A DNA stretch of 64,000 bases from Apiotrichum sp. Y4204 (taxonomy: Eukaryota; Basidiomycota; Tremellomycetes; Trichosporonales; Trichosporonaceae): positions 124,001-188,000 of the forward strand of contig JAMYHL010000051.1 of assembly GCA_025531455.1 (NCBI GenBank), written 5' to 3'. Position 1 is the stretch's first letter. Every line of letters begins with the position of its first letter. Below the pieces are notes generated by a model. It saw nothing but the letters and a program-made list of their open reading frames with translations, was not told the DNA's origin and did not search any database. The position numbers were made by a program, and so were the translations under genes. Below, in pieces: positions 1 through 64,000 of this stretch.

Positions 1-82
1 CCGGGTACCATCTCCCGATCCGAGGCGCCTCACACATATTGTCCCACCCGCCTCACGCCATCGCCCATCACACCTCACGCAG

Positions 83-896
83 CTACGGCTCGGCCTTGAC
101 GCCGACGTTGGCCGTCCCCATTGCCCACATGCGGATGGGCGTCTTGCCCGCCATGAACGCACGCTCTCCGAGGTTGTGGTATCCGAACCGCTTGTAGTAC
201 TCGACCTGTGGTCAGTTAGCAGAGTACCCTTCACTCCAGCTTGTCCGCTCGGCACTCACCAGGCGCTCGCTGAGCGTGAGCAGCGTGGACTTTGCGCCGC
301 CAATCTCTCCCAGTAGTTCGCGGAGCAGCGCGCCGCCCGCGCCCTGGCTCTGCACGTCCGGATCAATCGCGAGGTGAGAGATGTACCAAGTGTCCGTCAC
401 GTCGTTAGGCCCGTACGCCTCCTTCTTCAGGATCGCGACCTCCTCTTTGAGCTGCGCGTAAGTGGGGAGGGGCTGGGAGAACGGAAGACGATGAGTAAGC
501 TTCAACGCACCTGCTTGGCAGCGGCCTCCAGCTCCGGGAATCGCGCGGCGATGGCCTCGACACGCTTTGCATGCGGACCATTGACGTTGGGGCTGGAATG
601 AGATGAGCTTCCTCTTGCTTTGCCCACCTCTTGCCGTGCTCAAAGCCCGGCGGCTTGACGAGCATGACGCCGATCATGCGCCCGGTCTCGTCCTCTGCAA
701 CGTATGCGACGAGGTCGAGCGTCGACGTGGTCACGAGCCCCTCACAGCGCGCGAGGACGAGCTCGGGATCGTCGCCCTTCCACACGGCGCTGACCTCGGA
801 GCCGTCAAACGCGCGCTCAATGAGCTTGGCGGCAGCGGCAATGTCCTCCGCCGGGGTGTCGCGCGGGAGCTTGCGGATGCGCAGGGACGCGGTCAT
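83..896 (-). CDS. GNAT-family N-acetyltransferase
   Basis: Four exons (896-628, 592-511, 472-260, 205-83) join in frame to give 228 residues. The introns are 35, 38 and 54 nt, each with GT/AG ends. The C-terminal half has the GNAT core: a beta strand reading WYISHLAIDPDV, then QSQGAGGALL at about residues 158-167, which is the acetyl-CoA pyrophosphate-binding Q/RxxGxG/A loop, then a helix and a final strand with YYKRFGY, the usual GNAT C-terminal signature. The family transfers an acetyl group from acetyl-CoA to an amine. The N-terminal part (AERAFD-like helix, GMMLV-like strand) fits the same fold. Substrate is unknown; many fungal relatives are annotated only as GNAT-domain proteins. No targeting signal is visible. 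The start at 896 is the first ATG of the open frame. Confidence 0.88.
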
Positions 897-2437
897 CTAG
901 CTGTAGGTTGTCTATGTGAGAGATGGGGAGAAAAGGATGTTGAGATGAGAAGAAAAAGTCGGTGTTGAACATGCAAGGCACACACCCTTGTGATGGCCTG
1001 CCCGGGTGGTGGTTGGAGTCGGCCATGTCCGATCGCACCGGACGGGATCGGTCGCCGAGTTGCCGAGTCGCACATCGACGCGAATCGGCTCCGACTCTGG
1101 TCTCGACTCTGACGTTGTCCACGAGGCGTCCAGAGACCAGAGGAGCGACGAGCGCGACATGTCGTTGGTATGTATGAGTAGACCATCACCGACGTCCTGT
1201 GAGAATGTTGGCGACTACCGATCCCGGTTGGCAGATAGGTAATCTGGGTACTCAGAGCGCGAACAAGGACGCGACTGGCAGTTGACACGAAACCGTACTT
1301 CGCACATGACACTAGACCGCGGAGCCACAATCCATTCATTAACAGCTCACGGAAAGCACCCCGTGGTCCGCACGAGGTGGCAATGTTGTGTTGGGCGCGG
1401 CCGGCGCGCCCGCGCCGGTCGTCATGTTGTGTCTCGTGTCTCGTCTCGTGTTGGATCAGGGCCTGCAGCGGGATGAGAGTAATACAGCAGGGGGGACTCT
1501 GATTCCAGGGGATGGTTGTTGACATGTGTGCGCCGTTTACAATGCACAAGGGGACAGTTCACGAGATGGGCAAATGCACTGTAGTCATTTGTTCGCCGCC
1601 GAGACCAGAACGGCAACGCGCGCCGATGCATCCCCTGGACGCGAGCTGCTCTGGCCAGTGGTCATCCAATCCATCCAGCCGGTATGGACAACCGACGTCA
1701 AGCCACTGACACCAAAGGCTGATTCCGTCTGCTGCGATGCTCAAGCTTGCACCCGACGCGCTGGCCTGCGCTTCTTTCTCGCTTCCAAACACCATCTGTA
1801 GAAGTTTGGAGGTTCGGGGGTCGGAGAAGCTGCCGCCCCGCATCGCATCGAGGGATTTGAAGGTTTACAGCATCCTGTTGAGCTTATCTCTGGTTTAGCA
1901 TTGCACCCGCAGAAGCCGCAAAAGCTGCCAGGCGGCGCGAGCGGCTGTCCACACTCAAACTGTCGCCCTGCAGGAGAGATGGATGAAACTCTGCGTTTGA
2001 CGGCGGAGAGCATGCGGGGGGTTGCGGGGCGGAGACATACATAGGAGTATCAGGGATGAGTTGCCATGTCGACGACTGCCTGCATAAGGGACTCTGTGTG
2101 AGATGAGGCACGGCGCGGTGCGTTTCACCCGCAGCGGCGGGCAGAGCGTGAAGCGTGAGCATGAAGAGTGAGAGCGTGTGTGAGTGTGAGAATGAGCATG
2201 AGCATGCGCATGAGCATTAGAAAGGCACAGACCGTACCCAGAACCATAACGAGAGGGACAATGAGCTCGAGCTCGTGATATCTGGGACGAGTTGGCCTGC
2301 GCAGCCTCATCTGATCAGTAACAACGGTGGGGAGAATCTCGTATATATCCATACAATACGGTCAAGCATAGTTCTCTCCATCATCTACAGTGCAGGCACT
2401 ATCATCGAAGGCACAGGCACATTCTTCTTTCTTGTCC
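897..2437. other. Intergenic region, no gene supported
   Basis: This 1.5-kb stretch separates the GNAT gene (reading left) from the secreted-protein gene (reading right). Several open frames exist on both strands but none has a recognisable domain, biased composition or consistent splice sites. It presumably holds both promoters. The segment 2160-2220 is a run of TGAG/ATGAGCATG-type short repeats. Confidence 0.6.
2341..2350 (+). promoter_or_regulatory. TATA-like element
   Basis: GTATATATCC lies about 90 bp upstream of the ATG of the small secreted protein at 2438. It is the only clear TATA-like sequence in this intergenic region. The spacing is compatible with a TATA box plus a short 5' UTR; use in vivo is inferred. 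Confidence 0.4.
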
Positions 2438-2797
2438 ATGATGAAGACGACCATCACCCTCGCCGCCGCCCTCTTCCTCGTCCCGGCGCTCGCATCCCCG
2501 CTCCCCCTCGTCCTCGGCGGCGCCCCGGCCCGCGTCCCACCACCCCCCGCTCGCCGTTCCCCCGCCTCCAACGCCCTCATCACCTTCAGTCCGTGCGACG
2601 ACGGCTGGCGGTGCTCCACCGACGTCGGCGCCGGGGAATGCGTCGAGCCCCTAGTGGAGGGAAACCGCGAAATACTCGCCTGCCGCGGTGTCAAGTTTGC
2701 GCTCTACCGCGATACGATGAGCATGTACTCCGACGGCGCGCACTTTGGCTTCTGTCAGGAGACGGACGGCAGCTTGGTCTGCGGATACGAATACTAG
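2438..2797 (+). CDS. Small secreted cysteine-rich protein
   Basis: This is a single-exon gene of 119 residues. The start chosen is the first of two adjacent ATGs (2438, 2441), because the protein then begins with a clean signal peptide: MMKT, a hydrophobic core of about 12 residues, and a likely cleavage after ALAS near residue 20. An upstream in-frame ATG at 2390 would put 16 polar residues before the signal. The mature part has a Pro/Arg-rich linker followed by a domain with six cysteines, an even number that suggests three disulfides. There is no recognised family. Size, signal peptide and cysteine content resemble fungal small secreted proteins (effector-like or cell-wall-associated), but this is only a class resemblance. 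A TATA-like sequence lies about 90 bp upstream. Confidence 0.75.
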   Translation: MMKTTITLAAALFLVPALASPLPLVLGGAPARVPPPPARRSPASNALITFSPCDDGWRCSTDVGAGECVEPLVEGNREILACRGVKFALYRDTMSMYSDGAHFGFCQETDGSLVCGYEY

Positions 2798-4780
2798 CCG
2801 CCATCACACGTTCTGCAACCTCAACCTCATCGCGCACTCGTTGAGCTCAGGCGGCCCCAGCACAGTTCGTCCAATCAAGCAAATCACAGCTTCAAAGACT
2901 GTCTGTTGACAAGCTACGGTTGTAGCGGACAGTCGGAGTAGCATTCACCTTCAAAACGGTACTAGTGACTTGTTGGACAGTTCGACTTTCACAAGGTTAC
3001 GATACCTTAGCCTGAAGTTCTACAGTGGTGCTATACTGTATCATACTGTACCTTCGACTGTTTGGAACTACCTGTTAGCTCCTAATGTAATGCATTGTAT
3101 TGCCCCGCGCCACGCCCCACACCGTCGCCGAGTCCGTATTGCAACTTCGGGACTGCAATAGGATCGCCGCAATTGCGGACGGAGTGGAGTTAGAAAGATC
3201 GTCATTCGCCCCTAACTCGCTCGTGACAACATGGCTGGCAGGCGACGCGGGGATAGGCGTCGGGTTTCTCCCCCAAAAGAGCGTCTCGGTGTCGGCGCGT
3301 GTCAGCGTCTGGGTGTGGTCAGAGGGACGACTGAATGCGTAGCTCGACGCGGTGTAGATACTCGCAGACGTATGAAAGCAGAATCTTGGCGGTCTCACTC
3401 TGCCCGCCCCCCTGCGTCGTCCCCTGGGTGTCCCCAAACGAGCTTGGTTTACAAGCGTCTTGGTCGCCGGATTGGGCTGTGCGTTCCATTTCAACAGTGA
3501 TGCTCCAGACAATAAGGATGGGGATGCTTGTAAACCTTCCGAGAAGTGCTCGGCGGACGAGAAGACCGTACCCTGATGATGTCGGTACACGCCGACGATA
3601 CAGCGGTCATTGCTGTCGAGAGCGAGCAAAAACGGCTGAAGTAGAGAGTCGCGGTACGGTAGCGATGACTCTCCACAGAATACTACTGTCCCCACTCTCT
3701 TCTCGACGATCGAACTCGCGCACCCTAATGCTTCACAGCGGCAACTTCGACGGGCCCCCGGCTCCCCCGATGCAACATGACATGTGGGAGAGACGGACCC
3801 GGACGCGGACGTTGGTATGCGGTGGGCACGCCGAAGCAGTGGCCTATTGTCGCGCTCGGTGGCCGGATCATGGCGAGGGCGTAGCGTCGGGGCCAAGGCG
3901 AAATGGCGATCGGAATGGCGATCGGAGTGTCGGTGAAGGTCGTCGACCAGGGCAAGCCCGTCGAGTTGCCCGAGATCGTCGGCGAGTTTTCTTTCCCGCG
4001 GGGACCGGGATGTCGTGCAGGATTTTGCGGTTCCACAGCTGTGCATGTGTTTGTATTGGAGAGTCATGGGCTCGACTACGAGGTTCACATGTGAGGGACC
4101 GACGAGTACGACTCGTTGTGTGAGTCGGCTTTGTTAGCTGGGTCTCAGCTGATAGGTGTCACGAGATGTCCTATGAGACCCCGTAGCTAGCTCCTGCGGG
4201 GTTCTCACAGACCCTCATAAAATGGTTCTCGTCCGCCCACATACCTAAGGCCGTACATGGCCCAGCGGACCTCCATACTAGAAGTACCGGCCACTGGAAC
4301 GTAGTCTCCCTAACGTATGTATCATCCTCTTGTCTTACTGTTAGCATCACCGCTATCCGTATTATTGGTCCCGAGTACGCCGTAAGGCATCCTCTACACC
4401 GCCCCGTGACAATAGGCAGGGAGGACACACCCATAGCGCATGGCCCGTTTGGAGATATTCGTGTCGGCCGCTCTGAACCAGAAGGGGATCAGCGGTATCC
4501 CAGTGGAAGGCCCAGGACCTGCGCGCTCTCCAGTGTGGGGACGCACCAGAGGTTGTGGAACAGGCGCGATGAGAGCTCTGGGGAGCCGCTGGCGAAGACA
4601 AGGGCGTGGTTGGCCTAACCGTTCTGAGCTCAAGTAAATGGAGAGCGATTCGGGTTGTAAGTCTGGAAGTAGACAGGACGTGAAGGCAGCCTATACGCGA
4701 TGAATCTGAAGTTAATCTCACATCCCGTTAGTGTTAGGATCCTGAGACGAGACGGATCCATAGCTTCTCAATGCTTCCGA
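2798..4780. other. Intergenic region, no gene supported
   Basis: Both flanking genes end or face here. Long open frames occur on both strands (one of 337 codons on the minus strand at 3075-4088), but they overlap each other, have Ser/Arg-rich composition typical of GC-rich noncoding DNA, and match no family I recognise. Composition around 2880-3110 is more AT-rich than the flanks. Nothing else is evident. Confidence 0.5.
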
Positions 4781-6152
4781 CTACAACGCCGCCACGACCT
4801 CATGGGCAGACTGCACCACGGCCTCGACATACGCCTCGACGTCTTCCGGCGAGTGCGCGAGCGAGAGCGCAATCGTCCCGCGCTGCGCGACCCAGAACCC
4901 CTTTTCGAGTAGGAGGAAGTAGAGCAGCTCGAGCGCGTCCGCCCCCTCCTTGCAGTGCAGCTGGTTGACGGACCCGAGGCCAGTGACGCTGAACGGCGTG
5001 CCGGCCAGCTTGGTGTTGAGCTCTGCGCGCATCACGTCGCCGAGAGTATTGAGCGCATCCAGCGCAGGCTCCGTCAGCACGTCCAGAGCTGCAGCCCCGG
5101 CAGCCATCGTCAGCGGCGCATTGTTGAACGTCCCGCCGTGGGATACCGCGCCCGGACGGCTGCTGTCAAACCTGAGAGTCAGCACCGCCGGATTCCCAAA
5201 TTCCCACTCACATGGACATGATCTCCTTCTTCCCCCCAAAGGCACCAAACGCGAATCCGCCACCAAAGAACTTGCCGAGCGTGGTCATGTCCGGCGTGAT
5301 TCCCAGCAGCTTTTGGCGCCCGCCGGTGGAGAGACGCGCAGTCTGCACCTCGTCAAAGATGAGAACGGTGCCGGTGCGCGTCGCGAGATCACGCAGGCCG
5401 ATGAGGAAGACGGGATCAGCGGGTACCTGGTATAAGATAAGGTCTTTGAATGGTTGCTCGGCCTACTCACGCAGCCGCCAGCACCGAGCATGGGCTCGAC
5501 AATGATCGCGCCGACATCCGGGGTCACGAGCGCAGTGGTTCCCTCGAGGTCGTTGTATGGCGCGACCACAAAGTCCTGGCGTCAGCAGCGCAGGCAGAAA
5601 AACACGTACAAAGGGCGCGCGAAGCACGCTTCCCTTCTCGGCGTGCGGGTCGTCGGGCGTAAAGCCACACAGAAGGGAGCCATGGTACGCGCCACTGAAC
5701 ACGAGGACCTTTTTGCGCTTGGTGTACCGCAGCGCAGCGGCGATAGCGAGAAGATTCGCCTCGGTGCCAGAGTTGGCGAAGCGGATCATGTCAATACTGG
5801 GGAAGCGGGCCACGAGGCCAGCGGCGAACTTTGCCTCGTTGATGGTGTGCCCGCCAAACTGGAGGCCGGCAGCGAGCGCCTCGGAGATGGCAGCATGAAT
5901 GTGTACATGATCCTTCCCGAACAGGCCTGCAGTGTAGTCGGAGAGGAAATCGAGGTAAACGTGTCCGTCGAGATCGGTGATGCGCGCGCCGGTACCGGAA
6001 GCAACAAAGAGGGGAAACGGGCTGGTGGCGAGCGTGGTCCGCGTTCCGCCCCCGGGGAGGGCGGCGGATGCGCTCTCAAAGGCCGCGAGGCTTGCGGGAT
6101 TGCGCTGGGCGTAGCGCGTGCGTGCGTCCTCGATGGCTGTGGAGACGGGCAT
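4781..6152 (-). CDS. Class III aminotransferase, GSA-aminomutase-like
   Basis: Exons 6152-5610, 5575-5471, 5426-5212 and 5171-4781 give 417 residues, normal for the family; introns are 34, 44 and 40 nt. The protein shows the class III PLP fold: [20 protein letters not shown] near the N terminus, the phosphate-binding [32 protein letters not shown], the cofactor-ring aspartate in IFDEVQTAR, and the Schiff-base lysine in [10 protein letters not shown] at about residue 263. The closest family type is glutamate-1-semialdehyde 2,1-aminomutase. Fungi make 5-aminolevulinate by the Shemin route and do not need that reaction for heme, so the physiological substrate is probably another amino ketone or amino acid; this is inference. 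The start is the ATG at 6152, directly before the N-terminal helix. No mitochondrial presequence is apparent. Confidence 0.9.
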
Positions 6153-6579
6153 TGTGGATGGTGATGTTATGAAGGAACAATGGCGAGGATGTGAAAGAGA
6201 TGCGAGCAGTTGTTGTGCTCCAGTTGTGCTCGATGATGCTCGAGAGATGCGGCATTCCGCGTGATAAGAATCCCTCCTTGCGTCATCGGCAGGATCAGCG
6301 GCAGCGATCGGACATGACCGACTGGGCGGTCGAGGAGCTGATAAGGCGCAGCAGTCTCGCCTGCATAGAGAGCGTATGTTGTGCATGCGTAGCAAAAGTA
6401 GATAGAGTAAGAGTATGGATTCCATAACAGGAGGGTGCATGCATGCACGTGAACAAAGAACAGGCGGGTTTGGGGAGCAAACCGGAGGATTCTCATGACA
6501 ATGGTGGTGGCGTTGGTCGGAATCAGGAATCAGAATCGAGAACGAGAGAACAACTGCACTGCTGCCGCGAAGCCTGCTC
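6153..6579. other. Intergenic region between tandem minus-strand genes
   Basis: This contains the aminotransferase promoter and the 3' end of the CPD1-like gene. A palindromic TGCATGCATGCA-type stretch occurs at about 6435-6447. No coding evidence was found. Confidence 0.5.
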
Positions 6580-7153
6580 TCACAGCTTGACGCGGCTGAC
6601 AATCTTCCACTCCTCGGCAGTCCCATTGACCTCGACGACGACAGCCTCCTCCACGTCAATCTGCAGTGGGAACTCGATCCGCTTCGCGGCCTCGGCACAA
6701 AGCTCGCGTTTCCTCTCATCGCCGAGATCGCCATACAGGAGCGAGAGGTGCGGGAAAAAGCTCTCGGGGCGCCAGTCGCACGCGTCCTCTACCGCTGCGC
6801 GGAGCGCGAGCAGCTCCCGTGAAGGGGCGACGGGAGAGAGCACGCACTGGTAGTACCATGTTCCTGGGGCGGGCGGCTCGAGGGTGAGCTTGAGCGGGCC
6901 GGAGGCGGCGCGCTTGAGGGCAGTTTCGAGGTCGGATGCCGAGTTGCGCAGCGCGTTCTTTGGCGCAAGAAGGGTAATGTGCGGCATGAAGCGCGGTGCT
7001 GGGGGTTCGAGGCCTGCGAGGTCGCTGATGAGGGTGCGCAAGGCTGGCTCGGACGCCGCGGAGGGCACGAGCCACAGGCAGTAGCCTTGCATCAGCGTTG
7101 GCGGGAGGCAGAGACGTACCCTTCAGAGCGTAGTCTTGTGCGGTTTTGGACAT
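6580..7153 (-). CDS. CPD1: 2',3'-cyclic-nucleotide 3'-phosphodiesterase (2H family)
   Basis: Two exons (7153-7120 and 7085-6580) separated by a 34-nt intron encode 179 residues. Both HxS/T motifs of the 2H phosphoesterase superfamily are present: HITLLAP at about residue 47 and HLSLLYG at about residue 130. In this family the two histidines form the catalytic centre that opens 2',3'-cyclic phosphate. Yeast Cpd1 and plant CPDase hydrolyse ADP-ribose 1'',2''-cyclic phosphate produced during tRNA splicing, and that role is inferred here. The protein is shorter than yeast Cpd1 (239 residues) but has both half-domains. An internal ATG (MQGYC) could start translation without the first exon; the upstream start is preferred because its splice gives a continuous frame with good GT and AG sites. 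It is divergent to the CCD97-like gene with 196 bp between starts. Confidence 0.87.
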
Positions 7154-7349
7154 GGATGCAGTTGTGATAAAGGCAGATGAAGATTGCGCTGATGCAAGAT
7201 GGCAAGAGAGTGCGATGGCGGCGCCATCAGAATGTCCTGTGAAGCTCACAATGACGACATTTTGCATTTCTAAAAAACACACCAGCAACAACCTACTGGC
7301 TGTTTTTTGTTTTTGCTTTCTCACCATCACCAACCGCACACCTCTCACA

Positions 7350-8253
7350 ATGTCGCTCCCCCCAGACGTCCGCACGCTGCTCGAATCGCACCTGGGCCAC
7401 CCCGCGCCGGGTACGCCGTTCGACATTCTCTCTGCGCACCTGGCCTCACTGCCTCCGGGGCTGGCCCGGGCAGTGGGGAGCGCGATCCCGCCGCGCGTCC
7501 GAACACGGATAGCGCCCATCCGCCGCCGGCGCCACCTGCATGCGCACGGCACGCCGCGGCCTGCGTTTCTCGGCGCCGAGGCTGCACGCGTGCGGTGGCC
7601 TTTACTGTGGGAGCGGCTGGGGGGCGATCCGCGCGCGGCGGATACGGCCGCACAGGCGGAAGAGCGCGCGTGGGCCGAAAACACATTTACGGGCGAGCGG
7701 GGGATGGTGGGGCGTATTGGGCGGATGATGGCGGAAGAGGAGGAGGTGCGCGAGTGGATGGAGGCACGGGAGGCACGGGCGAGGGAACGCAGGCTCGACA
7801 CGCAAGGCGAGGAGTTTGACGACTCGGACGAGGACGAGGTTGATGGGCCTGCTGTGGCTCCGACTCCGCGGTTTAACGCGGGTACGGGGGACAGCGACCA
7901 GGATGCGGTGGTGCGCACGTTTGAGCGGCAGGTACTGGAGCTGTTCCTGGACGGCCTGGATGTGAGTCTTTTGCTTTTTGTGATTGCTGATTCAGACAAT
8001 CGACTATGACGATATCGACTTTACGGAGCCGCCGCCGGACCCCGTGGCGGAGCGCGAGGCGGAGGAAGCATGGTTTGACGACGAGGAGCCGAGTGGCGCC
8101 GGTGGACGTGTGGGGAACGGTGGGGCGGGTACGAGTGCGGGAAGTGGAGATGGGAGACCGCTCGCGAATGGCGCGTCGCGCGCGAATGGGCAGCCGCGCG
8201 CGAATGGAACTCGGTTCGAGAGCCAGAATGGCCAAGGAGAGTATGATTACTGA
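7350..8253 (+). CDS. CCD97-like protein (DUF2052), splicing-associated
   Basis: Exons 7350-7961 and 7996-8253 with a 34-nt intron (ends CTGATTCAG) encode 289 residues. The diagnostic part is at the C-terminal side: FLDGLD, then TIDYDDIDF, then EEAWFDDEEP, which match the conserved acidic blocks of the CCD97-like C-terminal domain. The centre is a charged, probably helical region with the acidic tract EFDDSDEDEVD. Human CCDC97 associates with the SF3B part of the U2 snRNP, so a spliceosomal role is a reasonable inference. The N-terminal segment (LPPDVRTLLESHL to the RRRRH patch) resembles the conserved start of the family. The last 60 residues are Gly/Asn-rich with a repeated RANG unit and look disordered. 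The start ATG is the first after the 196-bp divergent promoter. Confidence 0.82.
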
Positions 8254-8557
8254 GAGTGGGATGTATGTGCGTTGTTCAGTGTGGTCACTGATCGGGGACA
8301 GTTACTGATAGGTAGGGAGCGTCTTGTAAGAATATTGCACGGCGCAAGTTGCACGAGCATGTGCCTCTGCAGCTTGATATCGATGAGTGTTTCCAGTAGC
8401 AAGCAATAGCGGTCAGTTCTACAAGCTCTAAAGATGTAGATGGCCGCAGGAGTGCGAACACGGGCCGGTACTTGGGCCGCGGACACCTCCCGACTCCTTC
8501 TACTCATGTACTCGGCTGAACTGTGATGTTGATGCATAATGTACAATGACAATGAGT

Positions 8558-9489
8558 CTACGCCTGGCCCGAGCCCACCCGTCCGTTCTCTGCGAGATCC
8601 CACCATTCCCGGTCCTGTCCGCCGGGCACAAAGTACGGGCAGCGACTCTTGAAGACTGCAGTTGGTCAGCATGAGGTGGGAGTGATAGTGCGAGACGTGC
8701 AGTGGCCCGCGATGGCATGTAAGGTCATGCGGTAGAGATGTGCATGTGGTGGCCGGATCCACATCGCGCGCATAGCGCGCATAGCCCGTTTGCACAAGCA
8801 CAAGGCCGCACACGCACTCCCCTGAGAATCCACTATCCACTCACCCTCAAGCGTGCGCTTCCTCACAATCGCCTCGATGCTCGCCTCGTTCGCAATCTGG
8901 TCGACAATGACCTGCTCCTCGCGTGCCCCGCGCTCATGTACGCCTCCCGAGACGCCGGGAACCGGGGGCGGGGCGGCCGCGAGACCCGGCTCGACACCTG
9001 CGCTCGCGGCGCGCTTCGACGCCAGGCTCGCGTCCACCGTCCGTTCGCAATACGATATCAGTGTCTGGCGGTGGAGCCATCCCGCTGAATGTCAGCCCCG
9101 CAGCTTCTTTAGCACCCCCGGACGCACCCATCATCTCGGACCACATCTTGGCGCACATGCCCTCTGGGCTGCCGCCCTTTCCGACGCGGGCCTCGTCGCG
9201 CAGCTGTGCCTGTGCGCGATTCAGGCGGGTCACGACCTGGTCGTCGAGCTTGCGGTATTCGCGGACAATGTCTGAGTGAGAGAGGGTGAGAGGAGAAGAA
9301 TGAGAGAGGAGCGAAGAATTCCAGAGAAGAGCGCTGTCAGCACATGCCCCGTACATCGCCATTGTTGGACTCACTCTTGAACACACTCAGATTGAAGCAC
9401 GTCTCGGCGGAGATGGTGAGCTCCTTGGGCGGCGGCGCAGGGAATGCGTCCGCGTACGCCGACGCGGTCCCGAATGGCGGCGCGGACAT
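8558..9489 (-). CDS. MIX23: MIX23 / CCDC58-like mitochondrial intermembrane-space protein
   Basis: Four exons (9489-9375, 9271-9128, 9084-8845, 8655-8558; introns 103, 43 and 189 nt) give exactly 198 residues. Splicing is supported because only the spliced frame restores the family pattern: CFNLSVFK, then a helix YRKLDDQVVTRLN, then CAKMWSEMM and SYCERTVD with 20 residues between the two cysteines, the same spacing as in human CCDC58, and a C-terminal VFKSRCPYFVP that parallels its last conserved cysteine block. MIX23 is a small Cys-containing protein of the mitochondrial intermembrane space linked to the mitoprotein-induced stress response and protein import. A Pro/Gly insert (about 40 residues) before the last helix is not in the human protein. 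The 189-nt last intron is long for this window and contains a short GCGCATA repeat. Confidence 0.87.
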
Positions 9490-9940
9490 GGTGACTAGTA
9501 AGGGGGCGTGGGAGGTGGCGATGAACGCTGTTGTGGTGGCGACCGGAAGAGAAGGAAGGCAACGCGCAATGGCAATGACGCCTCGACGCCGAGCTCCGGC
9601 ATCGCGCCGAGCCGAAGGGGTGGATGACGGTGGGTTGAGTGGGTGCCACATCGGAGTTTGCGCTATCTCCGGGTGCGAGTGTGGTGTGTGGTGCGAGAGG
9701 GGTGCGAGGAATTCTGGCCTTCCCTCCACCGCCCAGCGAAAATAATATTTTGGGTGGGGTCGACGAGCAGACTACTTATGCCGGCGGCGAGGACGCTTTT
9801 GACGTTGCTCATCATCTCTCACTTTTTTCTTCCATTCATCCACCATGCAATGGGTAAGTCATCCTCATCACCCTCCTGCTGCGTGCAGCGCAGCACATCT
9901 ACCCTGATGACCTTCTTATTCTCTCCCCGTCTTACCGACC
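9490..9940. other. Upstream region of MIX23
   Basis: No convincing coding sequence. The segment includes an ATG at 9848 followed directly by a good 5' splice site (GTAAGT) and a plausible 3' site near 9890, so it may be a 5' UTR intron of a rightward transcript that includes the unit at 9941. Confidence 0.4.
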
Positions 9941-10390
9941 ATGTCGAACGAGATAGGGACCCCCTTCGCGGGGGGCTCCCGGACCCCCGGCTTGCCGGGC
10001 TCACGGCGCTTGCCAGTGCCTTTGTCTGATCCTCTTTATTTTCTGTTTGTTATCGTGGACAGCGCTGACGACAGATGTGTAAATGTCCATTTGTCCGAGT
10101 GGGGCGACATTGAGAACACTGTAGAATGTAAGTCTTTGTCTTCCTCACAGCTTCTTTTGCTTCGCGGCAGAATGATGAAAACCTATTTAAAACCATACGC
10201 AGTTTCCACTGCAGCGTCCTCCCTGCCAGGAGTTTGTTTCCCGCCGACGCACCGCCGAGCCCCCCGCGGTCGAGTGCCCCGGTTCCGGTTGAACCTCCGT
10301 TGAGCCGGGCGCACTCCCAAAGGGCCCCGAAAGGGGCAGCAGGCAGACGCGGATGCTACGCGGGGCGATGCTATGAAGTTTCTTCTTCCT
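9941..10390 (+). other. Possible small gene or structured RNA, hairpin-rich
   Basis: An ATG in good context (9941) opens a frame of 120 codons to 10303, starting MSNEIGTPFAGG. A 39-nt intron-like segment (about 10021-10059) can be removed without closing the frame, and a strong GTAAGT donor occurs near 10130. No choice of exons gives a protein I recognise. The same DNA can fold into three short stable hairpins: CCCCC-TTCGC-GGGGG at about 9960-9974, CCCGG-CTTG-CCGGG at 9986-9999, and GCCCC-GAAA-GGGGC at 10324-10337. It may therefore be a small spliced coding gene of unknown function or a noncoding RNA. I cannot decide between them. Confidence 0.3.
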
Positions 10391-10810
10391 TGGATGTCTG
10401 ACTCGCCGCGACAGCTATGACATTTCTGAGATCAAAGCTGACACCGCAGTTGTATTTGTTGATAGTATAGCTTGTTGTCTCTGCATGTTTGTTGTTCTGT
10501 GTTTGGTGTTCAATGCTGTCGTGTCGTTGCTTGTGTTCTTGGGACATGTTTACCTTGTTGCGACTCTGTCATTACTGATACACTAACAAGAGCAAGCCCT
10601 TCGCCATGTGCTGTTGAGCATGGATCCAATCTCAGCCCTATGACCGCCGTATTGCATGCACAAGCTCGTTGTCGTGCTTGCCTGTCCCTCTGAATCTCGC
10701 CATCTCCCGTCACCATCATCGCCGCCAATGCCCGTTGTCCATCTCTAACCCAATGATGCATGGTATGGTAAATGGTATCTCTATCGCGTCCTCATCCCTC
10801 TCTCCCCTCT
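10391..10810. other. Intergenic region
   Basis: A T-rich segment (10430-10560) lies downstream of DRS1. It probably contains 3' processing signals. No gene is supported. Confidence 0.5.
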
Positions 10811-13239
10811 CTACTTGCCCTTCTTGCCGCCCTTGCCCTTTGCGACCTTGCCCTTGCCCTTCTTGGCGAGGTTGACCTTGACCGGCTTGGCGCGCATGCC
10901 CTCGTGCGTGCCCGCATCGTCGAATGCCGAGCGGCGCTTGCCTCCCTCCTTTTTGCCCTTGCTCTTGCTCTTGCCCTTCTTCGCAGGCGTCTTGGGCATG
11001 CTCTCGGTGATGGGCCGCGGCCGCGCGGCCTTTTTGGCGTTGCGGATCGCCGCGTCGATATTCCGTCCACCCGCAGCGCGCTCCGCCGCCTCCTCGTCAT
11101 TGGCCATCTTGCGCCGCTTCTGTTTCCGCGACAGACCCTCGTACTTGCCCCGCTTCTCCTTCTTCTTCTCCTCCTTTGGCGCCGCCGTCTTGCCAGTCGC
11201 AGTGTGCGCGGCCTTGCCCGCATCTGCGTCGTCAGCTCTTATCCTGTATAGAAAACAATGCTCTGTGCCACTTCCGACACGCTCGACTCACCCTTTGCCG
11301 CCTGCTTCTCCTTCTCGCTCTGGAACCATGTCCTGGCGGGGCGCGCAAAGATCTCCTTTTCGTGCTCGACCATGTTCTGGCCCTTGCGCAGCTCCATGTC
11401 CGCCTGGCGGAGGAGCTTCTCCTCGCGTTCCTCCTTGAGCACGTCGGTGATCTCATCCTTCATCTCCTCGAGCCGCGCCCCCATGGCGGCCACGGCCTCG
11501 GACGGCAGGATACGGTGCCGGATCTGGTCGTCGGGCGCCTGCTTGATCACCGCCTTGAGCATCTTGCGGTCGGCCTCACCGACGAGGGTGATGGAGCGGC
11601 CCTTGCGCCCCGCACGCGCGGTACGTCCCACACGGTGGGTGTACTGCGCCAGCTGGCCCGGCATGTCGTAGTTGATGACCGTCTCCACGCCCTTGATGTC
11701 GAGACCACGCGACGCGAGATCCGTCGCTAGCAGGTAGTCGACCTTGCCGGCCTTGAAGTCGTTGAGCGCGACGAGACGCTGTTCCTGTGTAAGGTTGCCG
11801 TGCAGCTCGGCAGCCTTGAGCCCAGAGAGACCAAAGACGACACGCATCTGGTGCGCGAGCGCCTTGGAGCGGAAGAAGATGATGCACTTTTCGTGTACGG
11901 TGCGCTTACACAGTGCGAGCAGGGAGGGCGAGCGCTGTTCGTCTGCGCGGATGCGGACAAACTCTTGTGTGAGGCCAGCGGCGGTGTTGCGTTTCGGGTC
12001 GACAAAGACGCGCACGGGGCGGTCGAGGGAGAGTTTGACGAGCTCGTCGACACTGTCGCTCATCGTGGCGGAAAACAGCATCGTCTGCCGCCCGCGGGGA
12101 CACTGGCGGATAATCTCCTCGAGCTCATCCGTAAATCCTGCCTCGAGCATGCGGTCCGCCTCGTCAATAACAAGAATGTCGAGGGCGGAGAGGGTGAACG
12201 ACGGCGTGTTCGTCAGGTGGTCGATGAGACGGCCGGGCGTGGCAATGAGCACGTCGGGGAGGGTGCGCAGCGCGTGTGCCTGCGCGTTGAGCGACAGTCC
12301 ACCGACAAGAAGGGCAAAGCGGACGTCCAGCCCGCCGCGCTCGGCGAGGGCCTTGCCGACCTGTTCGCACTGCACGGCGAGTTCACGGGTGGGACAGAGG
12401 ACGAGGACACGGCACGCGTTCCCGCCCCGTCCGCGGTCGCGGTAGCTGAGACGCTCGAGAATGGGGATCATGAAGGCGGCGGTCTTTCCGGAACCGGTGA
12501 CGGCCGAGCCGAGGATGTCGCGGCCGAGGAGCGCCAGCGGGACCGCACGCGACTGGATCGGCGTCGGGGCAGTGAAGCCCAGGGATGTAAGAGCGCGCAA
12601 CATCGCGCGCGAGAGGTTCATCGAGGAAAAGCTTGTGGGAAGGTCGGTCGTTGCCGCAGTCGGGTCGGCGGCAAAGAAGGCGTCCTTGCGGGCCTTCTCG
12701 GCGGCAGTGTCCTCTTCCGAGTCGAGGTCCGAGTCGGAGGCGGCGTCGTCGGCGTCCGAACCCGCGTCGTCGTCCTCATCCTCCTCGTCCTCCTCCTCCT
12801 CGTCTTCATCATCCTCGTCCACGTCCATTCCATCCACAGACCCGTCCTCAAAGGACACATCCACCTCGTCATCACTCGCCTCCTCGTCCTCCTCTTCCTC
12901 CCCCTCCTCATCCTCCTCGTCGCCCTCACTCCCACTCTCCTCGCTTCCACTCTCCTCCTCTCCCTCCTCCCGCGCCCGTTTCCGCTCACGATAAGCGCGC
13001 ACAGCCTTCCCCGTCCGGCGTGCAATAATGTCGTCGACCGTAAACTCGTCTTTGCCCTTCACCTCGTCGCCGCCCCAGAGGTCGAGCGCGGCAGACGCGC
13101 CGAGGTCAAAGCTGAACCCCGGGTCGAGCTCCCCAGCCCCGGAGCCGGAGCCGTTCGCAGCACTCGTGCTGGTCGACGCGATGCGCTCCGCGGGTCCCTC
13201 GTCGTCCGAGTCGATCGTGCCGATAAAGTCGAGCGGCAT
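10811..13239 (-). CDS. DRS1: ATP-dependent RNA helicase DRS1 (DDX27 orthologue)
   Basis: Exons 13239-11292 and 11223-10811 (68-nt intron) encode 786 residues. The N terminus has a very acidic Asp/Glu/Ser tract (about 90-170). The DEAD-box core follows: Q motif GFTAPTPIQ (about 222), motif I AVTGSGKT (about 247), PTRELA, TPGR, DEAD (about 357), SAT (about 388), ATDLASRGLD and HRVGRTARAG (about 533). The tail is Lys-rich, with KKGKSKSKGKK-type runs typical of nucleolar helicases. The order of an acidic N terminus, the core, EKEIFARPARTWFQ and a basic tail matches Drs1/DDX27, which acts in 27S pre-rRNA processing and 60S assembly in the nucleolus. That role is established for the yeast and human proteins and inferred here. 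The start at 13239 begins the conserved DFIGTIDSDDE segment. Confidence 0.95.
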
Positions 13240-15189
13240 GGTGAATAGGTGGATGTGGAAAGATGGATGTCTGAAATCTTTGAAAGCTTTTGCAGTCTTT
13301 GTGTGGTCGAGATCTGGACAGTGGCCACTGAAATTCTGCTCACGTGACCGGAGCCCAGGGGCGGAGAATGCTCAATCTCCGTTGATGATGAGTCCATCTT
13401 CCCACGGTCGCCACCATTGTGCTCACCATCGAAAGTATCGTGCTCGCCATCAAGATCCGTAACTGCTACCTTGACCAACATCATTGCTTCTCCGCTTCTC
13501 TAGAGTTAGTCGCGTGGAGATGTCTTGGGATGTCTCGCAGCGCAAAAGTCAGAAAAGAGGCTATGCATCAAAGCAGTGAAGCGTCACTGTGTCATTGTCT
13601 TATCGTGGGTGTCAACAACACAACAGTCTGTGTGGAGATGACACGCCGGACATCGGAATCGGACACCTGGGGGCAGGATGCTGACTCCCATTCCGATGTG
13701 TGTCGCAAACCAGAAACAAAACATGCATGTCATGTGTTCTACACCTGCTGGCTGTGCTCTGACAGGCACACTATTGTTGTTCATGTCGCCTCTCTTTGCT
13801 GGGGCACAATAGCCCTCGTCTGTCCTCATGTCCGACAGCCATCAGCGAGCACGGACAATAGACGACAGAGCGGTCCGGCGGCCACGAGCACAATTTCAAT
13901 CACCAGAAGGATGCAGTCTGTGAGCCCTTGAGACGTGAGACGTGAGACAGCGTCGAGACATGTGGCAGACCAGTACAGGATTCACGGATTCATGAACGGA
14001 ACTTTGGACCGGATGCAACTTTTGATCCGGATGAACTCTCAAACTCTCTGAACGGGACACCAAGCAGCGGCCAAAGGGCAGTGCTCGTCCCTGTGTGTGT
14101 CGTCTCGTCTCAGCGCACAGCGTCTCAGCTACTGGTCTCGGGGTCTCGGGGCATGAGGGATATGAGGGGATACTCATGTTGGATCCTGCAGGGACCGTCA
14201 CGAGGTTACAAAGCCCCAGAGCAAGACGAAGACGACGCGGCAGTCGCACTGTCGCCAGAGGACACATGTCGCGCTCGGGCCGCGGCGGTCACCGTGAAGA
14301 CGAAGTGGGTTCCGGTGGAGACCGAGGAGCACAGTGGGCAGGTGGCCGGTGGGGGATGGTCTTGGGAGGATTGTGGCTTCCAAGGTGGTCAAACTGTCAA
14401 TAGAGGCCACTGTGCCACTCTCTTCCTGTCGCCATTCGAGACACCGCGTCAGTAGAGCCTCCATCCTCCATCCTTTGGTCGTCAATGGCTCAGCGTCAGA
14501 GTCTGTTAATAGCTCTCTCGAGATGTATGCTCTGCTTCTCGCTCCCAATTGCTAGCACTCACACTCGGCCGCTCGTTATCCGTTCTCTTTGCGCCACACG
14601 CCCGCGCCACAGCCACCGCCACAGGATACTGTATGCAGGATCACTTCTTCACTTGCTCACTTGCTCACTTGCTAACTTGCTCGAGGTCCGGGGGCCGGCG
14701 GACCAACAGGGGCCCAGTGCTGTTCATGTACATGTTCCATGCGGACGCGGAATGGATGCCGAGCAGGGAGCAGCAGCGGTGGGGTGCGGGGGTGTGTGGC
14801 GCAGAGCAACACGATATCCGAGACAAGACGCGGACAGGATCTGGGATGAGAGGATGAGAGAGAATACACGCCGCAGGAACACGGCGAAGGGGTTCTTTGT
14901 CTGTGAGACAGGACCAGACCAGGACAATAGGGTGGTGTTCATCCTGACGTCCTTTGCTCGACATTGAGAGGTGTTGCAAACGAGTGATAAGCACGCACGC
15001 ACGAGCAGTCCTCATACTCGATCCCTAAAGAGTTAGTCGCGACGTCGGACGTCTCTCGACGTCGACACATCTATCCACGACTCGCACTTTAACGACCATG
15101 ACGAGGAGGAACAACGAGTTTAAGAACGACAACGACAAGAGGAACGATCATAGAGACGAACATCAAACAGAAAGCAAAGAACAGCCAGC
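13240..15189. other. Long divergent intergenic region
   Basis: This 1.95-kb region separates DRS1 from the 1,111-residue gene, which diverge. Open frames are short or antisense-like. Minor repeats include ACTTGCTC units near 14645-14680 and AACGACAA-type A-rich repeats near 15100-15180, just before the downstream ATG. It probably holds two promoters and a long 5' UTR. Confidence 0.5.
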
Positions 15190-18100
15190 ATGTCCTCTCG
15201 GGACACGTCCCCATCCGCATCAGGATCCACGCTTGCCCCCTCAGTCCCGCGCGTGCCCCCGCGCTCGCCGGCGCGCGAGTCGGCGCTCCTCAAGAACACC
15301 GACGACAGCGAGCCGCAGAGCCGCACTGACTATACACGCCGCCCGCGGACGCCGCGGACGCCGCCGCACACGCGGACACACAGCGACGGCGACTCTGATA
15401 ACGAGCACAGTCTCCACACCGCCCCGTTGCTCCCGGCCCTGCCTCACCTGTCGCTGTCGCTTCCGCTCGACGCGCTCGGTCTCTCCGATCACCCCGCAAG
15501 TCCTCGTGCGCCGCTCGACCCCCGGGAGAGCCGGGAGAGCGTATCATGTGGAACACAAAGTGGAACAGAAAGTGGAGCAAGTCCCAGTGGGAGGGGGGCA
15601 ACAAGGACGTCAGGAGTAGCATCCACACCATCCTTGTGTCTGCAGCGCACGACTCGCCCGCCAGCGCTCCCCCTCGCCGGCGCGCTCTACTCGTCGCCGT
15701 TGCCAGCGCCCACCACGCCCATCACCCCGCTCACACTCTCCCCGCCTCCCGTCGTTCCCTCCCCACTCACGCTCCCGCCGCCGACGCCGACCAGCGCACG
15801 CACATTCGGCCCGACGACGCCCACCGCGCACTCCCCCGTCGCCGAGCTCCGCGAGGCCGACCTCTTCCCCCGCCGCGGGAGCACGGGCACCTTCGGCGCG
15901 CGAAGTAGGCACAGCGCCATCGTCCTCCCTACCGCTCTCCAAGCCCTGTCTATCAAAGAACCCCGCGCGGACGCCGACCCGAAGGATCCAAAGTGCCCAA
16001 AGGACACGAGCTCGCCACTCGGCGCGTCGCACACGTCCATGTCGGTTGCCGAGTCTCTAGGCCGCACACCGCCGGGCACGCACGAGCGGCCCGAGAGTCC
16101 CACGGCAATCATGCAGCATCTGCGGGACGCGCGCGAACGGCGCGAGCTCGCCATCCTCCCCCCTGATCCAGAGGACGCGCGGCTCAACCGCCGCTGGACG
16201 TTCGCGCGCCCCGACTCACACTCGAATCTCACAGAGGGCGACGTCGCGGGCGTCCTCGAACCGACGCGGTACTGGAGTAACCGCCACACGGGGATATTCG
16301 ATCTCGACGAGGACCAGGTCGATCTCGTGACGAACCTCCGTGAGCGGAGCGTCTCCGAGGCCGAGCGCGTGCTGGACGAGTACGTCGAGATGGAAACTGT
16401 TGCTGACCACAGTCTGTGCGACGCCGACCGCCCAGCGAAACTGTCAACCGAAATCGCACCAGAAACGTCCCCCGCGCTGGCCCACCACCACATGCAGAGC
16501 CTGTACCGCGTCGCGTCGGTCGACTCGGCGTCATCGGGGTACGCCGAGAGCGCCACTGCCGGCCTGCTCCCGCGCACCAACGATATTGTGCCACCCCGCC
16601 TTCCGGCCATGATGGCGAACAAGGCGGATCTCCCGGCCGAGCAAAAGGCCGTGCTTGTCAAGCGCACGCGCAAGCTCGAAAAGGTCCTTGGCGCCCCTCT
16701 CCCAGAGAGCACGGTCGAGCGCTTCGTTGTCGAGCCAACCATGGTCTCCACTACCGTCGCGACCAAGCTCGACGACTCGCTCTGGCCGCGCACAGAGGCG
16801 CCCGAGTGGGAGCGCGAGGACTGCGTCCCGCAGCGCATGGGCCGACACCAATTCTCGCACATCACAGGGAGCACGACGTCGCTTACACCCCCGCGTCCGC
16901 TTGTGCCCCCGCCGTCGGCGCGGTCCCGCCTCGCCCGCGCGTTCCTCGGTGACCCCGCCCCCGCCCCCACATCTTCCAGCCTACAGGTCTACGTCTCGCG
17001 CGAGTGCATGGTCGCAGAGACGCGCTCCCCGGAAGTCAGGGAGTGGACGCGGCGCGCACAGCGCGAGACACGCCCACGCGTCCGCGACGAGTCTCCACCC
17101 ACCTCTCCCCCGTACCCGCGGGACGGCCGCCACGTCCGTCGTAACCAGCTCGCAAAGGTATGACAATGCCCCTCTGTGTTCGCTGACGCCAGCTCCAGCG
17201 CCTGCTCGGGAACCCAATCACTCCCGCGCTGCTCAACAGCCCGAACACGTCGGACGAGCACCTCCCCCTCCCCGAGCCGCCGCGCATCCCAGCCCTGACG
17301 CGCACGCAGTCCAACTCGTCCTCGGTGATCACCGCGCGCACGCGCGACCGGTGGACGCATCGTTTCCGCCGCCGGGGCGACTCGCCGGCACGCCTCTGCG
17401 CATCGCCGGCGCCGAGCGCCACGTCGTTTGGCGGGTCATTTGGCGCCGCCTCTGGTGTTTCACTCTCGGCACCTGCTTTGGACGAGACGCACACCCCCAC
17501 ACGGTCAAGCGACGCGCTCACTGCCGACCAGCGCAGAATTGCGCGCCGCCGCGCAACCAAACTTGGCAAACTGTTCGGCGACGCGCCCCCCGCAAGTCTC
17601 TACCTCCCCAGCCTCGAGGTCGACGGCGACGGCGACGGCGACGGCGCGGAAGGACAGGAGAATGGTGGCGGCTCGCCAGTCTACGAGTCGTACCGGCACA
17701 GCCTCAACTCGCTCATTTTCATGGCCGAGCACGACCAGGAGCGCCTCGCGCTGCTCGTCGACGAGCTCGTGGACACGGACAAAAAGTATCTCCATGTGCT
17801 CCCGCCCCCGCCGACGCCCACATCTGCGGCAAGCACGTCGTCACTGCGCAGCAGCCGGCGCGCCTCGGCGCCGCCCGAGAGCGTACACTTCTCGCCGCCG
17901 CCGGAGCACCCGCTGCTTGCAGGAAAGGGAGTGATGCCGCTCCCCGACCCGGTCTCCCTTCCGTCCTCCCCGCCCCCGCCGCCGCGCGGCAGGGGGCGCA
18001 CCTCCAAGCTCGCGCACCTTCTCGGCGAGCGCCACGCCGCGTCCGCGCACCCCAACGGGAACGCAGATCTCACCCGCCCATCGCGCGGCCGGGCCAGCGC

Positions 18101-18560
18101 AAGCGTCAGCGGGACCGACTGGTCGGCAAGCGCGCGCGCCAGCCGGTCGCCACTCTCCTCCCGCTCACCCCCCTTCACAACCTCCCTCTCCCCGCCCCGC
18201 GAGCCGATCGTGCACAACGGGGACGAGGCGCCGGTGAGTGCGAGCGCGAGCGCGCTGCCCCCGCCCCCGCGCCGGCGGTGGGTCGCGCCGGCGTCCACGT
18301 CCCCCGCCTCGTCTTCGCCGCGCTCCGCCTCGCGCACGCCGAGTTCCGAGGGCGAGAGCGAGCCGATCCTGGGGCGCTCCGGCTCGCGCGCGCTCGGGCG
18401 GCGGAACACGCTCGACGCGGTGCTCGGCGAAATGTGGGACGACGTGCAGACCGAAGTTGCCGCTGGCGGGGTGGGGCGCGACGAGGCGGCCGAGCTGGGC
18501 GACATGATGGGTGTGCTCCGCTCGAGCGCGGCGTGGTGCGAGATGCGCGTCGAGTACTAG
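15190..18560 (+). CDS. Large disordered protein with four KLxxLLG motifs
   Basis: Exons 15190-17157 and 17193-18560 (35-nt intron ending CTGACGCCAG) give 1,111 residues. There is no catalytic domain that I recognise. Long Ser/Pro/Thr-rich disordered stretches alternate with short conserved-looking islands. A short motif occurs four times: RKLEKVLGAPLP (about 494), AKLQRLLGNPIT (about 655), TKLGKLFGDAPP (about 778) and SKLAHLLGERHA (about 927). A central island around residues 330-420 (LNRRWTFARP, RYWSNRHTGIFDL) and a helix near 810-840 (NSLIFMAEHDQERLALLVDEL) also look structured. The motif repeats suggest a scaffold with several binding peptides; this is inference. A (GACGGC) run encodes DGDGDGDG near residue 805. 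The gene is tail-to-tail with the FUSC-like gene, 161 bp apart. Confidence 0.8.
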
Positions 18561-18721
18561 TTTGTTTTTTTTGTGTAATCGTGATAATATATACATGCCA
18601 ATCTGAGCTACAGTGCAAGAAAGGGATTAGGTGGAAAGGAGAGAAAAAGAAAAGAGTGATTTCCAGTCGTGTCGTTCATCTACTTTATCGTATCGTTTTC
18701 GTTTGAAGAGGAAGAGAGAGC

Positions 18722-21700
18722 TTATAAGGTGCCCGACTCAAAGTGCACAGAGTGGCAGACCTGCGCCTCGGCGTCTGATCCAAAGAGCTCCTCAAAGTCC
18801 TTGGCGGTGCTCTGGTAAATAACCCCAAACGCATCCTGGAGTAAGCCGCCGACATACTCTAGCTCGGCAATGACCTCGTGCATCGCAAGCGCGTACGCAA
18901 AGAACAGGAGGTGTCGGCCGCCGGCGCGGACCGAGCGGCGGCGCACGACGTCCAGGTCCCGGATTGCCGAGACCAGGCGCTCGCGCGCGCGCTCCGCCGG
19001 AGGGAGGTACGGCGGCATTGGGATACGCAGCCTGAACCCGGCGCTGAGCGTGTAAAAGTACAGAATCACCGTGCCGGCCATCTCGCGCTGGAGCGCGTTG
19101 ACGGGCAGGATGAATGCCTGGCGGGTCGACTCGTCCCTGCTGTCAACATGCCGCCTATACTTGTTTGCTCACCATTCATGCCGCGTCGTGACGCAGCGCA
19201 TCGAGTGCAGGCGATCGAGCATGCGCTCGCAGCTGAGGAGGACCTGGTGGTAAAAGTCGGCGGCGAACGGGCCCTTGAGACGCGGCTCGCGCTTGGCGTG
19301 CGTGAGCAGCCCGCGGAGCGTCGCGAGCTGTCCCTGGAGATGCAGCTCCATGGCCATAAACTGGAGCACGTCTGGTGCGAGGTGGTGCCGCGACACGGGG
19401 GGAGTTACGGGGAGGAGGGGGGAGCGTTCGTCCGATGGCGAGTGCTCGGCGGGATACTCGGTCACCACGAGGTCGGGGCGTGCCGGCACGCCGCGCGTGT
19501 ACGTCGTGACCAGCTTGGAGTAGAGATACGACAGGTCGAGGCAGAAGCTGCAATCAGTACGGGCGGTATATTCACTCCTTGACTCACTCTCCGAGACCCA
19601 TGCGCAGCTCGCGGCGCGCAGTGTACGGCCACCAGTAGCGGCTGACGATGCCTGCCCAAGTGACGCCGACGATGACCGACGTGGAGCGGCGCGTCGCGAT
19701 GGTGATTGGGGAGAGGTCGGCTGCGCGCAGGTTGTACGCGTACAGGCATGTGAGGTTCTGATGTCAGCAACATTCTGCGGCGGATTGTTCGCACGTAGGT
19801 GAGGAGGATGAAGCGGCCGGCCTGGACGTAGTTTGTCTGCGTAATGATATAAAAACAGGGGAGGGAGAAGAGAAAGCCAAAGATCGGGAGCATGACGGGG
19901 TCCTCGGGGAATCTGGTGTGAGCGGGACAAAGGACAAACGTCAAAACTCACAGGGTGCACGCGAGAACAGCGACAGCGCCGCCGAGCAGCGTCCCGAGGA
20001 TACGGTAGACGGAGAGAAAGTTTGTCTGGCCAATACTCTGGCTCATGGTCGCGAAAAAGGCAATGAGCGCCCACTCGCCCTTGTACTCGAGGAATATCGG
20101 GCGCGCGCGTTCGATAAACGCGGGAGCGGCGAGCATCGCGCCTGCGGCGCCCGTCTTGAATGCGTGCTTCATGTCTGGCTCGGTGAGCCGCGCACCGAGC
20201 TCCCACGCCCACTGGTAGATCCGGCGGCGGAGGGAAAGGCCGGCGCGCCCTGGCGTGAGGAGGGTGCCGCGCTCGTCGCGCTGCGTGCGGGGGAACAGCG
20301 GCGGCTGAAGTCGTGACGGGTCGACGGGAACGAGCTTTTCTGGAAGTGTGAGCGGTGAGGAGTGAGAGGAGTGTGGGAGAGTCGAAGCAGTCACGTACGG
20401 AACTGCTTGTACAGAAAGTTGCGGCGGCGGCGGCCGCGCCACGGGCGGACAAAGTACGAGAGCTGGTCCATTGCGCTGAGCGGCGGCGCGGCGGTGATCT
20501 GCGGTCAGAGGGAGATGATAAAGGTGGACTCACGTCATAGACCGTGTCGATGAGAAAGAGGAGCTCGCGCGCAAACTCCTCAATGGTGAACAGGGAGCTA
20601 ATGTCAGTGACCTGGGAGGTTCCAACACCTACAAGTATACCAGGAAAACAACCTCATTCGGACCCTCGTCGTCCTCCGACTCGCTCCCGCTCTCCGAGCT
20701 GCTCTCGTCGGACCCGTACACGCCCGTGCGGCGCCGGGGTCCCGCATAAATACGCTTGATGGCGCGGCTGGACGAGCGGGAAAAGTTGCGCAGCGCGTCC
20801 GACACGCCGTCGCGCACGCGCTTGCATGCCGCGAGGTACTCGTCCTCTGAGCCGATCGTCGCGGGCTTGCCGGCCGCCGCGAGTACCGCCTCGATGCCGT
20901 CCAGCGCGTCGTCGCAGCGTTCCTGTAGTGAGCAATGAGGGAGAGTGACGGTGCTGGTGGATACTCACCACGAGGAGATCGAGGTTCGCGCCGGTCATGC
21001 GCTGGAGCTGGAGGAGGAGGTCGATGCTGTCGGCGACGTCCTCCTGGTCCTCGACGCACACGGTCGGGAGGGTGTTGAGGTCGCCGACGACGGACGCCGC
21101 GATGTTTGGTGGCGACTTTTCGGCTGGATCGAGCGAGATGCGCCCTTCACGGACAGCGAGGAGTATACTCTCCTCGAAGCGCGTGCTGCCCCGCAGCGCG
21201 GCGAGGTGCTGCGCCAGACGGGCCATGGAGCCGAGGGCGGCGTTGTACAGGTCAAAGTTTGATCCGCGGATGCGGGGGTCGACGAGGCGCTCGTGCTGTG
21301 CCTCGCTGAGATCAGCTTTGAGGGAGGAAAAAGCGGCGCCGTGGGATTTGACGGCGTCGGCGAGCGGCATGCGGTGGTCCCTCTCGAGCGGCTGCTTGAG
21401 GAGAAATGTGGATGTGAGGAGGTCGAGGAGGGTCGAGAATGAGTTGAGCGACTTTGTCATTGAGACCTGTAGGCGCGAGGTTGCCGACACGGGGAGGATG
21501 GTGAAGCACACGACGTTTGTGATTGTTGCTGCTGTTAGAGACTTTGCTGTCGGCTTGGGAACTCACCCCCGATGAGAACTATGATTAACACCTCTTTGAG
21601 CTTGGGCCACCCGCCCTCCTTGACCACGACAGTGAATAGAGTCACGGCGGCCATGGAGCACCCGGTGTTGAAAGACGGGTTGTCGACCCAGAGCTTGAGC

Positions 21701-23092
21701 CACGCGAGCCCGCCCATGCTCCCGCCGACGCAGAACACACACACAATCCAGTCGCCTGCCTCGCTCACCCAGTCCCACTTTTCGCCTTTTGTCGGCGAGT
21801 AATAGTCGAACAGCTTGATAATCTCAAAACTCAGCAAACAGACCAGTGCCGCGAGGAGCGCGAGCGTAAAGCAGTACCGCGTCGAGAGGATCATGTTGCC
21901 CAGCGTCTTGGACGGGTTGAACTGGCGTCAGAAGTGGCTTTTACCTTACTCACATAGACAACAATAGTAGCCACCATGTGCGCAGAGTATGCCGGGACGC
22001 GGCGCACGCGCCCATGCACGTCCGTCTCCGTCTTGCTGGAAAGCAGTCCCGAAAGCGCGGGCACAAAAGTGAACAGCGATGCGAGAAAGTACGCGAGCGC
22101 ACACTTGAAGATCGGGCGCCACCAGGCGGGCAGGCGCCATGCCCGCACAGCATCCCAACGCGAGCGAGCGAGTTTCGCAGCCGTGTCGGTCTCTGTATCT
22201 AAAGTCAGAGTCAGAAGGTAAGAAGATGTAAGTGGCGATCGCGCTCCACTCGCAGATCGCGCTCCATGCTCCACGTACTGTTCAGACCATTACCCGTTCC
22301 CGGGCCGGGCGTGGTGTTCTCCGAGTGGCGCGGCGGCGTCGGGGTCGGCGGCGCAAAGAAGCGCTGGTACGATTCCTCGATGCCCGGCGATGTCGTGAGA
22401 GTGACAGTGGCGTCGGACGCTGTGGGAGAGGGCGCGCCGCGCGGTGGCGAGAGCGCACCAGGCGACCCCGAGAGCTCAGAAGTGTACGACACGGCGCTCG
22501 CCTCCGCCTCTGCCTCGCTCTCTAGATCCTCGGGGACATCATCAATGTAGTGTCGCCTGATGCGCACGGGGGTGGTGACGCAGCGCGTGGAGCGCAGGCT
22601 CCCGAGACGGGGGAGCGGCGAGAAGAGCGGGGACGTCGAGCTCGGCACAGTCTGCGCCGGGGAGGGGGGCGGTGCGGGGCCCGGTGCTGGCGCGACGAGG
22701 CGCGCGAGCGTCTCCCAATCGGCGAGGTAGTCGCTTTCGGCGGGGACGTGGGAGGCGCTTTCCGAGCGGGGAAAGTGGGATGTGGTCGGGAGTGACGCGG
22801 CGAGTTCGTGGACCGGCGGCCTGCGGCGGAGCGTGTATGACCCGGACCCGGACGCCTGCGGGGAGGTAATGCTGAATGCTGATGAGGCGGCGGGGGACGG
22901 GCCAAGAGAGGCGGCGGAGGGGCCCGGCGTGTCGACGCCGAGACCGAGGCCGTAGTGCCGCCTTGCGGGGTCGGGGGAGAGGTGGCGCTGACGGGAGCGG
23001 GAGCGCCGCTCGGTGCCGTCATCCCCGCGGCCGGGGGACACGGAGCGGCCGCGGCGCGAGCCTGTGACGCTTCGAGAGCGGATATGGCTCAT
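18722..23092 (-). CDS. FUSC/ArAE-type membrane transporter (DUF2421, BRE4-like)
   Basis: Twelve exons (first 23092-22279, last 19136-18722) sum to 1,298 residues in a single frame; the eleven introns are 32-80 nt. After a disordered Ser/Arg/Pro-rich N terminus (about 270 residues) comes a first block of about five membrane segments (for example FKCALAYFLASLFTFVPAL, the segment after YFNPSKTLGN, and VLIIVLIGATITNVVCF), then a cytosolic helical region with an acidic EDDEG loop. A second membrane block follows (WALIAFFATMSQSIG, ILGTLLGGAVAVLACTL, LPIFGFLFSLPCFYIITQ, VIVGVTWAGIVSRYWW) with a conserved C-terminal helical domain. This doubled plan is that of fungal aromatic-acid-exporter/fusaric-acid-resistance-like proteins with the DUF2421 (brefeldin A sensitivity-related) domain. 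Substrate is unknown. I start at 23092, since the upstream ATG at 23149 would translate a GA microsatellite as SLSLSL. Confidence 0.88.
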
Positions 23093-23407
23093 AGCGGAGT
23101 GGGAGTGGAGAGAGAGAGAGAGAGAGAGAGACAGCGTGGGTGTTTCCAAGAGATGGCAACAGAATTGTTGCGGTTGTTGTCGTTTCGCACATGTAACGGA
23201 TTTTCTGGGGACCCCGGATCGCTGTGCTGAGGATCAGCGGAACGGATCAGCAGAGGATCAGGGTATTGTCAGGTTCGCGTGGAATAAGCATGATAGCCAT
23301 GTGCTGACGGATCACGTGAGCCGCTGAGAGCTCCATGTCTCTCGAGCCTGGCAGAGACTTCACGAGTTTGTTGTTGACATTTCCCTCCATCCATCACTCC
23401 ATCCACC
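23093..23407. other. Divergent promoter between FUSC-like gene and MED1
   Basis: This 315-bp region holds the GA microsatellite and GGATCAGCGGAACGGATCAGCAGAGGATCAGGG, a cluster of three GGATCAG repeats at about 23229-23262, a possible regulatory repeat. No coding sequence. Confidence 0.5.
23108..23131. repeat. (GA)12 microsatellite
   Basis: Twelve uninterrupted GA units lie just upstream of the FUSC-like gene start, in its probable 5' UTR, where they read (TC)12 on the coding strand. Such tracts are length-variable and may affect promoter or UTR function. Confidence 0.95.
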
Positions 23408-25881
23408 ATGACAGACCCAGCGCCAGCACCGGCATCAGCAACCGCAGCAGCATCAGCAGCACCAGGCGCCGACGTCCCGACCGTCCTCTCGGCACTGCAC
23501 GCGCTGCTCCGCGCGCACGTCGCGGCCCACCCGTCCCCGACGCTGCCGTATCTGCACCCGTACGCGCCGCTCCCCCCGCTCCGGGGATGGAAGGGCAAGG
23601 CGCGCGCGGGGGGCGACGCGGGGAGTCTGAAGGGCATGCGCGAGGCGATGGAGCTGGCGCGCGGCGTATTGGGGCGAAATGCGGGACCTGGGGCGCCGGC
23701 GAGCCCTGCGGACAAGGAGCGCATTCGCGTCGCGAGGGCGATGCGGGAAGTGTGAGTGTGAGAATGTGGGATCGGGATGGGTCTGGGACGCGTTTGTGAC
23801 GAGAGAGAGGACCTTCTGCTCGAGGTTGTTGCACGAGACCTTGGCGCAAGTGGAAGAACGGAGTGTGCATCTCTTGTTGTGTTTGTGGAAGGGCTCCTTT
23901 GTTGTGTCGTGAGGACGCCGGTCTGCATCCTTCAGTGCTCATCTTTTGTTTCTCTATTGCACCTTTCTCACAGAAGGCACACTGCATGTCTTTCACACCA
24001 CAATACGGCGGTCAGATAATACTACGCCTTCAACCCATTTTCCCATCCGCTGACAGCAGGATAACCCACGAATCCGTTCTCCTCCCCCTCGGCACCGTCC
24101 TCTCGGGTCTTCCGCCCGCCCCGCGCCCTGTCGGCGCGCTGTGCACTCTTCCGCCTGCAGAACTCATCTCTGCGCTCGGCACGCGCCTCGGCCTCCAAGT
24201 CTTCGCGGAGGACTCGCAGTTTGGCCTCCTCCGCACATCGCTCACCCTCGCCGGGTCGCGGTTTGTTGTGGATATCGACCTCGAAGTCGACGCAGCGGGA
24301 GACAAGACCGAGCCGCCAACAGCAGTCGGCACCCCGGTCGGATTCACAGACACACCCGCGACGCCCGCCCCGCCCCCGCTCGCCGAACGGGGCAAAATCC
24401 GCCTGGCGAAACTAAGCGCAAACCACATCACGCCCGCGGGCGAAACAGGCAAGGCGGACTGGGTGGGGGCTGTTTTGCGTGCTGCGGTGGAGGCGCACCT
24501 CGAACATTGGAACACGAAGAACCGCGCCGGCATGGAGGATACCGCCAAGGCACTGCAGGCGGCCCTAGGCGAGCTGAAGAGCCTTGATGAGCTTGCAGAG
24601 TCGAGCAGTGCAGATCTCTTTGCCGACCTAGAGACCCTCGCTGCTGGCGTCCAGCGCCTGTGTGCGGGAGAAGAGGGGTGGAAAGTGTATCCCGACACGC
24701 AGGGCGCGCTCTTCCCCTCGTTCCGTTTGTTAGATGCGTCGCCGGGCGTGAGAAATCCCGCGTGGCGCCTCCGGCCCGCAGGAGACGGCGAGGACGTGCC
24801 CCCCCTCCCGGAGGAAGATACAATGGCCGTGGACGAGTCCCAGGCGGCGCCGCCGGCAGAGCCGGCAGCGTGTAAAGGCAAATGGGTGCTCGAGTATGTC
24901 GACGACACACCCAGCATCGCCGGGCGGGGGCTGGTCGTGCGCCGCACGTGGCTTAACCCTGCCGCCGGGGAGGGCGACCCGTGGTCGCCTGCAATCAAAG
25001 TGGAGGGCCTACTTGTGAGTAGCTGCGTACCATGCTGGAGTGAAAGTGTATCGCGTATCGCTCGCTTCGAACACGCATCACACATTGTGAGACAGTGTCT
25101 GTAGCCTGTCGCCGACTGAAAGAAAAAGTACATTCCAGCTGCTTTAGCGGATTTAGCTCTCGATCCCGTGTGATCGAGATCATGGTTTCGATTGCCCCGA
25201 TCGCGCTGACGTCACAGGCGGCCGGCGAGGCGACATCCAGCTCGAACAACAGCAGCAGCACCGGCGGCGACGGCGCCGGCGCGCCGCTCTTCGTTGGCGG
25301 CGAGTACGTGCACCGCGCAACAGGCGGGGTGACCCAGCATTGGACGCTCGGTGGGCCCGGTCCAGAAGGCTACGTCGTCGGGCGGGTGGGGATGGCGTCG
25401 TGGGCGGGCCTGCGGCGCGCCGTCGCCGCACTGAGGGCGCAGCTTGTGCTCGACGTGCTCTTCATGACGGCGTTCAGCCCGGATGCACGACAGGCGGCAG
25501 ATGACGGCGGGGATGCGGAGGATGACGATGGCGACGTGGGCATGGAGGGCCTGGACGAGCTCGAAAGCGGTAGGTGCAGTCAAGTAGTCTAGCGGTGGTG
25601 GAATGCAGAGAGTAGAACTCTCAAGCTGACCTCTTCCAGCACCGACGGATATCGCCGTCACTGCGACGCTCGAGCAGCGGGGGATGCGTGTCGTGCTCCC
25701 GCGCGACGGGGACAGTCGCGGCGCGGCGCTCGTGCTCGAGCTCACGCCCGCCGAGGCGCCGCCCTACGTCGCTGTGCGGGCGACGTGTGACGCTGACGCG
25801 GAGATAGTCGCCCGCGCTGGCGCCGACGAGGTGGATGCCGTGGCCATTGTGCGCCGCGTGCTCGCGGCCATGAAGCCATGA
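23408..25881 (+). CDS. MED1: Mediator complex subunit 1
   Basis: Six exons (23408-23751, 23806-23849, 23974-24010, 24057-25014, 25218-25569, 25640-25881) sum to exactly 658 residues. The fungal Med1 pattern is visible: an N-terminal helical part, LLPLGTVLSGL, a strand pair with SRFVVDIDLEVD, IRLAKLSANH, then the long helical stretch EDTAKALQAALGELKSLDELAE followed by DLFADLETLAAGVQRL, which is the most diagnostic block, and a C-terminal beta-rich part ending VRRVLAAMKP. Med1 belongs to the Mediator middle module and bridges activators to RNA polymerase II. The assignment is from pattern, not a search, and exons 2-3 are the least certain part of the model. The first exon is Ala/Pro-rich. Introns 1-4 (54, 124, 46, 203 nt) are longer than average for the window. 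Confidence 0.72.
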
Positions 25882-26557
25882 GCAGTAGATATGGGACAAT
25901 GATGCCGAGCAGAGTGGCCATTTTGCCACTCGGGCTACCCTATGCATCTATCACATTTGTCTCTTCATTCTCCCAGCTTCGAGGCGCTTCTCCTCTTTGA
26001 TGCCCTCTTTTGTTATGAATAGCTTCTAACCGGGACCGGGAGACGACCTCTTTTTGTGATTACTGCGGTCCGTGGCGTCACTGGCAAATGTCCCGGGCAG
26101 GACGCGGGACCACCAAATGGCGCAGGAATGTTAATGAATGTTGAATGCAGACGAGCAAACCAGGGATGATACTACCAATGCATGCTGCTGCCGCAACGCC
26201 GAGCAGAGGGAGACACCCGCTCATGCACAGTGCATGCTATTGTGCTACACGCTGCACGCTGCACATTCTGCTGCTCGTCGACGGCGACGGTGGGATGGAG
26301 AGTCGCATGGTGGGTCGAAATGGAAATGGAAAAAAGTGGAAAATGGAATGGAAGGGGCAGTTTTTTTTCCGTCCTTGTCCATTTCCTTTTTGTCGTCGTC
26401 TCTTTTCTCTCCTTCATCATCCATCTCTTATTCACCACCATCACCACCACCCTCGCCATCACTCACCCCTCTTTGTCTCTTCTTCTTGCCTCTCGCCGAC
26501 ACCAACACAGACACTGACACCGCCACTGCCGCTACTCTCCCTCCCCGCCGCGCCGCC
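25882..26557. other. Intergenic region with pyrimidine-rich leader
   Basis: The part nearest the next gene (26360-26550) is strongly CT-rich (TTTTCTCTCC, CATCACCACCACC), typical of a fungal promoter/5' UTR. The first part contains the MED1 3' end. No gene was found. Confidence 0.5.
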
Positions 26558-29500
26558 ATGGCCGCCCTCACGGTGCGTCTGGCTAATTCTGCCCCTGCTC
26601 TGTTCTGTTTCGCTCTCTCCGATCGCTGACACGAGACAATAACAACAATACATGCCAACAACACAACCCCCACAACAACACTTCCTCTCTCCCTCACACT
26701 CCCATGCATACATGCTCGCGATTCGACGCCCTCTGCTCGCGATACCCATTCCCATTCATCACTCGCACGTCCACTCTTTCCTGCTGGGTGTTGAATCGCG
26801 CCGCCCGGTTGTCTCGCTCGATCCTGATCTTGATCGCGTCCCGATCACTGTCGACCACCACGATCATGATCACTCTCTCACTCCCACTCTCTCTTTGCTC
26901 GCATGCATCTCCCGTCTCTCTACACACCACATCGCCGCTACTTACCTCCCAAACAGCGCTCGACACTGCCCGCACCGCCGTTACCCGTGAGCATGGCCGG
27001 AGTTTGAGCCCACCGGCATCCGCATCCGTATCCGTGCATGTGCTGACGCCATCCCCCCGACACCCCCGACCTCGGCATATCCATCTCTTGCCACTCCACC
27101 CCATGTCCTCACCCCTCCCCCTCCTCCTTCCCCTCCCCACCCACTCCCCTCCCCTCCCCATCCAGCGCTTCGGCCAGACACGATGCTACTGGGCGCTCCT
27201 CGCCCCGCAGTACGGCCCGAAGCTCGAGCTCAAGTTTGTCTATCTCGACCCGGCGATGGCGCTGCATCTCGGCCCGCAGCACGTCGGCGTGCTCTCCCGC
27301 GGCATCATCGAGCTCATCCATCCCGCCGAGAGGGAACGTGAGTACAGGCGTGGAGCGTTTGCAGCTGGGGGTTGATTGCACGGGGCGGTGCACCGCGGCT
27401 CCAGTACCGCGGAACAGCACACAATACTCCGCCGTGGTCTCGGCGAGTTACATGCGTGCCGCAGCCTGGGTCTTGGGTGGACACGATCAGCCGCAGCGGG
27501 TGCCCAGCTGGCACACATGGCGAAGCGAGTCGGCCGTCGCCTGCACCCCGCGATGCGACACGCCGCCCACTCCTCATCTCTGCGCCGGTGCTCGCGTGCC
27601 GTTTGCAGATTGCATCGAGTGAATCGCGCCCGCATCATCCGTGCCCAGTCCCAAACCTCGCCCCCTGTGCACGCCCCGGTGGCCCGGCGCGAGATGGGCC
27701 TCGAGTCGTGCATGTCTCGGCTCGCCGGGCCTGTGATGGCCTCGGCCGTGACCTTTTCTCGCGCCTCGAGGCCTTCTCATCAGAAGTCTCCTGCTTGGTC
27801 TCGCCCGATCATCCCACAGTCCAGATGCGCACATGCTAACCGCCAGAGGCGCGTGCCGACCTCGCGAGCTCGATTGGGAACGACGACCTGCAGGGAAGCG
27901 TCACGAGGTGCGTTCAACACGAGCACGGGGCGGGGTGGGCCCAAGCGCGAGGCGCGAAGCGGTGCGGGACGGGGCGAGGCGGGGCGAGCTGCCAAGCCCA
28001 GACGGGCAGGCTGGCGCCGACCCATACGGACAGACGGCGCACTGCCGCCGGTGCATGCGGCGTATGGTTGCGGCAGGTGGTATGCGGCAGGCGGCAGCGC
28101 TACTCGGTTCGATTTCCGACCTCGCTGTACGCCCTCCGTCGGCGGGCCCGAGCAGCGCCCGGTTCCTCGCCAGGGTGCTGACCTGATGGCGTGCATCCGG
28201 CGCCGCGGATTGCCAGCTCCGGCGTGACTCCGGCTCTGCCGGCGAACGTTGGGCGCTCACTGCCGGTCTCGGCGCATATCCGATAAAGGTCGTGAGCTCG
28301 GAGACCGTGCGTTGTACCGCGCCCATAACAGATGCCTCCCACTACCACCTCTCTCATCGCGTTCGCCTACCGTCACGCTCGCTTGCTCGCGGCTGCTGCT
28401 TACTGAAAACAGGATGCGCTTCTCCCGACTTTCCCGGATCCGGTCACTGCTTGGGTGCCCGCCGCAGGAGAACAAGGTGCCGCCAGATCTCGCCGCGGTC
28501 GCCGAGGACGACGACTATATCATCATTGACCTGGTGTTGAATTGGGTATGGCCACACCCTGCAGACATGAGCTGACATCAGGTCGCCGATGGACTGCTAC
28601 TCGCATTCTTCCACGCCATCAAGGACAAGGACCCAGTGGCGAACAACGATCCCGCACGGCGGCACGAGCAGTGGTCCAATTTCTGCGGGGCCGTGTCCTT
28701 TGGTGACGATGTGAGTCGACGTCCGACACTTGTCCCCTCTGACCCCAGGCGGTCCAGAATCTGCGACAGAGTATCGCGGCCAACGTCACGCTGCCAGCAC
28801 GGGGACGGGTGCCCCCGTCACGCGTGTTCCAGTTGCATACGAGTCTCACAACCCCTGCCCATCCAAACTCACTCCTCTTCACCTGGCCGCCATCACGACC
28901 ACCAAATTCGCCAGTGCAGGTGGATGGGCTCTACGATGCAGACGAGTACGCGGACATGATGCGCGGCGTGGACATGGACCCGGGACGGCTGGCGGCAAAG
29001 CCTGGAGATGTTCGGACCAACTGCACGACACGGTTTGGCGCCAAGCACTCGATCCGAACAGAGGGCGTGTACCGCCACATTGCGAGCGTGTTTATCCCGT
29101 ATGGCACGCTCGTGTTTGCATGCTTCCAGACGACAAAGTGCTACGAGCTGCCACTGAGTAGCGGGTCGGACGCGTGGGCGGCAGCGGCGACGGCGGTCCC
29201 ACCAGCAACCGTCCCGGCGGTACCTCCACCACCGCCGGCGATACCGCCAATCGCACCGCCGCCGCCATCCACTCGCGACTGGCGGCAAGAGTACGACTAC
29301 GGGTACACCGACTACCCGTACAGCGGATACGACCCGGCTGCGGCTGCTGCGGGTGTCGCGCCATTCCACCCACGGCTGAACGAGACGGCGACGCCGCCAC
29401 GCGTCGGCGGGGGCACGACACGGCCGCTTGTCCGGCCACCAGGCGACGTGGACAAGTGCCGGGGGTGCGGGACGCGTGAGAGCCCCGAGTGGCGCAAGGG

Positions 29501-29606
29501 CGAGAACGGGGTCAAGGATCTGTGTAATGCGTGCGGGCTGAAGCTAGCGCGCGCAGTGGCCAAGCGCGAGGGGAGGCAGAAGCCGCGGAAGAAGGATAAG
29601 ATCTGA
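26558..29606 (+). CDS. PAS-like/GATA zinc-finger factor, white collar-2 type
   Basis: The model has eight exons (26558-26572, 26957-26986, 27166-27337, 27847-27907, 28413-28545, 28582-28710, 28749-28823, 28920-29606) and 433 residues. The C-terminal zinc finger reads CRGCGTRESPEWRKG then DLCNACG, a C-x2-C-x18-C-x2-C GATA finger; the 18-residue loop is that of WC-1/WC-2-type proteins, followed by a basic tail. The N-terminal half (YWALLAPQY, KFVYLDPAMALHLG, IIELIHPAERE, GSVTRMRFSRL) resembles a PAS domain. White collar-2 partners the photoreceptor WC-1 in light-regulated transcription; this role is inferred, and another PAS/GATA factor is possible. The 5-codon first exon, the 10-codon second exon and the two 505-509-nt introns are unusual here, and the first two exons are the weakest part of the model. 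The intron at 28824-28919 (96 nt) can also be read through. Confidence 0.75.
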
Positions 29607-32561
29607 GGATCGGAGACTGGGAGATGAGGGCGGGGACCGGGAGGAGACAGGGGGAGACAGGGGGGAGACATGGGTTATAGATAATTGTAGCGCTGTAGTA
29701 ATTCATGACACTGTCTTGATGTCACATCGATAAGTAGAGACACGGAGAAACGGCCCGTGGAGGGGTGACACATGGAATGCGGCTGATAGCGACGACGCGA
29801 TCGACGATCAGATGTGGAATGAAGGGCTGGGGCCGGCGGGGCGAACAGCGGGCGGTGGCTGGGTGCACTCGGCATCTCCGTGGGAATCGGAATGGGATGA
29901 GGGGGTACGAGGCGATATGGTCGGCGATTCCGAAGCTGTGAGGGCTGGTTCATGAGAGAGTGAGCGAAATTAGACACCGACGGTAGGGAGCTAAAGGAGT
30001 CGCGAGCGGACGAGCTACGAGGGGATTGGATGCCTCTCTAGGAGCACAGGAGCCTGGGACAGAGGGCCCCGGCCCATTCATGCATTCACGAGCGGCCGTC
30101 CGTCTCCACCCTTCAATATACAATGTCTGCGAGTGGCGCTGCGTGCTGCCGCCAGAGGGAGCATTGCGGAGTAGTATCAGGATCTAACGACCTGACATGA
30201 GGACCTTGGGCCCGGTCTGAGGCTCGTGCGTGGCATCGAACAGCAAGCTGTAAGGTTGGTTAGTGCTTCAGGTGGGCAGAGTGAATGGGTGACGGAGGAA
30301 ACGTGACAGATTCTAGAGATCCAGATCGTGGGATCTCGGGACTCGGAACTCGTTTGGTCTGTGAATCCAATCCAACAGTATGGTTTGGTGTCTAAATGCA
30401 TGGTGGGTTCAGCATATCAAGGTGTGAAGCAATGTTTCGATCAGATAGTCAGCTGCCACCGTGTCTGTTGATAAGCTCAAGAGATTGAAGAAGAGAGATT
30501 TGAGTTGCCGGCAGGTCCATTCCAGGCGACGGCAGGGCAGAATTCATCCTTTCATCCATACTCCGAACTCTCCTGCAATTCGGGTCGCGAGCAATTCGGG
30601 GACGGCCATTCGGGGTGCATATCCGTGCCAGCGGCTTTTGGCGGAGACCTCGAGCTGCAGTCTCAGCGCCCAGGGCCGCATTCCGACTCTTGTCTCCCCC
30701 CCATTCCCCACGCGCCACGGCACGGAATGCAGAGGAGCGCGGTGCACGGTGCACCAGTGTGCGATGCAGCGGTGGGGACCGAGGGCAGAGAGTGCATGAG
30801 TCTTTGGAGGCTTCTGAACACCAGAGACAAGTGTGAGGACAAAATGAGGGTCGCTGTCGAAAGGATGCTATTGCGCTTCGCCAAGCCAATTCCAAAACGC
30901 TTCTGCATTACTGCAAGCTCCTCTCGACCGGCGGCGGGCATTGCGGACATTGGTCCCTGTGAGACCAGGCTGTGCAGGCTGTGAGATTCCGAAGCATTGG
31001 ATGCAGTACTTGAGAGTCTAATGCTCTAATGCTGCTACTGCGCTGAGGTATCAGTGTAGTGGGGATCGCGCAGGGCGGGGGGAGTGCAGGGTCGGCGCGG
31101 CGCCCGTGCTAGTCTACGCCTATCGGCCGTCGGGGGTGTGGGGTCGGCATTGGTCCTGGCCATTAGCATTGAGCATGGCATTCACGCATGCCGTACGATG
31201 AATGGCGGTGTGCGCGCGTGCGCAGTGTGAATGAAAGACCTGGATACTTGGAGGCCGTGGAAGGGTGTGTAGGCTGCGATTTAACTCAGGGCGACTGGAG
31301 AGACTGGATCCTGGGCCATCAATAATGGGATTGAATGGGCGACCATTGTCCGAGGCCCCGAGGCCCAGAAAGTGGGGGCTGCAGAGCGCTGGAACAGGCG
31401 CAGAAGCTCGAGCGAGGGTCAGCAGTGAGTAGGGAGAAAAGCGTTCAAGTCAGTCATGCAGTCAAGAGAGAGAGTAGTCTGAAAGGGATGTCGAGGTGCC
31501 CAGGGGTGGCGTCGAGCAGCGAACGCCACGGACGCACTACTGATGGGACACGCGCAGGACAAAGAACGTCGGCTGAAAAAGAACAGGTACCAGCTCGGAA
31601 GATGACGACGACGCGCATGCAGCGATTGGGGGAGCGAGATGAAAGGATGGCAAGACAGAGTGAAGGGAGGGGAGGGGGCGAGTGAATGGACGCAAGAAAA
31701 GAAGCAAGAAAAAAAAAAAAGAGAAGAAAAAAAAGTGGAGATGGATGGATGGTCGCGCGTGGGATCCCATCGCACTCTGTCCATTGTCCATTTGTTCGTC
31801 GTCGTCGTCGTCGTCCATCTCTTCACTTTGTCTCTTTCTTTCACTTCACTTCTCTTCCACCCTCTTCTTCTTCTTCTTTCTCTTCTCGTCACTTGTTCTT
31901 CTTCTTCATCCCCACTTCATTCTCATTCCCCGCCACTCTCCTCTCCCCTCTCCCCCTCCGTTTCTTGTCCCGCTCTTCCAATCTGACACTTCCGGGTCCC
32001 GCGGCGCGGTACAGGCACGCGTGACAACTCTCTTTTTTTTCTTATTCCTTGCCCTTCCATTTCTTCTTCTCGTCCTCCCGAGATCTCTTTGCAGCTCGCA
32101 GCTCTTCGGGGTCTCACTCTGCAACGTACGCGCGGCCCCGCTTCTATCGTGACGGCACAGCAGCATCTCGGGTCGGTCCAGACCAGCGGAACCTGTGATT
32201 CCCCGGATCTCACTCGGCACGTCGGAGAAATCATTGCATTCCATTTCTTACCCCTCTCTCGGCAGGCCGGGGCGCGTAACTCACCCAGAGAACAGAGAGC
32301 ATCGAGGGCGACGCGCAGCACCTCCGTCACGGCGCGTTATTGCTAGCGATAGCATTGGGTGGTCCACACTGGCAACCAGCAGCGAGCAGCGAGGAATCGG
32401 TCGCGAGCTAGGACTTCTGTATCGAACAGACTACGGCTCGACGCGAGTGCACCACGCGTGTCATCTCGCTTAACACCAGACACGACTCGATCACATCATC
32501 CGACGCTGACATCTCGACAACTGCATCCACTGCATTGCATCCTTTGCATACACCCCCAAAA
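29607..32561. other. Long gene-poor region with purine and pyrimidine tracts
   Basis: This is almost 3 kb without a supported gene. The part at 31640-31740 is A/G-rich (poly-A-containing, AAAGAAGCAAGAAAAAA); at 31797-31990 it is C/T-rich with a (GTC) run and TTC repeats, and a second CT-rich tract occurs at 32030-32100. These probably form the promoter and long 5' leader of the 1,064-residue gene. Open frames over the tracts are low-complexity artefacts. Confidence 0.5.
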
Positions 32562-35500
32562 ATGGCCGCGTTTGTCAAGTCGCTGCAGCACAAGGCGTCG
32601 CGCGCGCGTCTGCGCCAGTCGCAACTTTCCGAAGACGCGCCCACCACGCCGCAGCGCCACCCCAACCACCCTTACGGCGCCGGATTCAGCCCCAACACGC
32701 CATCACCGACGAGCTCGGCTGCTTCGGCGTCCAGCCCCTCCCTCCTCTTCTGGCGCAAGCCCGTCGCTTCGCCCCTCGCTTCGCCCGTCGATTCGCCCGT
32801 TCTTCAGCCGGCCACAGTCTCGGCAGCCACAGCTCCCAAGCCCATCCTCCGCCGCCCAAGCCCCGGTCCAAACGAGTTCGGCGTGAGCGTCAGCCCCATC
32901 GCCAACACCAACGTCCGCTTCCCAGATGGCCAGCACAATGCTCACCCCCGCCGCGCGTCCATCGTCGGCACCACCCTGCCGCCTGGCGCGCAGAGGCCGT
33001 TCCGTGGCCCGCCCCCACCCAATGCGTTCCGACAGACCTCAATGCCAATGATCCCCAGGCGCGAAGGCGGGGAGGAGCGCTCCCGCGCAGTGTCGCCCGT
33101 CAACTCGGTGCATTCCGTTGCGAGCACAAACACGCTCCGGCACGCCGCGTCGCGTGCACAATCCGTCTCTCCTGCAGCTGGCACGGGACGCACCGACAGC
33201 CCGAGCGGAGCCCCCGTCGCTCACTCCAACGGCTACGACCCGTTGAGCCCCACCGGTCGCGCCTCGGCCATGTCGTTCAACTCGGACGACCGCCGCAGGT
33301 CAATGTACCGCGCGTCCCCACCATCGAGCCCGTACCCGTCCCAGCGCGATGTTCTCGGTGAGCCGCGCGCGCAACGCTACGTTTCCGACTCGCACCGTCC
33401 AGCTCCGCCCCCACCCATCCACCATGAACAGGCGTTACAGCCGCGGCAGAGGCAGACTTCCGCCCCATTCCACTCGCAGCCCCTTGCGACGGAGGTTCCG
33501 CAGGCGCACTACAGACCGCTCTCGCAGATCCAGCCCGGCGTGCAGCGACCCCGGCGGCCGTCGTCTGTTCTCCTGGATGGTGGCCGTCGCCGCAGCTCGC
33601 GGCCCACACAGCAATCCTCATCGCGCACGCGCGACAGCATAACGAGTCTCTCAAGTTTGAGCGCCGTGTCGTTGTCCAGTGGGTACTCGGGCACATCGCC
33701 CTCCGCATCCGCCTCGAGCATCAGCAGCCGCTCCGTCACCCCCGTATCGCCAGTGTCACCCGTGTCGCCCACATCCGCCTCGTCTTTCCAGTTCCCTCCC
33801 ACGACATCTCCCCTCACGTCGCCGTTGAACTCGTTCCAGTCGCTCAGTGCGGTTCCTGCGCCCGTGCCGGTCGCGCCACTGCACGCCCCGCAGGCGTTGC
33901 CAGCGTCCCAGCACGCGATGCGACGGATTCTCGCGACCGTGCCCGCTTCGCCCGATTCTGTCGAGCGCCTGTCGCCAGTGTCCCAGTCGCCAGAGGTCGT
34001 CCACCGTCTCACGGCCGCGTCGCTTGCCGCCTACCGCACTGTGACCCCTGTCGGATCGTCCCCGAGCACCTCCCCCTTTGCTTCCCCCTCGTTGGCAAGC
34101 ACTCCCGGCGGCGCGTGCCCCACCTCGCCCGGACCGCTCGTTACACCCAAAGTGGTCGCGCGCACGCCAACAGACCACCGCCGGCTGCAGAGCTACGCGG
34201 GCGACGGCTCCCCGCTGCCAATGTTCAAGGTCATCCCGGCCACGCCATCGAACCGCAAGGTCTCCAACATGCTGAGCGGCGGCGACGAGGACGACGACGC
34301 GGATGGAATGAGCGACAAGCCGCCGGCCCGCATCCTCGACTTTGGCGAGCCTGGCTGGCGCAGGGATCCCAAGGAACGTGACTCTGGGCCGTGCGTCAGC
34401 CTCAACGACTGTCCTCTCGCGTCGTGGGCCTTCGATCCCATCGGCTTACCTGGAGAGATGCTGGTCAAGGCACCCGCGCCGTCGCCGGCCGTCACGCCGC
34501 CGCTGGACGGGGATATGTCGCAGTCGGCATCCCCGACACCTTCGGCCACGCCCCCGAAGCTGTCCACACCACCACCCATCCCGGCCAAGAGCCCGCGCCG
34601 CAAGTCGCTGTTCATGGGCCACGACGACGGGCGGTCCATTTCGCGGTCGCTCGCAGAGCTGGCCACACTTGCATGCGACCTGCCTCGCGAGCACGAGTCC
34701 TTTGGGAACGAGCTAACCGTCGCCGCGCAGCAGGCAGCTGCACGCTTCGCGGCCGCCCGCGCCGCGACGGACACGCCCAAGCGGCCCCCACTGTGCGCGC
34801 CGCCGCGCCTACCCCCGCCCCCCATCCCCACCAATGTCCTCCCGTTCACCAAGGTCCGCGGCCCGACTAGCCCCACCGACCCCTCCATTCCCCGCCAGGT
34901 GCCGTACGCCATCGCCGCCATGGACCAGGCCCAGGTGGGACCGCTGCCACCGTCGCCGCCGTACAGCAGCCACCGCTCGCTGCCTTCTCTCGGGTCGTAC
35001 GACAGCGTGCCGTCTGGCGACGAGGTGTCCGATGCGAGCGAGCACGAGCGGGAGCAGGAGGCGCGCGCCGACCTCTCCTCGACTTACACCTACGACTCGA
35101 GCGTGTCGCTTGCGTCGACGCTCTCGGACACGGAGGAGGCGCTCATCAGCACGGTGCGCACGCTGACGCCCCTCCCCTCCCGTGGAGAATCGCGTGCGTC
35201 GTCGCACGCCTCGCGCCATTCGCGTCTGCTGGATCTGGATGATTCCACCGCCACCCCCAAGCTGCGCGCCAAGGCCTTCCGCCTCGACTTTAGCAACCCC
35301 AGCTCGCGTGTCGGATCCCCAGGCCCGCAATCGCCGGCGCTCGGGTCGCCCCGCACACCGACGCTCCCCCAGCAACGCGAGTTTAGTCCCGAGCGCGAGC
35401 TGCTCTCCACCTTTGACGGCGAGTTCCCGCTGCCACCCAGCCCGCCGATCAGGGTGCACCGCATGTCGGCCGCAGCAGCAAACCCCAACCGCGCGGCGTT

Positions 35501-35756
35501 CTACGGCGCGGCGAGTATCGTGCGCAGCGCGATGAGCTCCACCGCGAGCCTCCACGAGCAGGCCGGGGGCGCGCCGCTGCACGCACCCCACGGCTCGATC
35601 TCGAGCCTCGCGAGCATGGCAAGCACGAGTAGCATGGAGCCGTGCTCGGACGTGGACGATGACGAGGTGCTCACCGCCAGCATCGTCGCGTTCCAGCCGT
35701 ACGGGCCGGCCAAGTATGTCGACCCGCGGACGAGCGAGGTCGGCGTTGCGTTCTAG
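32562..35756 (+). CDS. Large Ser/Pro-rich disordered protein
   Basis: A single exon encodes 1,064 residues. The start at 32562 (AAAAATGGCC context) is preferred over an in-frame ATG at 32535. The protein is dominated by Ser, Pro, Thr and Ala, with many SP and TP sites and repeats such as SPVSPVSP near residue 400, consistent with heavy phosphorylation by proline-directed kinases. A more ordered island lies at about residues 590-633 (ILDFGEPGWRRDPKERD and SLNDCPLASWAFDP). Another helix-like part follows at about 700-735 (SRSLAELATLACDLPREHES). The far C terminus (SIVAFQPYGPAKYVDPRTSE) also looks conserved. No known domain is recognisable. The N-terminal FVKSLQHKASRARLRQSQ is basic and could be amphipathic. 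Function unknown; a signalling or cytoskeletal scaffold is only a guess from composition. Confidence 0.75.
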   Translation: MAAFVKSLQHKASRARLRQSQLSEDAPTTPQRHPNHPYGAGFSPNTPSPTSSAASASSPSLLFWRKPVASPLASPVDSPVLQPATVSAATAPKPILRRPSPGPNEFGVSVSPIANTNVRFPDGQHNAHPRRASIVGTTLPPGAQRPFRGPPPPNAFRQTSMPMIPRREGGEERSRAVSPVNSVHSVASTNTLRHAASRAQSVSPAAGTGRTDSPSGAPVAHSNGYDPLSPTGRASAMSFNSDDRRRSMYRASPPSSPYPSQRDVLGEPRAQRYVSDSHRPAPPPPIHHEQALQPRQRQTSAPFHSQPLATEVPQAHYRPLSQIQPGVQRPRRPSSVLLDGGRRRSSRPTQQSSSRTRDSITSLSSLSAVSLSSGYSGTSPSASASSISSRSVTPVSPVSPVSPTSASSFQFPPTTSPLTSPLNSFQSLSAVPAPVPVAPLHAPQALPASQHAMRRILATVPASPDSVERLSPVSQSPEVVHRLTAASLAAYRTVTPVGSSPSTSPFASPSLASTPGGACPTSPGPLVTPKVVARTPTDHRRLQSYAGDGSPLPMFKVIPATPSNRKVSNMLSGGDEDDDADGMSDKPPARILDFGEPGWRRDPKERDSGPCVSLNDCPLASWAFDPIGLPGEMLVKAPAPSPAVTPPLDGDMSQSASPTPSATPPKLSTPPPIPAKSPRRKSLFMGHDDGRSISRSLAELATLACDLPREHESFGNELTVAAQQAAARFAAARAATDTPKRPPLCAPPRLPPPPIPTNVLPFTKVRGPTSPTDPSIPRQVPYAIAAMDQAQVGPLPPSPPYSSHRSLPSLGSYDSVPSGDEVSDASEHEREQEARADLSSTYTYDSSVSLASTLSDTEEALISTVRTLTPLPSRGESRASSHASRHSRLLDLDDSTATPKLRAKAFRLDFSNPSSRVGSPGPQSPALGSPRTPTLPQQREFSPERELLSTFDGEFPLPPSPPIRVHRMSAAAANPNRAAFYGAASIVRSAMSSTASLHEQAGGAPLHAPHGSISSLASMASTSSMEPCSDVDDDEVLTASIVAFQPYGPAKYVDPRTSEVGVAF

Positions 35757-36742
35757 GGGAGAGAGTGAGAGTGTGGAGTATGAGAGACGGACAGTATAGT
35801 GAGAGGTGAAATGTGCACCCAAGAAGCTAGACTCCCCTTGGGAACCTTCGGAGCTGGACTCTAACGCGAGTGGAGCCGAGAGAGTTCATTGTGTACCCTG
35901 TTGTCTGTAGTGCATGTAGACTAAGTAGAGCCAAGTATGGAGGGACGCCGCGGGCAGTGGCCGAGGCGCGAGATAAGATGTAAGATTGTGCGTGGCGACA
36001 GGCACGTCCCGAGATTCCGGCCTCTGGTCCTCTGATCTGATCCACTGACGACACTGACAGTTGACAGCTGACAACTGACAGCCGACATGCTCACGCGGCA
36101 CGCACGCTCGGAACGTGTTCGCGTTCGGACTGCTGTGCAGGTCATGTGCGCACTCCCACATTACCAGATCGGAAGCAAGATGCATACCCGGCAACGGCAA
36201 CAGGATGACGACACGCGGGAAGGGCGGGAATCGCAGGAACGACAAACAACAGTGGCCCCGTGGGAGCTGGAATGCAGAGTGCGAAGGGAAATGTCGTCAC
36301 CCCCGTCGTCGCCATCACGCTACGGGCGGTGGAGTTGTTTGTGTACACAACTGTAGTACTGCTGTATACACTATCAGTAAGATCGTGCCTGCAGCATCTT
36401 GACGACCGCCCAGGCTGCAGACAGATTACAAGCTGCGTCCACCGCGTCGCCAGATGGACCGGATACGTCGGCGGTGGGGCGGGTGTCAACACCGCCGACG
36501 TCACCGCCGTCGTGATGGAGCTGGAGCGTCTTATGGAACGGAATGCAGAGCTGGAAGATGAGCTGGAGCTTGGAGCTTGGAGCATGGAGTGTAATGAACG
36601 ATAAACGTCACCGGCGCCATCACGGACCCGAGCCGAGTCCGAGTCCGAGTCCGAACAATCGCAAAGAAAAGCCAGGGACAGTGCATGCATGCAGTACAAC
36701 AGAATACTATAGTGGAGGATAATCTGGCTATCATCTTGTGGG
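35757..36742. other. Intergenic region between convergent genes
   Basis: The two flanking genes end here. There is a cluster of TGACA repeats at about 36046-36085 (TGACGACACTGACAGTTGACAGCTGACAACTGACAG). No gene was found. Confidence 0.5.
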
Positions 36743-38185
36743 CTAGGCCGCCTGCGGCTTACCGAGGAAGCGGCTCAGTTTCTTGTGTTTTCCGAGAAAG
36801 GACGTTTTCGGGGACGGCGATTTGGGCGATTTCGGTGATGTCGGGGACGTGGGGGCTGGGGTGGGGGCGAGCGCGCGAGGGGGGGCAGCCGTGACTGTGG
36901 CTGTGGCTGGGGAGAGGGTGAGCGGGGCTGGGGGGCGGCTCTTCTCGCGACGGAGGGAAAAGGACGTGCCGGACGTGAGGCGGCGCGATGGAGACGACGT
37001 CGGGGACTGTATCCGCGCCGGCTGGGGGGCGGGTGCTGGAGCCGGCGCCGGCGCCGGCGCCTGCTCCTTGTCCTTTTCCTTCTTGGTCCCAAACTCGATG
37101 ACGCTCATGGCCGCCTTGCCCTGTGCGTAGAACGGGCGACGGGCGGCGTTGGCCTGGAGGGGGAACGCGCTGGGCGGCAGGCGGGCCTGCGGCCGGCTGG
37201 GTTCCGCGAGGAGCGCAAAGTTCGGATCGGGCGGGGCGACGATGAGCGAGTGGCGGACTGCCGGGCGGCGGGGTTTCGGTGCCGGCGCGGGCTTTTCGAG
37301 GTCGCGCTCAGTGACGGCTGGAACGGCCTTGCGCGGGACGAGACGGGGGCACTGGGCGGCCTCGCGGCCGCGCAGCCTGCGCAGCCGTTTGGATTCGGCG
37401 TCGAGCTCTGCGGCCTTGGCGCGCAGGGTGCGCAGCTCGTCGAGCGTCGTGGGGTTTGAGAGCGAGTTGAGGGTTTCAGATACAAACCACAGACGCGTGG
37501 GCGTCGTCGGGGAACAGCTGCTTGCGGTCGTGACGCTCTCGCCGCCGAGGGAGCCCTCGGTGGAGGAACACGACGACATTGTGGTTGTCCGGTTGACTTG
37601 TACTGCGTCGAACTCTGGGATGCCGAGACCTAGTCCGACGACGCCTTTGCCCCAGTTTGGCTCGGCGGGTGCCGCGCCGGGGGGCAGCTGGCGGGGGGTG
37701 GTGGGGAGGTCGTCGTCTGAGCTTGTGGACGGGGACGAGTCCGAGCCGCGGCGTGGGGGGATGTGGCTCATTGCGCGGCGGGGGCGGGGCGGGGCTGGGG
37801 CCTGGGGGAGGGAGGAGAAGGGCTTTGTCTTTGTGGGGCTCGCGCTCGGGATCGGGCGAGACCAGTTGACGGGGCCGGCGGTGGTCAGCTGCACGCTCTT
37901 CCGGGCGGGGCGGACGGCGTCGGCGGGGTCCGGCGTGGTGAGGACGTGTGGCGGCAACGTCGGGAAGGCGGAGGGCGGGGCGTGCGCGTGTGGGTGGGGG
38001 TGGAATGGCGGCGGGGCGAGTGTGGATGTGGATGTGCTGAGGGCCGGGTGCGAACTCGTCCTTCGCGGTGGGGAGCGGAGCGAGCGTGTCGAGGACGATG
38101 GGGAGAGAGAAGATGCAGATGGCGATGAAGTGAGAGTAGACGAGTTGAGCGGCGCCGCCTGCTGGGCGTAAAATGCGGTCGCCAT
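36743..38185 (-). CDS. Disordered protein with C-terminal KLxxFLG motif
   Basis: A single exon encodes 480 residues. The protein is Ser/Pro/Ala-rich, with a short predicted coiled coil at about 243-275 (LDELRTLRAKAAELDAESK) flanked by conserved-looking NWGKGVVGLGLGIPEFD and TRLWFVSETLNSLSNP. An Ala-Pro repeat (APAPAPAPAPAP, from a GGCGCC DNA repeat) lies near residue 385. The last 15 residues contain KKLSRFLGKPQ, very close to the motif repeated four times in the 1,111-residue protein at 15-18.6 kb. No enzymatic domain is visible and the function is unknown. The start ATG at 38185 is the first of the frame and sits in a good context. The gene is convergent with the 1,064-residue gene. Confidence 0.75.
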   Translation of the reverse strand: MATAFYAQQAAPLNSSTLTSSPSASSLSPSSSTRSLRSPPRRTSSHPALSTSTSTLAPPPFHPHPHAHAPPSAFPTLPPHVLTTPDPADAVRPARKSVQLTTAGPVNWSRPIPSASPTKTKPFSSLPQAPAPPRPRRAMSHIPPRRGSDSSPSTSSDDDLPTTPRQLPPGAAPAEPNWGKGVVGLGLGIPEFDAVQVNRTTTMSSCSSTEGSLGGESVTTASSCSPTTPTRLWFVSETLNSLSNPTTLDELRTLRAKAAELDAESKRLRRLRGREAAQCPRLVPRKAVPAVTERDLEKPAPAPKPRRPAVRHSLIVAPPDPNFALLAEPSRPQARLPPSAFPLQANAARRPFYAQGKAAMSVIEFGTKKEKDKEQAPAPAPAPAPAPQPARIQSPTSSPSRRLTSGTSFSLRREKSRPPAPLTLSPATATVTAAPPRALAPTPAPTSPTSPKSPKSPSPKTSFLGKHKKLSRFLGKPQAA

Positions 38186-41100
38186 TGTGCTTCAAGCTGC
38201 AAGCTGGAAGCTCGACGGGAGGGGGGTTGCGAGGGCAGGAAAGACAAGGTTGCGCGAGTGCCTATGACCCGGGAGCGATGGAGCGCGCTTGATTGATTGC
38301 TGCTCGATCCAAAACGAGATTCAGATCCAGATCCAGTTTCCGAGTGAGTGGGTTTCTCTTATCGTTGTGCTTGTCGAGACGCGATCGCGCGTGCGAGTGC
38401 GAGTGCGGTGCACGATCCGATCGTGGAGTCCGAGTGGTTGGAGCGCGTTGATCGCTGCAAACGAAACGAACCGTCTGCGTCTGCGTTGCGGGCAGCAGTA
38501 AGTGGTGCGGGGGGTCAATCGGGAGAACAGCACCGTCGTGAGCTTGTCAGTATAGTTATACTTGTCCGGGAGCGCGGCCGAGGATGCCGCCGAAGAGATT
38601 TTCTTGCTGCACCTCAGCTGGTGGTTGCTGTTGTTTGGCCATCTCCTGGAGACCTCCTCGCGAGCTGGCGAGCTGGAGACTTGCTCTTCGCCTCTCGCTC
38701 CTCGCTCCTCGCTCCTGCCTGTCCCGCCGGTAGCCAAGGTTTGCCGCTCTCGGCATGCGTTGCGTTACATCCACAGTGTCGGGTCGCGAGGACGAGCCGC
38801 GGGGCGACTGCAGGATACCGCAGGGGAGGGGCGTCACGGGGCAGGGGCAGGGTGCGGCGGGACGCGAATCTGGCGAGCTGGCCTGGCAATGTTCGGCGAG
38901 TAGTGAGTACTAGGGCAGGAATCGGAACGGACGGAAGATCCAGCGGGCTGTAGATGAAGATTACGGAAACGCAATATGGCGTCCGGCGGACGAAGGGGGG
39001 AAGGGGGGACGAGGAGCACGAAGGAAGAGAGACCAGGTGTGCCTGGTGCTCGCTGGCAACCACACAAAGGGCATCCGTATCTCCCCAGCCCCTCCCACCT
39101 CTTGTTCACTGCAATATACAGTTTCTCCTCGACGCCATCCCGGCGCGTGTCCCGCGGCATCCCGGACGATCAGCGCCACACGGGAGAGGCCACCGACGTC
39201 AGCGCTGCAAGGAAGCGTGTAGGAGACCAGCACTAGTAGCGGTGGGCAGTGTTGCAGGATTGCAGATGGTCTGTCAGAGGATGGATCATGGGATCGCGCG
39301 CCAGTGTCCCGCTCCCGCCTGACCCTGCGCGCGCCTGTGACATGGACCAACCAGTATCGCGTACTGTAGCTGAAATTTTGGACGAGCACTGATTGAAGCA
39401 ATTAGCGATTAGCACTTGGGTACTTGGAACAGGCATGGTGTCGGGTGGTGCATTTTCCTGAGGATGAACTCGGGGATTAAGCTCACGGGGCATCCCGTGG
39501 CCACCACTCCCTGGCCGGAAGCAGCCCAACTGGGTTCAGCTGGGCTGGCTAGTTGGGGGGCCCAAGGGGAGCACATTCTCTGAGCCTCCCGCCGCGTACC
39601 GCATACAGATGGTGTGGTTGCGGCGCAATAAGCACTCAGGCGCCAAGTCAGGCGCTGGTGGTTAATGAACTCGTGCCTCGGCAATGTCACTGGGCTACGG
39701 GCAGTCGCGGGGCGCTGTTAGTCGTCTTTTGGTCAGACACGAGACACCAGACACCAGTTACCGGGGTCCAGCATTCCTGAGAAGAGATGAGAGGAGGGGA
39801 GGAGAGGAGGAGACAGTCAGGATACCAGGAGAAGAGTGTGGAATTGCGAGAGTTGCGGCACGGCGTAAGATCGGCCATCACGCGCATGCACCAGAACGAT
39901 ATCCCTGTTTCTAATCCTTCATCCCCGACACCGACCCCCCCTCGCTCTGCTCTTCCTGGCAGCGCGCGGACAACAGGCTCACGCTCGGTGGCGCCAAGAC
40001 AGTGTCATGCCCCGCGCCAAAGTCTACTCCGAAGCGAGCCGGCACCGACTCCTACAGGGCATCTTGTTATTACTGTGTGCCTGTGTACAGGTGTAGAGGA
40101 CTTTGCCACAATTCGTTTCCCTAGCAAGCATGTGCGTCAAGGATCGAAGATCACACCCCCGGCTCAGCGACAATACCTCCTGTTCTAACCACTTTAATGC
40201 ATGGCATAGGGCAACGCGCAGCGCGCAACGAGACAAAGAAACAAGAAACTCCACCGTCTCGGATTCCACGGCTGAGACGGAACACGCTGCAGGACGTCGG
40301 CACGAGATCAGCTCAGCAGACGTCGTACCCATGGCACCGGGCTGCGGGAGGCGTTTGCGGGTCGAGCGTGCGTCAGGCGTTTCCGGCAGCCCGATAGCGC
40401 CACCCCGCCCGAGGAGCGCGTATGCTGACAGGTACAATACGCCTCGTGCAGATCTGGAGGGATGTCATTGCCATTATACTTGTTGAAGAGGTGGAATAGA
40501 GCGCTGTCATCAAGTAAGTATCCACCAAGTGCTCCTCTCCTGTTCTTTCCTCGGCAGAGGACGGCGTACGGCGCAATCGTCCGTGAAGCCGGGGATGACA
40601 TCGGATTATAACGGAACAACACAAGCTGCTGCAGCTCAAAACCCCACAGCCAGCAGGATACTCGCCAGTGCGTCGATGTAGACCCCTGTCAGACCCGAGC
40701 GCGAGCACATGAGCCCGAATGACGCCCAGTGTGGTAAGGGTTGATGCAGTTTTCCCTCATCGCGATCATTCTCCAATCTCCAGTTTCTACTCTCCACGAG
40801 ACCTATTGCCGCACCCACCCCCATACTGACTGGGGACCTGGCACACCGGAAACCCATCCAACAGCAGGACTGATGTAACGACGGAAAGAAAGGCACAGCC
40901 CCGCACCAAGCAACAAGCTCTACTAACCACTAGTCCAAGTTTAATCGAGCTCCACCCCCTCCAGCTTGGTCTTTTGGGTAAGAGAATAAGGTTTGGCTTC
41001 GAAGGCACGCGCCGAGACTCGCAGACTCGCGGACGGCGGGCCTCGGATCCTGCGGTCCTGATACTCAGACACACTGTTGTTCCTTGATCGACATATCGGG

Positions 41101-41533
41101 GCTTTAAGAGGAGTGGACCCCGTGTCGGATGTTAGAGATGTGTTGTTTCGGTCTGGGGTTTTGGAACTGACATTAAACGCGACTAGCGAGTTTGGGGTCC
41201 GCTCTGGAGCGCACGAGATGCGTTTCAGTCACGCTTGGGTTTGCGTTTGTGCGTTCCAGACTCGGACGTCGGATTGGGAGAACGACTTGTGAGATAGGAG
41301 TATTGCGGTTGGAGAATGGCCTGCGTCGCAATGTCTCTGTGTGTTCTCTCGCGCTCTTACTTTTCCCGTGGGCTTGCAGTTCTGCATCCTCCATGTCCCA
41401 TGTTTCCCAGGTTGTCCTCGGGGGCATAAGGGTGTGAAGTTTTGCAGTGACTACCTCTGGCCTCTTGTGGCATTCACCTCATTTCCCGAGTGCATATTAT
41501 ATACTCTACTGCACAATGAACAACTGATTACTC
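38186..41533. other. Long gene-poor region (3.3 kb)
   Basis: No gene is supported. It contains AGGAGGGGAGGAGAGGAGGAG near 39788-39815, TCGC/GCTCCTCGC repeats near 38690-38710, and scattered open frames below 110 codons. The minus-strand frame at 40308-40622 begins with a somewhat protein-like stretch (residues 15-60) but has no splice partner or family match. Composition is closer to 50% GC between 39,700 and 41,500 than in the genes. Confidence 0.5.
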
Positions 41534-44500
41534 CTACTCGACGGCGGCCCACTCCGCCTCGGGGCCACCCCCCCTCCCACCCATCGGCGTGTAATGTACC
41601 CCACCAGCCGCGCTCGAGTACCGCGCCGCTTCTTCAAGCCACGGGCGGCACGCCTCCCACTTTATCCTTCTCTCCGCGCCAGCAGCGAGCATGTCCGCCA
41701 GCTGGCCGTCCGCCTCGTCTGGCGGCGCGTCGCCCCACGCAAGCACGGCCATCCGCGCGCGGCGCGAGTACCACGCGCAAACAGTTTCTTCTGGAATCAC
41801 CTCGCCGCGCAGCGTCGCCCGGCCCGCGAGCCGCGTCCCGGCCCCAAAACTCGCCCAGCAGCTCCCGCACGCCGGCAGCTCCCGGAAGCCGTACCACGCC
41901 CCGCCCGCGACGGCCATGTGCTCGCGACACGGCGCGAGGGCCGTAAGGACCGCGACGAACGCGTCGAATACCGCAAACACACCCGTTTCCGCAGCGTTGT
42001 TCAGCGTGTCGAGCATTGCTTGGCTCCGGAACTGCCCGATTTGCGGGGAGGGTTCGGCGCTCGGACGCCGGCCAAAGAGACACAGGTCGCATGCCCTACC
42101 CGCCGGCGGGAGCTGCTGTTGGACAAAGAAGCGCGCGGCGCCGTACGGCGCGATGCGGGCGTGCAGGCACTTGTCGCATATGTCCAGGTCGACCGGCGGG
42201 CCGCGAAGTGTGTGGAAGACTGGGGTCTGGGGGTTTTGGCCCTTTGCGGTTGGGAGCCACGGGAGGACGCCGCGCGCACATGCCGCCCACTGCGCAATGT
42301 CGCCGTACTCGAGGACAAGGAGCGTGAGGGTCAGTACCGCGTCGTCAGCCATGGCGCACACTGCGTGTGCGTCCTCCACCAGCTCGAACGCGGGGGCGAA
42401 ACGCGTGTGCGCGAGGTGATCGTGGAAGCACGACTCGCAGATTGTGAGCTGGCCGAGGTCGGGGGCAACTTTTGCGCTGAGAGCACGAAACCGTCCCGCA
42501 GCCGGTTTGGGGCCGGGACACGGCGCGATCGCACTGCGAGAGTACACCTCTGCGAGCCATGTGTCAAACGCGCGCGCGTCCGAGGTCTGATACGGCAAGC
42601 GGCGGGCGAGTGCGCGCGCGCCGAACCCTCCCGCGAGGTCGCAGCTTGCCCGGCCGCCGGGGACCGTATCCAGTGGCGCCCACTCGCGCTCCCACCGCGA
42701 CCCGGCAATGTGGTCCGCGTAGCATGCGCTGCACGCTGTAATTTCGCGCCCGGTGACGCTACGGATCGCCTTGTGCCACTGTCCCGGGTGGACAGCGACA
42801 GTCACCCCTGCGCCAGGACATGCGAGGGCACGACGCGCGACGACGGCGTCAATGACCTTTTGGGCGCTGGCGCCGCTCCGCCTTGCTGCGCGGAGACCAC
42901 GGCGCGCGGCAGGGGACTGGAAAGTACACGCGCCGACCGTCAGCTCCTGTGCGGAAAAGTTCTTCTCCATGACGCTGCCCGCCACGAGCTCACGGTGACA
43001 CGGCGTGCACATGAGGATGGCGGACGAGCGCCCGTTCGCGTGGTACCATGTTTCTGGGGTGGTGACGACGCCGACGGGGCAGAACGAGCGTGGCACCGGC
43101 GGGCCCGCGTCCCGTAAAGGAGGAAGAACGTGTACCCTGTCGAGGTCCGCGGATGCGAGCTCGTCGTCTGTCATGGCCGTCGCGCCGCACTGGTACGCGG
43201 GTGGGGAGTATGCCGGCAGGCCAGAGGAGGTTGAGGGGCCCGCAGCTGCGGACGCGCCAGCAGACGGGGAGCTGGAAGCAGAGGGGGCAGCTGGGCTCGT
43301 TGATGATGTTGTTGAAGGGCCTGCTCCGGGGTCGCGATCGCCAGACGACCTAGGGGGCGGAAGTGGTGGGACACCCGCGGCCCCGCTGGAGGGTCCAGTT
43401 CTCGGTGCGATGCTGTTCCTCGGCGGAGGCTGCGGCGCGCCGTGCGGCGCTCCATTGGGCGCGCCTTGCGGTTGCGGACCGCGGGACACAGGGTTCGGTG
43501 GCGACATGGCGAGCGCCCCCATCTGCGCGGTAAGCGACGGACTCGCGGGGTTGGGAGTTTGATCTGTCCCCGGAGGCGTGGGGAGCGGGGAGCGGCGTGG
43601 AGAGGTCGTGCGCTGCGAAGAGGTCGCCGACTGGGATGTCGGAGCAGCGGCAGCCCCGCTTACCGCAGCCGTGGGACTGAACTGTCTTTGTACTTGTTGG
43701 GGTGACCACTGTTGTGCCGACTGGTGCTTCTGGGGAGACCACGGTCGGTGCTGCTGAGTTTGTTGGGTCTGTTGTGCCTGCTGCTGTTGGGCCTGTTGCT
43801 GCTGTGGGGCCTGCTGCTGTTGAGACTGCTGTGACGGCTGTTGTGCCTGTTGTTGCTGGCTTTGCGTCTGCTGCGTCGGCTGTTGCGGCTTGGCCGGCGG
43901 AGAAAACGGACGCTGACTCTGGGCTTGCTGGAGGACTTGTTGCTGGGCATGCTGAGCCTCCCGGGCCTGCGGGGACTGACGAGGGTATTGAGCTTGTTGC
44001 AGCTGCGGCTGAGTACTCGGCGACCACGGCCTTTGTGTTTGCTGCTGAGGTTCAAGAGTCTGCTGCGACAACCGCCGTTCGCCCTGGTGCAGTTGCGCCT
44101 GTTGTGGTGGCTGTTGTGGATGATGTTGCCGCTGCCACTGCGGCTGCGCCGGCGATGCCACCCGCCCCCCTGCTGGTGGTGAGGATGCCACCTGTAGCGA
44201 AACCTGCATCGAGGCCGGAGTCGAAGCCTGGGCTAGATCCAGAGCCTGGCCCGGAGAGCCCTGCGACGCAGGAGTGTACACCTGCTGTATCACCGGCGCA
44301 TTCTGCATACGGTGCGCCCATGGCGCCTGCGTCCCCTCCTGGAGCGGCTGCGGCGGCTGCGACTGCTGGGGAATGCTCATGGACGCCCACGCGCCCGGCC
44401 CGACGGATTTGGGGCGGGTCGCGTGCGGAATGGCCGGGGGACCGGGCGGGGGAGATGTCGGGAGAGGAGAGAGGTGCTGTGCGACGGGGGGCGGGGAGAG

Positions 44501-46492
44501 GGGCGGCGAGAGGGGCGGCGAGAGGGGAGGAGAGAGGGGTGTCGAGGCGCCCCGCTGCGGAGGAGAGTATGCCGTGAATAAGCCCATTGCGTTCGGGCTC
44601 GGACTTCTGCTTGACGGAATCGCGTTGCGCACCAGGACGGGCGGGGACGGGGACGCGGAAGCTGGGCGCCCGGGTTGAACCTGCTGCTGGTATCCCTGGG
44701 AATGCGGGGGCGATGTCGGGACGTTCGCGATTGGAGCTGGCTGAGGTGATGTCGCTGGCGGGTACACCTGAACTGGAGGATACGCCTGCGCAGGCTGCTG
44801 CCCCGGTCCGCTCGGCGAGATCTGCTGGTACGCTAGCTGCGGCGATTGGCTTGGAGGGGGGTAGGCGTGCTGCTGTGATGGCTGAGAGTATGTCCACAGT
44901 TGCGCCTGAGGGGGGTATCCTGTCGACGGCGCGACCGCCGCCGGCGTCGCTGACCCCTGTTGCGTAACCTGCGCTTGCGGCGCCGACATGATCGTGTATG
45001 GGAAGCCTGACACCGGGGGGCCTGGTTGCTGTTGTTGCTGCTGCTGCTGTCCCTGCTGCTGTTGCTGCTGGTGACTCTGTGCAAGACCGCTTTGTTCAGA
45101 GGAGTACGCGTGTCCCGCCTGCTGCGACTGCTGACTCGACGGCGCGTGCTGCTGTGTCTGAGAATAAGCAAATTGCTGATCATGCTGCAGCGACTGCGTC
45201 TGCTGGTGTGTCGGCTGGTACTGCCCGTGCTGGCCCTGCTGCGGTCCTCCGAGCTGTCCCTCCGGTTGCTGTTGGCCATACTGCCCCCCGAGCTGGAACT
45301 CAGACGGCTGTCCAAACTGAATCTGTTGTCCTTGCGGCTGAGCCGGCAGTTGGCCGAACTGTCCGATGTGGCTTTGCATAGATGGTCCGGCCTGTCCCTG
45401 CTGCTGTCCATACTGTCCGCTGACCTGCGTCGGCTGCACGTACCCAGGGACTTCCCCAGCTGCCACAAGTGCCCCAGCTACCTGGCCCTGCTTCCCGTCC
45501 TGCTTCTGCACGCCACTCAGCCGCCGCCCCGCGCGCCCTACACCCGACATGAGCGCCGAAAGGCGACGCGTGACTGTCGGCGGAGGGGCAAAGACGTGGC
45601 CCGGGAGCGGGTGCTCGGCGTTGGAGGTGTTCCCGGCTTGCGGGGACTGGGCGCTGCTGAAGCTCGGCTGGGAGGCGTGTCCGTACGCGAGCTGCCCCGC
45701 CTGTGCTGGGGTGTGTGCTGGTGCCTGTACGTGTGGTTGTGCTTGTGCGGTGTGCTGCTGTGCGTGGGGCTGTGACGGTGGCGGCTGGTACGTGTGCGGC
45801 TGCTGTGTCGCGTGATATCCGTGCGGCGCGTGCGGGCCTTGGTAGTGGTTCTGATTCACACCGGCCTGGACGTGAGACGGCTGCGAAGCCTGCGCCTGCT
45901 GGTCATACTGGTGAGCCTGCTGTGGATACTCCTGCCGCGAAGGAATTCTCTGCTGCGGCTGCTGTCGTGGCTCCGCGAGGCCAAGCGCAATCTGCACCTG
46001 GAAGGGGCCGGAGGGGATGCGCTGCGCGGGGTCAGGACGCGGGGGGAGCGGCGGGGACGTCGGTGCGGCGTGTGGTGCGGGGGTGTGGGAGGTTGCGGTG
46101 GTTGAAGAGGGGTAGAGTGCTGGTGCTGGTGCTTGAGTCGTGGAATGCGGACACGGCGCAGGCGTAGGAGCGAAGGGGGCTGGGATGAACGCGTGCGGCG
46201 CTGTGGACGCGTACAGTGTTGGCGCGGGGGTGCTCGATGTCGCGTACGGCGTCGTGAACGTCAGCGACTGGGCCGAGTAGCGGCGGCCGTACGCATCCGG
46301 CTGCGACGCGTGCTGTGATGATGGCTGCTGGTAGCTCGACGAGGACGGGTACTGGTATGGAGACGGGGATGGAAGATACGGTTGCTGATACACCTGCTGC
46401 TGTTGCTGCTGTTGTTGTTGTTGCGGGTACGACTGTTGTTGTTGGGGGTACGCGTGGTGCTGCGCGTACCCCTGCCGCTGGTCGTAGGCCAT
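41534..46492 (-). CDS. Glutamine-rich protein with five C-terminal Cys modules
   Basis: A single exon encodes 1,652 residues (start MAYDQRQ at 46492; an in-frame ATG at 46531 adds 13). Residues 1 to about 1,000 are Gln/Pro/Ala/Tyr-rich with several poly-Gln runs, resembling prion-like, phase-separating domains. From about 1,090 to 1,640 the protein changes to a cysteine-containing region with five CxxC pairs at about residues 1162, 1254, 1352, 1439 and 1542, spaced 87-103 apart (CTPCHREL, CSACYADHIAG, CESCFHDHLA, CDKCLHARIA, CGSCWASFG). Each pair is preceded by a Cys 20-40 residues before and followed by one about 30-40 later, so each module could bind one zinc ion. Similar CxxC-repeat proteins occur in other fungi, but I cannot name a characterised family. 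Possible roles (transcription or RNA-granule scaffold) are inferred from composition only. Confidence 0.82.
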   Translation of the reverse strand: MAYDQRQGYAQHHAYPQQQQSYPQQQQQQQQQQVYQQPYLPSPSPYQYPSSSSYQQPSSQHASQPDAYGRRYSAQSLTFTTPYATSSTPAPTLYASTAPHAFIPAPFAPTPAPCPHSTTQAPAPALYPSSTTATSHTPAPHAAPTSPPLPPRPDPAQRIPSGPFQVQIALGLAEPRQQPQQRIPSRQEYPQQAHQYDQQAQASQPSHVQAGVNQNHYQGPHAPHGYHATQQPHTYQPPPSQPHAQQHTAQAQPHVQAPAHTPAQAGQLAYGHASQPSFSSAQSPQAGNTSNAEHPLPGHVFAPPPTVTRRLSALMSGVGRAGRRLSGVQKQDGKQGQVAGALVAAGEVPGYVQPTQVSGQYGQQQGQAGPSMQSHIGQFGQLPAQPQGQQIQFGQPSEFQLGGQYGQQQPEGQLGGPQQGQHGQYQPTHQQTQSLQHDQQFAYSQTQQHAPSSQQSQQAGHAYSSEQSGLAQSHQQQQQQGQQQQQQQQPGPPVSGFPYTIMSAPQAQVTQQGSATPAAVAPSTGYPPQAQLWTYSQPSQQHAYPPPSQSPQLAYQQISPSGPGQQPAQAYPPVQVYPPATSPQPAPIANVPTSPPHSQGYQQQVQPGRPASASPSPPVLVRNAIPSSRSPSPNAMGLFTAYSPPQRGASTPLSPPLSPPLSPPLSPPPVAQHLSPLPTSPPPGPPAIPHATRPKSVGPGAWASMSIPQQSQPPQPLQEGTQAPWAHRMQNAPVIQQVYTPASQGSPGQALDLAQASTPASMQVSLQVASSPPAGGRVASPAQPQWQRQHHPQQPPQQAQLHQGERRLSQQTLEPQQQTQRPWSPSTQPQLQQAQYPRQSPQAREAQHAQQQVLQQAQSQRPFSPPAKPQQPTQQTQSQQQQAQQPSQQSQQQQAPQQQQAQQQQAQQTQQTQQHRPWSPQKHQSAQQWSPQQVQRQFSPTAAVSGAAAAPTSQSATSSQRTTSPRRSPLPTPPGTDQTPNPASPSLTAQMGALAMSPPNPVSRGPQPQGAPNGAPHGAPQPPPRNSIAPRTGPSSGAAGVPPLPPPRSSGDRDPGAGPSTTSSTSPAAPSASSSPSAGASAAAGPSTSSGLPAYSPPAYQCGATAMTDDELASADLDRVHVLPPLRDAGPPVPRSFCPVGVVTTPETWYHANGRSSAILMCTPCHRELVAGSVMEKNFSAQELTVGACTFQSPAARRGLRAARRSGASAQKVIDAVVARRALACPGAGVTVAVHPGQWHKAIRSVTGREITACSACYADHIAGSRWEREWAPLDTVPGGRASCDLAGGFGARALARRLPYQTSDARAFDTWLAEVYSRSAIAPCPGPKPAAGRFRALSAKVAPDLGQLTICESCFHDHLAHTRFAPAFELVEDAHAVCAMADDAVLTLTLLVLEYGDIAQWAACARGVLPWLPTAKGQNPQTPVFHTLRGPPVDLDICDKCLHARIAPYGAARFFVQQQLPPAGRACDLCLFGRRPSAEPSPQIGQFRSQAMLDTLNNAAETGVFAVFDAFVAVLTALAPCREHMAVAGGAWYGFRELPACGSCWASFGAGTRLAGRATLRGEVIPEETVCAWYSRRARMAVLAWGDAPPDEADGQLADMLAAGAERRIKWEACRPWLEEAARYSSAAGGVHYTPMGGRGGGPEAEWAAVE

Positions 46493-46726
46493 CGCGAATG
46501 ATGAATGAAGAGGAGAGAAGAGTTGATCCAAGTGCGAGTTCTCCTCTTCCCCACATAGTCGTGCTCAATCCCATCCCATCCCATAGAGATATCCCATTTC
46601 CATCTGTTGCCCATTGATTCTCTGGATCTTAATTGACTTTGAACATCCGAACACTGCCTTTTGCCCCTCTCCGATTGCTCGGGTCAGGAACAGCCCCTAA
46701 AAGCGCGGATCCACTCCCAAAGGGGG

Positions 46727-46762
46727 ATTGGCGCGATTGGCAGGGGGATCCACGCGGATTGG
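46727..46762 (-). promoter_or_regulatory. Three CCAAT boxes upstream of the Gln-rich gene
   Basis: ATTGG occurs at 46727-46731, 46736-46740 and 46758-46762, reading CCAAT on the coding strand of the Gln-rich gene about 235-270 bp upstream of its ATG. Two copies of GGATCCAC flank them. CCAAT is the site of the fungal Hap2/3/5 (CBC) complex; use here is inferred. Confidence 0.4.
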
Positions 46763-46985
46763 CCGGATTTTTCATGCTTATTTCCGTGGATCCTCTTGGC
46801 ATGCAGAGTGTGGGGCTCCATCCGTTTGGTAATGTGGGCAGAGCACAGCAGCAAAGCAACACCACGTCCTGGGGGCTGCCTGGCTCAAGTGAATATGTTG
46901 AGGTCAGGTCTGTCGCTGCAGAGAGAAGGGTAGATACCGAGAGTGGATGCAGAAGAACAATTGCGAGAGACGAGCTGGGCGTGAC

Positions 46986-47085
46986 ATAATCCCACGAGGA
47001 ATCGAACCTGGCATACCTTTGTTCACCTCCAGACCTTCGTGTATATAATCGAGTGCTCTTAATCAGCTGCGCGATACCAAACGCA
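46986..47085 (-). other. tRNA-like sequence, probably degenerate
   Basis: On the minus strand there is a perfect B-box (GGTTCGATTCC, T-loop) and an A-box-like GCGCAGCTGATTAAGAGC, with an ATTATATACAC stretch between them resembling an intron-containing anticodon arm. I could not form a proper acceptor stem: the 3' TGGGATT does not pair with the expected 5' bases, and the T-stem has a mismatch. It is therefore either a tRNA pseudogene or a chance Pol III-like promoter. Confidence 0.3.
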
Positions 47086-47938
47086 GGAATAAAGGGGGCA
47101 ACTTTTGGGCGGTGCTTTTCGGATCCCCAGGTGTCAAGCACTTCTCGGAGGCACCAGCTTGGCTTGTGCTTCCATGAGGCCAGCGAGGAGAGCAAGCATG
47201 CAGCGATGCAGCGACAAGAGCATGTCTGAAGCGGCCGAGGCCGTCAAGCTAACTGAACCAAGGCGCGTCGGAAGATCGGAAGCGGAAGCGCCATGTTCCT
47301 TCGATTGCCTATCTGGCGCCCTACGGGGCGATGCATAAAGTAGTTATCACCCTGCCGCCTCTTTCCACTCGACGAGTCACGGAACAAAGACGAACAGGCT
47401 GAGACTCAGGGCCGCTTGGCAGTCCTGGCGGGAGGCTTCCGCAATGCCAGAAGCAGGGAGCCGCGGAGACCCCGAGGAGCGGAGGGTGCCGGTTGTCGGT
47501 TCCGGAGAACCCTCTCCTTTGCGGGACAGGCAGCTCCATTGATGGACCCGAGATGAGCAACAGAGCAACAGGGTAGCAGATTCCAAAGATGCAGGATCCT
47601 TGTACCAGTGTCGGAGGCGCCATTCACCCCAAAGTGGCTGATGTATCTGTGGCTGTTTCAGCTCTGTTAGCCGTCAAGGCTGTGACTCGAGGCGGCCGAT
47701 CGGTGCCGAACGCCCAGCAGATCGCATCTCCAGCTCATCGGAACTGCAGGTTTGAGGTCTCGGCGCCCTTGAGTAACCGCTTACAGGCCCCCGGGCGCCA
47801 CTGTTGCGTCTCAACACCGTGGCGCAGCGTGTTTGAGCTATCTTGAGCGCGTCGTGTCGTGCTTCGTGTTCTTGAATCCCTGCAGCGTCAAACGTGCGTA
47901 TCTGGTGACTCGAGCTGACGCGACTGCTTTCACCTCGG

Positions 47939-47946
47939 TATATAAG
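47939..47946 (+). promoter_or_regulatory. TATA box
   Basis: TATATAAG lies about 75 bp upstream of the ATG at 48019, with a pyrimidine-rich leader (CTCTCTCCCACACCTCTCTG) between them. This is the clearest TATA/leader arrangement in the window and suggests strong or regulated expression of the downstream gene. Confidence 0.6.
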
Positions 47947-48018
47947 TCTGAACGCAGGAGTATCCTCTCTCCCACACCTCTCTGCCCTCCCCAACTCTAC
48001 AACACTACAGCACTCACG

Positions 48019-49103
48019 ATGGCCCTCCCCCCCGCCGCCAAACTCTCCCTCATGGACCGCAAGGACCGTACGGCTCCCCTCTGAGCACAGCTGACAGCAG
48101 TCCGGGACAACTGGGAGCCCAAGAAGGCCGAGATCGAGGCCCGCCTGACTGCCATCCTCGGCACGGCCTGGACCGTCGAGGTCGACCCCCTCGCTATTGC
48201 CCCGTACACCGTTGCGGCTGACCGGACTGGCCAGCTCGGCTGCATCATTGCCGAGTGAGTGAGCGTTGGCAGGGAGGGTCAGAACATTATGCGTCCATCG
48301 TCGGACCCTCGGAGCGCCGCGCCGAGTCGTCCTTCGTAGGGCGTGTCGCATTGCTCCCAAAGTATTGTCTGAATTGATCCACTGACATCAGGTACATGGA
48401 GTCGGCCCCCTCGCAGCTCGAGTACACGGCGCAGTACGGCGGATCGACGGTGATCTCCGCTCTGAACGCAGCCGCGGCGAAGCACGTGCTTTCACTCGAG
48501 GCCGACCCCGCAAAGACTTACTCGTACTGCGGCCCGGCGATCAAGGACGGCCGCCTGGTCATCCTCTTCTCGCCCGACGCGGTGTGGACAAACGTCAACG
48601 ACTCGCTCTCGCAGGACGCCCTCCTCCAGGCGATTGACGCGGTGGACACGGGCTCCGCGCTCAGCGCCACTGCCCAGGCGGGAATTGCGAGGAGCTATGA
48701 GCCCAAGATCGCTAGTGTCCTTTCCGAAGTGCGGGCAATTCTCCAAAACGACAACATCACCTTCAACCCCAACTTTGACGCGCTTTTCGCGGGTCTCAAG
48801 GGCAGCAAGGTGAACGACTGGGAGTCGCGCATGGGCACCCTGGTCTTTGCGTACTTTGACGCACTGCCGACCGCGCTCAAGAGCCTCAAGTTTGACAGCG
48901 ATGACATGCTCCGCGAGGCATTCGCCGAGGCGGTGACTACCAACGAGATTGCGCTCCGCGTCGGCGAGCTCGAGAGGGGCAAATACTGCGAGCCCCAGGT
49001 TGAGGGTGGCGTGCTCTACATCACCTTCCCGGCGGACCGGTTCGGAACCAACGTGTCGGACGGATGCACCGACCTGGTCGAGGTGCTCGATGAGGCGATC
49101 TAG
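48019..49103 (+). CDS. Internally duplicated protein of unknown function
   Basis: Three exons (48019-48067, about 48101-48254, 48392-49103) give 304 residues; intron 1 could end 3 nt earlier (48097). No signal peptide or membrane segment is visible. The sequence shows a two-fold repeat: YCGPAIKDGRLVILFSPDAV then TNVNDSL (about residues 112-140) corresponds to YCEPQVEGGVLYITFPADRF then TNVSDGC (about 265-293), and the upstream parts GCIIAEYMESAPSQL and GTLVFAYFDALPTAL also correspond. The N terminus has an amphipathic helix with DNWEPKKAEIEARL. Each half looks like a compact alpha/beta unit of about 100-150 residues. I do not recognise a family. The strong TATA box, pyrimidine-rich leader and C-rich synonymous codon choice suggest abundant expression (inference). 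Confidence 0.82.
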
Positions 49104-49711
49104 GCTTGCATGGATTTGTAGGGGTATGGGAGATGAAAGATGGTCAACGTGGTCAGGATATGTGGTAATCACGACACGCCTCACTGCGAGACAGGGCTAT
49201 CCCCACTGTTTCGATTTCAAGTCCCAAGCTCGGGCTTCGGTGTGTGCCGTTGTGCCTCTCTCAGAACTCGTTTACGAAAGGCGCGTGTATGCCTTGAAAC
49301 CAAGCAACAGCTTGGCGGCATACATTGCGCGGCGTAATCTTATTTGGCCTGTGGCACGCGGGTAGGTCGGATTCTGTGTGTGACCCAAGGTGCGGTATTC
49401 TGAGGATGGGACATCTTCTGAAAGAGTTAGCGTTGCGATAATAGCGCGATAAGACGTGAATGTCGCGTGCGCTCAGATCGGCGTCTCGGTGTTATCTGAT
49501 AACCGTGAACCTTGTTGATGATGCGACGTCATGGTGTCAACACACAGGGTGCAACCACAAGCACCGCATGGTCGTCAGTGGTTGGACCAGCCCCATCGGC
49601 CGAGAACTCTGGCACATCCATTGTATGCCAAGACCTCCCGCTCACACATCGTCTAGATCAAACTTTTATCGAACATTTGAACATTTGCTGATCATCACCA
49701 CCCACCACCTC
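49104..49711. other. Intergenic region
   Basis: This is the upstream region of the esterase gene. A frame open from 49460 runs into the esterase ORF but has no protein-like character before 49712. No other gene was seen. Confidence 0.5.
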
Positions 49712-50578
49712 ATGACCCAGCTCCCACCCTCTCCGCCCGGCCCTCCGCCGCCAGAGCCCGCCGAGGTGATCGACGACCCGCGCGCCATTTCGTTCGACAT
49801 CGGCCCAGACTCTGCCCCATGGCGCATTCTCGTCGGCCTACCGAAAACACCACCCCCGGAGCAGGGATACTCGGCCATTATCGCCATCGACGGCAACGCA
49901 ACCTTCCCGCTGCTCTGGCACGAGCGCGACGCCGCCGCGCCCGACGCGCCCCTTCTCCTAGTCGGTATCGGATACCCGTGCGCCGCGCGCTTCGACCTCA
50001 CACGCCGGTGGTACGACCTCACGTCCCCGCACATGGTGCTCCCCCCAGGCGAGATCCCCCGTGGCCCCGACCCACGCCGGGGTAACTTTCGCACTGGGGG
50101 GAACGACATGCTTCTGCACGCGATCATTGCCGACCTCCTCCCCGAACTCCAGGCGCGGTATCCTATCGACATTGCAAATCTCACGCTGTATGGCCATTCG
50201 TTCGGAGGCCTCTTCGCAATGCACACCCTCCTCAGCAGACCGGGGCTCTTTGCACGCTACGTGCCCGCCGACCCGTCGACATGGTGGAACGCAGGCGAAC
50301 TGCTCCGCGAGGCATCGGCATTTGCCGCCGGTTGTACCATTTCTCAAGGCCGAGGGGCTGCGCCTCGCACGACAGTATCTGTGTGTGCCTCGGGGAGCTG
50401 TATAGGGCCCGACGCGCTCCAACCCACCCCACACGACCTGTATCAACTTCTATCCGGCATCGACGCGCTTAACGTCGAGTACCACGCGTTCCCGGACGCC
50501 AAGCATGGCGGGCTCATTCCCTTGTCCATAGCGCATTGTGTGCAGCTGCATCTCAGATCGGTCTGTTTCTCCCAATAG
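49712..50578 (+). CDS. Alpha/beta hydrolase, esterase D / BesA-like family
   Basis: A single exon encodes 288 residues. The start is ATG 49712 (CTCATGACC), after which the protein begins with a Pro-rich N terminus and the beta strands WRILVGLPK and YSAIIAIDGNATF, the entry of the putative-esterase fold. The nucleophile elbow is LYGHSFGGLFA with Ser at about residue 163. The active-site histidine is in DAKHGGLIP at about 265, and the C-terminal strand PRTTVSVCASGS precedes the likely acid. The order and the NAME-like ALLLVGIGYPCA motif match the family that contains bacterial enterobactin esterases and fungal siderophore (triacetylfusarinine-type) esterases. Siderophore hydrolysis is a reasonable guess but the substrate is unproven. 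No signal peptide is present, so it is probably cytosolic. The gene is convergent with the nuclease-like gene, 246 bp apart. Confidence 0.8.
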   Translation: MTQLPPSPPGPPPPEPAEVIDDPRAISFDIGPDSAPWRILVGLPKTPPPEQGYSAIIAIDGNATFPLLWHERDAAAPDAPLLLVGIGYPCAARFDLTRRWYDLTSPHMVLPPGEIPRGPDPRRGNFRTGGNDMLLHAIIADLLPELQARYPIDIANLTLYGHSFGGLFAMHTLLSRPGLFARYVPADPSTWWNAGELLREASAFAAGCTISQGRGAAPRTTVSVCASGSCIGPDALQPTPHDLYQLLSGIDALNVEYHAFPDAKHGGLIPLSIAHCVQLHLRSVCFSQ

Positions 50579-50824
50579 CCATTCGAGCATCGTTCCGAGA
50601 GACGTAATGTACATGGCACAGCACGCGGAGCATTTCCTCATCTTTGGTGACCCGGAGCGCTGCCATCTTGTCCTAGCGCTGCTGAAAGTATCCCATGTCT
50701 CCCATTGTACACGCCGGTGCGCACATTGCCCACAGTACTGAAAGTTTGTCGATGTATCTGAGCAGCACGATTCTCATCAAGTCTAATCCGAGAAAATTGA
50801 CATCTCATAGCTCTATAGACACTC

Positions 50825-52171
50825 TCAGAGTCGCCGAAGCCTTGAGTAGACCGGCGCTAAGGCCCGCATTGACAACTCTATCATGATATCCAAAGCTTGG
50901 CAGCGAGACTTGATAGGGCCTTTATTGGTACGGCCCTCCACGCTCGAAACTGTGATCACGTCGTTCTTCTTGTTTCGCTCGAATATGACCCAGCCCTCGA
51001 GGTTTGTAAGAGCTCCCACATAGGCTTTGTGAAAGTACATCTGCGCAACGACCTGAGAGGGTTAATACGTGATCTGACGGCTAAGTTCCTGTATCATCGT
51101 TTCCAAGGGTCTCCCCTACGACTTGCTGTTACTTACCTGTTCCATCATGATTGCTACCCGCTCGCGGCCATCACGATCCTTGGGTTCCTGGCCGTCGAAA
51201 GTGAGAGATGGGAAGGCGACTCTCGTCTTGCTGTCGACGATATCCAGCAGTGTAAATTTCGATGCCTCGTTGACGATTGTGTCCATATGCGTTTCGTTAA
51301 ACACCATTTGCGTCTTGAGCTCCACCACAGCTGAATATTTGCCGACTTGAAGACGAAGGTCGGAGATGGGCGAGGTGCCACCACCTTGGCCTTTCCATGG
51401 AGCGGGCTCACGAATTCTCATAGCGATTCTTAACAGCTCGTTCATCGGCCCTGTTAGAGGGTTGTGGATGAGACTGGCCATGTGTTCCTCGCCATTGATG
51501 ATGCCCTCAGCCGCTTGGTGTTTTATGGCTTTTCCACCGCTCACCAACGTCTGCAGTTTCTTGTAAACGGCTGCGCTGCGGGTTTGAAAGTAACCTTTCT
51601 TGCCGCGATACTTGAAGGTAAACGTGCCTGTCCGAAATTTAAGTCCCTGCGGGAGTTTCGCACGATCCATTGACGCCTTGGAGATTGAAGTTGTTTCCCT
51701 AGATTTACCGGCGTACCGCAAATGAGTGGCCATGTCGAACTTCTTGATGACTGGAAGCAAACTCTTCGGTTTATCCCATTGAGTTTTGAGGTTAGACACG
51801 CCTGGTTTTTGTTTTTGGGGCCGAGGCCTTGCGGTTGATCCCTTTGGCTTCTTCGCTCGTGATGGTCCTTTCGCCTTCGTCTTTTTGCGGCTGGGGACCT
51901 TGACTTTCTTAGCTCGGGGACTCAGGTGGGACACTGAGGCCAACGTGGTGCTTAGATCCCTCGACTGCTGTTGTCGCGACGTGAGATGCAAGTCGTCCTC
52001 CTCCCAAGCGATGACCTGTGATTCGTCTTGATCTCCCGTTCTGTCTGACTGTAACTGGATGAGGGTCGAATTGTACGGAGTGGGCTGGTCAGCTCTGCGA
52101 ACGGGGTCCCGTAAGGGGGCCGCCAAAGCGACAACAAGAACAAGTAAGTTGAGGTAGATGGTCGAGCGCAT
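50825..52171 (-). CDS. Secreted protein with PD-(D/E)XK nuclease-like domain
   Basis: Exons 52171-51137 and 51052-50825 (84-nt intron) give 420 residues. The N terminus (MRSTIYLNLLVLVVALAAP) is a typical signal peptide. A Lys/Arg-rich linker follows at 87-124 (RAKKVKVPSRKKTKAKGPS), resembling a nuclear-localisation or nucleic-acid-binding segment. The C-terminal domain has the arrangement of fungal PD-(D/E)XK-fold proteins: Asp271 in SDLRLQVGKY, the ExK signature VELKT (Glu284, Lys286), then a helix EQVVAQMYFHKAYVG and the strands ALTNLEGWVIFER and DVITVSSV. In fungi such domains are often joined to kinase-like domains. Metal-dependent nuclease activity is an inference. The divergent neighbour at 52871 encodes a kinase-like fold, possibly a split version of that arrangement. 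TTTATA lies 40 bp upstream on the coding strand. Confidence 0.8.
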
Positions 52172-52870
52172 TTGAGATGGTGGTACGAGGGGTCATGCAC
52201 CGAGCAATGGTCGCTATAAATGCTAGACTGATGAACAGCAGTTCCGGCAAGCTGATTGTACTGCACGGTTAAGTTCTTCTGCCGATGGGAATTGCGTCAA
52301 GATAGCATCGCAAAGTGCGAAGTGAAGGGCCACAAAGTGCGAAAGTGAAGAGACGAGAACAACAGCTTTGCCCGTTGTGAAACGATACAAGATGCTGAAA
52401 CCTCCCAAACCAAGCTAGTCCATTTGCTGTGCCCAGTGTTTGTCGGCGCTATCCAATCCCTGGCGCTCCACGTTTTAAGGCTCGAAACCTCCTGATGCTG
52501 CCAGTTGTACAGTAGCAGTGTGACATGTGCAAGTGTGAAGAATGTTCGTTTGAACCCAGAATCTGTACGATCTGTACACTGCTTGCCTTGCCGAGCTTGG
52601 CTCTCCTAGCTGGGCTCCTCGTGTTTGTTCCTGTACACAGCTTACGAGACTTTACGACACCTCCTGCTTTCCGTACCTGGGCACACCTGGAACACCCTCT
52701 GGCCTCTGGATGATTCTAGGATGCTAGGATCCTAGGAACCTTCGATGTTTGTACCGCTCCCGTTGGTTACTCAACTCCTCTTGATCATCTACCGCGCTAC
52801 CACTGCACTTTTACTTCACCCACTTACCGACTGCATTAAGACGCGCATTCACTGGTGCTTTTTGGCCGTA
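52172..52870. other. Shared promoter of the nuclease-like and pseudokinase genes
   Basis: This 699-bp divergent region has two direct copies of CAAAGTGCGAA(A)GTGAAG at about 52310-52350, separated by 5 bp, and a 12-bp palindrome CTAGGATCCTAG near 52729-52740. Both are candidates for regulatory sites. The upstream in-frame ATG at 52745 could add a hydrophobic N terminus to the kinase-like protein. Confidence 0.45.
52310..52350. repeat. Imperfect direct repeat, CAAAGTGCGAA(A)GTGAAG
   Basis: Two copies of a 17-18-bp sequence lie between the divergent nuclease-like and kinase-like genes. They differ by one inserted A. The position suggests a shared regulatory site, but a neutral tandem duplication is equally possible. 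Confidence 0.6.
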
Positions 52871-53812
52871 ATGCCACCATATGCGCTGACAAACCCCATC
52901 GGTCCGCTCCTCGACGCCGACACCATTCGGGTCGTCATCCCCCCCACGTTCAGCAGCACCGAATGGTACTTCACGCCGTGGCCCTATGCACCATCAGTAC
53001 TACTTCACCGCCTGCGACCCATCTCGTTCATGGCACTTCCGGAACCAGTCGATTCGGGGATTCGACAGGTTTCCTATCCGCGTCGAGCCGGTGGTGTTCT
53101 ACCGCCTAGGCCATCACCGATGCCCGAGGCGGACGTGACCTTTGATCCACTGGTCCCCACGGTCGTCCTCACCGAGCACATTGATACCTCCTGCCGCCCG
53201 TACGATGACAGCGAGTTCACGCGCGTCGTCAAGGGCACACCGGCCGAGGTGTACACTGCGAGTTTGGTGCAAGTCGGCGATACTCAGGCGCCCGGCCTTA
53301 TCATCAAGTTACTGGATCTAAGCCACCTGTGCCGTGCGGGCCGCGGTACCTCTCAGGTAGACGCCCTCGAAGCCATCGCGACGGAGGTCAACGCCTTTGA
53401 GATGGCCGAAAGCCTACAGGGTCTCTGCCTGCCCCGCTTTGCAGGGCTGTTCGCATGCGGAGAGGTGTATGCGCTCGTATTGGAGGATGGGGGGCGGGAG
53501 TTTCCGAACAGGCGGAAGATGTGGGACTGGGGTGTTCAGTGCGTATCTTGCAGTTAATAGGCTGACGCCAGTGGTGCGCTGCTACACGCGGTCAAGTCGC
53601 TGCAGAACGTGGGCGTCTACCCATCCATTCTGGCCTGGGACTGGATCCGACGCGGGGACGACCGCCGCCTCAAGATCACTACCCTGTCGGAAGTGGATAC
53701 TGTCGCCTCTGTTGCCCACGATCGCGGTCTTGGAGAGGCAGAGGCGCGCGAGAAACTCGAGCGGGAGAAGTTCAAAGACTGGGGTGATATCACCGGTAGA
53801 CTCTTCAATTGA
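52871..53812 (+). CDS. Degenerate protein kinase-like protein (pseudokinase)
   Basis: Exons 52871-53538 and 53572-53812 (33-nt intron ending CTGACGCCAG) give 302 residues. The order of elements follows a kinase/APH-like fold: a glycine-loop-like VVKGTPAEVYTASL (120-132), a beta-3 LIIKLLD with Lys146, a helix IATEVNAFEMAE with Glu172, a hinge YALVLEDGG (200-208) and a helix GALLHAVKSLQNVGVY. Where active kinases have HxDxxxxN, this protein has GVYPSILAWDW (237-247), and the DFG position reads TLSE (261-264). The catalytic Asp, the Asn and the DFG Asp are all missing, so it is predicted to be catalytically dead, a binding or scaffold module. Similarity to fungal FunK1-type and related small kinases is by pattern only. 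An alternative start at 52745 adds 42 residues with a hydrophobic stretch. It is divergent to the nuclease-like gene. Confidence 0.72.
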
Positions 53813-54312
53813 TGGCCGGAGTCACCTCTTGGAATCTTGGGATCTTCCGAGGAAGCTCCGGATGATGTCATAGGTGGCCCCGGGCTCGGGGGTGATCTCG
53901 GCGTTGGTGTCGCCGGCGGCGGCGACGGCGGCGACGGTGGTGGTGGACGGCGATTGCGGAGCTTCGTCGCTTACCAGCAATCAGCAATTAGCAATGATGC
54001 AATGCATTAGGATCCTTTGGGAACGATTAGGATTCAATCAGTTGTGGATCAGCATCCTGATTGCCAAACCGTAAGCTTTACGTAATATAAGCATTCACCC
54101 CCAGGCGGTGTGCAGGGTGACTGGAGTTGATGTCAACAAACAGCCAAGACAAACAAAGCACACTAAACATTGCCTTCCCTCCGAACTCGGACTTTATTGT
54201 CTTCCTTTCTCTTCCTCATCCTTATCCTCTTTCTCACCATCATCATCCCCGTCGTCGTCATCATCCACATCCCCGCAACCGTTCTCAGAGATACCTAATT
54301 CCCCCTCCCACT
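53813..54312. other. Intergenic region
   Basis: This includes a GGC/GACGGC/GGTGGT trinucleotide tract at about 53913-53952 that looks like low-complexity DNA, and a pyrimidine-rich leader (CATCATCCCCGTCGTCGTC) just before the ATG at 54313. No gene is supported. Confidence 0.5.
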
Positions 54313-56495
54313 ATGGCCCCAATGCGGAGCACCCGATCGGGCATCCCCCGCCGCACAGCCGCCACCCCCATGCTGCCGCGCACGGCCCCGCAGGCAGAGA
54401 CGCCGATGGGCCAAATCCGGCCGGTGTTTGACGGCTTCTCCCTCGCCGAGAACTCGGTGTGGGCCGACACGCCCCCAGCTCGTGTGCCCTCCAGCTCCAA
54501 AGCACCTCTCTTAACCGCAAGCCCGCCCCGCTCAACAATGAACCTGGCAGTTCCAGCCCCACAACAGGACGTGTTTACCCGCGCCGAGCGTTTTCCGGAT
54601 CCAACACCCGCTGCCTGCTCCCCACCCTCCTCACCGGTCCCGGAACGAGCTATGTCGCTCAAGCGCCCCGCCGCTCCCGAGCCGCCCTCGACTCGCCGCC
54701 GGCCAAGGCGGGCCGAAGTCTATGGTCCTGTGTCCGATTCTCCGCGGGAAGCCGAGTCTCCATTGGCAAGGGCTACCCAAGTCGTAGACGAATCGAGGGT
54801 TAAGCATTCGAATGTGAGTTTGTTGTTGAAATTCATGCGCGAGAAAGTCGTATTCTTATGTCACAGGAATCATCCGTTCACGCGAACCGGTCTGTCTCAC
54901 TGGATCGTTTACGCCGGCCCGGTGAAAGGGTTTGCATTTCGTTAATGACCGGGGGACGCACCCTTTCTCGTGTGGAGCGTGCGCGCGAGTCCGCCGAGGG
55001 AACAGAGCTCGCCATGTCGAGGCGCACTCGTGGCTCTCAGAGGAGCCGCCGGTCTCACCTCTCGCCCGTGTTGGATGCGTCGGTCGAGTCTGGAGAAGCA
55101 TCCGGCTCTGGGAACTTTGCCCGCTTACCCGCGGACTCCAGCTTTGCAAAGCTTGATGTTCCACCTATCCTGCCGTCCTCCACTCCTGCGGCATCGCGGC
55201 TGCCACCATCGAAGGGGCTGTTTGCATCCACGGAGCCATCCATCGCCTATCCGGAGGATGTCTCACGCTCTTGGATCTCTGGGACGCCAGCGGCATTTAA
55301 TCCTCCTCGCTCTATTGTCCACGACAATTCTCCTCCTCGCCCCTCTCTCGCTCACCTATCTCCGAGGCGCGCCACACGGTCCTTCGCGGTGCCAAACTCC
55401 CCCCGTTGGGCATCGCCCGAGCTATCAAAGACCACCATGGATGGCAAGCCGGAGGACTGGGAGACAACTCCACGTGCAAGCCTGGCCGCGGCCGCCAATA
55501 TTTCATCCGCCAGTGTAGCCAACGTCTCGTCTACCAGCACTACATCGACTGCGTCGAAGGTTCTGAGCTTTCTTGCTAGCCTTGTGCAATCCACTCCTGC
55601 TGCTCCTTCACCCGTGGCACCCGTCACCTCTGCGCAGGGGGTCATGGCAGACACTGTGGCTGCTCCGACATCGGGTGTTGAAATCACCGCCTCACAACCA
55701 AACCTCAACACTATCTCATCGACCCTACCAGCACCTGAGCCATCAAGCTCCACTCAGGACGCACCATCACAGTCCCTCATCAAGAACAGCCGAGACACAG
55801 CTGTACCCCACGCCAAGCCGCATTCGTCGCGACCGGTTGCGGTCTCTAATGTCGGCAAGCCAAAGCCTACGAAATCTTCCAAAACTTCCTCTGCGGCTCC
55901 TCCGCGGCCCGCTCCGGCTGTAGCCAAGCGTGTGGTTGCCCGTGATATGGTCGCCACTCGCCCGTCTGCTCCTCCTAACAAGTCCACCAATCCGCGCAGT
56001 GAACCCATCACTCGACCGCTGGGTGTTTCGAAAACGGTTGTCAGCAGGGAGAATGTGCGACCCAAACCAACAGTCGCTGCGGCAAGCACAAAGGCGACAA
56101 GCACAAAAGCGCCAAGCACAAAGGCAAAGAAAAGCTCCGCCGCGCGGGACTTGCCAGTCCGTCTCCGTGACTTGGAGCGCGCGCGCGAGCTAGCTATCAA
56201 GCGCGCTGTAGTGGAGAGGCTCGGGGAACAGCCTAAGCCGCCGGCCCGCACAATTCGGGCTGCTGCGGGCACTACAACGACCGGTACGACTCCCGGCCGC
56301 GCGACACGCGCTCGTGCAGCTGCGCGCGCGCAATTTGAAGCTGAACTGGCGAGGCGCAGGGCAGAGGAAGAGGAGCGCAAGGCGGAGATCGCACGTGTCC
56401 AGGCCGAGATTGAAGAGCAGCTGGACCGCGAGAGCCGCAAGGCGGCCGTCGTTAGGGCGCGCCCCCTGCCGGCCATGTACGCGCGCAAGGCGTGA
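54313..56495 (+). CDS. Putative microtubule-associated protein, TPX2-like C terminus
   Basis: Exons 54313-54813 and 54867-56495 (53-nt intron) give 709 residues. Most of the protein is Ser/Pro/Thr/Ala-rich and probably disordered. The C-terminal 140 residues are basic and helical: LRDLERARELAIKRAVVERL, a Gly/Thr linker, then ELARRRAEEEERKAEIARVQ coiled coil and finally KAAVVRARPLPAMYARK. The ending [KR]A[RN]P[LM]P after a charged helix is the core signature of the TPX2/WDL C-terminal microtubule-binding region. A segment near residue 30 (TPMGQIRPVFDGFSLAENSV) is also likely to be conserved because it is unlike the low-complexity remainder. A spindle or microtubule role is therefore suggested but not shown. 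The start at 54313 is ATGGCCCC, preferred over an upstream in-frame ATG that would add His/Pro-rich leader sequence. Confidence 0.7.
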
Positions 56496-56768
56496 TGAAT
56501 GCTGGGGTAGTGCTTGTACTTGTCCTGTACCATTGATTAGCCATACTCTTACGATGTAAAAGGGCGACTGCCCATGATGACTGCCCGAAGGCTTGCATCA
56601 ATGTTGAGCATGACAGTCCAAGATTGTTGTTATCAGCTCTGATCGGCAATCTCCCTCGGCTTTGTCCGAGCCACTCCAACTGACACCCCCTGGGGACCCT
56701 GTCTGTCATCGGACAAACTCAAGCCACGACTCCCAAAGTCCCCTTTATCAACACCCACTCACTCCACC

Positions 56769-57912
56769 ATGCCCGAGCTCTTCAACACCAAGCGGTAAGC
56801 CCTCCCCAAAGCTCAAGCTAACAGCAGCCTGCAGGGCAAGACCGGTATGTCCTCTGTCCACTAACGCATATTAATCCAACAGCGGTAATCACCGGCGCGT
56901 CAGGCGGTATCGGCGCCGCGACCGCGCTCCTCTTCGCGCGCGCAGGCGCACATGTCGTCCTCCTCGCGCGCCGCGCCGACGCTCTTTCCAAAGTCGGCGC
57001 ACAGTGCACCGCCGCGGCAAAGGAGATGGGCCACACCATCGACGTCTTCACGCAGACACTCGACGTCAACGACCGCGACGCGGTCGCCGACCTCGTCCCG
57101 ACCCTCCGCGCGCTCGGCGTCAAGAACTTTGATGTGCTCGTCAACAATGCCGGCGGCGCAGTCGGCACCGAGCGCGTCGGCGAGATCAAGCTCGCCGATA
57201 TCGACTACATGGTCGACACGAACCGTGCGTGCTGGCCCTGGCGCAATGCGATCAAATGCTAACCTTTTTTTCAGTCATCTCCCTCATGCAGGTCACGCAG
57301 AGCTTCCTCCCCGAGTTTAAGAAACAGGACTCTGGCGTGCGTTGTTGAGAAGTTGGTCAGGGGCTGACGCGCAGCATATAATCAACATTGGCTCGGTGGC
57401 CGGACGCGAGGCGTACGTCGGCGGCGCGGTGTACTGCGCCGTCAAGCAGTGAGTATCGGGCGGGGCGAGGGGGGGGAGCGTGGGACTCGGAGCCTCGGAA
57501 GCGACATGGTTTTTTCTGTATACTGTATCTGACCTCTCAGCGCGGTCAAGGCGTTCACGACCTCGCTGATGAAGGAGCTCGTCGCGACGGGCATCCGCGT
57601 CACCGAGGTGGCGCCGGGCTTTGTCGAGACAAACTTTGCGCTCACGCGCTTCCGCGGCGACGAGGACGCCGCAAAGGCCGTGTACAAGGGCATGGAGCCG
57701 TGTGAGTGCCGCAAACGCGGGCGGGCAGTGGATATGCTGTTGCTATGTCGGGTTTGGTTTTTCTTCTTCTTTCTAACACCCCAGTGCACGCCGAGGACAT
57801 TGCCGAGGAGATTGTGTGGTGTGCCATGCGCCCGCCGCACGTCCAGATTGCCGAGCTCTTCGTCTTCCCGACGTGCCAGGCCGCAGCCACCATCATTGCG
57901 CGCAAGGAGTAG
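56769..57912 (+). CDS. Short-chain dehydrogenase/reductase, YMR226C-like
   Basis: Seven exons (56769-56794, 56825-56844, 56883-57224, 57275-57336, 57375-57448, 57541-57701, 57785-57912) encode 270 residues, the usual SDR size. Dinucleotide-binding motif TGASGGIG is at about 19-26, NNAGG at about 104, and the catalytic IGSVAG (Ser) followed by YCAVK (Tyr170, Lys174). The segment [32 protein letters not shown], then [10 protein letters not shown], matches the yeast Ymr226c subgroup, an NADP-dependent 3-hydroxy acid/serine dehydrogenase that oxidises L-allo-threonine and serine. That subgroup assignment is by pattern. The protein is presumably cytosolic, and most likely NADP-using judging from the LLARRAD basic residues after strand 2. 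Convergent with MRH4 (93 bp apart). Confidence 0.92.
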
Positions 57913-58005
57913 GCAGCGCTGGTGTGCAGAGTCGTAGATGCTGGAATGCAGTACAGAATGATGATGATCGTCGCATGAGGAGTGTACGTGTACAATTGCT
58001 CTACT

Positions 58006-59931
58006 CTACTTCCTCCATCCCCCGCTTCCTCCGCGTCCTCCCCCTCCCCCACGCTTGCCGCTCCACGTCCGGCCGCCAGGCTTGACCGCCGCGCGCGTCT
58101 CCGTCTTGCCGAGCACGTCGCGCAGCTCGCTCGCGTACTTGCTCTGTCCGGCGTGGCTCATGCCAAACACGACTACGCGGCCCGGGCGCCCTGCACGCCC
58201 CGCACGCCCCGCACGGTGCACAAAGTCGAGGACGTTGCGCGGCGGGTCGAGGAGGTATGTCGTCGTAACTGCGGGAGAAAAGTCGAGGCCGCGCGAGAGG
58301 AGCGACGTCGTGACGAGCACGCGAGGCCCGGTGGTGGGTGTCTCGGCATCCGCATCGGTATCCTTCTCCCGCTTGTGCTGCACGAGAAACGCGTCCAGAG
58401 GGCCATTATGTCCCGGCCGCTCGTTGCGGGCAGCCGTCTCGCCCGTCCATGAGAGGCACGGGATGTCGCGCGCCTCGAGGGTACGCGCCATTGCGTCGAC
58501 CTTGCCGACCGAGCCGCAGAACACAACCGCCATCGTGCGTGTCTTACGCTTCGGACTCCCCTCTTTCTCCTGGAGGAGACGTGCCTCCATCGCCTCGTCC
58601 GCGAACACGCGCTTGATCTCGTGGGCGACGTCCGCATGCGCATTACCGCCTTTGCTCCAGGGTACGAAGCGCGTCTCGAGGCTCTTCGGAAGACGGTGCA
58701 GTCCCGGAGAGAGGTGTTGCTCAAAGGGCGCGGAGGATAGCAACGGCTCGTTCTCCGCTGCGCGCAGGAGCGACGGTGGAAGTGTGGCGGTGACGAGAAG
58801 TATGTTGAGCTTGTCGCCCGCTGCCGCGCGGATCCGCTCCATCACCTTGTGCGTTTCGGTTTCAAACGCCGGGCCGAGGAGCACGTCCGCCTCGTCGATG
58901 ATCAGCCACTCGAGGCGGGACAGGTTGAGAATCTCCTCGCGCTCGTACTCGCGCCGCTCTGGTGCTGGCACATGCGCAGACTTCTTGCGGCCCTCGGGCT
59001 CCTCCCGCGGAAGAGCAAGTAGAGACGAGGCGCTGCGCCCCGTCGAAAACAGGATATCCACCGGTCCGAGATTGCGGACCGTGCCCGGCGAGCTGGCGCC
59101 CGCAACGCGGAGCTTCGCGCCGTGGGTGAAGCCCTTCGCGACAAGGGTGCTCTGGCGGGTGAGCTCGTGCGTCGGCGAGAGGACGAGTGCGCGCGGCGCG
59201 ACCTGCCCGTCAAAGCCTCCCTGTCCTGGACCCGTATCGGTGTCCTTCAGATGCTGGATAAGCGGGAGGAGATACGCGAGCGTCTTGCCGCTGCCGGTCT
59301 CGGCGCCAAGGATCGCACGGTGCGGCTCGCCATGCGACGCAAGGAGGTGCTGAAGCGCGAGACTCTGGATCGGCGTCGTCGATCCATTCGGGAAGCACTC
59401 AGCCAGCGTATCCTGTAGCGCGGGGAGGATCTCAAACGCCGAGAACTTGCGCGGCTGCGCAAGCATCACATTCTCCTTTTGGCGGTGTACCGGCTCGGGC
59501 TTGTGTTTCGGCGCCTGGGGCTTGAAGCCGGGCGGAAGGCGCTGCGGGAACTTGGACGTCGGGGTCTTCTTCACCTGCCGGAAATCAGGCGCGAGGCGCT
59601 GCGCCGTCGTCTGTGCCTGCGTCTGCGCCTGCGTGTGCCGCCTGTCACGTCCGTCTCGTCCTTCACGCGCGTCACGTCCATAGCGGCCATTACGCCCATC
59701 GCTTCCGTCGCGTCTATCACGCCCATCACGCCCATCCGGCCCATCTCGCCCATCCGGCCCGCCACGCTCGCGGTTCGGACCCCAGCGCGGGACATCACGC
59801 CGGTCCGGACGCTCCCACCGCCCGCCGTCCCGGAAGGTTTGAGGGGTGCTGCTCAGCGCGCGCACGAGGACCTGCGCAAGCGGGGGGACGACGCGGGCAA
59901 CGCTCGCTGGTGTGGAGCGAAGGCGGAGCAT
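58006..59931 (-). CDS. MRH4: Mitochondrial ATP-dependent RNA helicase MRH4
   Basis: A single exon encodes 641 residues, starting at ATG 59931 (an in-frame ATG at 59991 adds 20 residues). The first residues (MLRLRSTPASVARVVPPLAQ) form an Arg/Ser-rich mitochondrial presequence. A low-complexity RDGRDGRDRR/GRD repeat follows at about 60-100. The helicase core has TTPIQ (about 184), AETGSGKT (about 206), PTHELTRQ, DEAD (about 345), VTAT (motif III variant, about 381), SRGLDF and HRAGRAGRAG (about 571). The segment LPALQDTLAECFPNGS before the Q-motif is typical for Mrh4. Yeast Mrh4 functions in late mitochondrial large-subunit assembly. The C terminus is Gly/Arg-rich. No intron was found. Confidence 0.92.
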   Translation of the reverse strand: MLRLRSTPASVARVVPPLAQVLVRALSSTPQTFRDGGRWERPDRRDVPRWGPNRERGGPDGRDGPDGRDGRDRRDGSDGRNGRYGRDAREGRDGRDRRHTQAQTQAQTTAQRLAPDFRQVKKTPTSKFPQRLPPGFKPQAPKHKPEPVHRQKENVMLAQPRKFSAFEILPALQDTLAECFPNGSTTPIQSLALQHLLASHGEPHRAILGAETGSGKTLAYLLPLIQHLKDTDTGPGQGGFDGQVAPRALVLSPTHELTRQSTLVAKGFTHGAKLRVAGASSPGTVRNLGPVDILFSTGRSASSLLALPREEPEGRKKSAHVPAPERREYEREEILNLSRLEWLIIDEADVLLGPAFETETHKVMERIRAAAGDKLNILLVTATLPPSLLRAAENEPLLSSAPFEQHLSPGLHRLPKSLETRFVPWSKGGNAHADVAHEIKRVFADEAMEARLLQEKEGSPKRKTRTMAVVFCGSVGKVDAMARTLEARDIPCLSWTGETAARNERPGHNGPLDAFLVQHKREKDTDADAETPTTGPRVLVTTSLLSRGLDFSPAVTTTYLLDPPRNVLDFVHRAGRAGRAGRPGRVVVFGMSHAGQSKYASELRDVLGKTETRAAVKPGGRTWSGKRGGGGGRGGSGGWRK

Positions 59932-61418
59932 CGTGTGTGTGTTGAGGTGGTGGTGTCGTAGTGTTTGTGGTGATGGAGATGGCGAGGGCAATGCCGACGG
60001 CGCTTTGTGCTGTTTGCATCAGCGGCCAACTTTTTGAACACTGAAAGGCTAGAATGATGTGTCATTTGCCCAACGGGAGTGATGAAACCTCGCACCGCGC
60101 ACAGGTCTCGCACCAAACTTGCATCTGCGAAAGGCGCCCATAAAACGGCCAGAAATTTCCACCGTTTGCATCCTCTCATCATCTCATCCAGCATCTAGGG
60201 GGTACAACGGAGTGAAACAGTGAGTACAGGCCTGAGATATCTCGGGCGATTCGGCTTGATCGCGTGCACGCGTACGAATGAAGAGCGGGAAACCTTCTTC
60301 CCCAACTGGCACCTCTTGACATAGCCCCCGCGCCCAGAAGGGGCGGGGACGATGCTCTCACTGGACATCTGATATCACGCGCTGCGAGAACTCTTTTTTG
60401 TTTTTAGGGTTGGCGCTGACGATACAGGTGTAATTTCATCCGCTGGGCGCTGAGTGTTGTAGCTTTGGAATGTACTTGTATCGAAGACTCGTGGCTGCTG
60501 GGTGGACCGAGAGGAAGCGGGGAACACGGCTCGACTCTCGCGCGCGGATGCGAGATATGCGGCAGTCAGCATGCGGCAGACCCATGCTCATGTTGAACTT
60601 CTCCATGGGGAGGGCATCTGCTTGGAGTCTTCTGATGCCCATCTGCTCTTGGCTCTGAGGTGGGTCCATTGGGCATCTCCCTCTCCACTGCGAGGAACAA
60701 TGGACCTGGAATATGAGAGCTTTGCACCTGAACCTCGCTCTCAATTGGCACCCGCGCCGGAGCAGCGGTGGACAATGTTCTCAACTGGCCAGCTACTGGG
60801 TCGCGAAAGACTCTGGACAAGTGAAGGAGCTACTGTGACACTGTGATCTGCGCGATGGAACCAGTACCGCATCCGAGTGACTAAGGAGCAGATGGAGATG
60901 AACGACGAAGCGTCTCACGTCCGCGGCGGAACGCTCTACACTCTATGCTGCACGCTCGCCGCTCGACGCCCAATGCTCTGGGTGCACACAGCACAGCAAA
61001 GCTAATATGACTTCATGATAGAAAAGGATACATCCACTATCGACGGCTACTTCCAATGTGAAGGGCGCTGTCAGTCGCTCGTCTTGTCAGTACTCTTGCC
61101 GTCAGTGTTTGCGCAGTCACTCCGATGCAACCCGCTGCTTCGCGTCGGCATTCCACCTCCGCGCGGCAGCCCGCTCCGTAACCCCCTCACCCCTCCTCCC
61201 CTCCCGGTGCCTACATCACCCCACTCCTCGCACTACAAGGCGGACCCAGAAGGGGACACTCACAACCACTCTGCAGGGAGTACTAGTCCAGTGCAGAAAA
61301 GGGAGGTCCCCGTGGTTAGTCTTGTGTGTGTGCACTCCGCGATAGGCCATGAAGTGATATACATCCCCACACACGCCACATGCGGATCGATTGGAAAACC
61401 AACGCGCAGTCTCACCGC
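59932..61418. other. Intergenic region between MRH4 and RPL11
   Basis: This is 1.5 kb without a supported gene. Small open frames on both strands at 60,436-60,850 and 61,015-61,422 lack composition or homology evidence. It contains the MRH4 promoter and the RPL11 terminator region. Confidence 0.5.
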
Positions 61419-62309
61419 TTAGCGGGAGACAATGCCGTCGAAGCGCTGCTTGAACCACGAGATGGTCTGCTCGGGCTTGACCTTGTGGGAGAAGCCGACG
61501 CGGCCGACCTTCTGCTTGCGGCGGGCGACGCGGAGACCGGGGCGGCCCATGACGACGAAGAAGTCCATACCGAAGATACCGATTCCGGGGTCGTACTTGA
61601 TGCCGAGGTCAATGTGCTCGTCGATACCGAAACCGAAGTTGCCGGTCTCGGAGAAGTTGCGGCGGCGGAGCTCGTACTCCTTGACCTTGAGGGCACGCTC
61701 AAGGACCTCCTCGGCCTTGGGGCCACGGATGGTAACGTGGACGGCGATCTTCTCGTTACGACGGATCGAGAACGAACGGACAGTGTAGCGCGCCTTCGAG
61801 GTGACGGGGGTCTGACCGGTGAGCTGCTCGAGCACCTTGGAGGCACGAGTAAGACGGTCACCCGACTCTCCGACCGAGATGTCTGGCGTCAGAAACTGTG
61901 CAGGAATTTTGGTACCCACTGATGACGAGCTTCTCGATGCGAAGCTCCTTCATCGGGTTAACGGGGGCGCTCTTAGCCTCGGCCTGTGGTGTGAGTACAT
62001 TGCGGGGTGATCGTGGTGGAGCGCGGTGTCGTTGCCGAGATCGAGTCCGAGTCCAGCTGGGTCCAGCCCATCCAGTCCACCCAGTCCGTCCTCGCCATCC
62101 ACTCCTCCGCCGCGTTCGCCGTCACACCCAAATCTCAGCCCTTCTTCCTCGCCATCTCCCCTCTCCTCTCCTCTCCTCGCCGGTATCTCCCCCGCCTTCT
62201 TCCTCCCCGCCTTCCCTCGGACTGGACATTTCGCGACGCGGACTCGACTCGGGACTCGGGACTCGGCTCGGCTCGTTCGACTACCGCGCGGTGTGGATGT
62301 GCGTACCAT
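61419..62309 (-). CDS. RPL11: 60S ribosomal protein L11 (uL5)
   Basis: Three exons (62309-62307, 61983-61920, 61882-61419) give 176 residues, the normal size for L11. The sequence [13 protein letters not shown], then [35 protein letters not shown] and [11 protein letters not shown] is highly conserved uL5. L11 is part of the 60S central protuberance, contacts 5S rRNA, and is carried with 5S rRNA and L5 before ribosome entry. Exon 1 is only the ATG (ACAAAATG|GTACGC) followed by a 323-nt intron with a CT-rich middle; the second intron is 37 nt (ends CTGACGCCAG). The upstream exon boundary was fitted by frame, and the single-codon exon is the least certain point. Confidence 0.95.
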
Positions 62310-63306
62310 TTTGTATCTGCTTGTTAGTGACTGTGCGTTGCTCGCTGTGTCCCTCTTTGTGCTACTCACGATTTTTTCTTGACGGGTTGGGGAGAAGGCA
62401 GCAGCGAAGCGGGATACTCGTTCTGTTGGTGGGTAACCAGACGACAGCCAGCGAGCCAGCGGGGGCACAGCAGCGAGCCAGGGTGGCCAGCCTGGAACCA
62501 GTCAGTGCCCGAGGGTGGAGTCGCCCGCCCAGCAGGCAAGCTCCACCCCAGGCTCAAGCGACTTTGTGCTCCAGGCAGGGAGCCACAGCCAGGAGAAATT
62601 TCACCACCCAGGAAACAAGACTGACCCAGGGACAAAGGGGTGGATCCTTTTTGCTCCCGCTCCACACCCAGGGGTGGAGATATTTCCGAGTGTGGCACTT
62701 ACATCCACCGTAGTAAAAGGTCGGCGTTATTGTGCAGTCTTTAAGCGACGCCTTCGGGCAGATTGGTTCCGTTCAATTATCTGGAACCACGGTGTGGGGC
62801 ACCAGACGAATCGTGCCCATGCAGCCTGGCGGCACTGTGGCGGCCATCTCCGCCATCACGTTACGTGTTTCTCTGCTTCGTGTTCATCAACACAACTTTC
62901 ATCTTGACACTCCGACATTCACCATCGAGCAACCATTTGCGATTACCCTTTTGGAGACTGACTACATAGCATACACTCACCGTCAACCTCGGCAAGGAGC
63001 GCGACAGATAAGCTGCACTGACATGCTGAACGTAACTGTATTCACAATGGTATGGCATCTCTACTTCACTATGGGCACCAACTTCGGAGCATGACAGCAA
63101 TAGATCGGCCAGGCAAGCACCGGCATACGACTTAAACTGTCGGTCCCTGGTGGCTGATACTGGGCGATACGATTTCGATAAGACGAATGACGATGGACGA
63201 TGGACGATATACGATGGACGATGGGATGAGATAGGCTTGGAAGGGGGATGATCTCACGGCTCGGGTACACGTTCTGATTCAATCTGGCTGTTGAGTACGA
63301 CCTTGC
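62310..63306. other. RPL11 upstream region
   Basis: No gene. The part at 62400-62680 holds repeated CCAGC/CCAGG/CCACCC motifs and one hairpin, CTCCAC-ACCCAGGG-GTGGAG, near 62660-62682. The part at 63185-63230 has GACGATGGACGATGGACGAT, a 9-10-bp tandem repeat in the 3' flank of the next gene. Confidence 0.55.
63185..63229. repeat. Tandem GACGATG repeat
   Basis: GACGATGGACGATGGACGATATACGATGGACGATGG, about five units of (T)ATGGACG. Short tandem duplication in noncoding DNA downstream of the partial gene; no function is apparent. Confidence 0.7.
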
Positions 63307-64000
63307 CTAGCGGCGCTTGCGAAGGCTGCGGCGGGGGGCCTTGCCCGCCTTGGGGTCGTACGACGACGACGAAGACGAAGACGACTTGGAAGACTCGGAA
63401 GCCGGCGAGTCGGGACGGGCGGGCATGTCCCAGTCCGCGTTGGCGCCGCTGATGAAGCGGCTGGGGGAGCCGCCAGAGCCGGGGTTGAGGGGCGGCACCT
63501 CGGGCCCAGTGTACACGATGGACAGAGGCGAGGAGGAGTACTGGAAGGGCCCGTCTTCCTCGGCTTCCTGCATCGCCAGGGCGAAACGCGAAGGAGGAGA
63601 AGTGGCGGTGGGGAACAGCGGGGTACGCGAGGGTCCAGCTTCGGCATTGATGGGGTACATGCGGAAACGCGAGGGTCCAAGTACCGCGGTGGTGCCGGCG
63701 AGCATGGGGCGATGCGATGGTCCCGCGACCGCGTTGGGAGGCGTGTTGGGGGACTTCTTGGGGGACGTCTTGCCGGGGAGCATGGGGCGAGACGAGGTTC
63801 CAGCCACCGCGTTGGGCGCGTTATTGTTGAAGTACGCGTTGTGGATGAGCCCGTTGTTGGGGTACGTGTGGCCGTTGGTGTGCACGTTGTAGCCGCCGAA
63901 CACGTCGTACCCGCCAGGGGGAGGCAGGCGCATGCGAGGGTCGACGGGCGAACCCAAGGGCACGAGGGGCCCCTCAGAGTTGACGTCACGGGGCTTCTCC
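63307..64000 (-). CDS. C-terminal part of a Pro/Ser-rich protein (cut by window end)
   Basis: The frame is open from the stop at 63307 to the window end and has no start in view, so only about 231 C-terminal residues are present. It is rich in Pro, Asn, Ser and Ala and contains a degenerate repeat, NAVAGTSSRPMLPG, NAVAGPSHRPMLAG and NAEAGPSRTPLFPT, plus AVLGPSRFRMYPI, suggesting four copies of an (N)AxAGPSxxP-type unit of about 18-25 residues. An acidic patch (QEAEEDGPFQYSSS) follows, then a Ser run (SSKSSSSSSSSYD), and the protein ends in a basic RRSLRKRR. Function unknown; the basic end could be a nuclear localisation signal. Confidence 0.6.
   Translation of the reverse strand, partial: EKPRDVNSEGPLVPLGSPVDPRMRLPPPGGYDVFGGYNVHTNGHTYPNNGLIHNAYFNNNAPNAVAGTSSRPMLPGKTSPKKSPNTPPNAVAGPSHRPMLAGTTAVLGPSRFRMYPINAEAGPSRTPLFPTATSPPSRFALAMQEAEEDGPFQYSSSPLSIVYTGPEVPPLNPGSGGSPSRFISGANADWDMPARPDSPASESSKSSSSSSSSYDPKAGKAPRRSLRKRR

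What the first reader, a model, noticed from the sequence alone, without database searches (positions are those of the whole stretch)
50825..53812. Divergent pair: secreted PD-(D/E)XK-like protein and a catalytically dead kinase-like protein
Seen: one gene combines a signal peptide, a Lys/Arg-rich linker and a domain with Asp271, Glu284 and Lys286 (ExK) plus the QVVAQMYFHKAYVGALTN segment. The other, starting 700 bp away in the opposite direction, has kinase-fold elements but lacks the catalytic HxD Asp, the Asn and the DFG Asp. Known: in other fungi, nuclease-like (REase-fold) and kinase-like domains are fused in effector-type (Crinkler-related) families. Inferred: the pair may be a split, co-regulated two-component module with a secreted effector or toxin-like arm and a non-catalytic partner. 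This is the best candidate here for an undescribed system.
Basis: partly seen in the sequence, partly recalled or inferred. Interest (0 to 1): 0.8.

Follow-up and report, generated by a model that had tools for sequence, protein, structure and literature searches.

The report
Paired nuclease-like and dead-kinase-like fungal genes
A fungal genome carries about ten versions of the same back-to-back gene pair, a secreted-looking protein that resembles a DNA-cutting enzyme and a kinase-like protein that has lost catalytic residues; the first gene is often lost or broken while its partner stays intact, as expected for a toxin and its protector, though function is untested.

Summary
Both genes exist as described (D271, E284, K286, signal-like N-terminus, K/R-rich linker; kinase-like partner 699 bp away). 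The pair is not unique: the same genome (48.9 Mb, apparently allodiploid) holds 19 loci of this two-gene module, ten modules after homeologs are collapsed. Orientation is divergent wherever both starts were placed (14 of 14). No A-type gene was found away from a B-type gene; one locus (C1) keeps B but lacks A. No other ORF in the fetched flanks recurs.

A keeps D, ExK and Q invariant, the PD-(D/E)XK set, among copies 23-33% identical to the window's. B keeps the VAIK Lys and alphaC Glu, but no member has the full HRD-Asp/Asn/DFG-Asp set. A is lost or broken in 8 of 19 loci, B in 1 of 17 readable. In three of seven homeolog pairs A's silent divergence is at least five times that of flanking genes. 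A and B trees share all four sister pairs.

Most likely: a two-gene conflict module (nuclease effector plus protective pseudokinase), working like SPOK but split, with a signal peptide and without kinase catalysis. Not shown: REase fold, nuclease activity, toxicity, protection, co-expression, presence in other species. Co-regulation has no support.

The parts
50825..52171 (-). Gene A, secreted-looking PD-(D/E)XK-like protein, 420 aa; exons 52171-51137 and 51052-50825
   Evidence: Splice model with GTAAGT/CAG, phase 0; an intron directly after the (E/Q)Q motif is seen in 9 of the 11 copies judged intact, while C152 and C20 have none there and introns elsewhere
52115..52171 (-). Signal-peptide-like N-terminus (about residues 1-19)
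   Evidence: Max Kyte-Doolittle over 12 residues 2.95; the same kind of start in 15 of 15 copies with a 5' part, 2.07-3.04
51761..51922 (-). Lys/Arg-rich linker, residues 84-137 (37% K+R)
   Evidence: in the C142a, C57a, C152 and C20 copies a K-rich stretch lies after the nuclease-like core
51314..51361 (-). Motif D271...E284-x-K286
   Evidence: Invariant D, E, K in alignment A1, 10 of 10; present in 16 of 16 copies (plus one read by eye)
51137..51139 (-). Q345, invariant Gln (REase motif IV-like), last codon before the intron
   Evidence: Invariant in A1; position
50990..51007 (-). T361...W366 of the GALTNLEGW segment
   Evidence: T and W invariant in A1
51053..51136 (-). Intron of gene A (84 bp)
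52172..52870 (.). Intergenic region between the two divergent start codons (699 bp)
   Evidence: no shared motif clearly above chance
52871..53812 (+). Gene B, kinase-like protein without the catalytic residues, 302 aa (344 aa if ATG 52745 is used); intron 53539-53571
   Evidence: family alignment A2; PAK6 register
53306..53308 (+). VAIK-type Lys of B (invariant)
   Evidence: K132 of A2 row 1, 13 of 13
53384..53386 (+). alphaC-type Glu of B (invariant)
   Evidence: E158 of A2 row 1, 13 of 13
50648..52538 (.). Stretch holding gene A that is missing from the homeologous locus on C1 (about 137 bp there), while both flanks and gene B are present
   Evidence: blastn of window against C1; the short C1 stretch holds small matches to the A-B intergenic region

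Best explanation
The two genes are one two-component conflict module. Gene A encodes an ER-routed, probably secreted protein with a basic linker and a PD-(D/E)XK-type active site that would cleave nucleic acid in a cell lacking protection (a rival strain, a fusion partner or a non-inheriting descendant). Gene B encodes a cytosolic or nuclear, catalytically incomplete kinase-fold protein that protects the producer, most simply by binding A or its target. Shown: recurrence, divergent linkage, conserved active-site residues in A, incomplete catalytic residues in B, preferential loss of A, and A divergence far above the flanks in part of the loci. Inferred: nuclease activity, secretion, toxicity, protection and the target cell.
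For: Linkage: every A match of three queries and every B match of three queries lies in one of 19 loci, and each locus has both genes or their remnants except C1 (A gone); in C20 and C115 the B gene is cut by the contig end. Divergent: 12 of 12 loci with both anchors in the table, and C57b and C142b from the A starts printed in the same call. Only A and B recur: 0 cross-module matches (E 1e-5, ORFs of 70 aa or more) among 833 flanking ORFs. Active site: D, E, K, Q among 10 invariant columns of A1. Asymmetry: A lost or broken in 8 of 19 loci, B in 1 of 17 readable (Fisher P 0.02); discordant loci 7 versus 0 (sign test P 0.016) (statuses). Divergence: A Ks 1.24, 1.17 and 1.11 in three of seven homeolog pairs against 0.03-0.21 in flanking likely-coding ORFs of those pairs. 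Co-inheritance: A and B trees of nine modules share all four sister pairs, 464 of 200,000 label permutations as good. Ka/Ks is below 1 in every pair (A 0.16-0.59, B 0.14-0.42; some pairs include a broken copy). Precedent: SPOK joins a PD-(D/E)XK killing domain and a kinase resistance domain (PMC6660238, section 17 and passages).
Against: SPOK resistance depends on the kinase catalytic Asp (passages), which the window's B lacks. Between homeologs B is 93-96% identical where A is 64-72% (C79/C165, C57a/C142a), so A-B recognition is not visibly specific. Distance matrices of A and B correlate poorly (Mantel r 0.23, P 0.08; Spearman 0.06, P 0.34). Two of seven A pairs are not elevated in Ks (0.016 and 0.11). 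Three of the nine broken-gene calls (A of C57a and C93, B of C138) rest on frameshifts that could be assembly errors, and homeologous loci are not independent. B-only retention is also expected if A is merely dispensable. No toxicity, expression or structure data.
Confidence: 0.5

Rival explanations
1. Secreted effector module: A acts on a host or a competing microbe, and B is an intracellular regulator or chaperone of A, not an antidote. Presence/absence and diversity of A reflect escape from recognition.
For: Signal-like start in 15 of 15 A copies with a 5' part and in none of seven B N-termini tested; A varies more than B in several homeolog pairs; A gene absent in C1.
Against: B is kept when A is lost, which a dedicated regulator or chaperone would not require; no host is known.
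Confidence: 0.22
2. Allorecognition (heterokaryon-incompatibility-like) locus: divergent A, sometimes A plus B, lineages are kept by balancing selection and unlike combinations trigger cell death on fusion.
For: A Ks above 1 in three of seven pairs inside homeologous segments that are otherwise mostly 85-96% identical; in C99/C93 both genes are divergent (A Ks 1.17, B Ks 0.82).
Against: Signal peptide on A; B nearly identical in C79/C165 and C57a/C142a; only one genome, so no population data.
Confidence: 0.15
3. Dispensable, fast-decaying secreted nuclease family (for example nutritional) with a neighbouring kinase-like gene carried along by co-duplication; the asymmetry is only relaxed selection on A.
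For: Introns are kept in the copies, as expected of DNA-level duplication of the unit; A decays often.
Against: A copies keep the active-site residues and Ka/Ks of 0.16-0.59; B is intact in 16 of 17 readable loci and no free-standing A or B was found, which needs an explanation beyond hitch-hiking.
Confidence: 0.13

Closest known systems
SPOK spore killers (Podospora, Fusarium)
   Same: PD-(D/E)XK nuclease-type domain (best HHpred hit HsdR, per PMC6660238 section 17) together with a kinase-type domain; killing maps to the nuclease Lys and resistance to the kinase domain; multicopy and variable. Here the best local alignment of A to the HsdR core places D on D and ExK on ExK, at marginal score.
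   Different: SPOK is one polypeptide with a kinase catalytic Asp and a Cys/His cluster, spoken of as nuclear-localised (PMC9972908 passages); here two divergent genes, a signal-like N-terminus on the nuclease arm and a catalytically incomplete kinase arm. SPOK sequences were not compared directly.
Wolbachia CinA/CinB (CifA/CifB)
   Different: CifB has four tandem REase-fold domains; CifA is not kinase-like (recalled); bacterial.
Crinkler/CR effectors
   Same: Nuclease and kinase domains occur as effector or toxin parts in this class (as cited in PMC12693581 and PMC11342252, passages).
   Different: No Pfam domain was recognised in A or B; A has a signal-like start and stands alone. CR families themselves were not compared.
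Type I restriction HsdR and Shedu SduA (bacterial; SduA as a PD-(D/E)XK nuclease is recalled)
   Same: Active-site register; weak SduA (DUF4263) matches of one A paralogue (C152) lie over its D...ExK stretch (E 0.017 and 0.042).
   Different: Not significant as homology: other A members have equally weak matches to unrelated models (JetB E 0.033, PDC-S05 E 0.04), and the HsdR score of 17.3 was beaten by 1 of 30 column-shuffled nulls, best 19.5.

Membership tests
PD-(D/E)XK nuclease superfamily (gene A) | Acidic D, then E-x-K, conserved across the family | tested here: met
   Invariant in 10 of 10 rows; present in 16 of 16 copies (for 15; C57b by eye)
PD-(D/E)XK nuclease superfamily (gene A) | Gln/Lys in the following helix (motif IV) | tested here: met
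   Q210 of A1 invariant in 10 of 10; most HsdR cores fetched have Q-x3-Y there, A mostly has Q-x3-(Q/E)-M; that it lies in a helix is not shown
PD-(D/E)XK nuclease superfamily (gene A) | REase fold | tested here: inconclusive
   AlphaFold on one sequence, pLDDT 33.6; no Pfam match and no REase among PDB matches
PD-(D/E)XK nuclease superfamily (gene A) | Profile similarity to a known member family | tested here: inconclusive
   HsdR core: score 17.3, 1 of 30 shuffled nulls higher, D and ExK in register; an earlier try with shorter cores aligned elsewhere; SduA E 0.017, level with unrelated weak matches
Protein-kinase-like fold (gene B) | VAIK Lys and alphaC Glu | tested here: met
   K132 and E158 invariant in 13 of 13; the VAIK stretch aligns to PAK6 collinearly, score negative; fold itself not shown (pLDDT 33.7)
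Protein-kinase-like fold (gene B) | Full catalytic set HRD Asp, catalytic-loop Asn, DFG Asp | tested here: not met
   0 of 13 rows have the set; by eye an HRD-type Asp remains in 3 of 13 (C57a, C152, second B of C142a) and a DFG-type Asp in 1 of 13 (C136); the window's B has neither
SPOK | Nuclease and kinase in one polypeptide | tested here: not met
   Two divergent genes
SPOK | Kinase catalytic Asp | tested here: not met
   Absent in the window's B
SPOK | Killing by the nuclease part and resistance by the kinase part | not testable with these tools
   Needs expression assays
Pkinase_fungal / FunK1 (PF17667) | Match to the Pfam model | tested here: not met
   Not among the matches of 13 B members at E up to 10; the 18 genome hits lie outside the 19 loci
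Crinkler / CR effectors | CR header and partner NTPase or kinase domain in the same protein | tested here: inconclusive
   No Pfam domain in A or B; header models were not compared separately

The most novel reading that the evidence does not exclude
A multicopy, chromosomal, two-gene killer-and-protector system of a fungus: a secreted nuclease toxin and a pseudokinase immunity protein encoded back to back, duplicated as a unit at about ten sites, kept as deeply diverged alleles in part of them, and losing the toxin but not the protector. That would be a fungal analogue of nuclease bacteriocin/immunity pairs, and a two-gene version of the SPOK logic in which protection needs no kinase catalysis.
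Probability: 0.35. Interest if true: 0.9.

Novelty: new variant of a known kind. Interest (0 to 1): 0.72.

Why it matters
How kinase-like domains neutralise REase-type killer domains is an open question for SPOK (PMC9972908 and PMC12693581 say that how resistance is conferred is not known; passages). A naturally split pair, with kinase catalysis dispensed with while the VAIK Lys and alphaC Glu are kept, would make that directly testable with two plasmids. It would also extend the nuclease-plus-kinase theme to a secreted, two-gene format. Neither protein has a Pfam family at usable significance, so such modules may well be annotated as unrelated hypothetical proteins. Literature searches on killer toxins and Trichosporon, SPOK, hybrid Trichosporon genomes, toxin-antidote systems in basidiomycetes, mycocins, CR effectors and divergent nuclease/pseudokinase pairs (listings and starts of abstracts, open-access papers only) showed no description of it.

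Tried and rejected
Homologues elsewhere: the protein database of 5.8 billion sequences returned only the window's own A for A and the A profile, and nothing for B; viral and prokaryote contigs gave no relative of A by the short patterns used; plasmids none (best E 6). These collections hold few or no fungi, so this does not show that the family is restricted. Pfam, NCBIfam (A and B), PHROGs and PADLOC (A): nothing significant. PF13588 in the own genome: none, while 4 of 14 controls rang; PF20516: none, but no control rang, so uninformative. AlphaFold on A and B from one sequence each: pLDDT 33.6 and 33.7, discarded, no fold search made. Promoter motif shared by eight intergenic regions: a 7-mer in 7 of 8 against at most 6 in shuffles, taken as nothing. 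A third module gene: none found. HsdR comparison with fragments cut before the end of the nuclease core aligned A outside its active site, score 19.8 against a best null of 19.2 in 40; repeated with longer fragments.

'Solo' B genes: after the first searches C57:512k and C142:177k looked like B without A; a more distant A query showed an A beside both, so only C1 lacks A. 'An intron after the Q in every A' was an early impression; it holds for 9 of 11 copies judged intact. Mantel test of A/B co-divergence: not significant; reported beside the positive topology test.
Full report
What was given. A divergent gene pair at 50825-53812: a secreted PD-(D/E)XK-like protein and a catalytically dead kinase-like protein, proposed as an undescribed two-component system.

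The genes. B runs on the plus strand from 52871 (or 52745) to 53812 with a 33-bp intron (53539-53571). The start codons are 699 bp apart. Neither matches Pfam, NCBIfam or the PDB at usable significance, and the protein database returned only A itself.

The pair is a family. The window lies in a 48.9-Mb assembly of 182 contigs. Searches there with the window's A and B and with divergent members give 19 loci: C130 (window), C1, C57a (531k), C142a (203k), C79, C165, C136, C173, C99, C93, C124, C138, C57b (512k), C142b (177k), C115, C127, C152, C20 and C31. Every A and every B match of these six searches falls in one of them; the tool scores only its best candidates, so the count is a lower bound. 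C1 has B but no A. In C20 and C115 the B gene is cut by the contig end. C57a, C142a, C79 and C165 carry a second B copy. In the 12 loci where the table anchors both the A start and the B core, 12 are divergent, 708-1,365 bp from A ATG to B core; the A starts printed there for C57b and C142b are divergent too. Outside the pair, 833 flanking ORFs show no match between different modules, so the recurring unit in the fetched stretches is exactly two genes.

Homeologs. Most loci come as pairs on contigs whose flanking segments are mostly 85-96% identical, so the assembly looks like an allodiploid or a heterozygous diploid; hybrids of this kind are described in Trichosporon (PMC6642101, abstract and introduction), but the species here was not identified. 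The 19 loci collapse to ten modules (nine homeolog pairs and C31).

What A is. Ten A cores (the others 23-33% identical to the window's) align with ten invariant columns: L112, W124, D136, E149, K151, Q210, T226, W231, L264, I266. D, E-x-K and Q are the PD-(D/E)XK active-site set; active CifB REase domains are described with E...D...EXK...Q (PMC11342252 passages). D and ExK are present in 16 of 16 copies that span them: 15 by script and C57b, missed by the pattern, by eye. The only PADLOC matches of the C152 copy are two Shedu SduA models (E 0.017 and 0.042), lying on this stretch (residues 151-176, D158 and E171); other members have equally weak matches to unrelated models, so only the register is suggestive. 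The best local profile alignment to the HsdR nuclease core puts D on D and ExK on ExK, but its score, 17.3, was exceeded by 1 of 30 column-shuffled controls, and a first try with shorter cores aligned elsewhere. AlphaFold without relatives was useless (pLDDT 33.6), and the tool's stated rules do not admit the G000 relatives. The REase assignment therefore rests on motif conservation. The 15 copies with a 5' part start with MR and a hydrophobic stretch (starts chosen by eye). K/R-rich stretches lie before the core in most copies and after it in C57a, C142a, C152 and C20. An intron directly after the conserved Q is present in 9 of 11 copies judged intact.

What B is. Thirteen B cores keep the VAIK-type Lys and the alphaC-type Glu invariant. 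The profile aligns to PAK6 over alphaE, catalytic loop and DFG (E 0.47) and, with negative score, over VAIK, in the right order. By eye no member has the full HRD-Asp/Asn/DFG-Asp set: an HRD-type Asp remains in 3 of 13 rows and a DFG-type Asp in 1 of 13. The window's B has none. The sequence ends soon after the DFG position, so most of a C-lobe is missing. Seven B N-termini tested have no signal-like stretch; several are basic.

Loss is one-sided. A is absent or broken in 8 of 19 loci: missing in C1 (1.9 kb replaced by about 137 bp with syntenic flanks), stop codons in C79, fragments in C124, C138 and C127, probably split by several kb in C142b (the far exon is assigned by position), frameshifts in C57a and C93. 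B is broken in 1 of 17 readable loci (C138, frameshift); B was judged on its two main exons. Fisher P is 0.02; among loci where the two differ the count is 7 to 0 (P 0.016). The frameshifts may be assembly errors; without them A is broken in 6 of 19 and B in 0 of 17. Loci are paired by descent, so these are not fully independent events. 'Intact' for A means an open core with a plausible intron; the 5' splice of C115 was not modelled.

Divergence is concentrated on A. Nei-Gojobori Ks for A between homeologs is 1.24 (C79/C165), 1.17 (C99/C93), 1.11 (C152/C20), 0.32 (C57a/C142a), 0.28 (C57b/C142b), 0.11 (C115/C127) and 0.016 (C136/C173); for B in the same order 0.09, 0.82, not available, 0.04, 0.125, 0.125, 0.027, and 0.13 and 0.22 for C130/C1 and C124/C138. 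Likely-coding flanking ORFs (picked by Ka/Ks below 0.35, so a rough baseline) give about 0.03-0.26. Three of seven A pairs are thus at least five times above their flanks, two are modestly above their B, two are not elevated. Ka/Ks is 0.16-0.59 for A and 0.14-0.42 for B; some pairs include a broken copy. Old allelic lineages or replacement of A are the likely reasons; one genome cannot separate them.

Co-inheritance. FastTree trees of nine modules (for C115/C127, A from C115 and B from C127) share all four sister pairs: C99-C31, C127-C57b, C136-C165, C142a-C152; 464 of 200,000 label permutations do as well. Distances correlate poorly (Mantel r 0.23, P 0.08; Spearman 0.06, P 0.34), as may be expected near saturation, but this also counts against tight co-evolution.

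Mechanism. A two-gene unit whose nuclease-like member can be lost but was not found without its partner, whose partner persists, and whose nuclease-like member varies strongly in part of the loci, fits a toxin and a protector best. SPOK gives a precedent for nuclease killing and kinase-type resistance (PMC6660238 section 17 and passages; PMC9972908 and PMC12693581 passages). It differs here in being split, in the signal peptide and in lacking kinase catalysis; it works like SPOK at most, and it is not filed as SPOK. Effector/regulator, allorecognition and neutral-decay readings remain open.

Limits. One genome; no fungal sequence collection; no expression, structure or activity data; signal peptides judged by hydropathy only; literature limited to the open-access searches named.

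Noticed in passing
whole assembly G000; window vs C1:1457000-1476900: The assembly appears allodiploid or heterozygous: homeologous contigs, mostly 85-96% identical in the stretches compared, carry collinear sequence.
   Followed up: partly
L029 (C57a), L035 (C142a), L030 (C79), L032 (C165): A second, tandem B-type gene lies beyond the first; in C57a only a C-terminal part was recovered.
   Followed up: partly
C142:180141-186876: The A gene of C142b seems split: exon 1 and a possible exon 2 match lie about 5.8 kb apart, against about 90 bp in C57b; what lies between was not read.
   Followed up: no
L039 vs L047 (C115/C127), L039 turned so that A is on +, 5341-7001: ORFs downstream of A are 100% identical between the homeologous contigs while A and B differ by several percent: loss of heterozygosity or a recent conversion.
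   Followed up: no
module loci on C136, C20, C115, C79, C142a, C173, C31: Seven of the 19 loci lie within about 51 kb of a contig end (positions; lengths); subtelomeric enrichment not tested.
   Followed up: no
window 41534-46564 (-): Open frame of 1,676 aa rich in Gln/Ser/Pro, low complexity.
   Followed up: no
window 11239-13371 (-) and 58006-60018 (-): Two long open frames that read like DEAD-box RNA helicases (recognised from memory, not searched).
   Followed up: no
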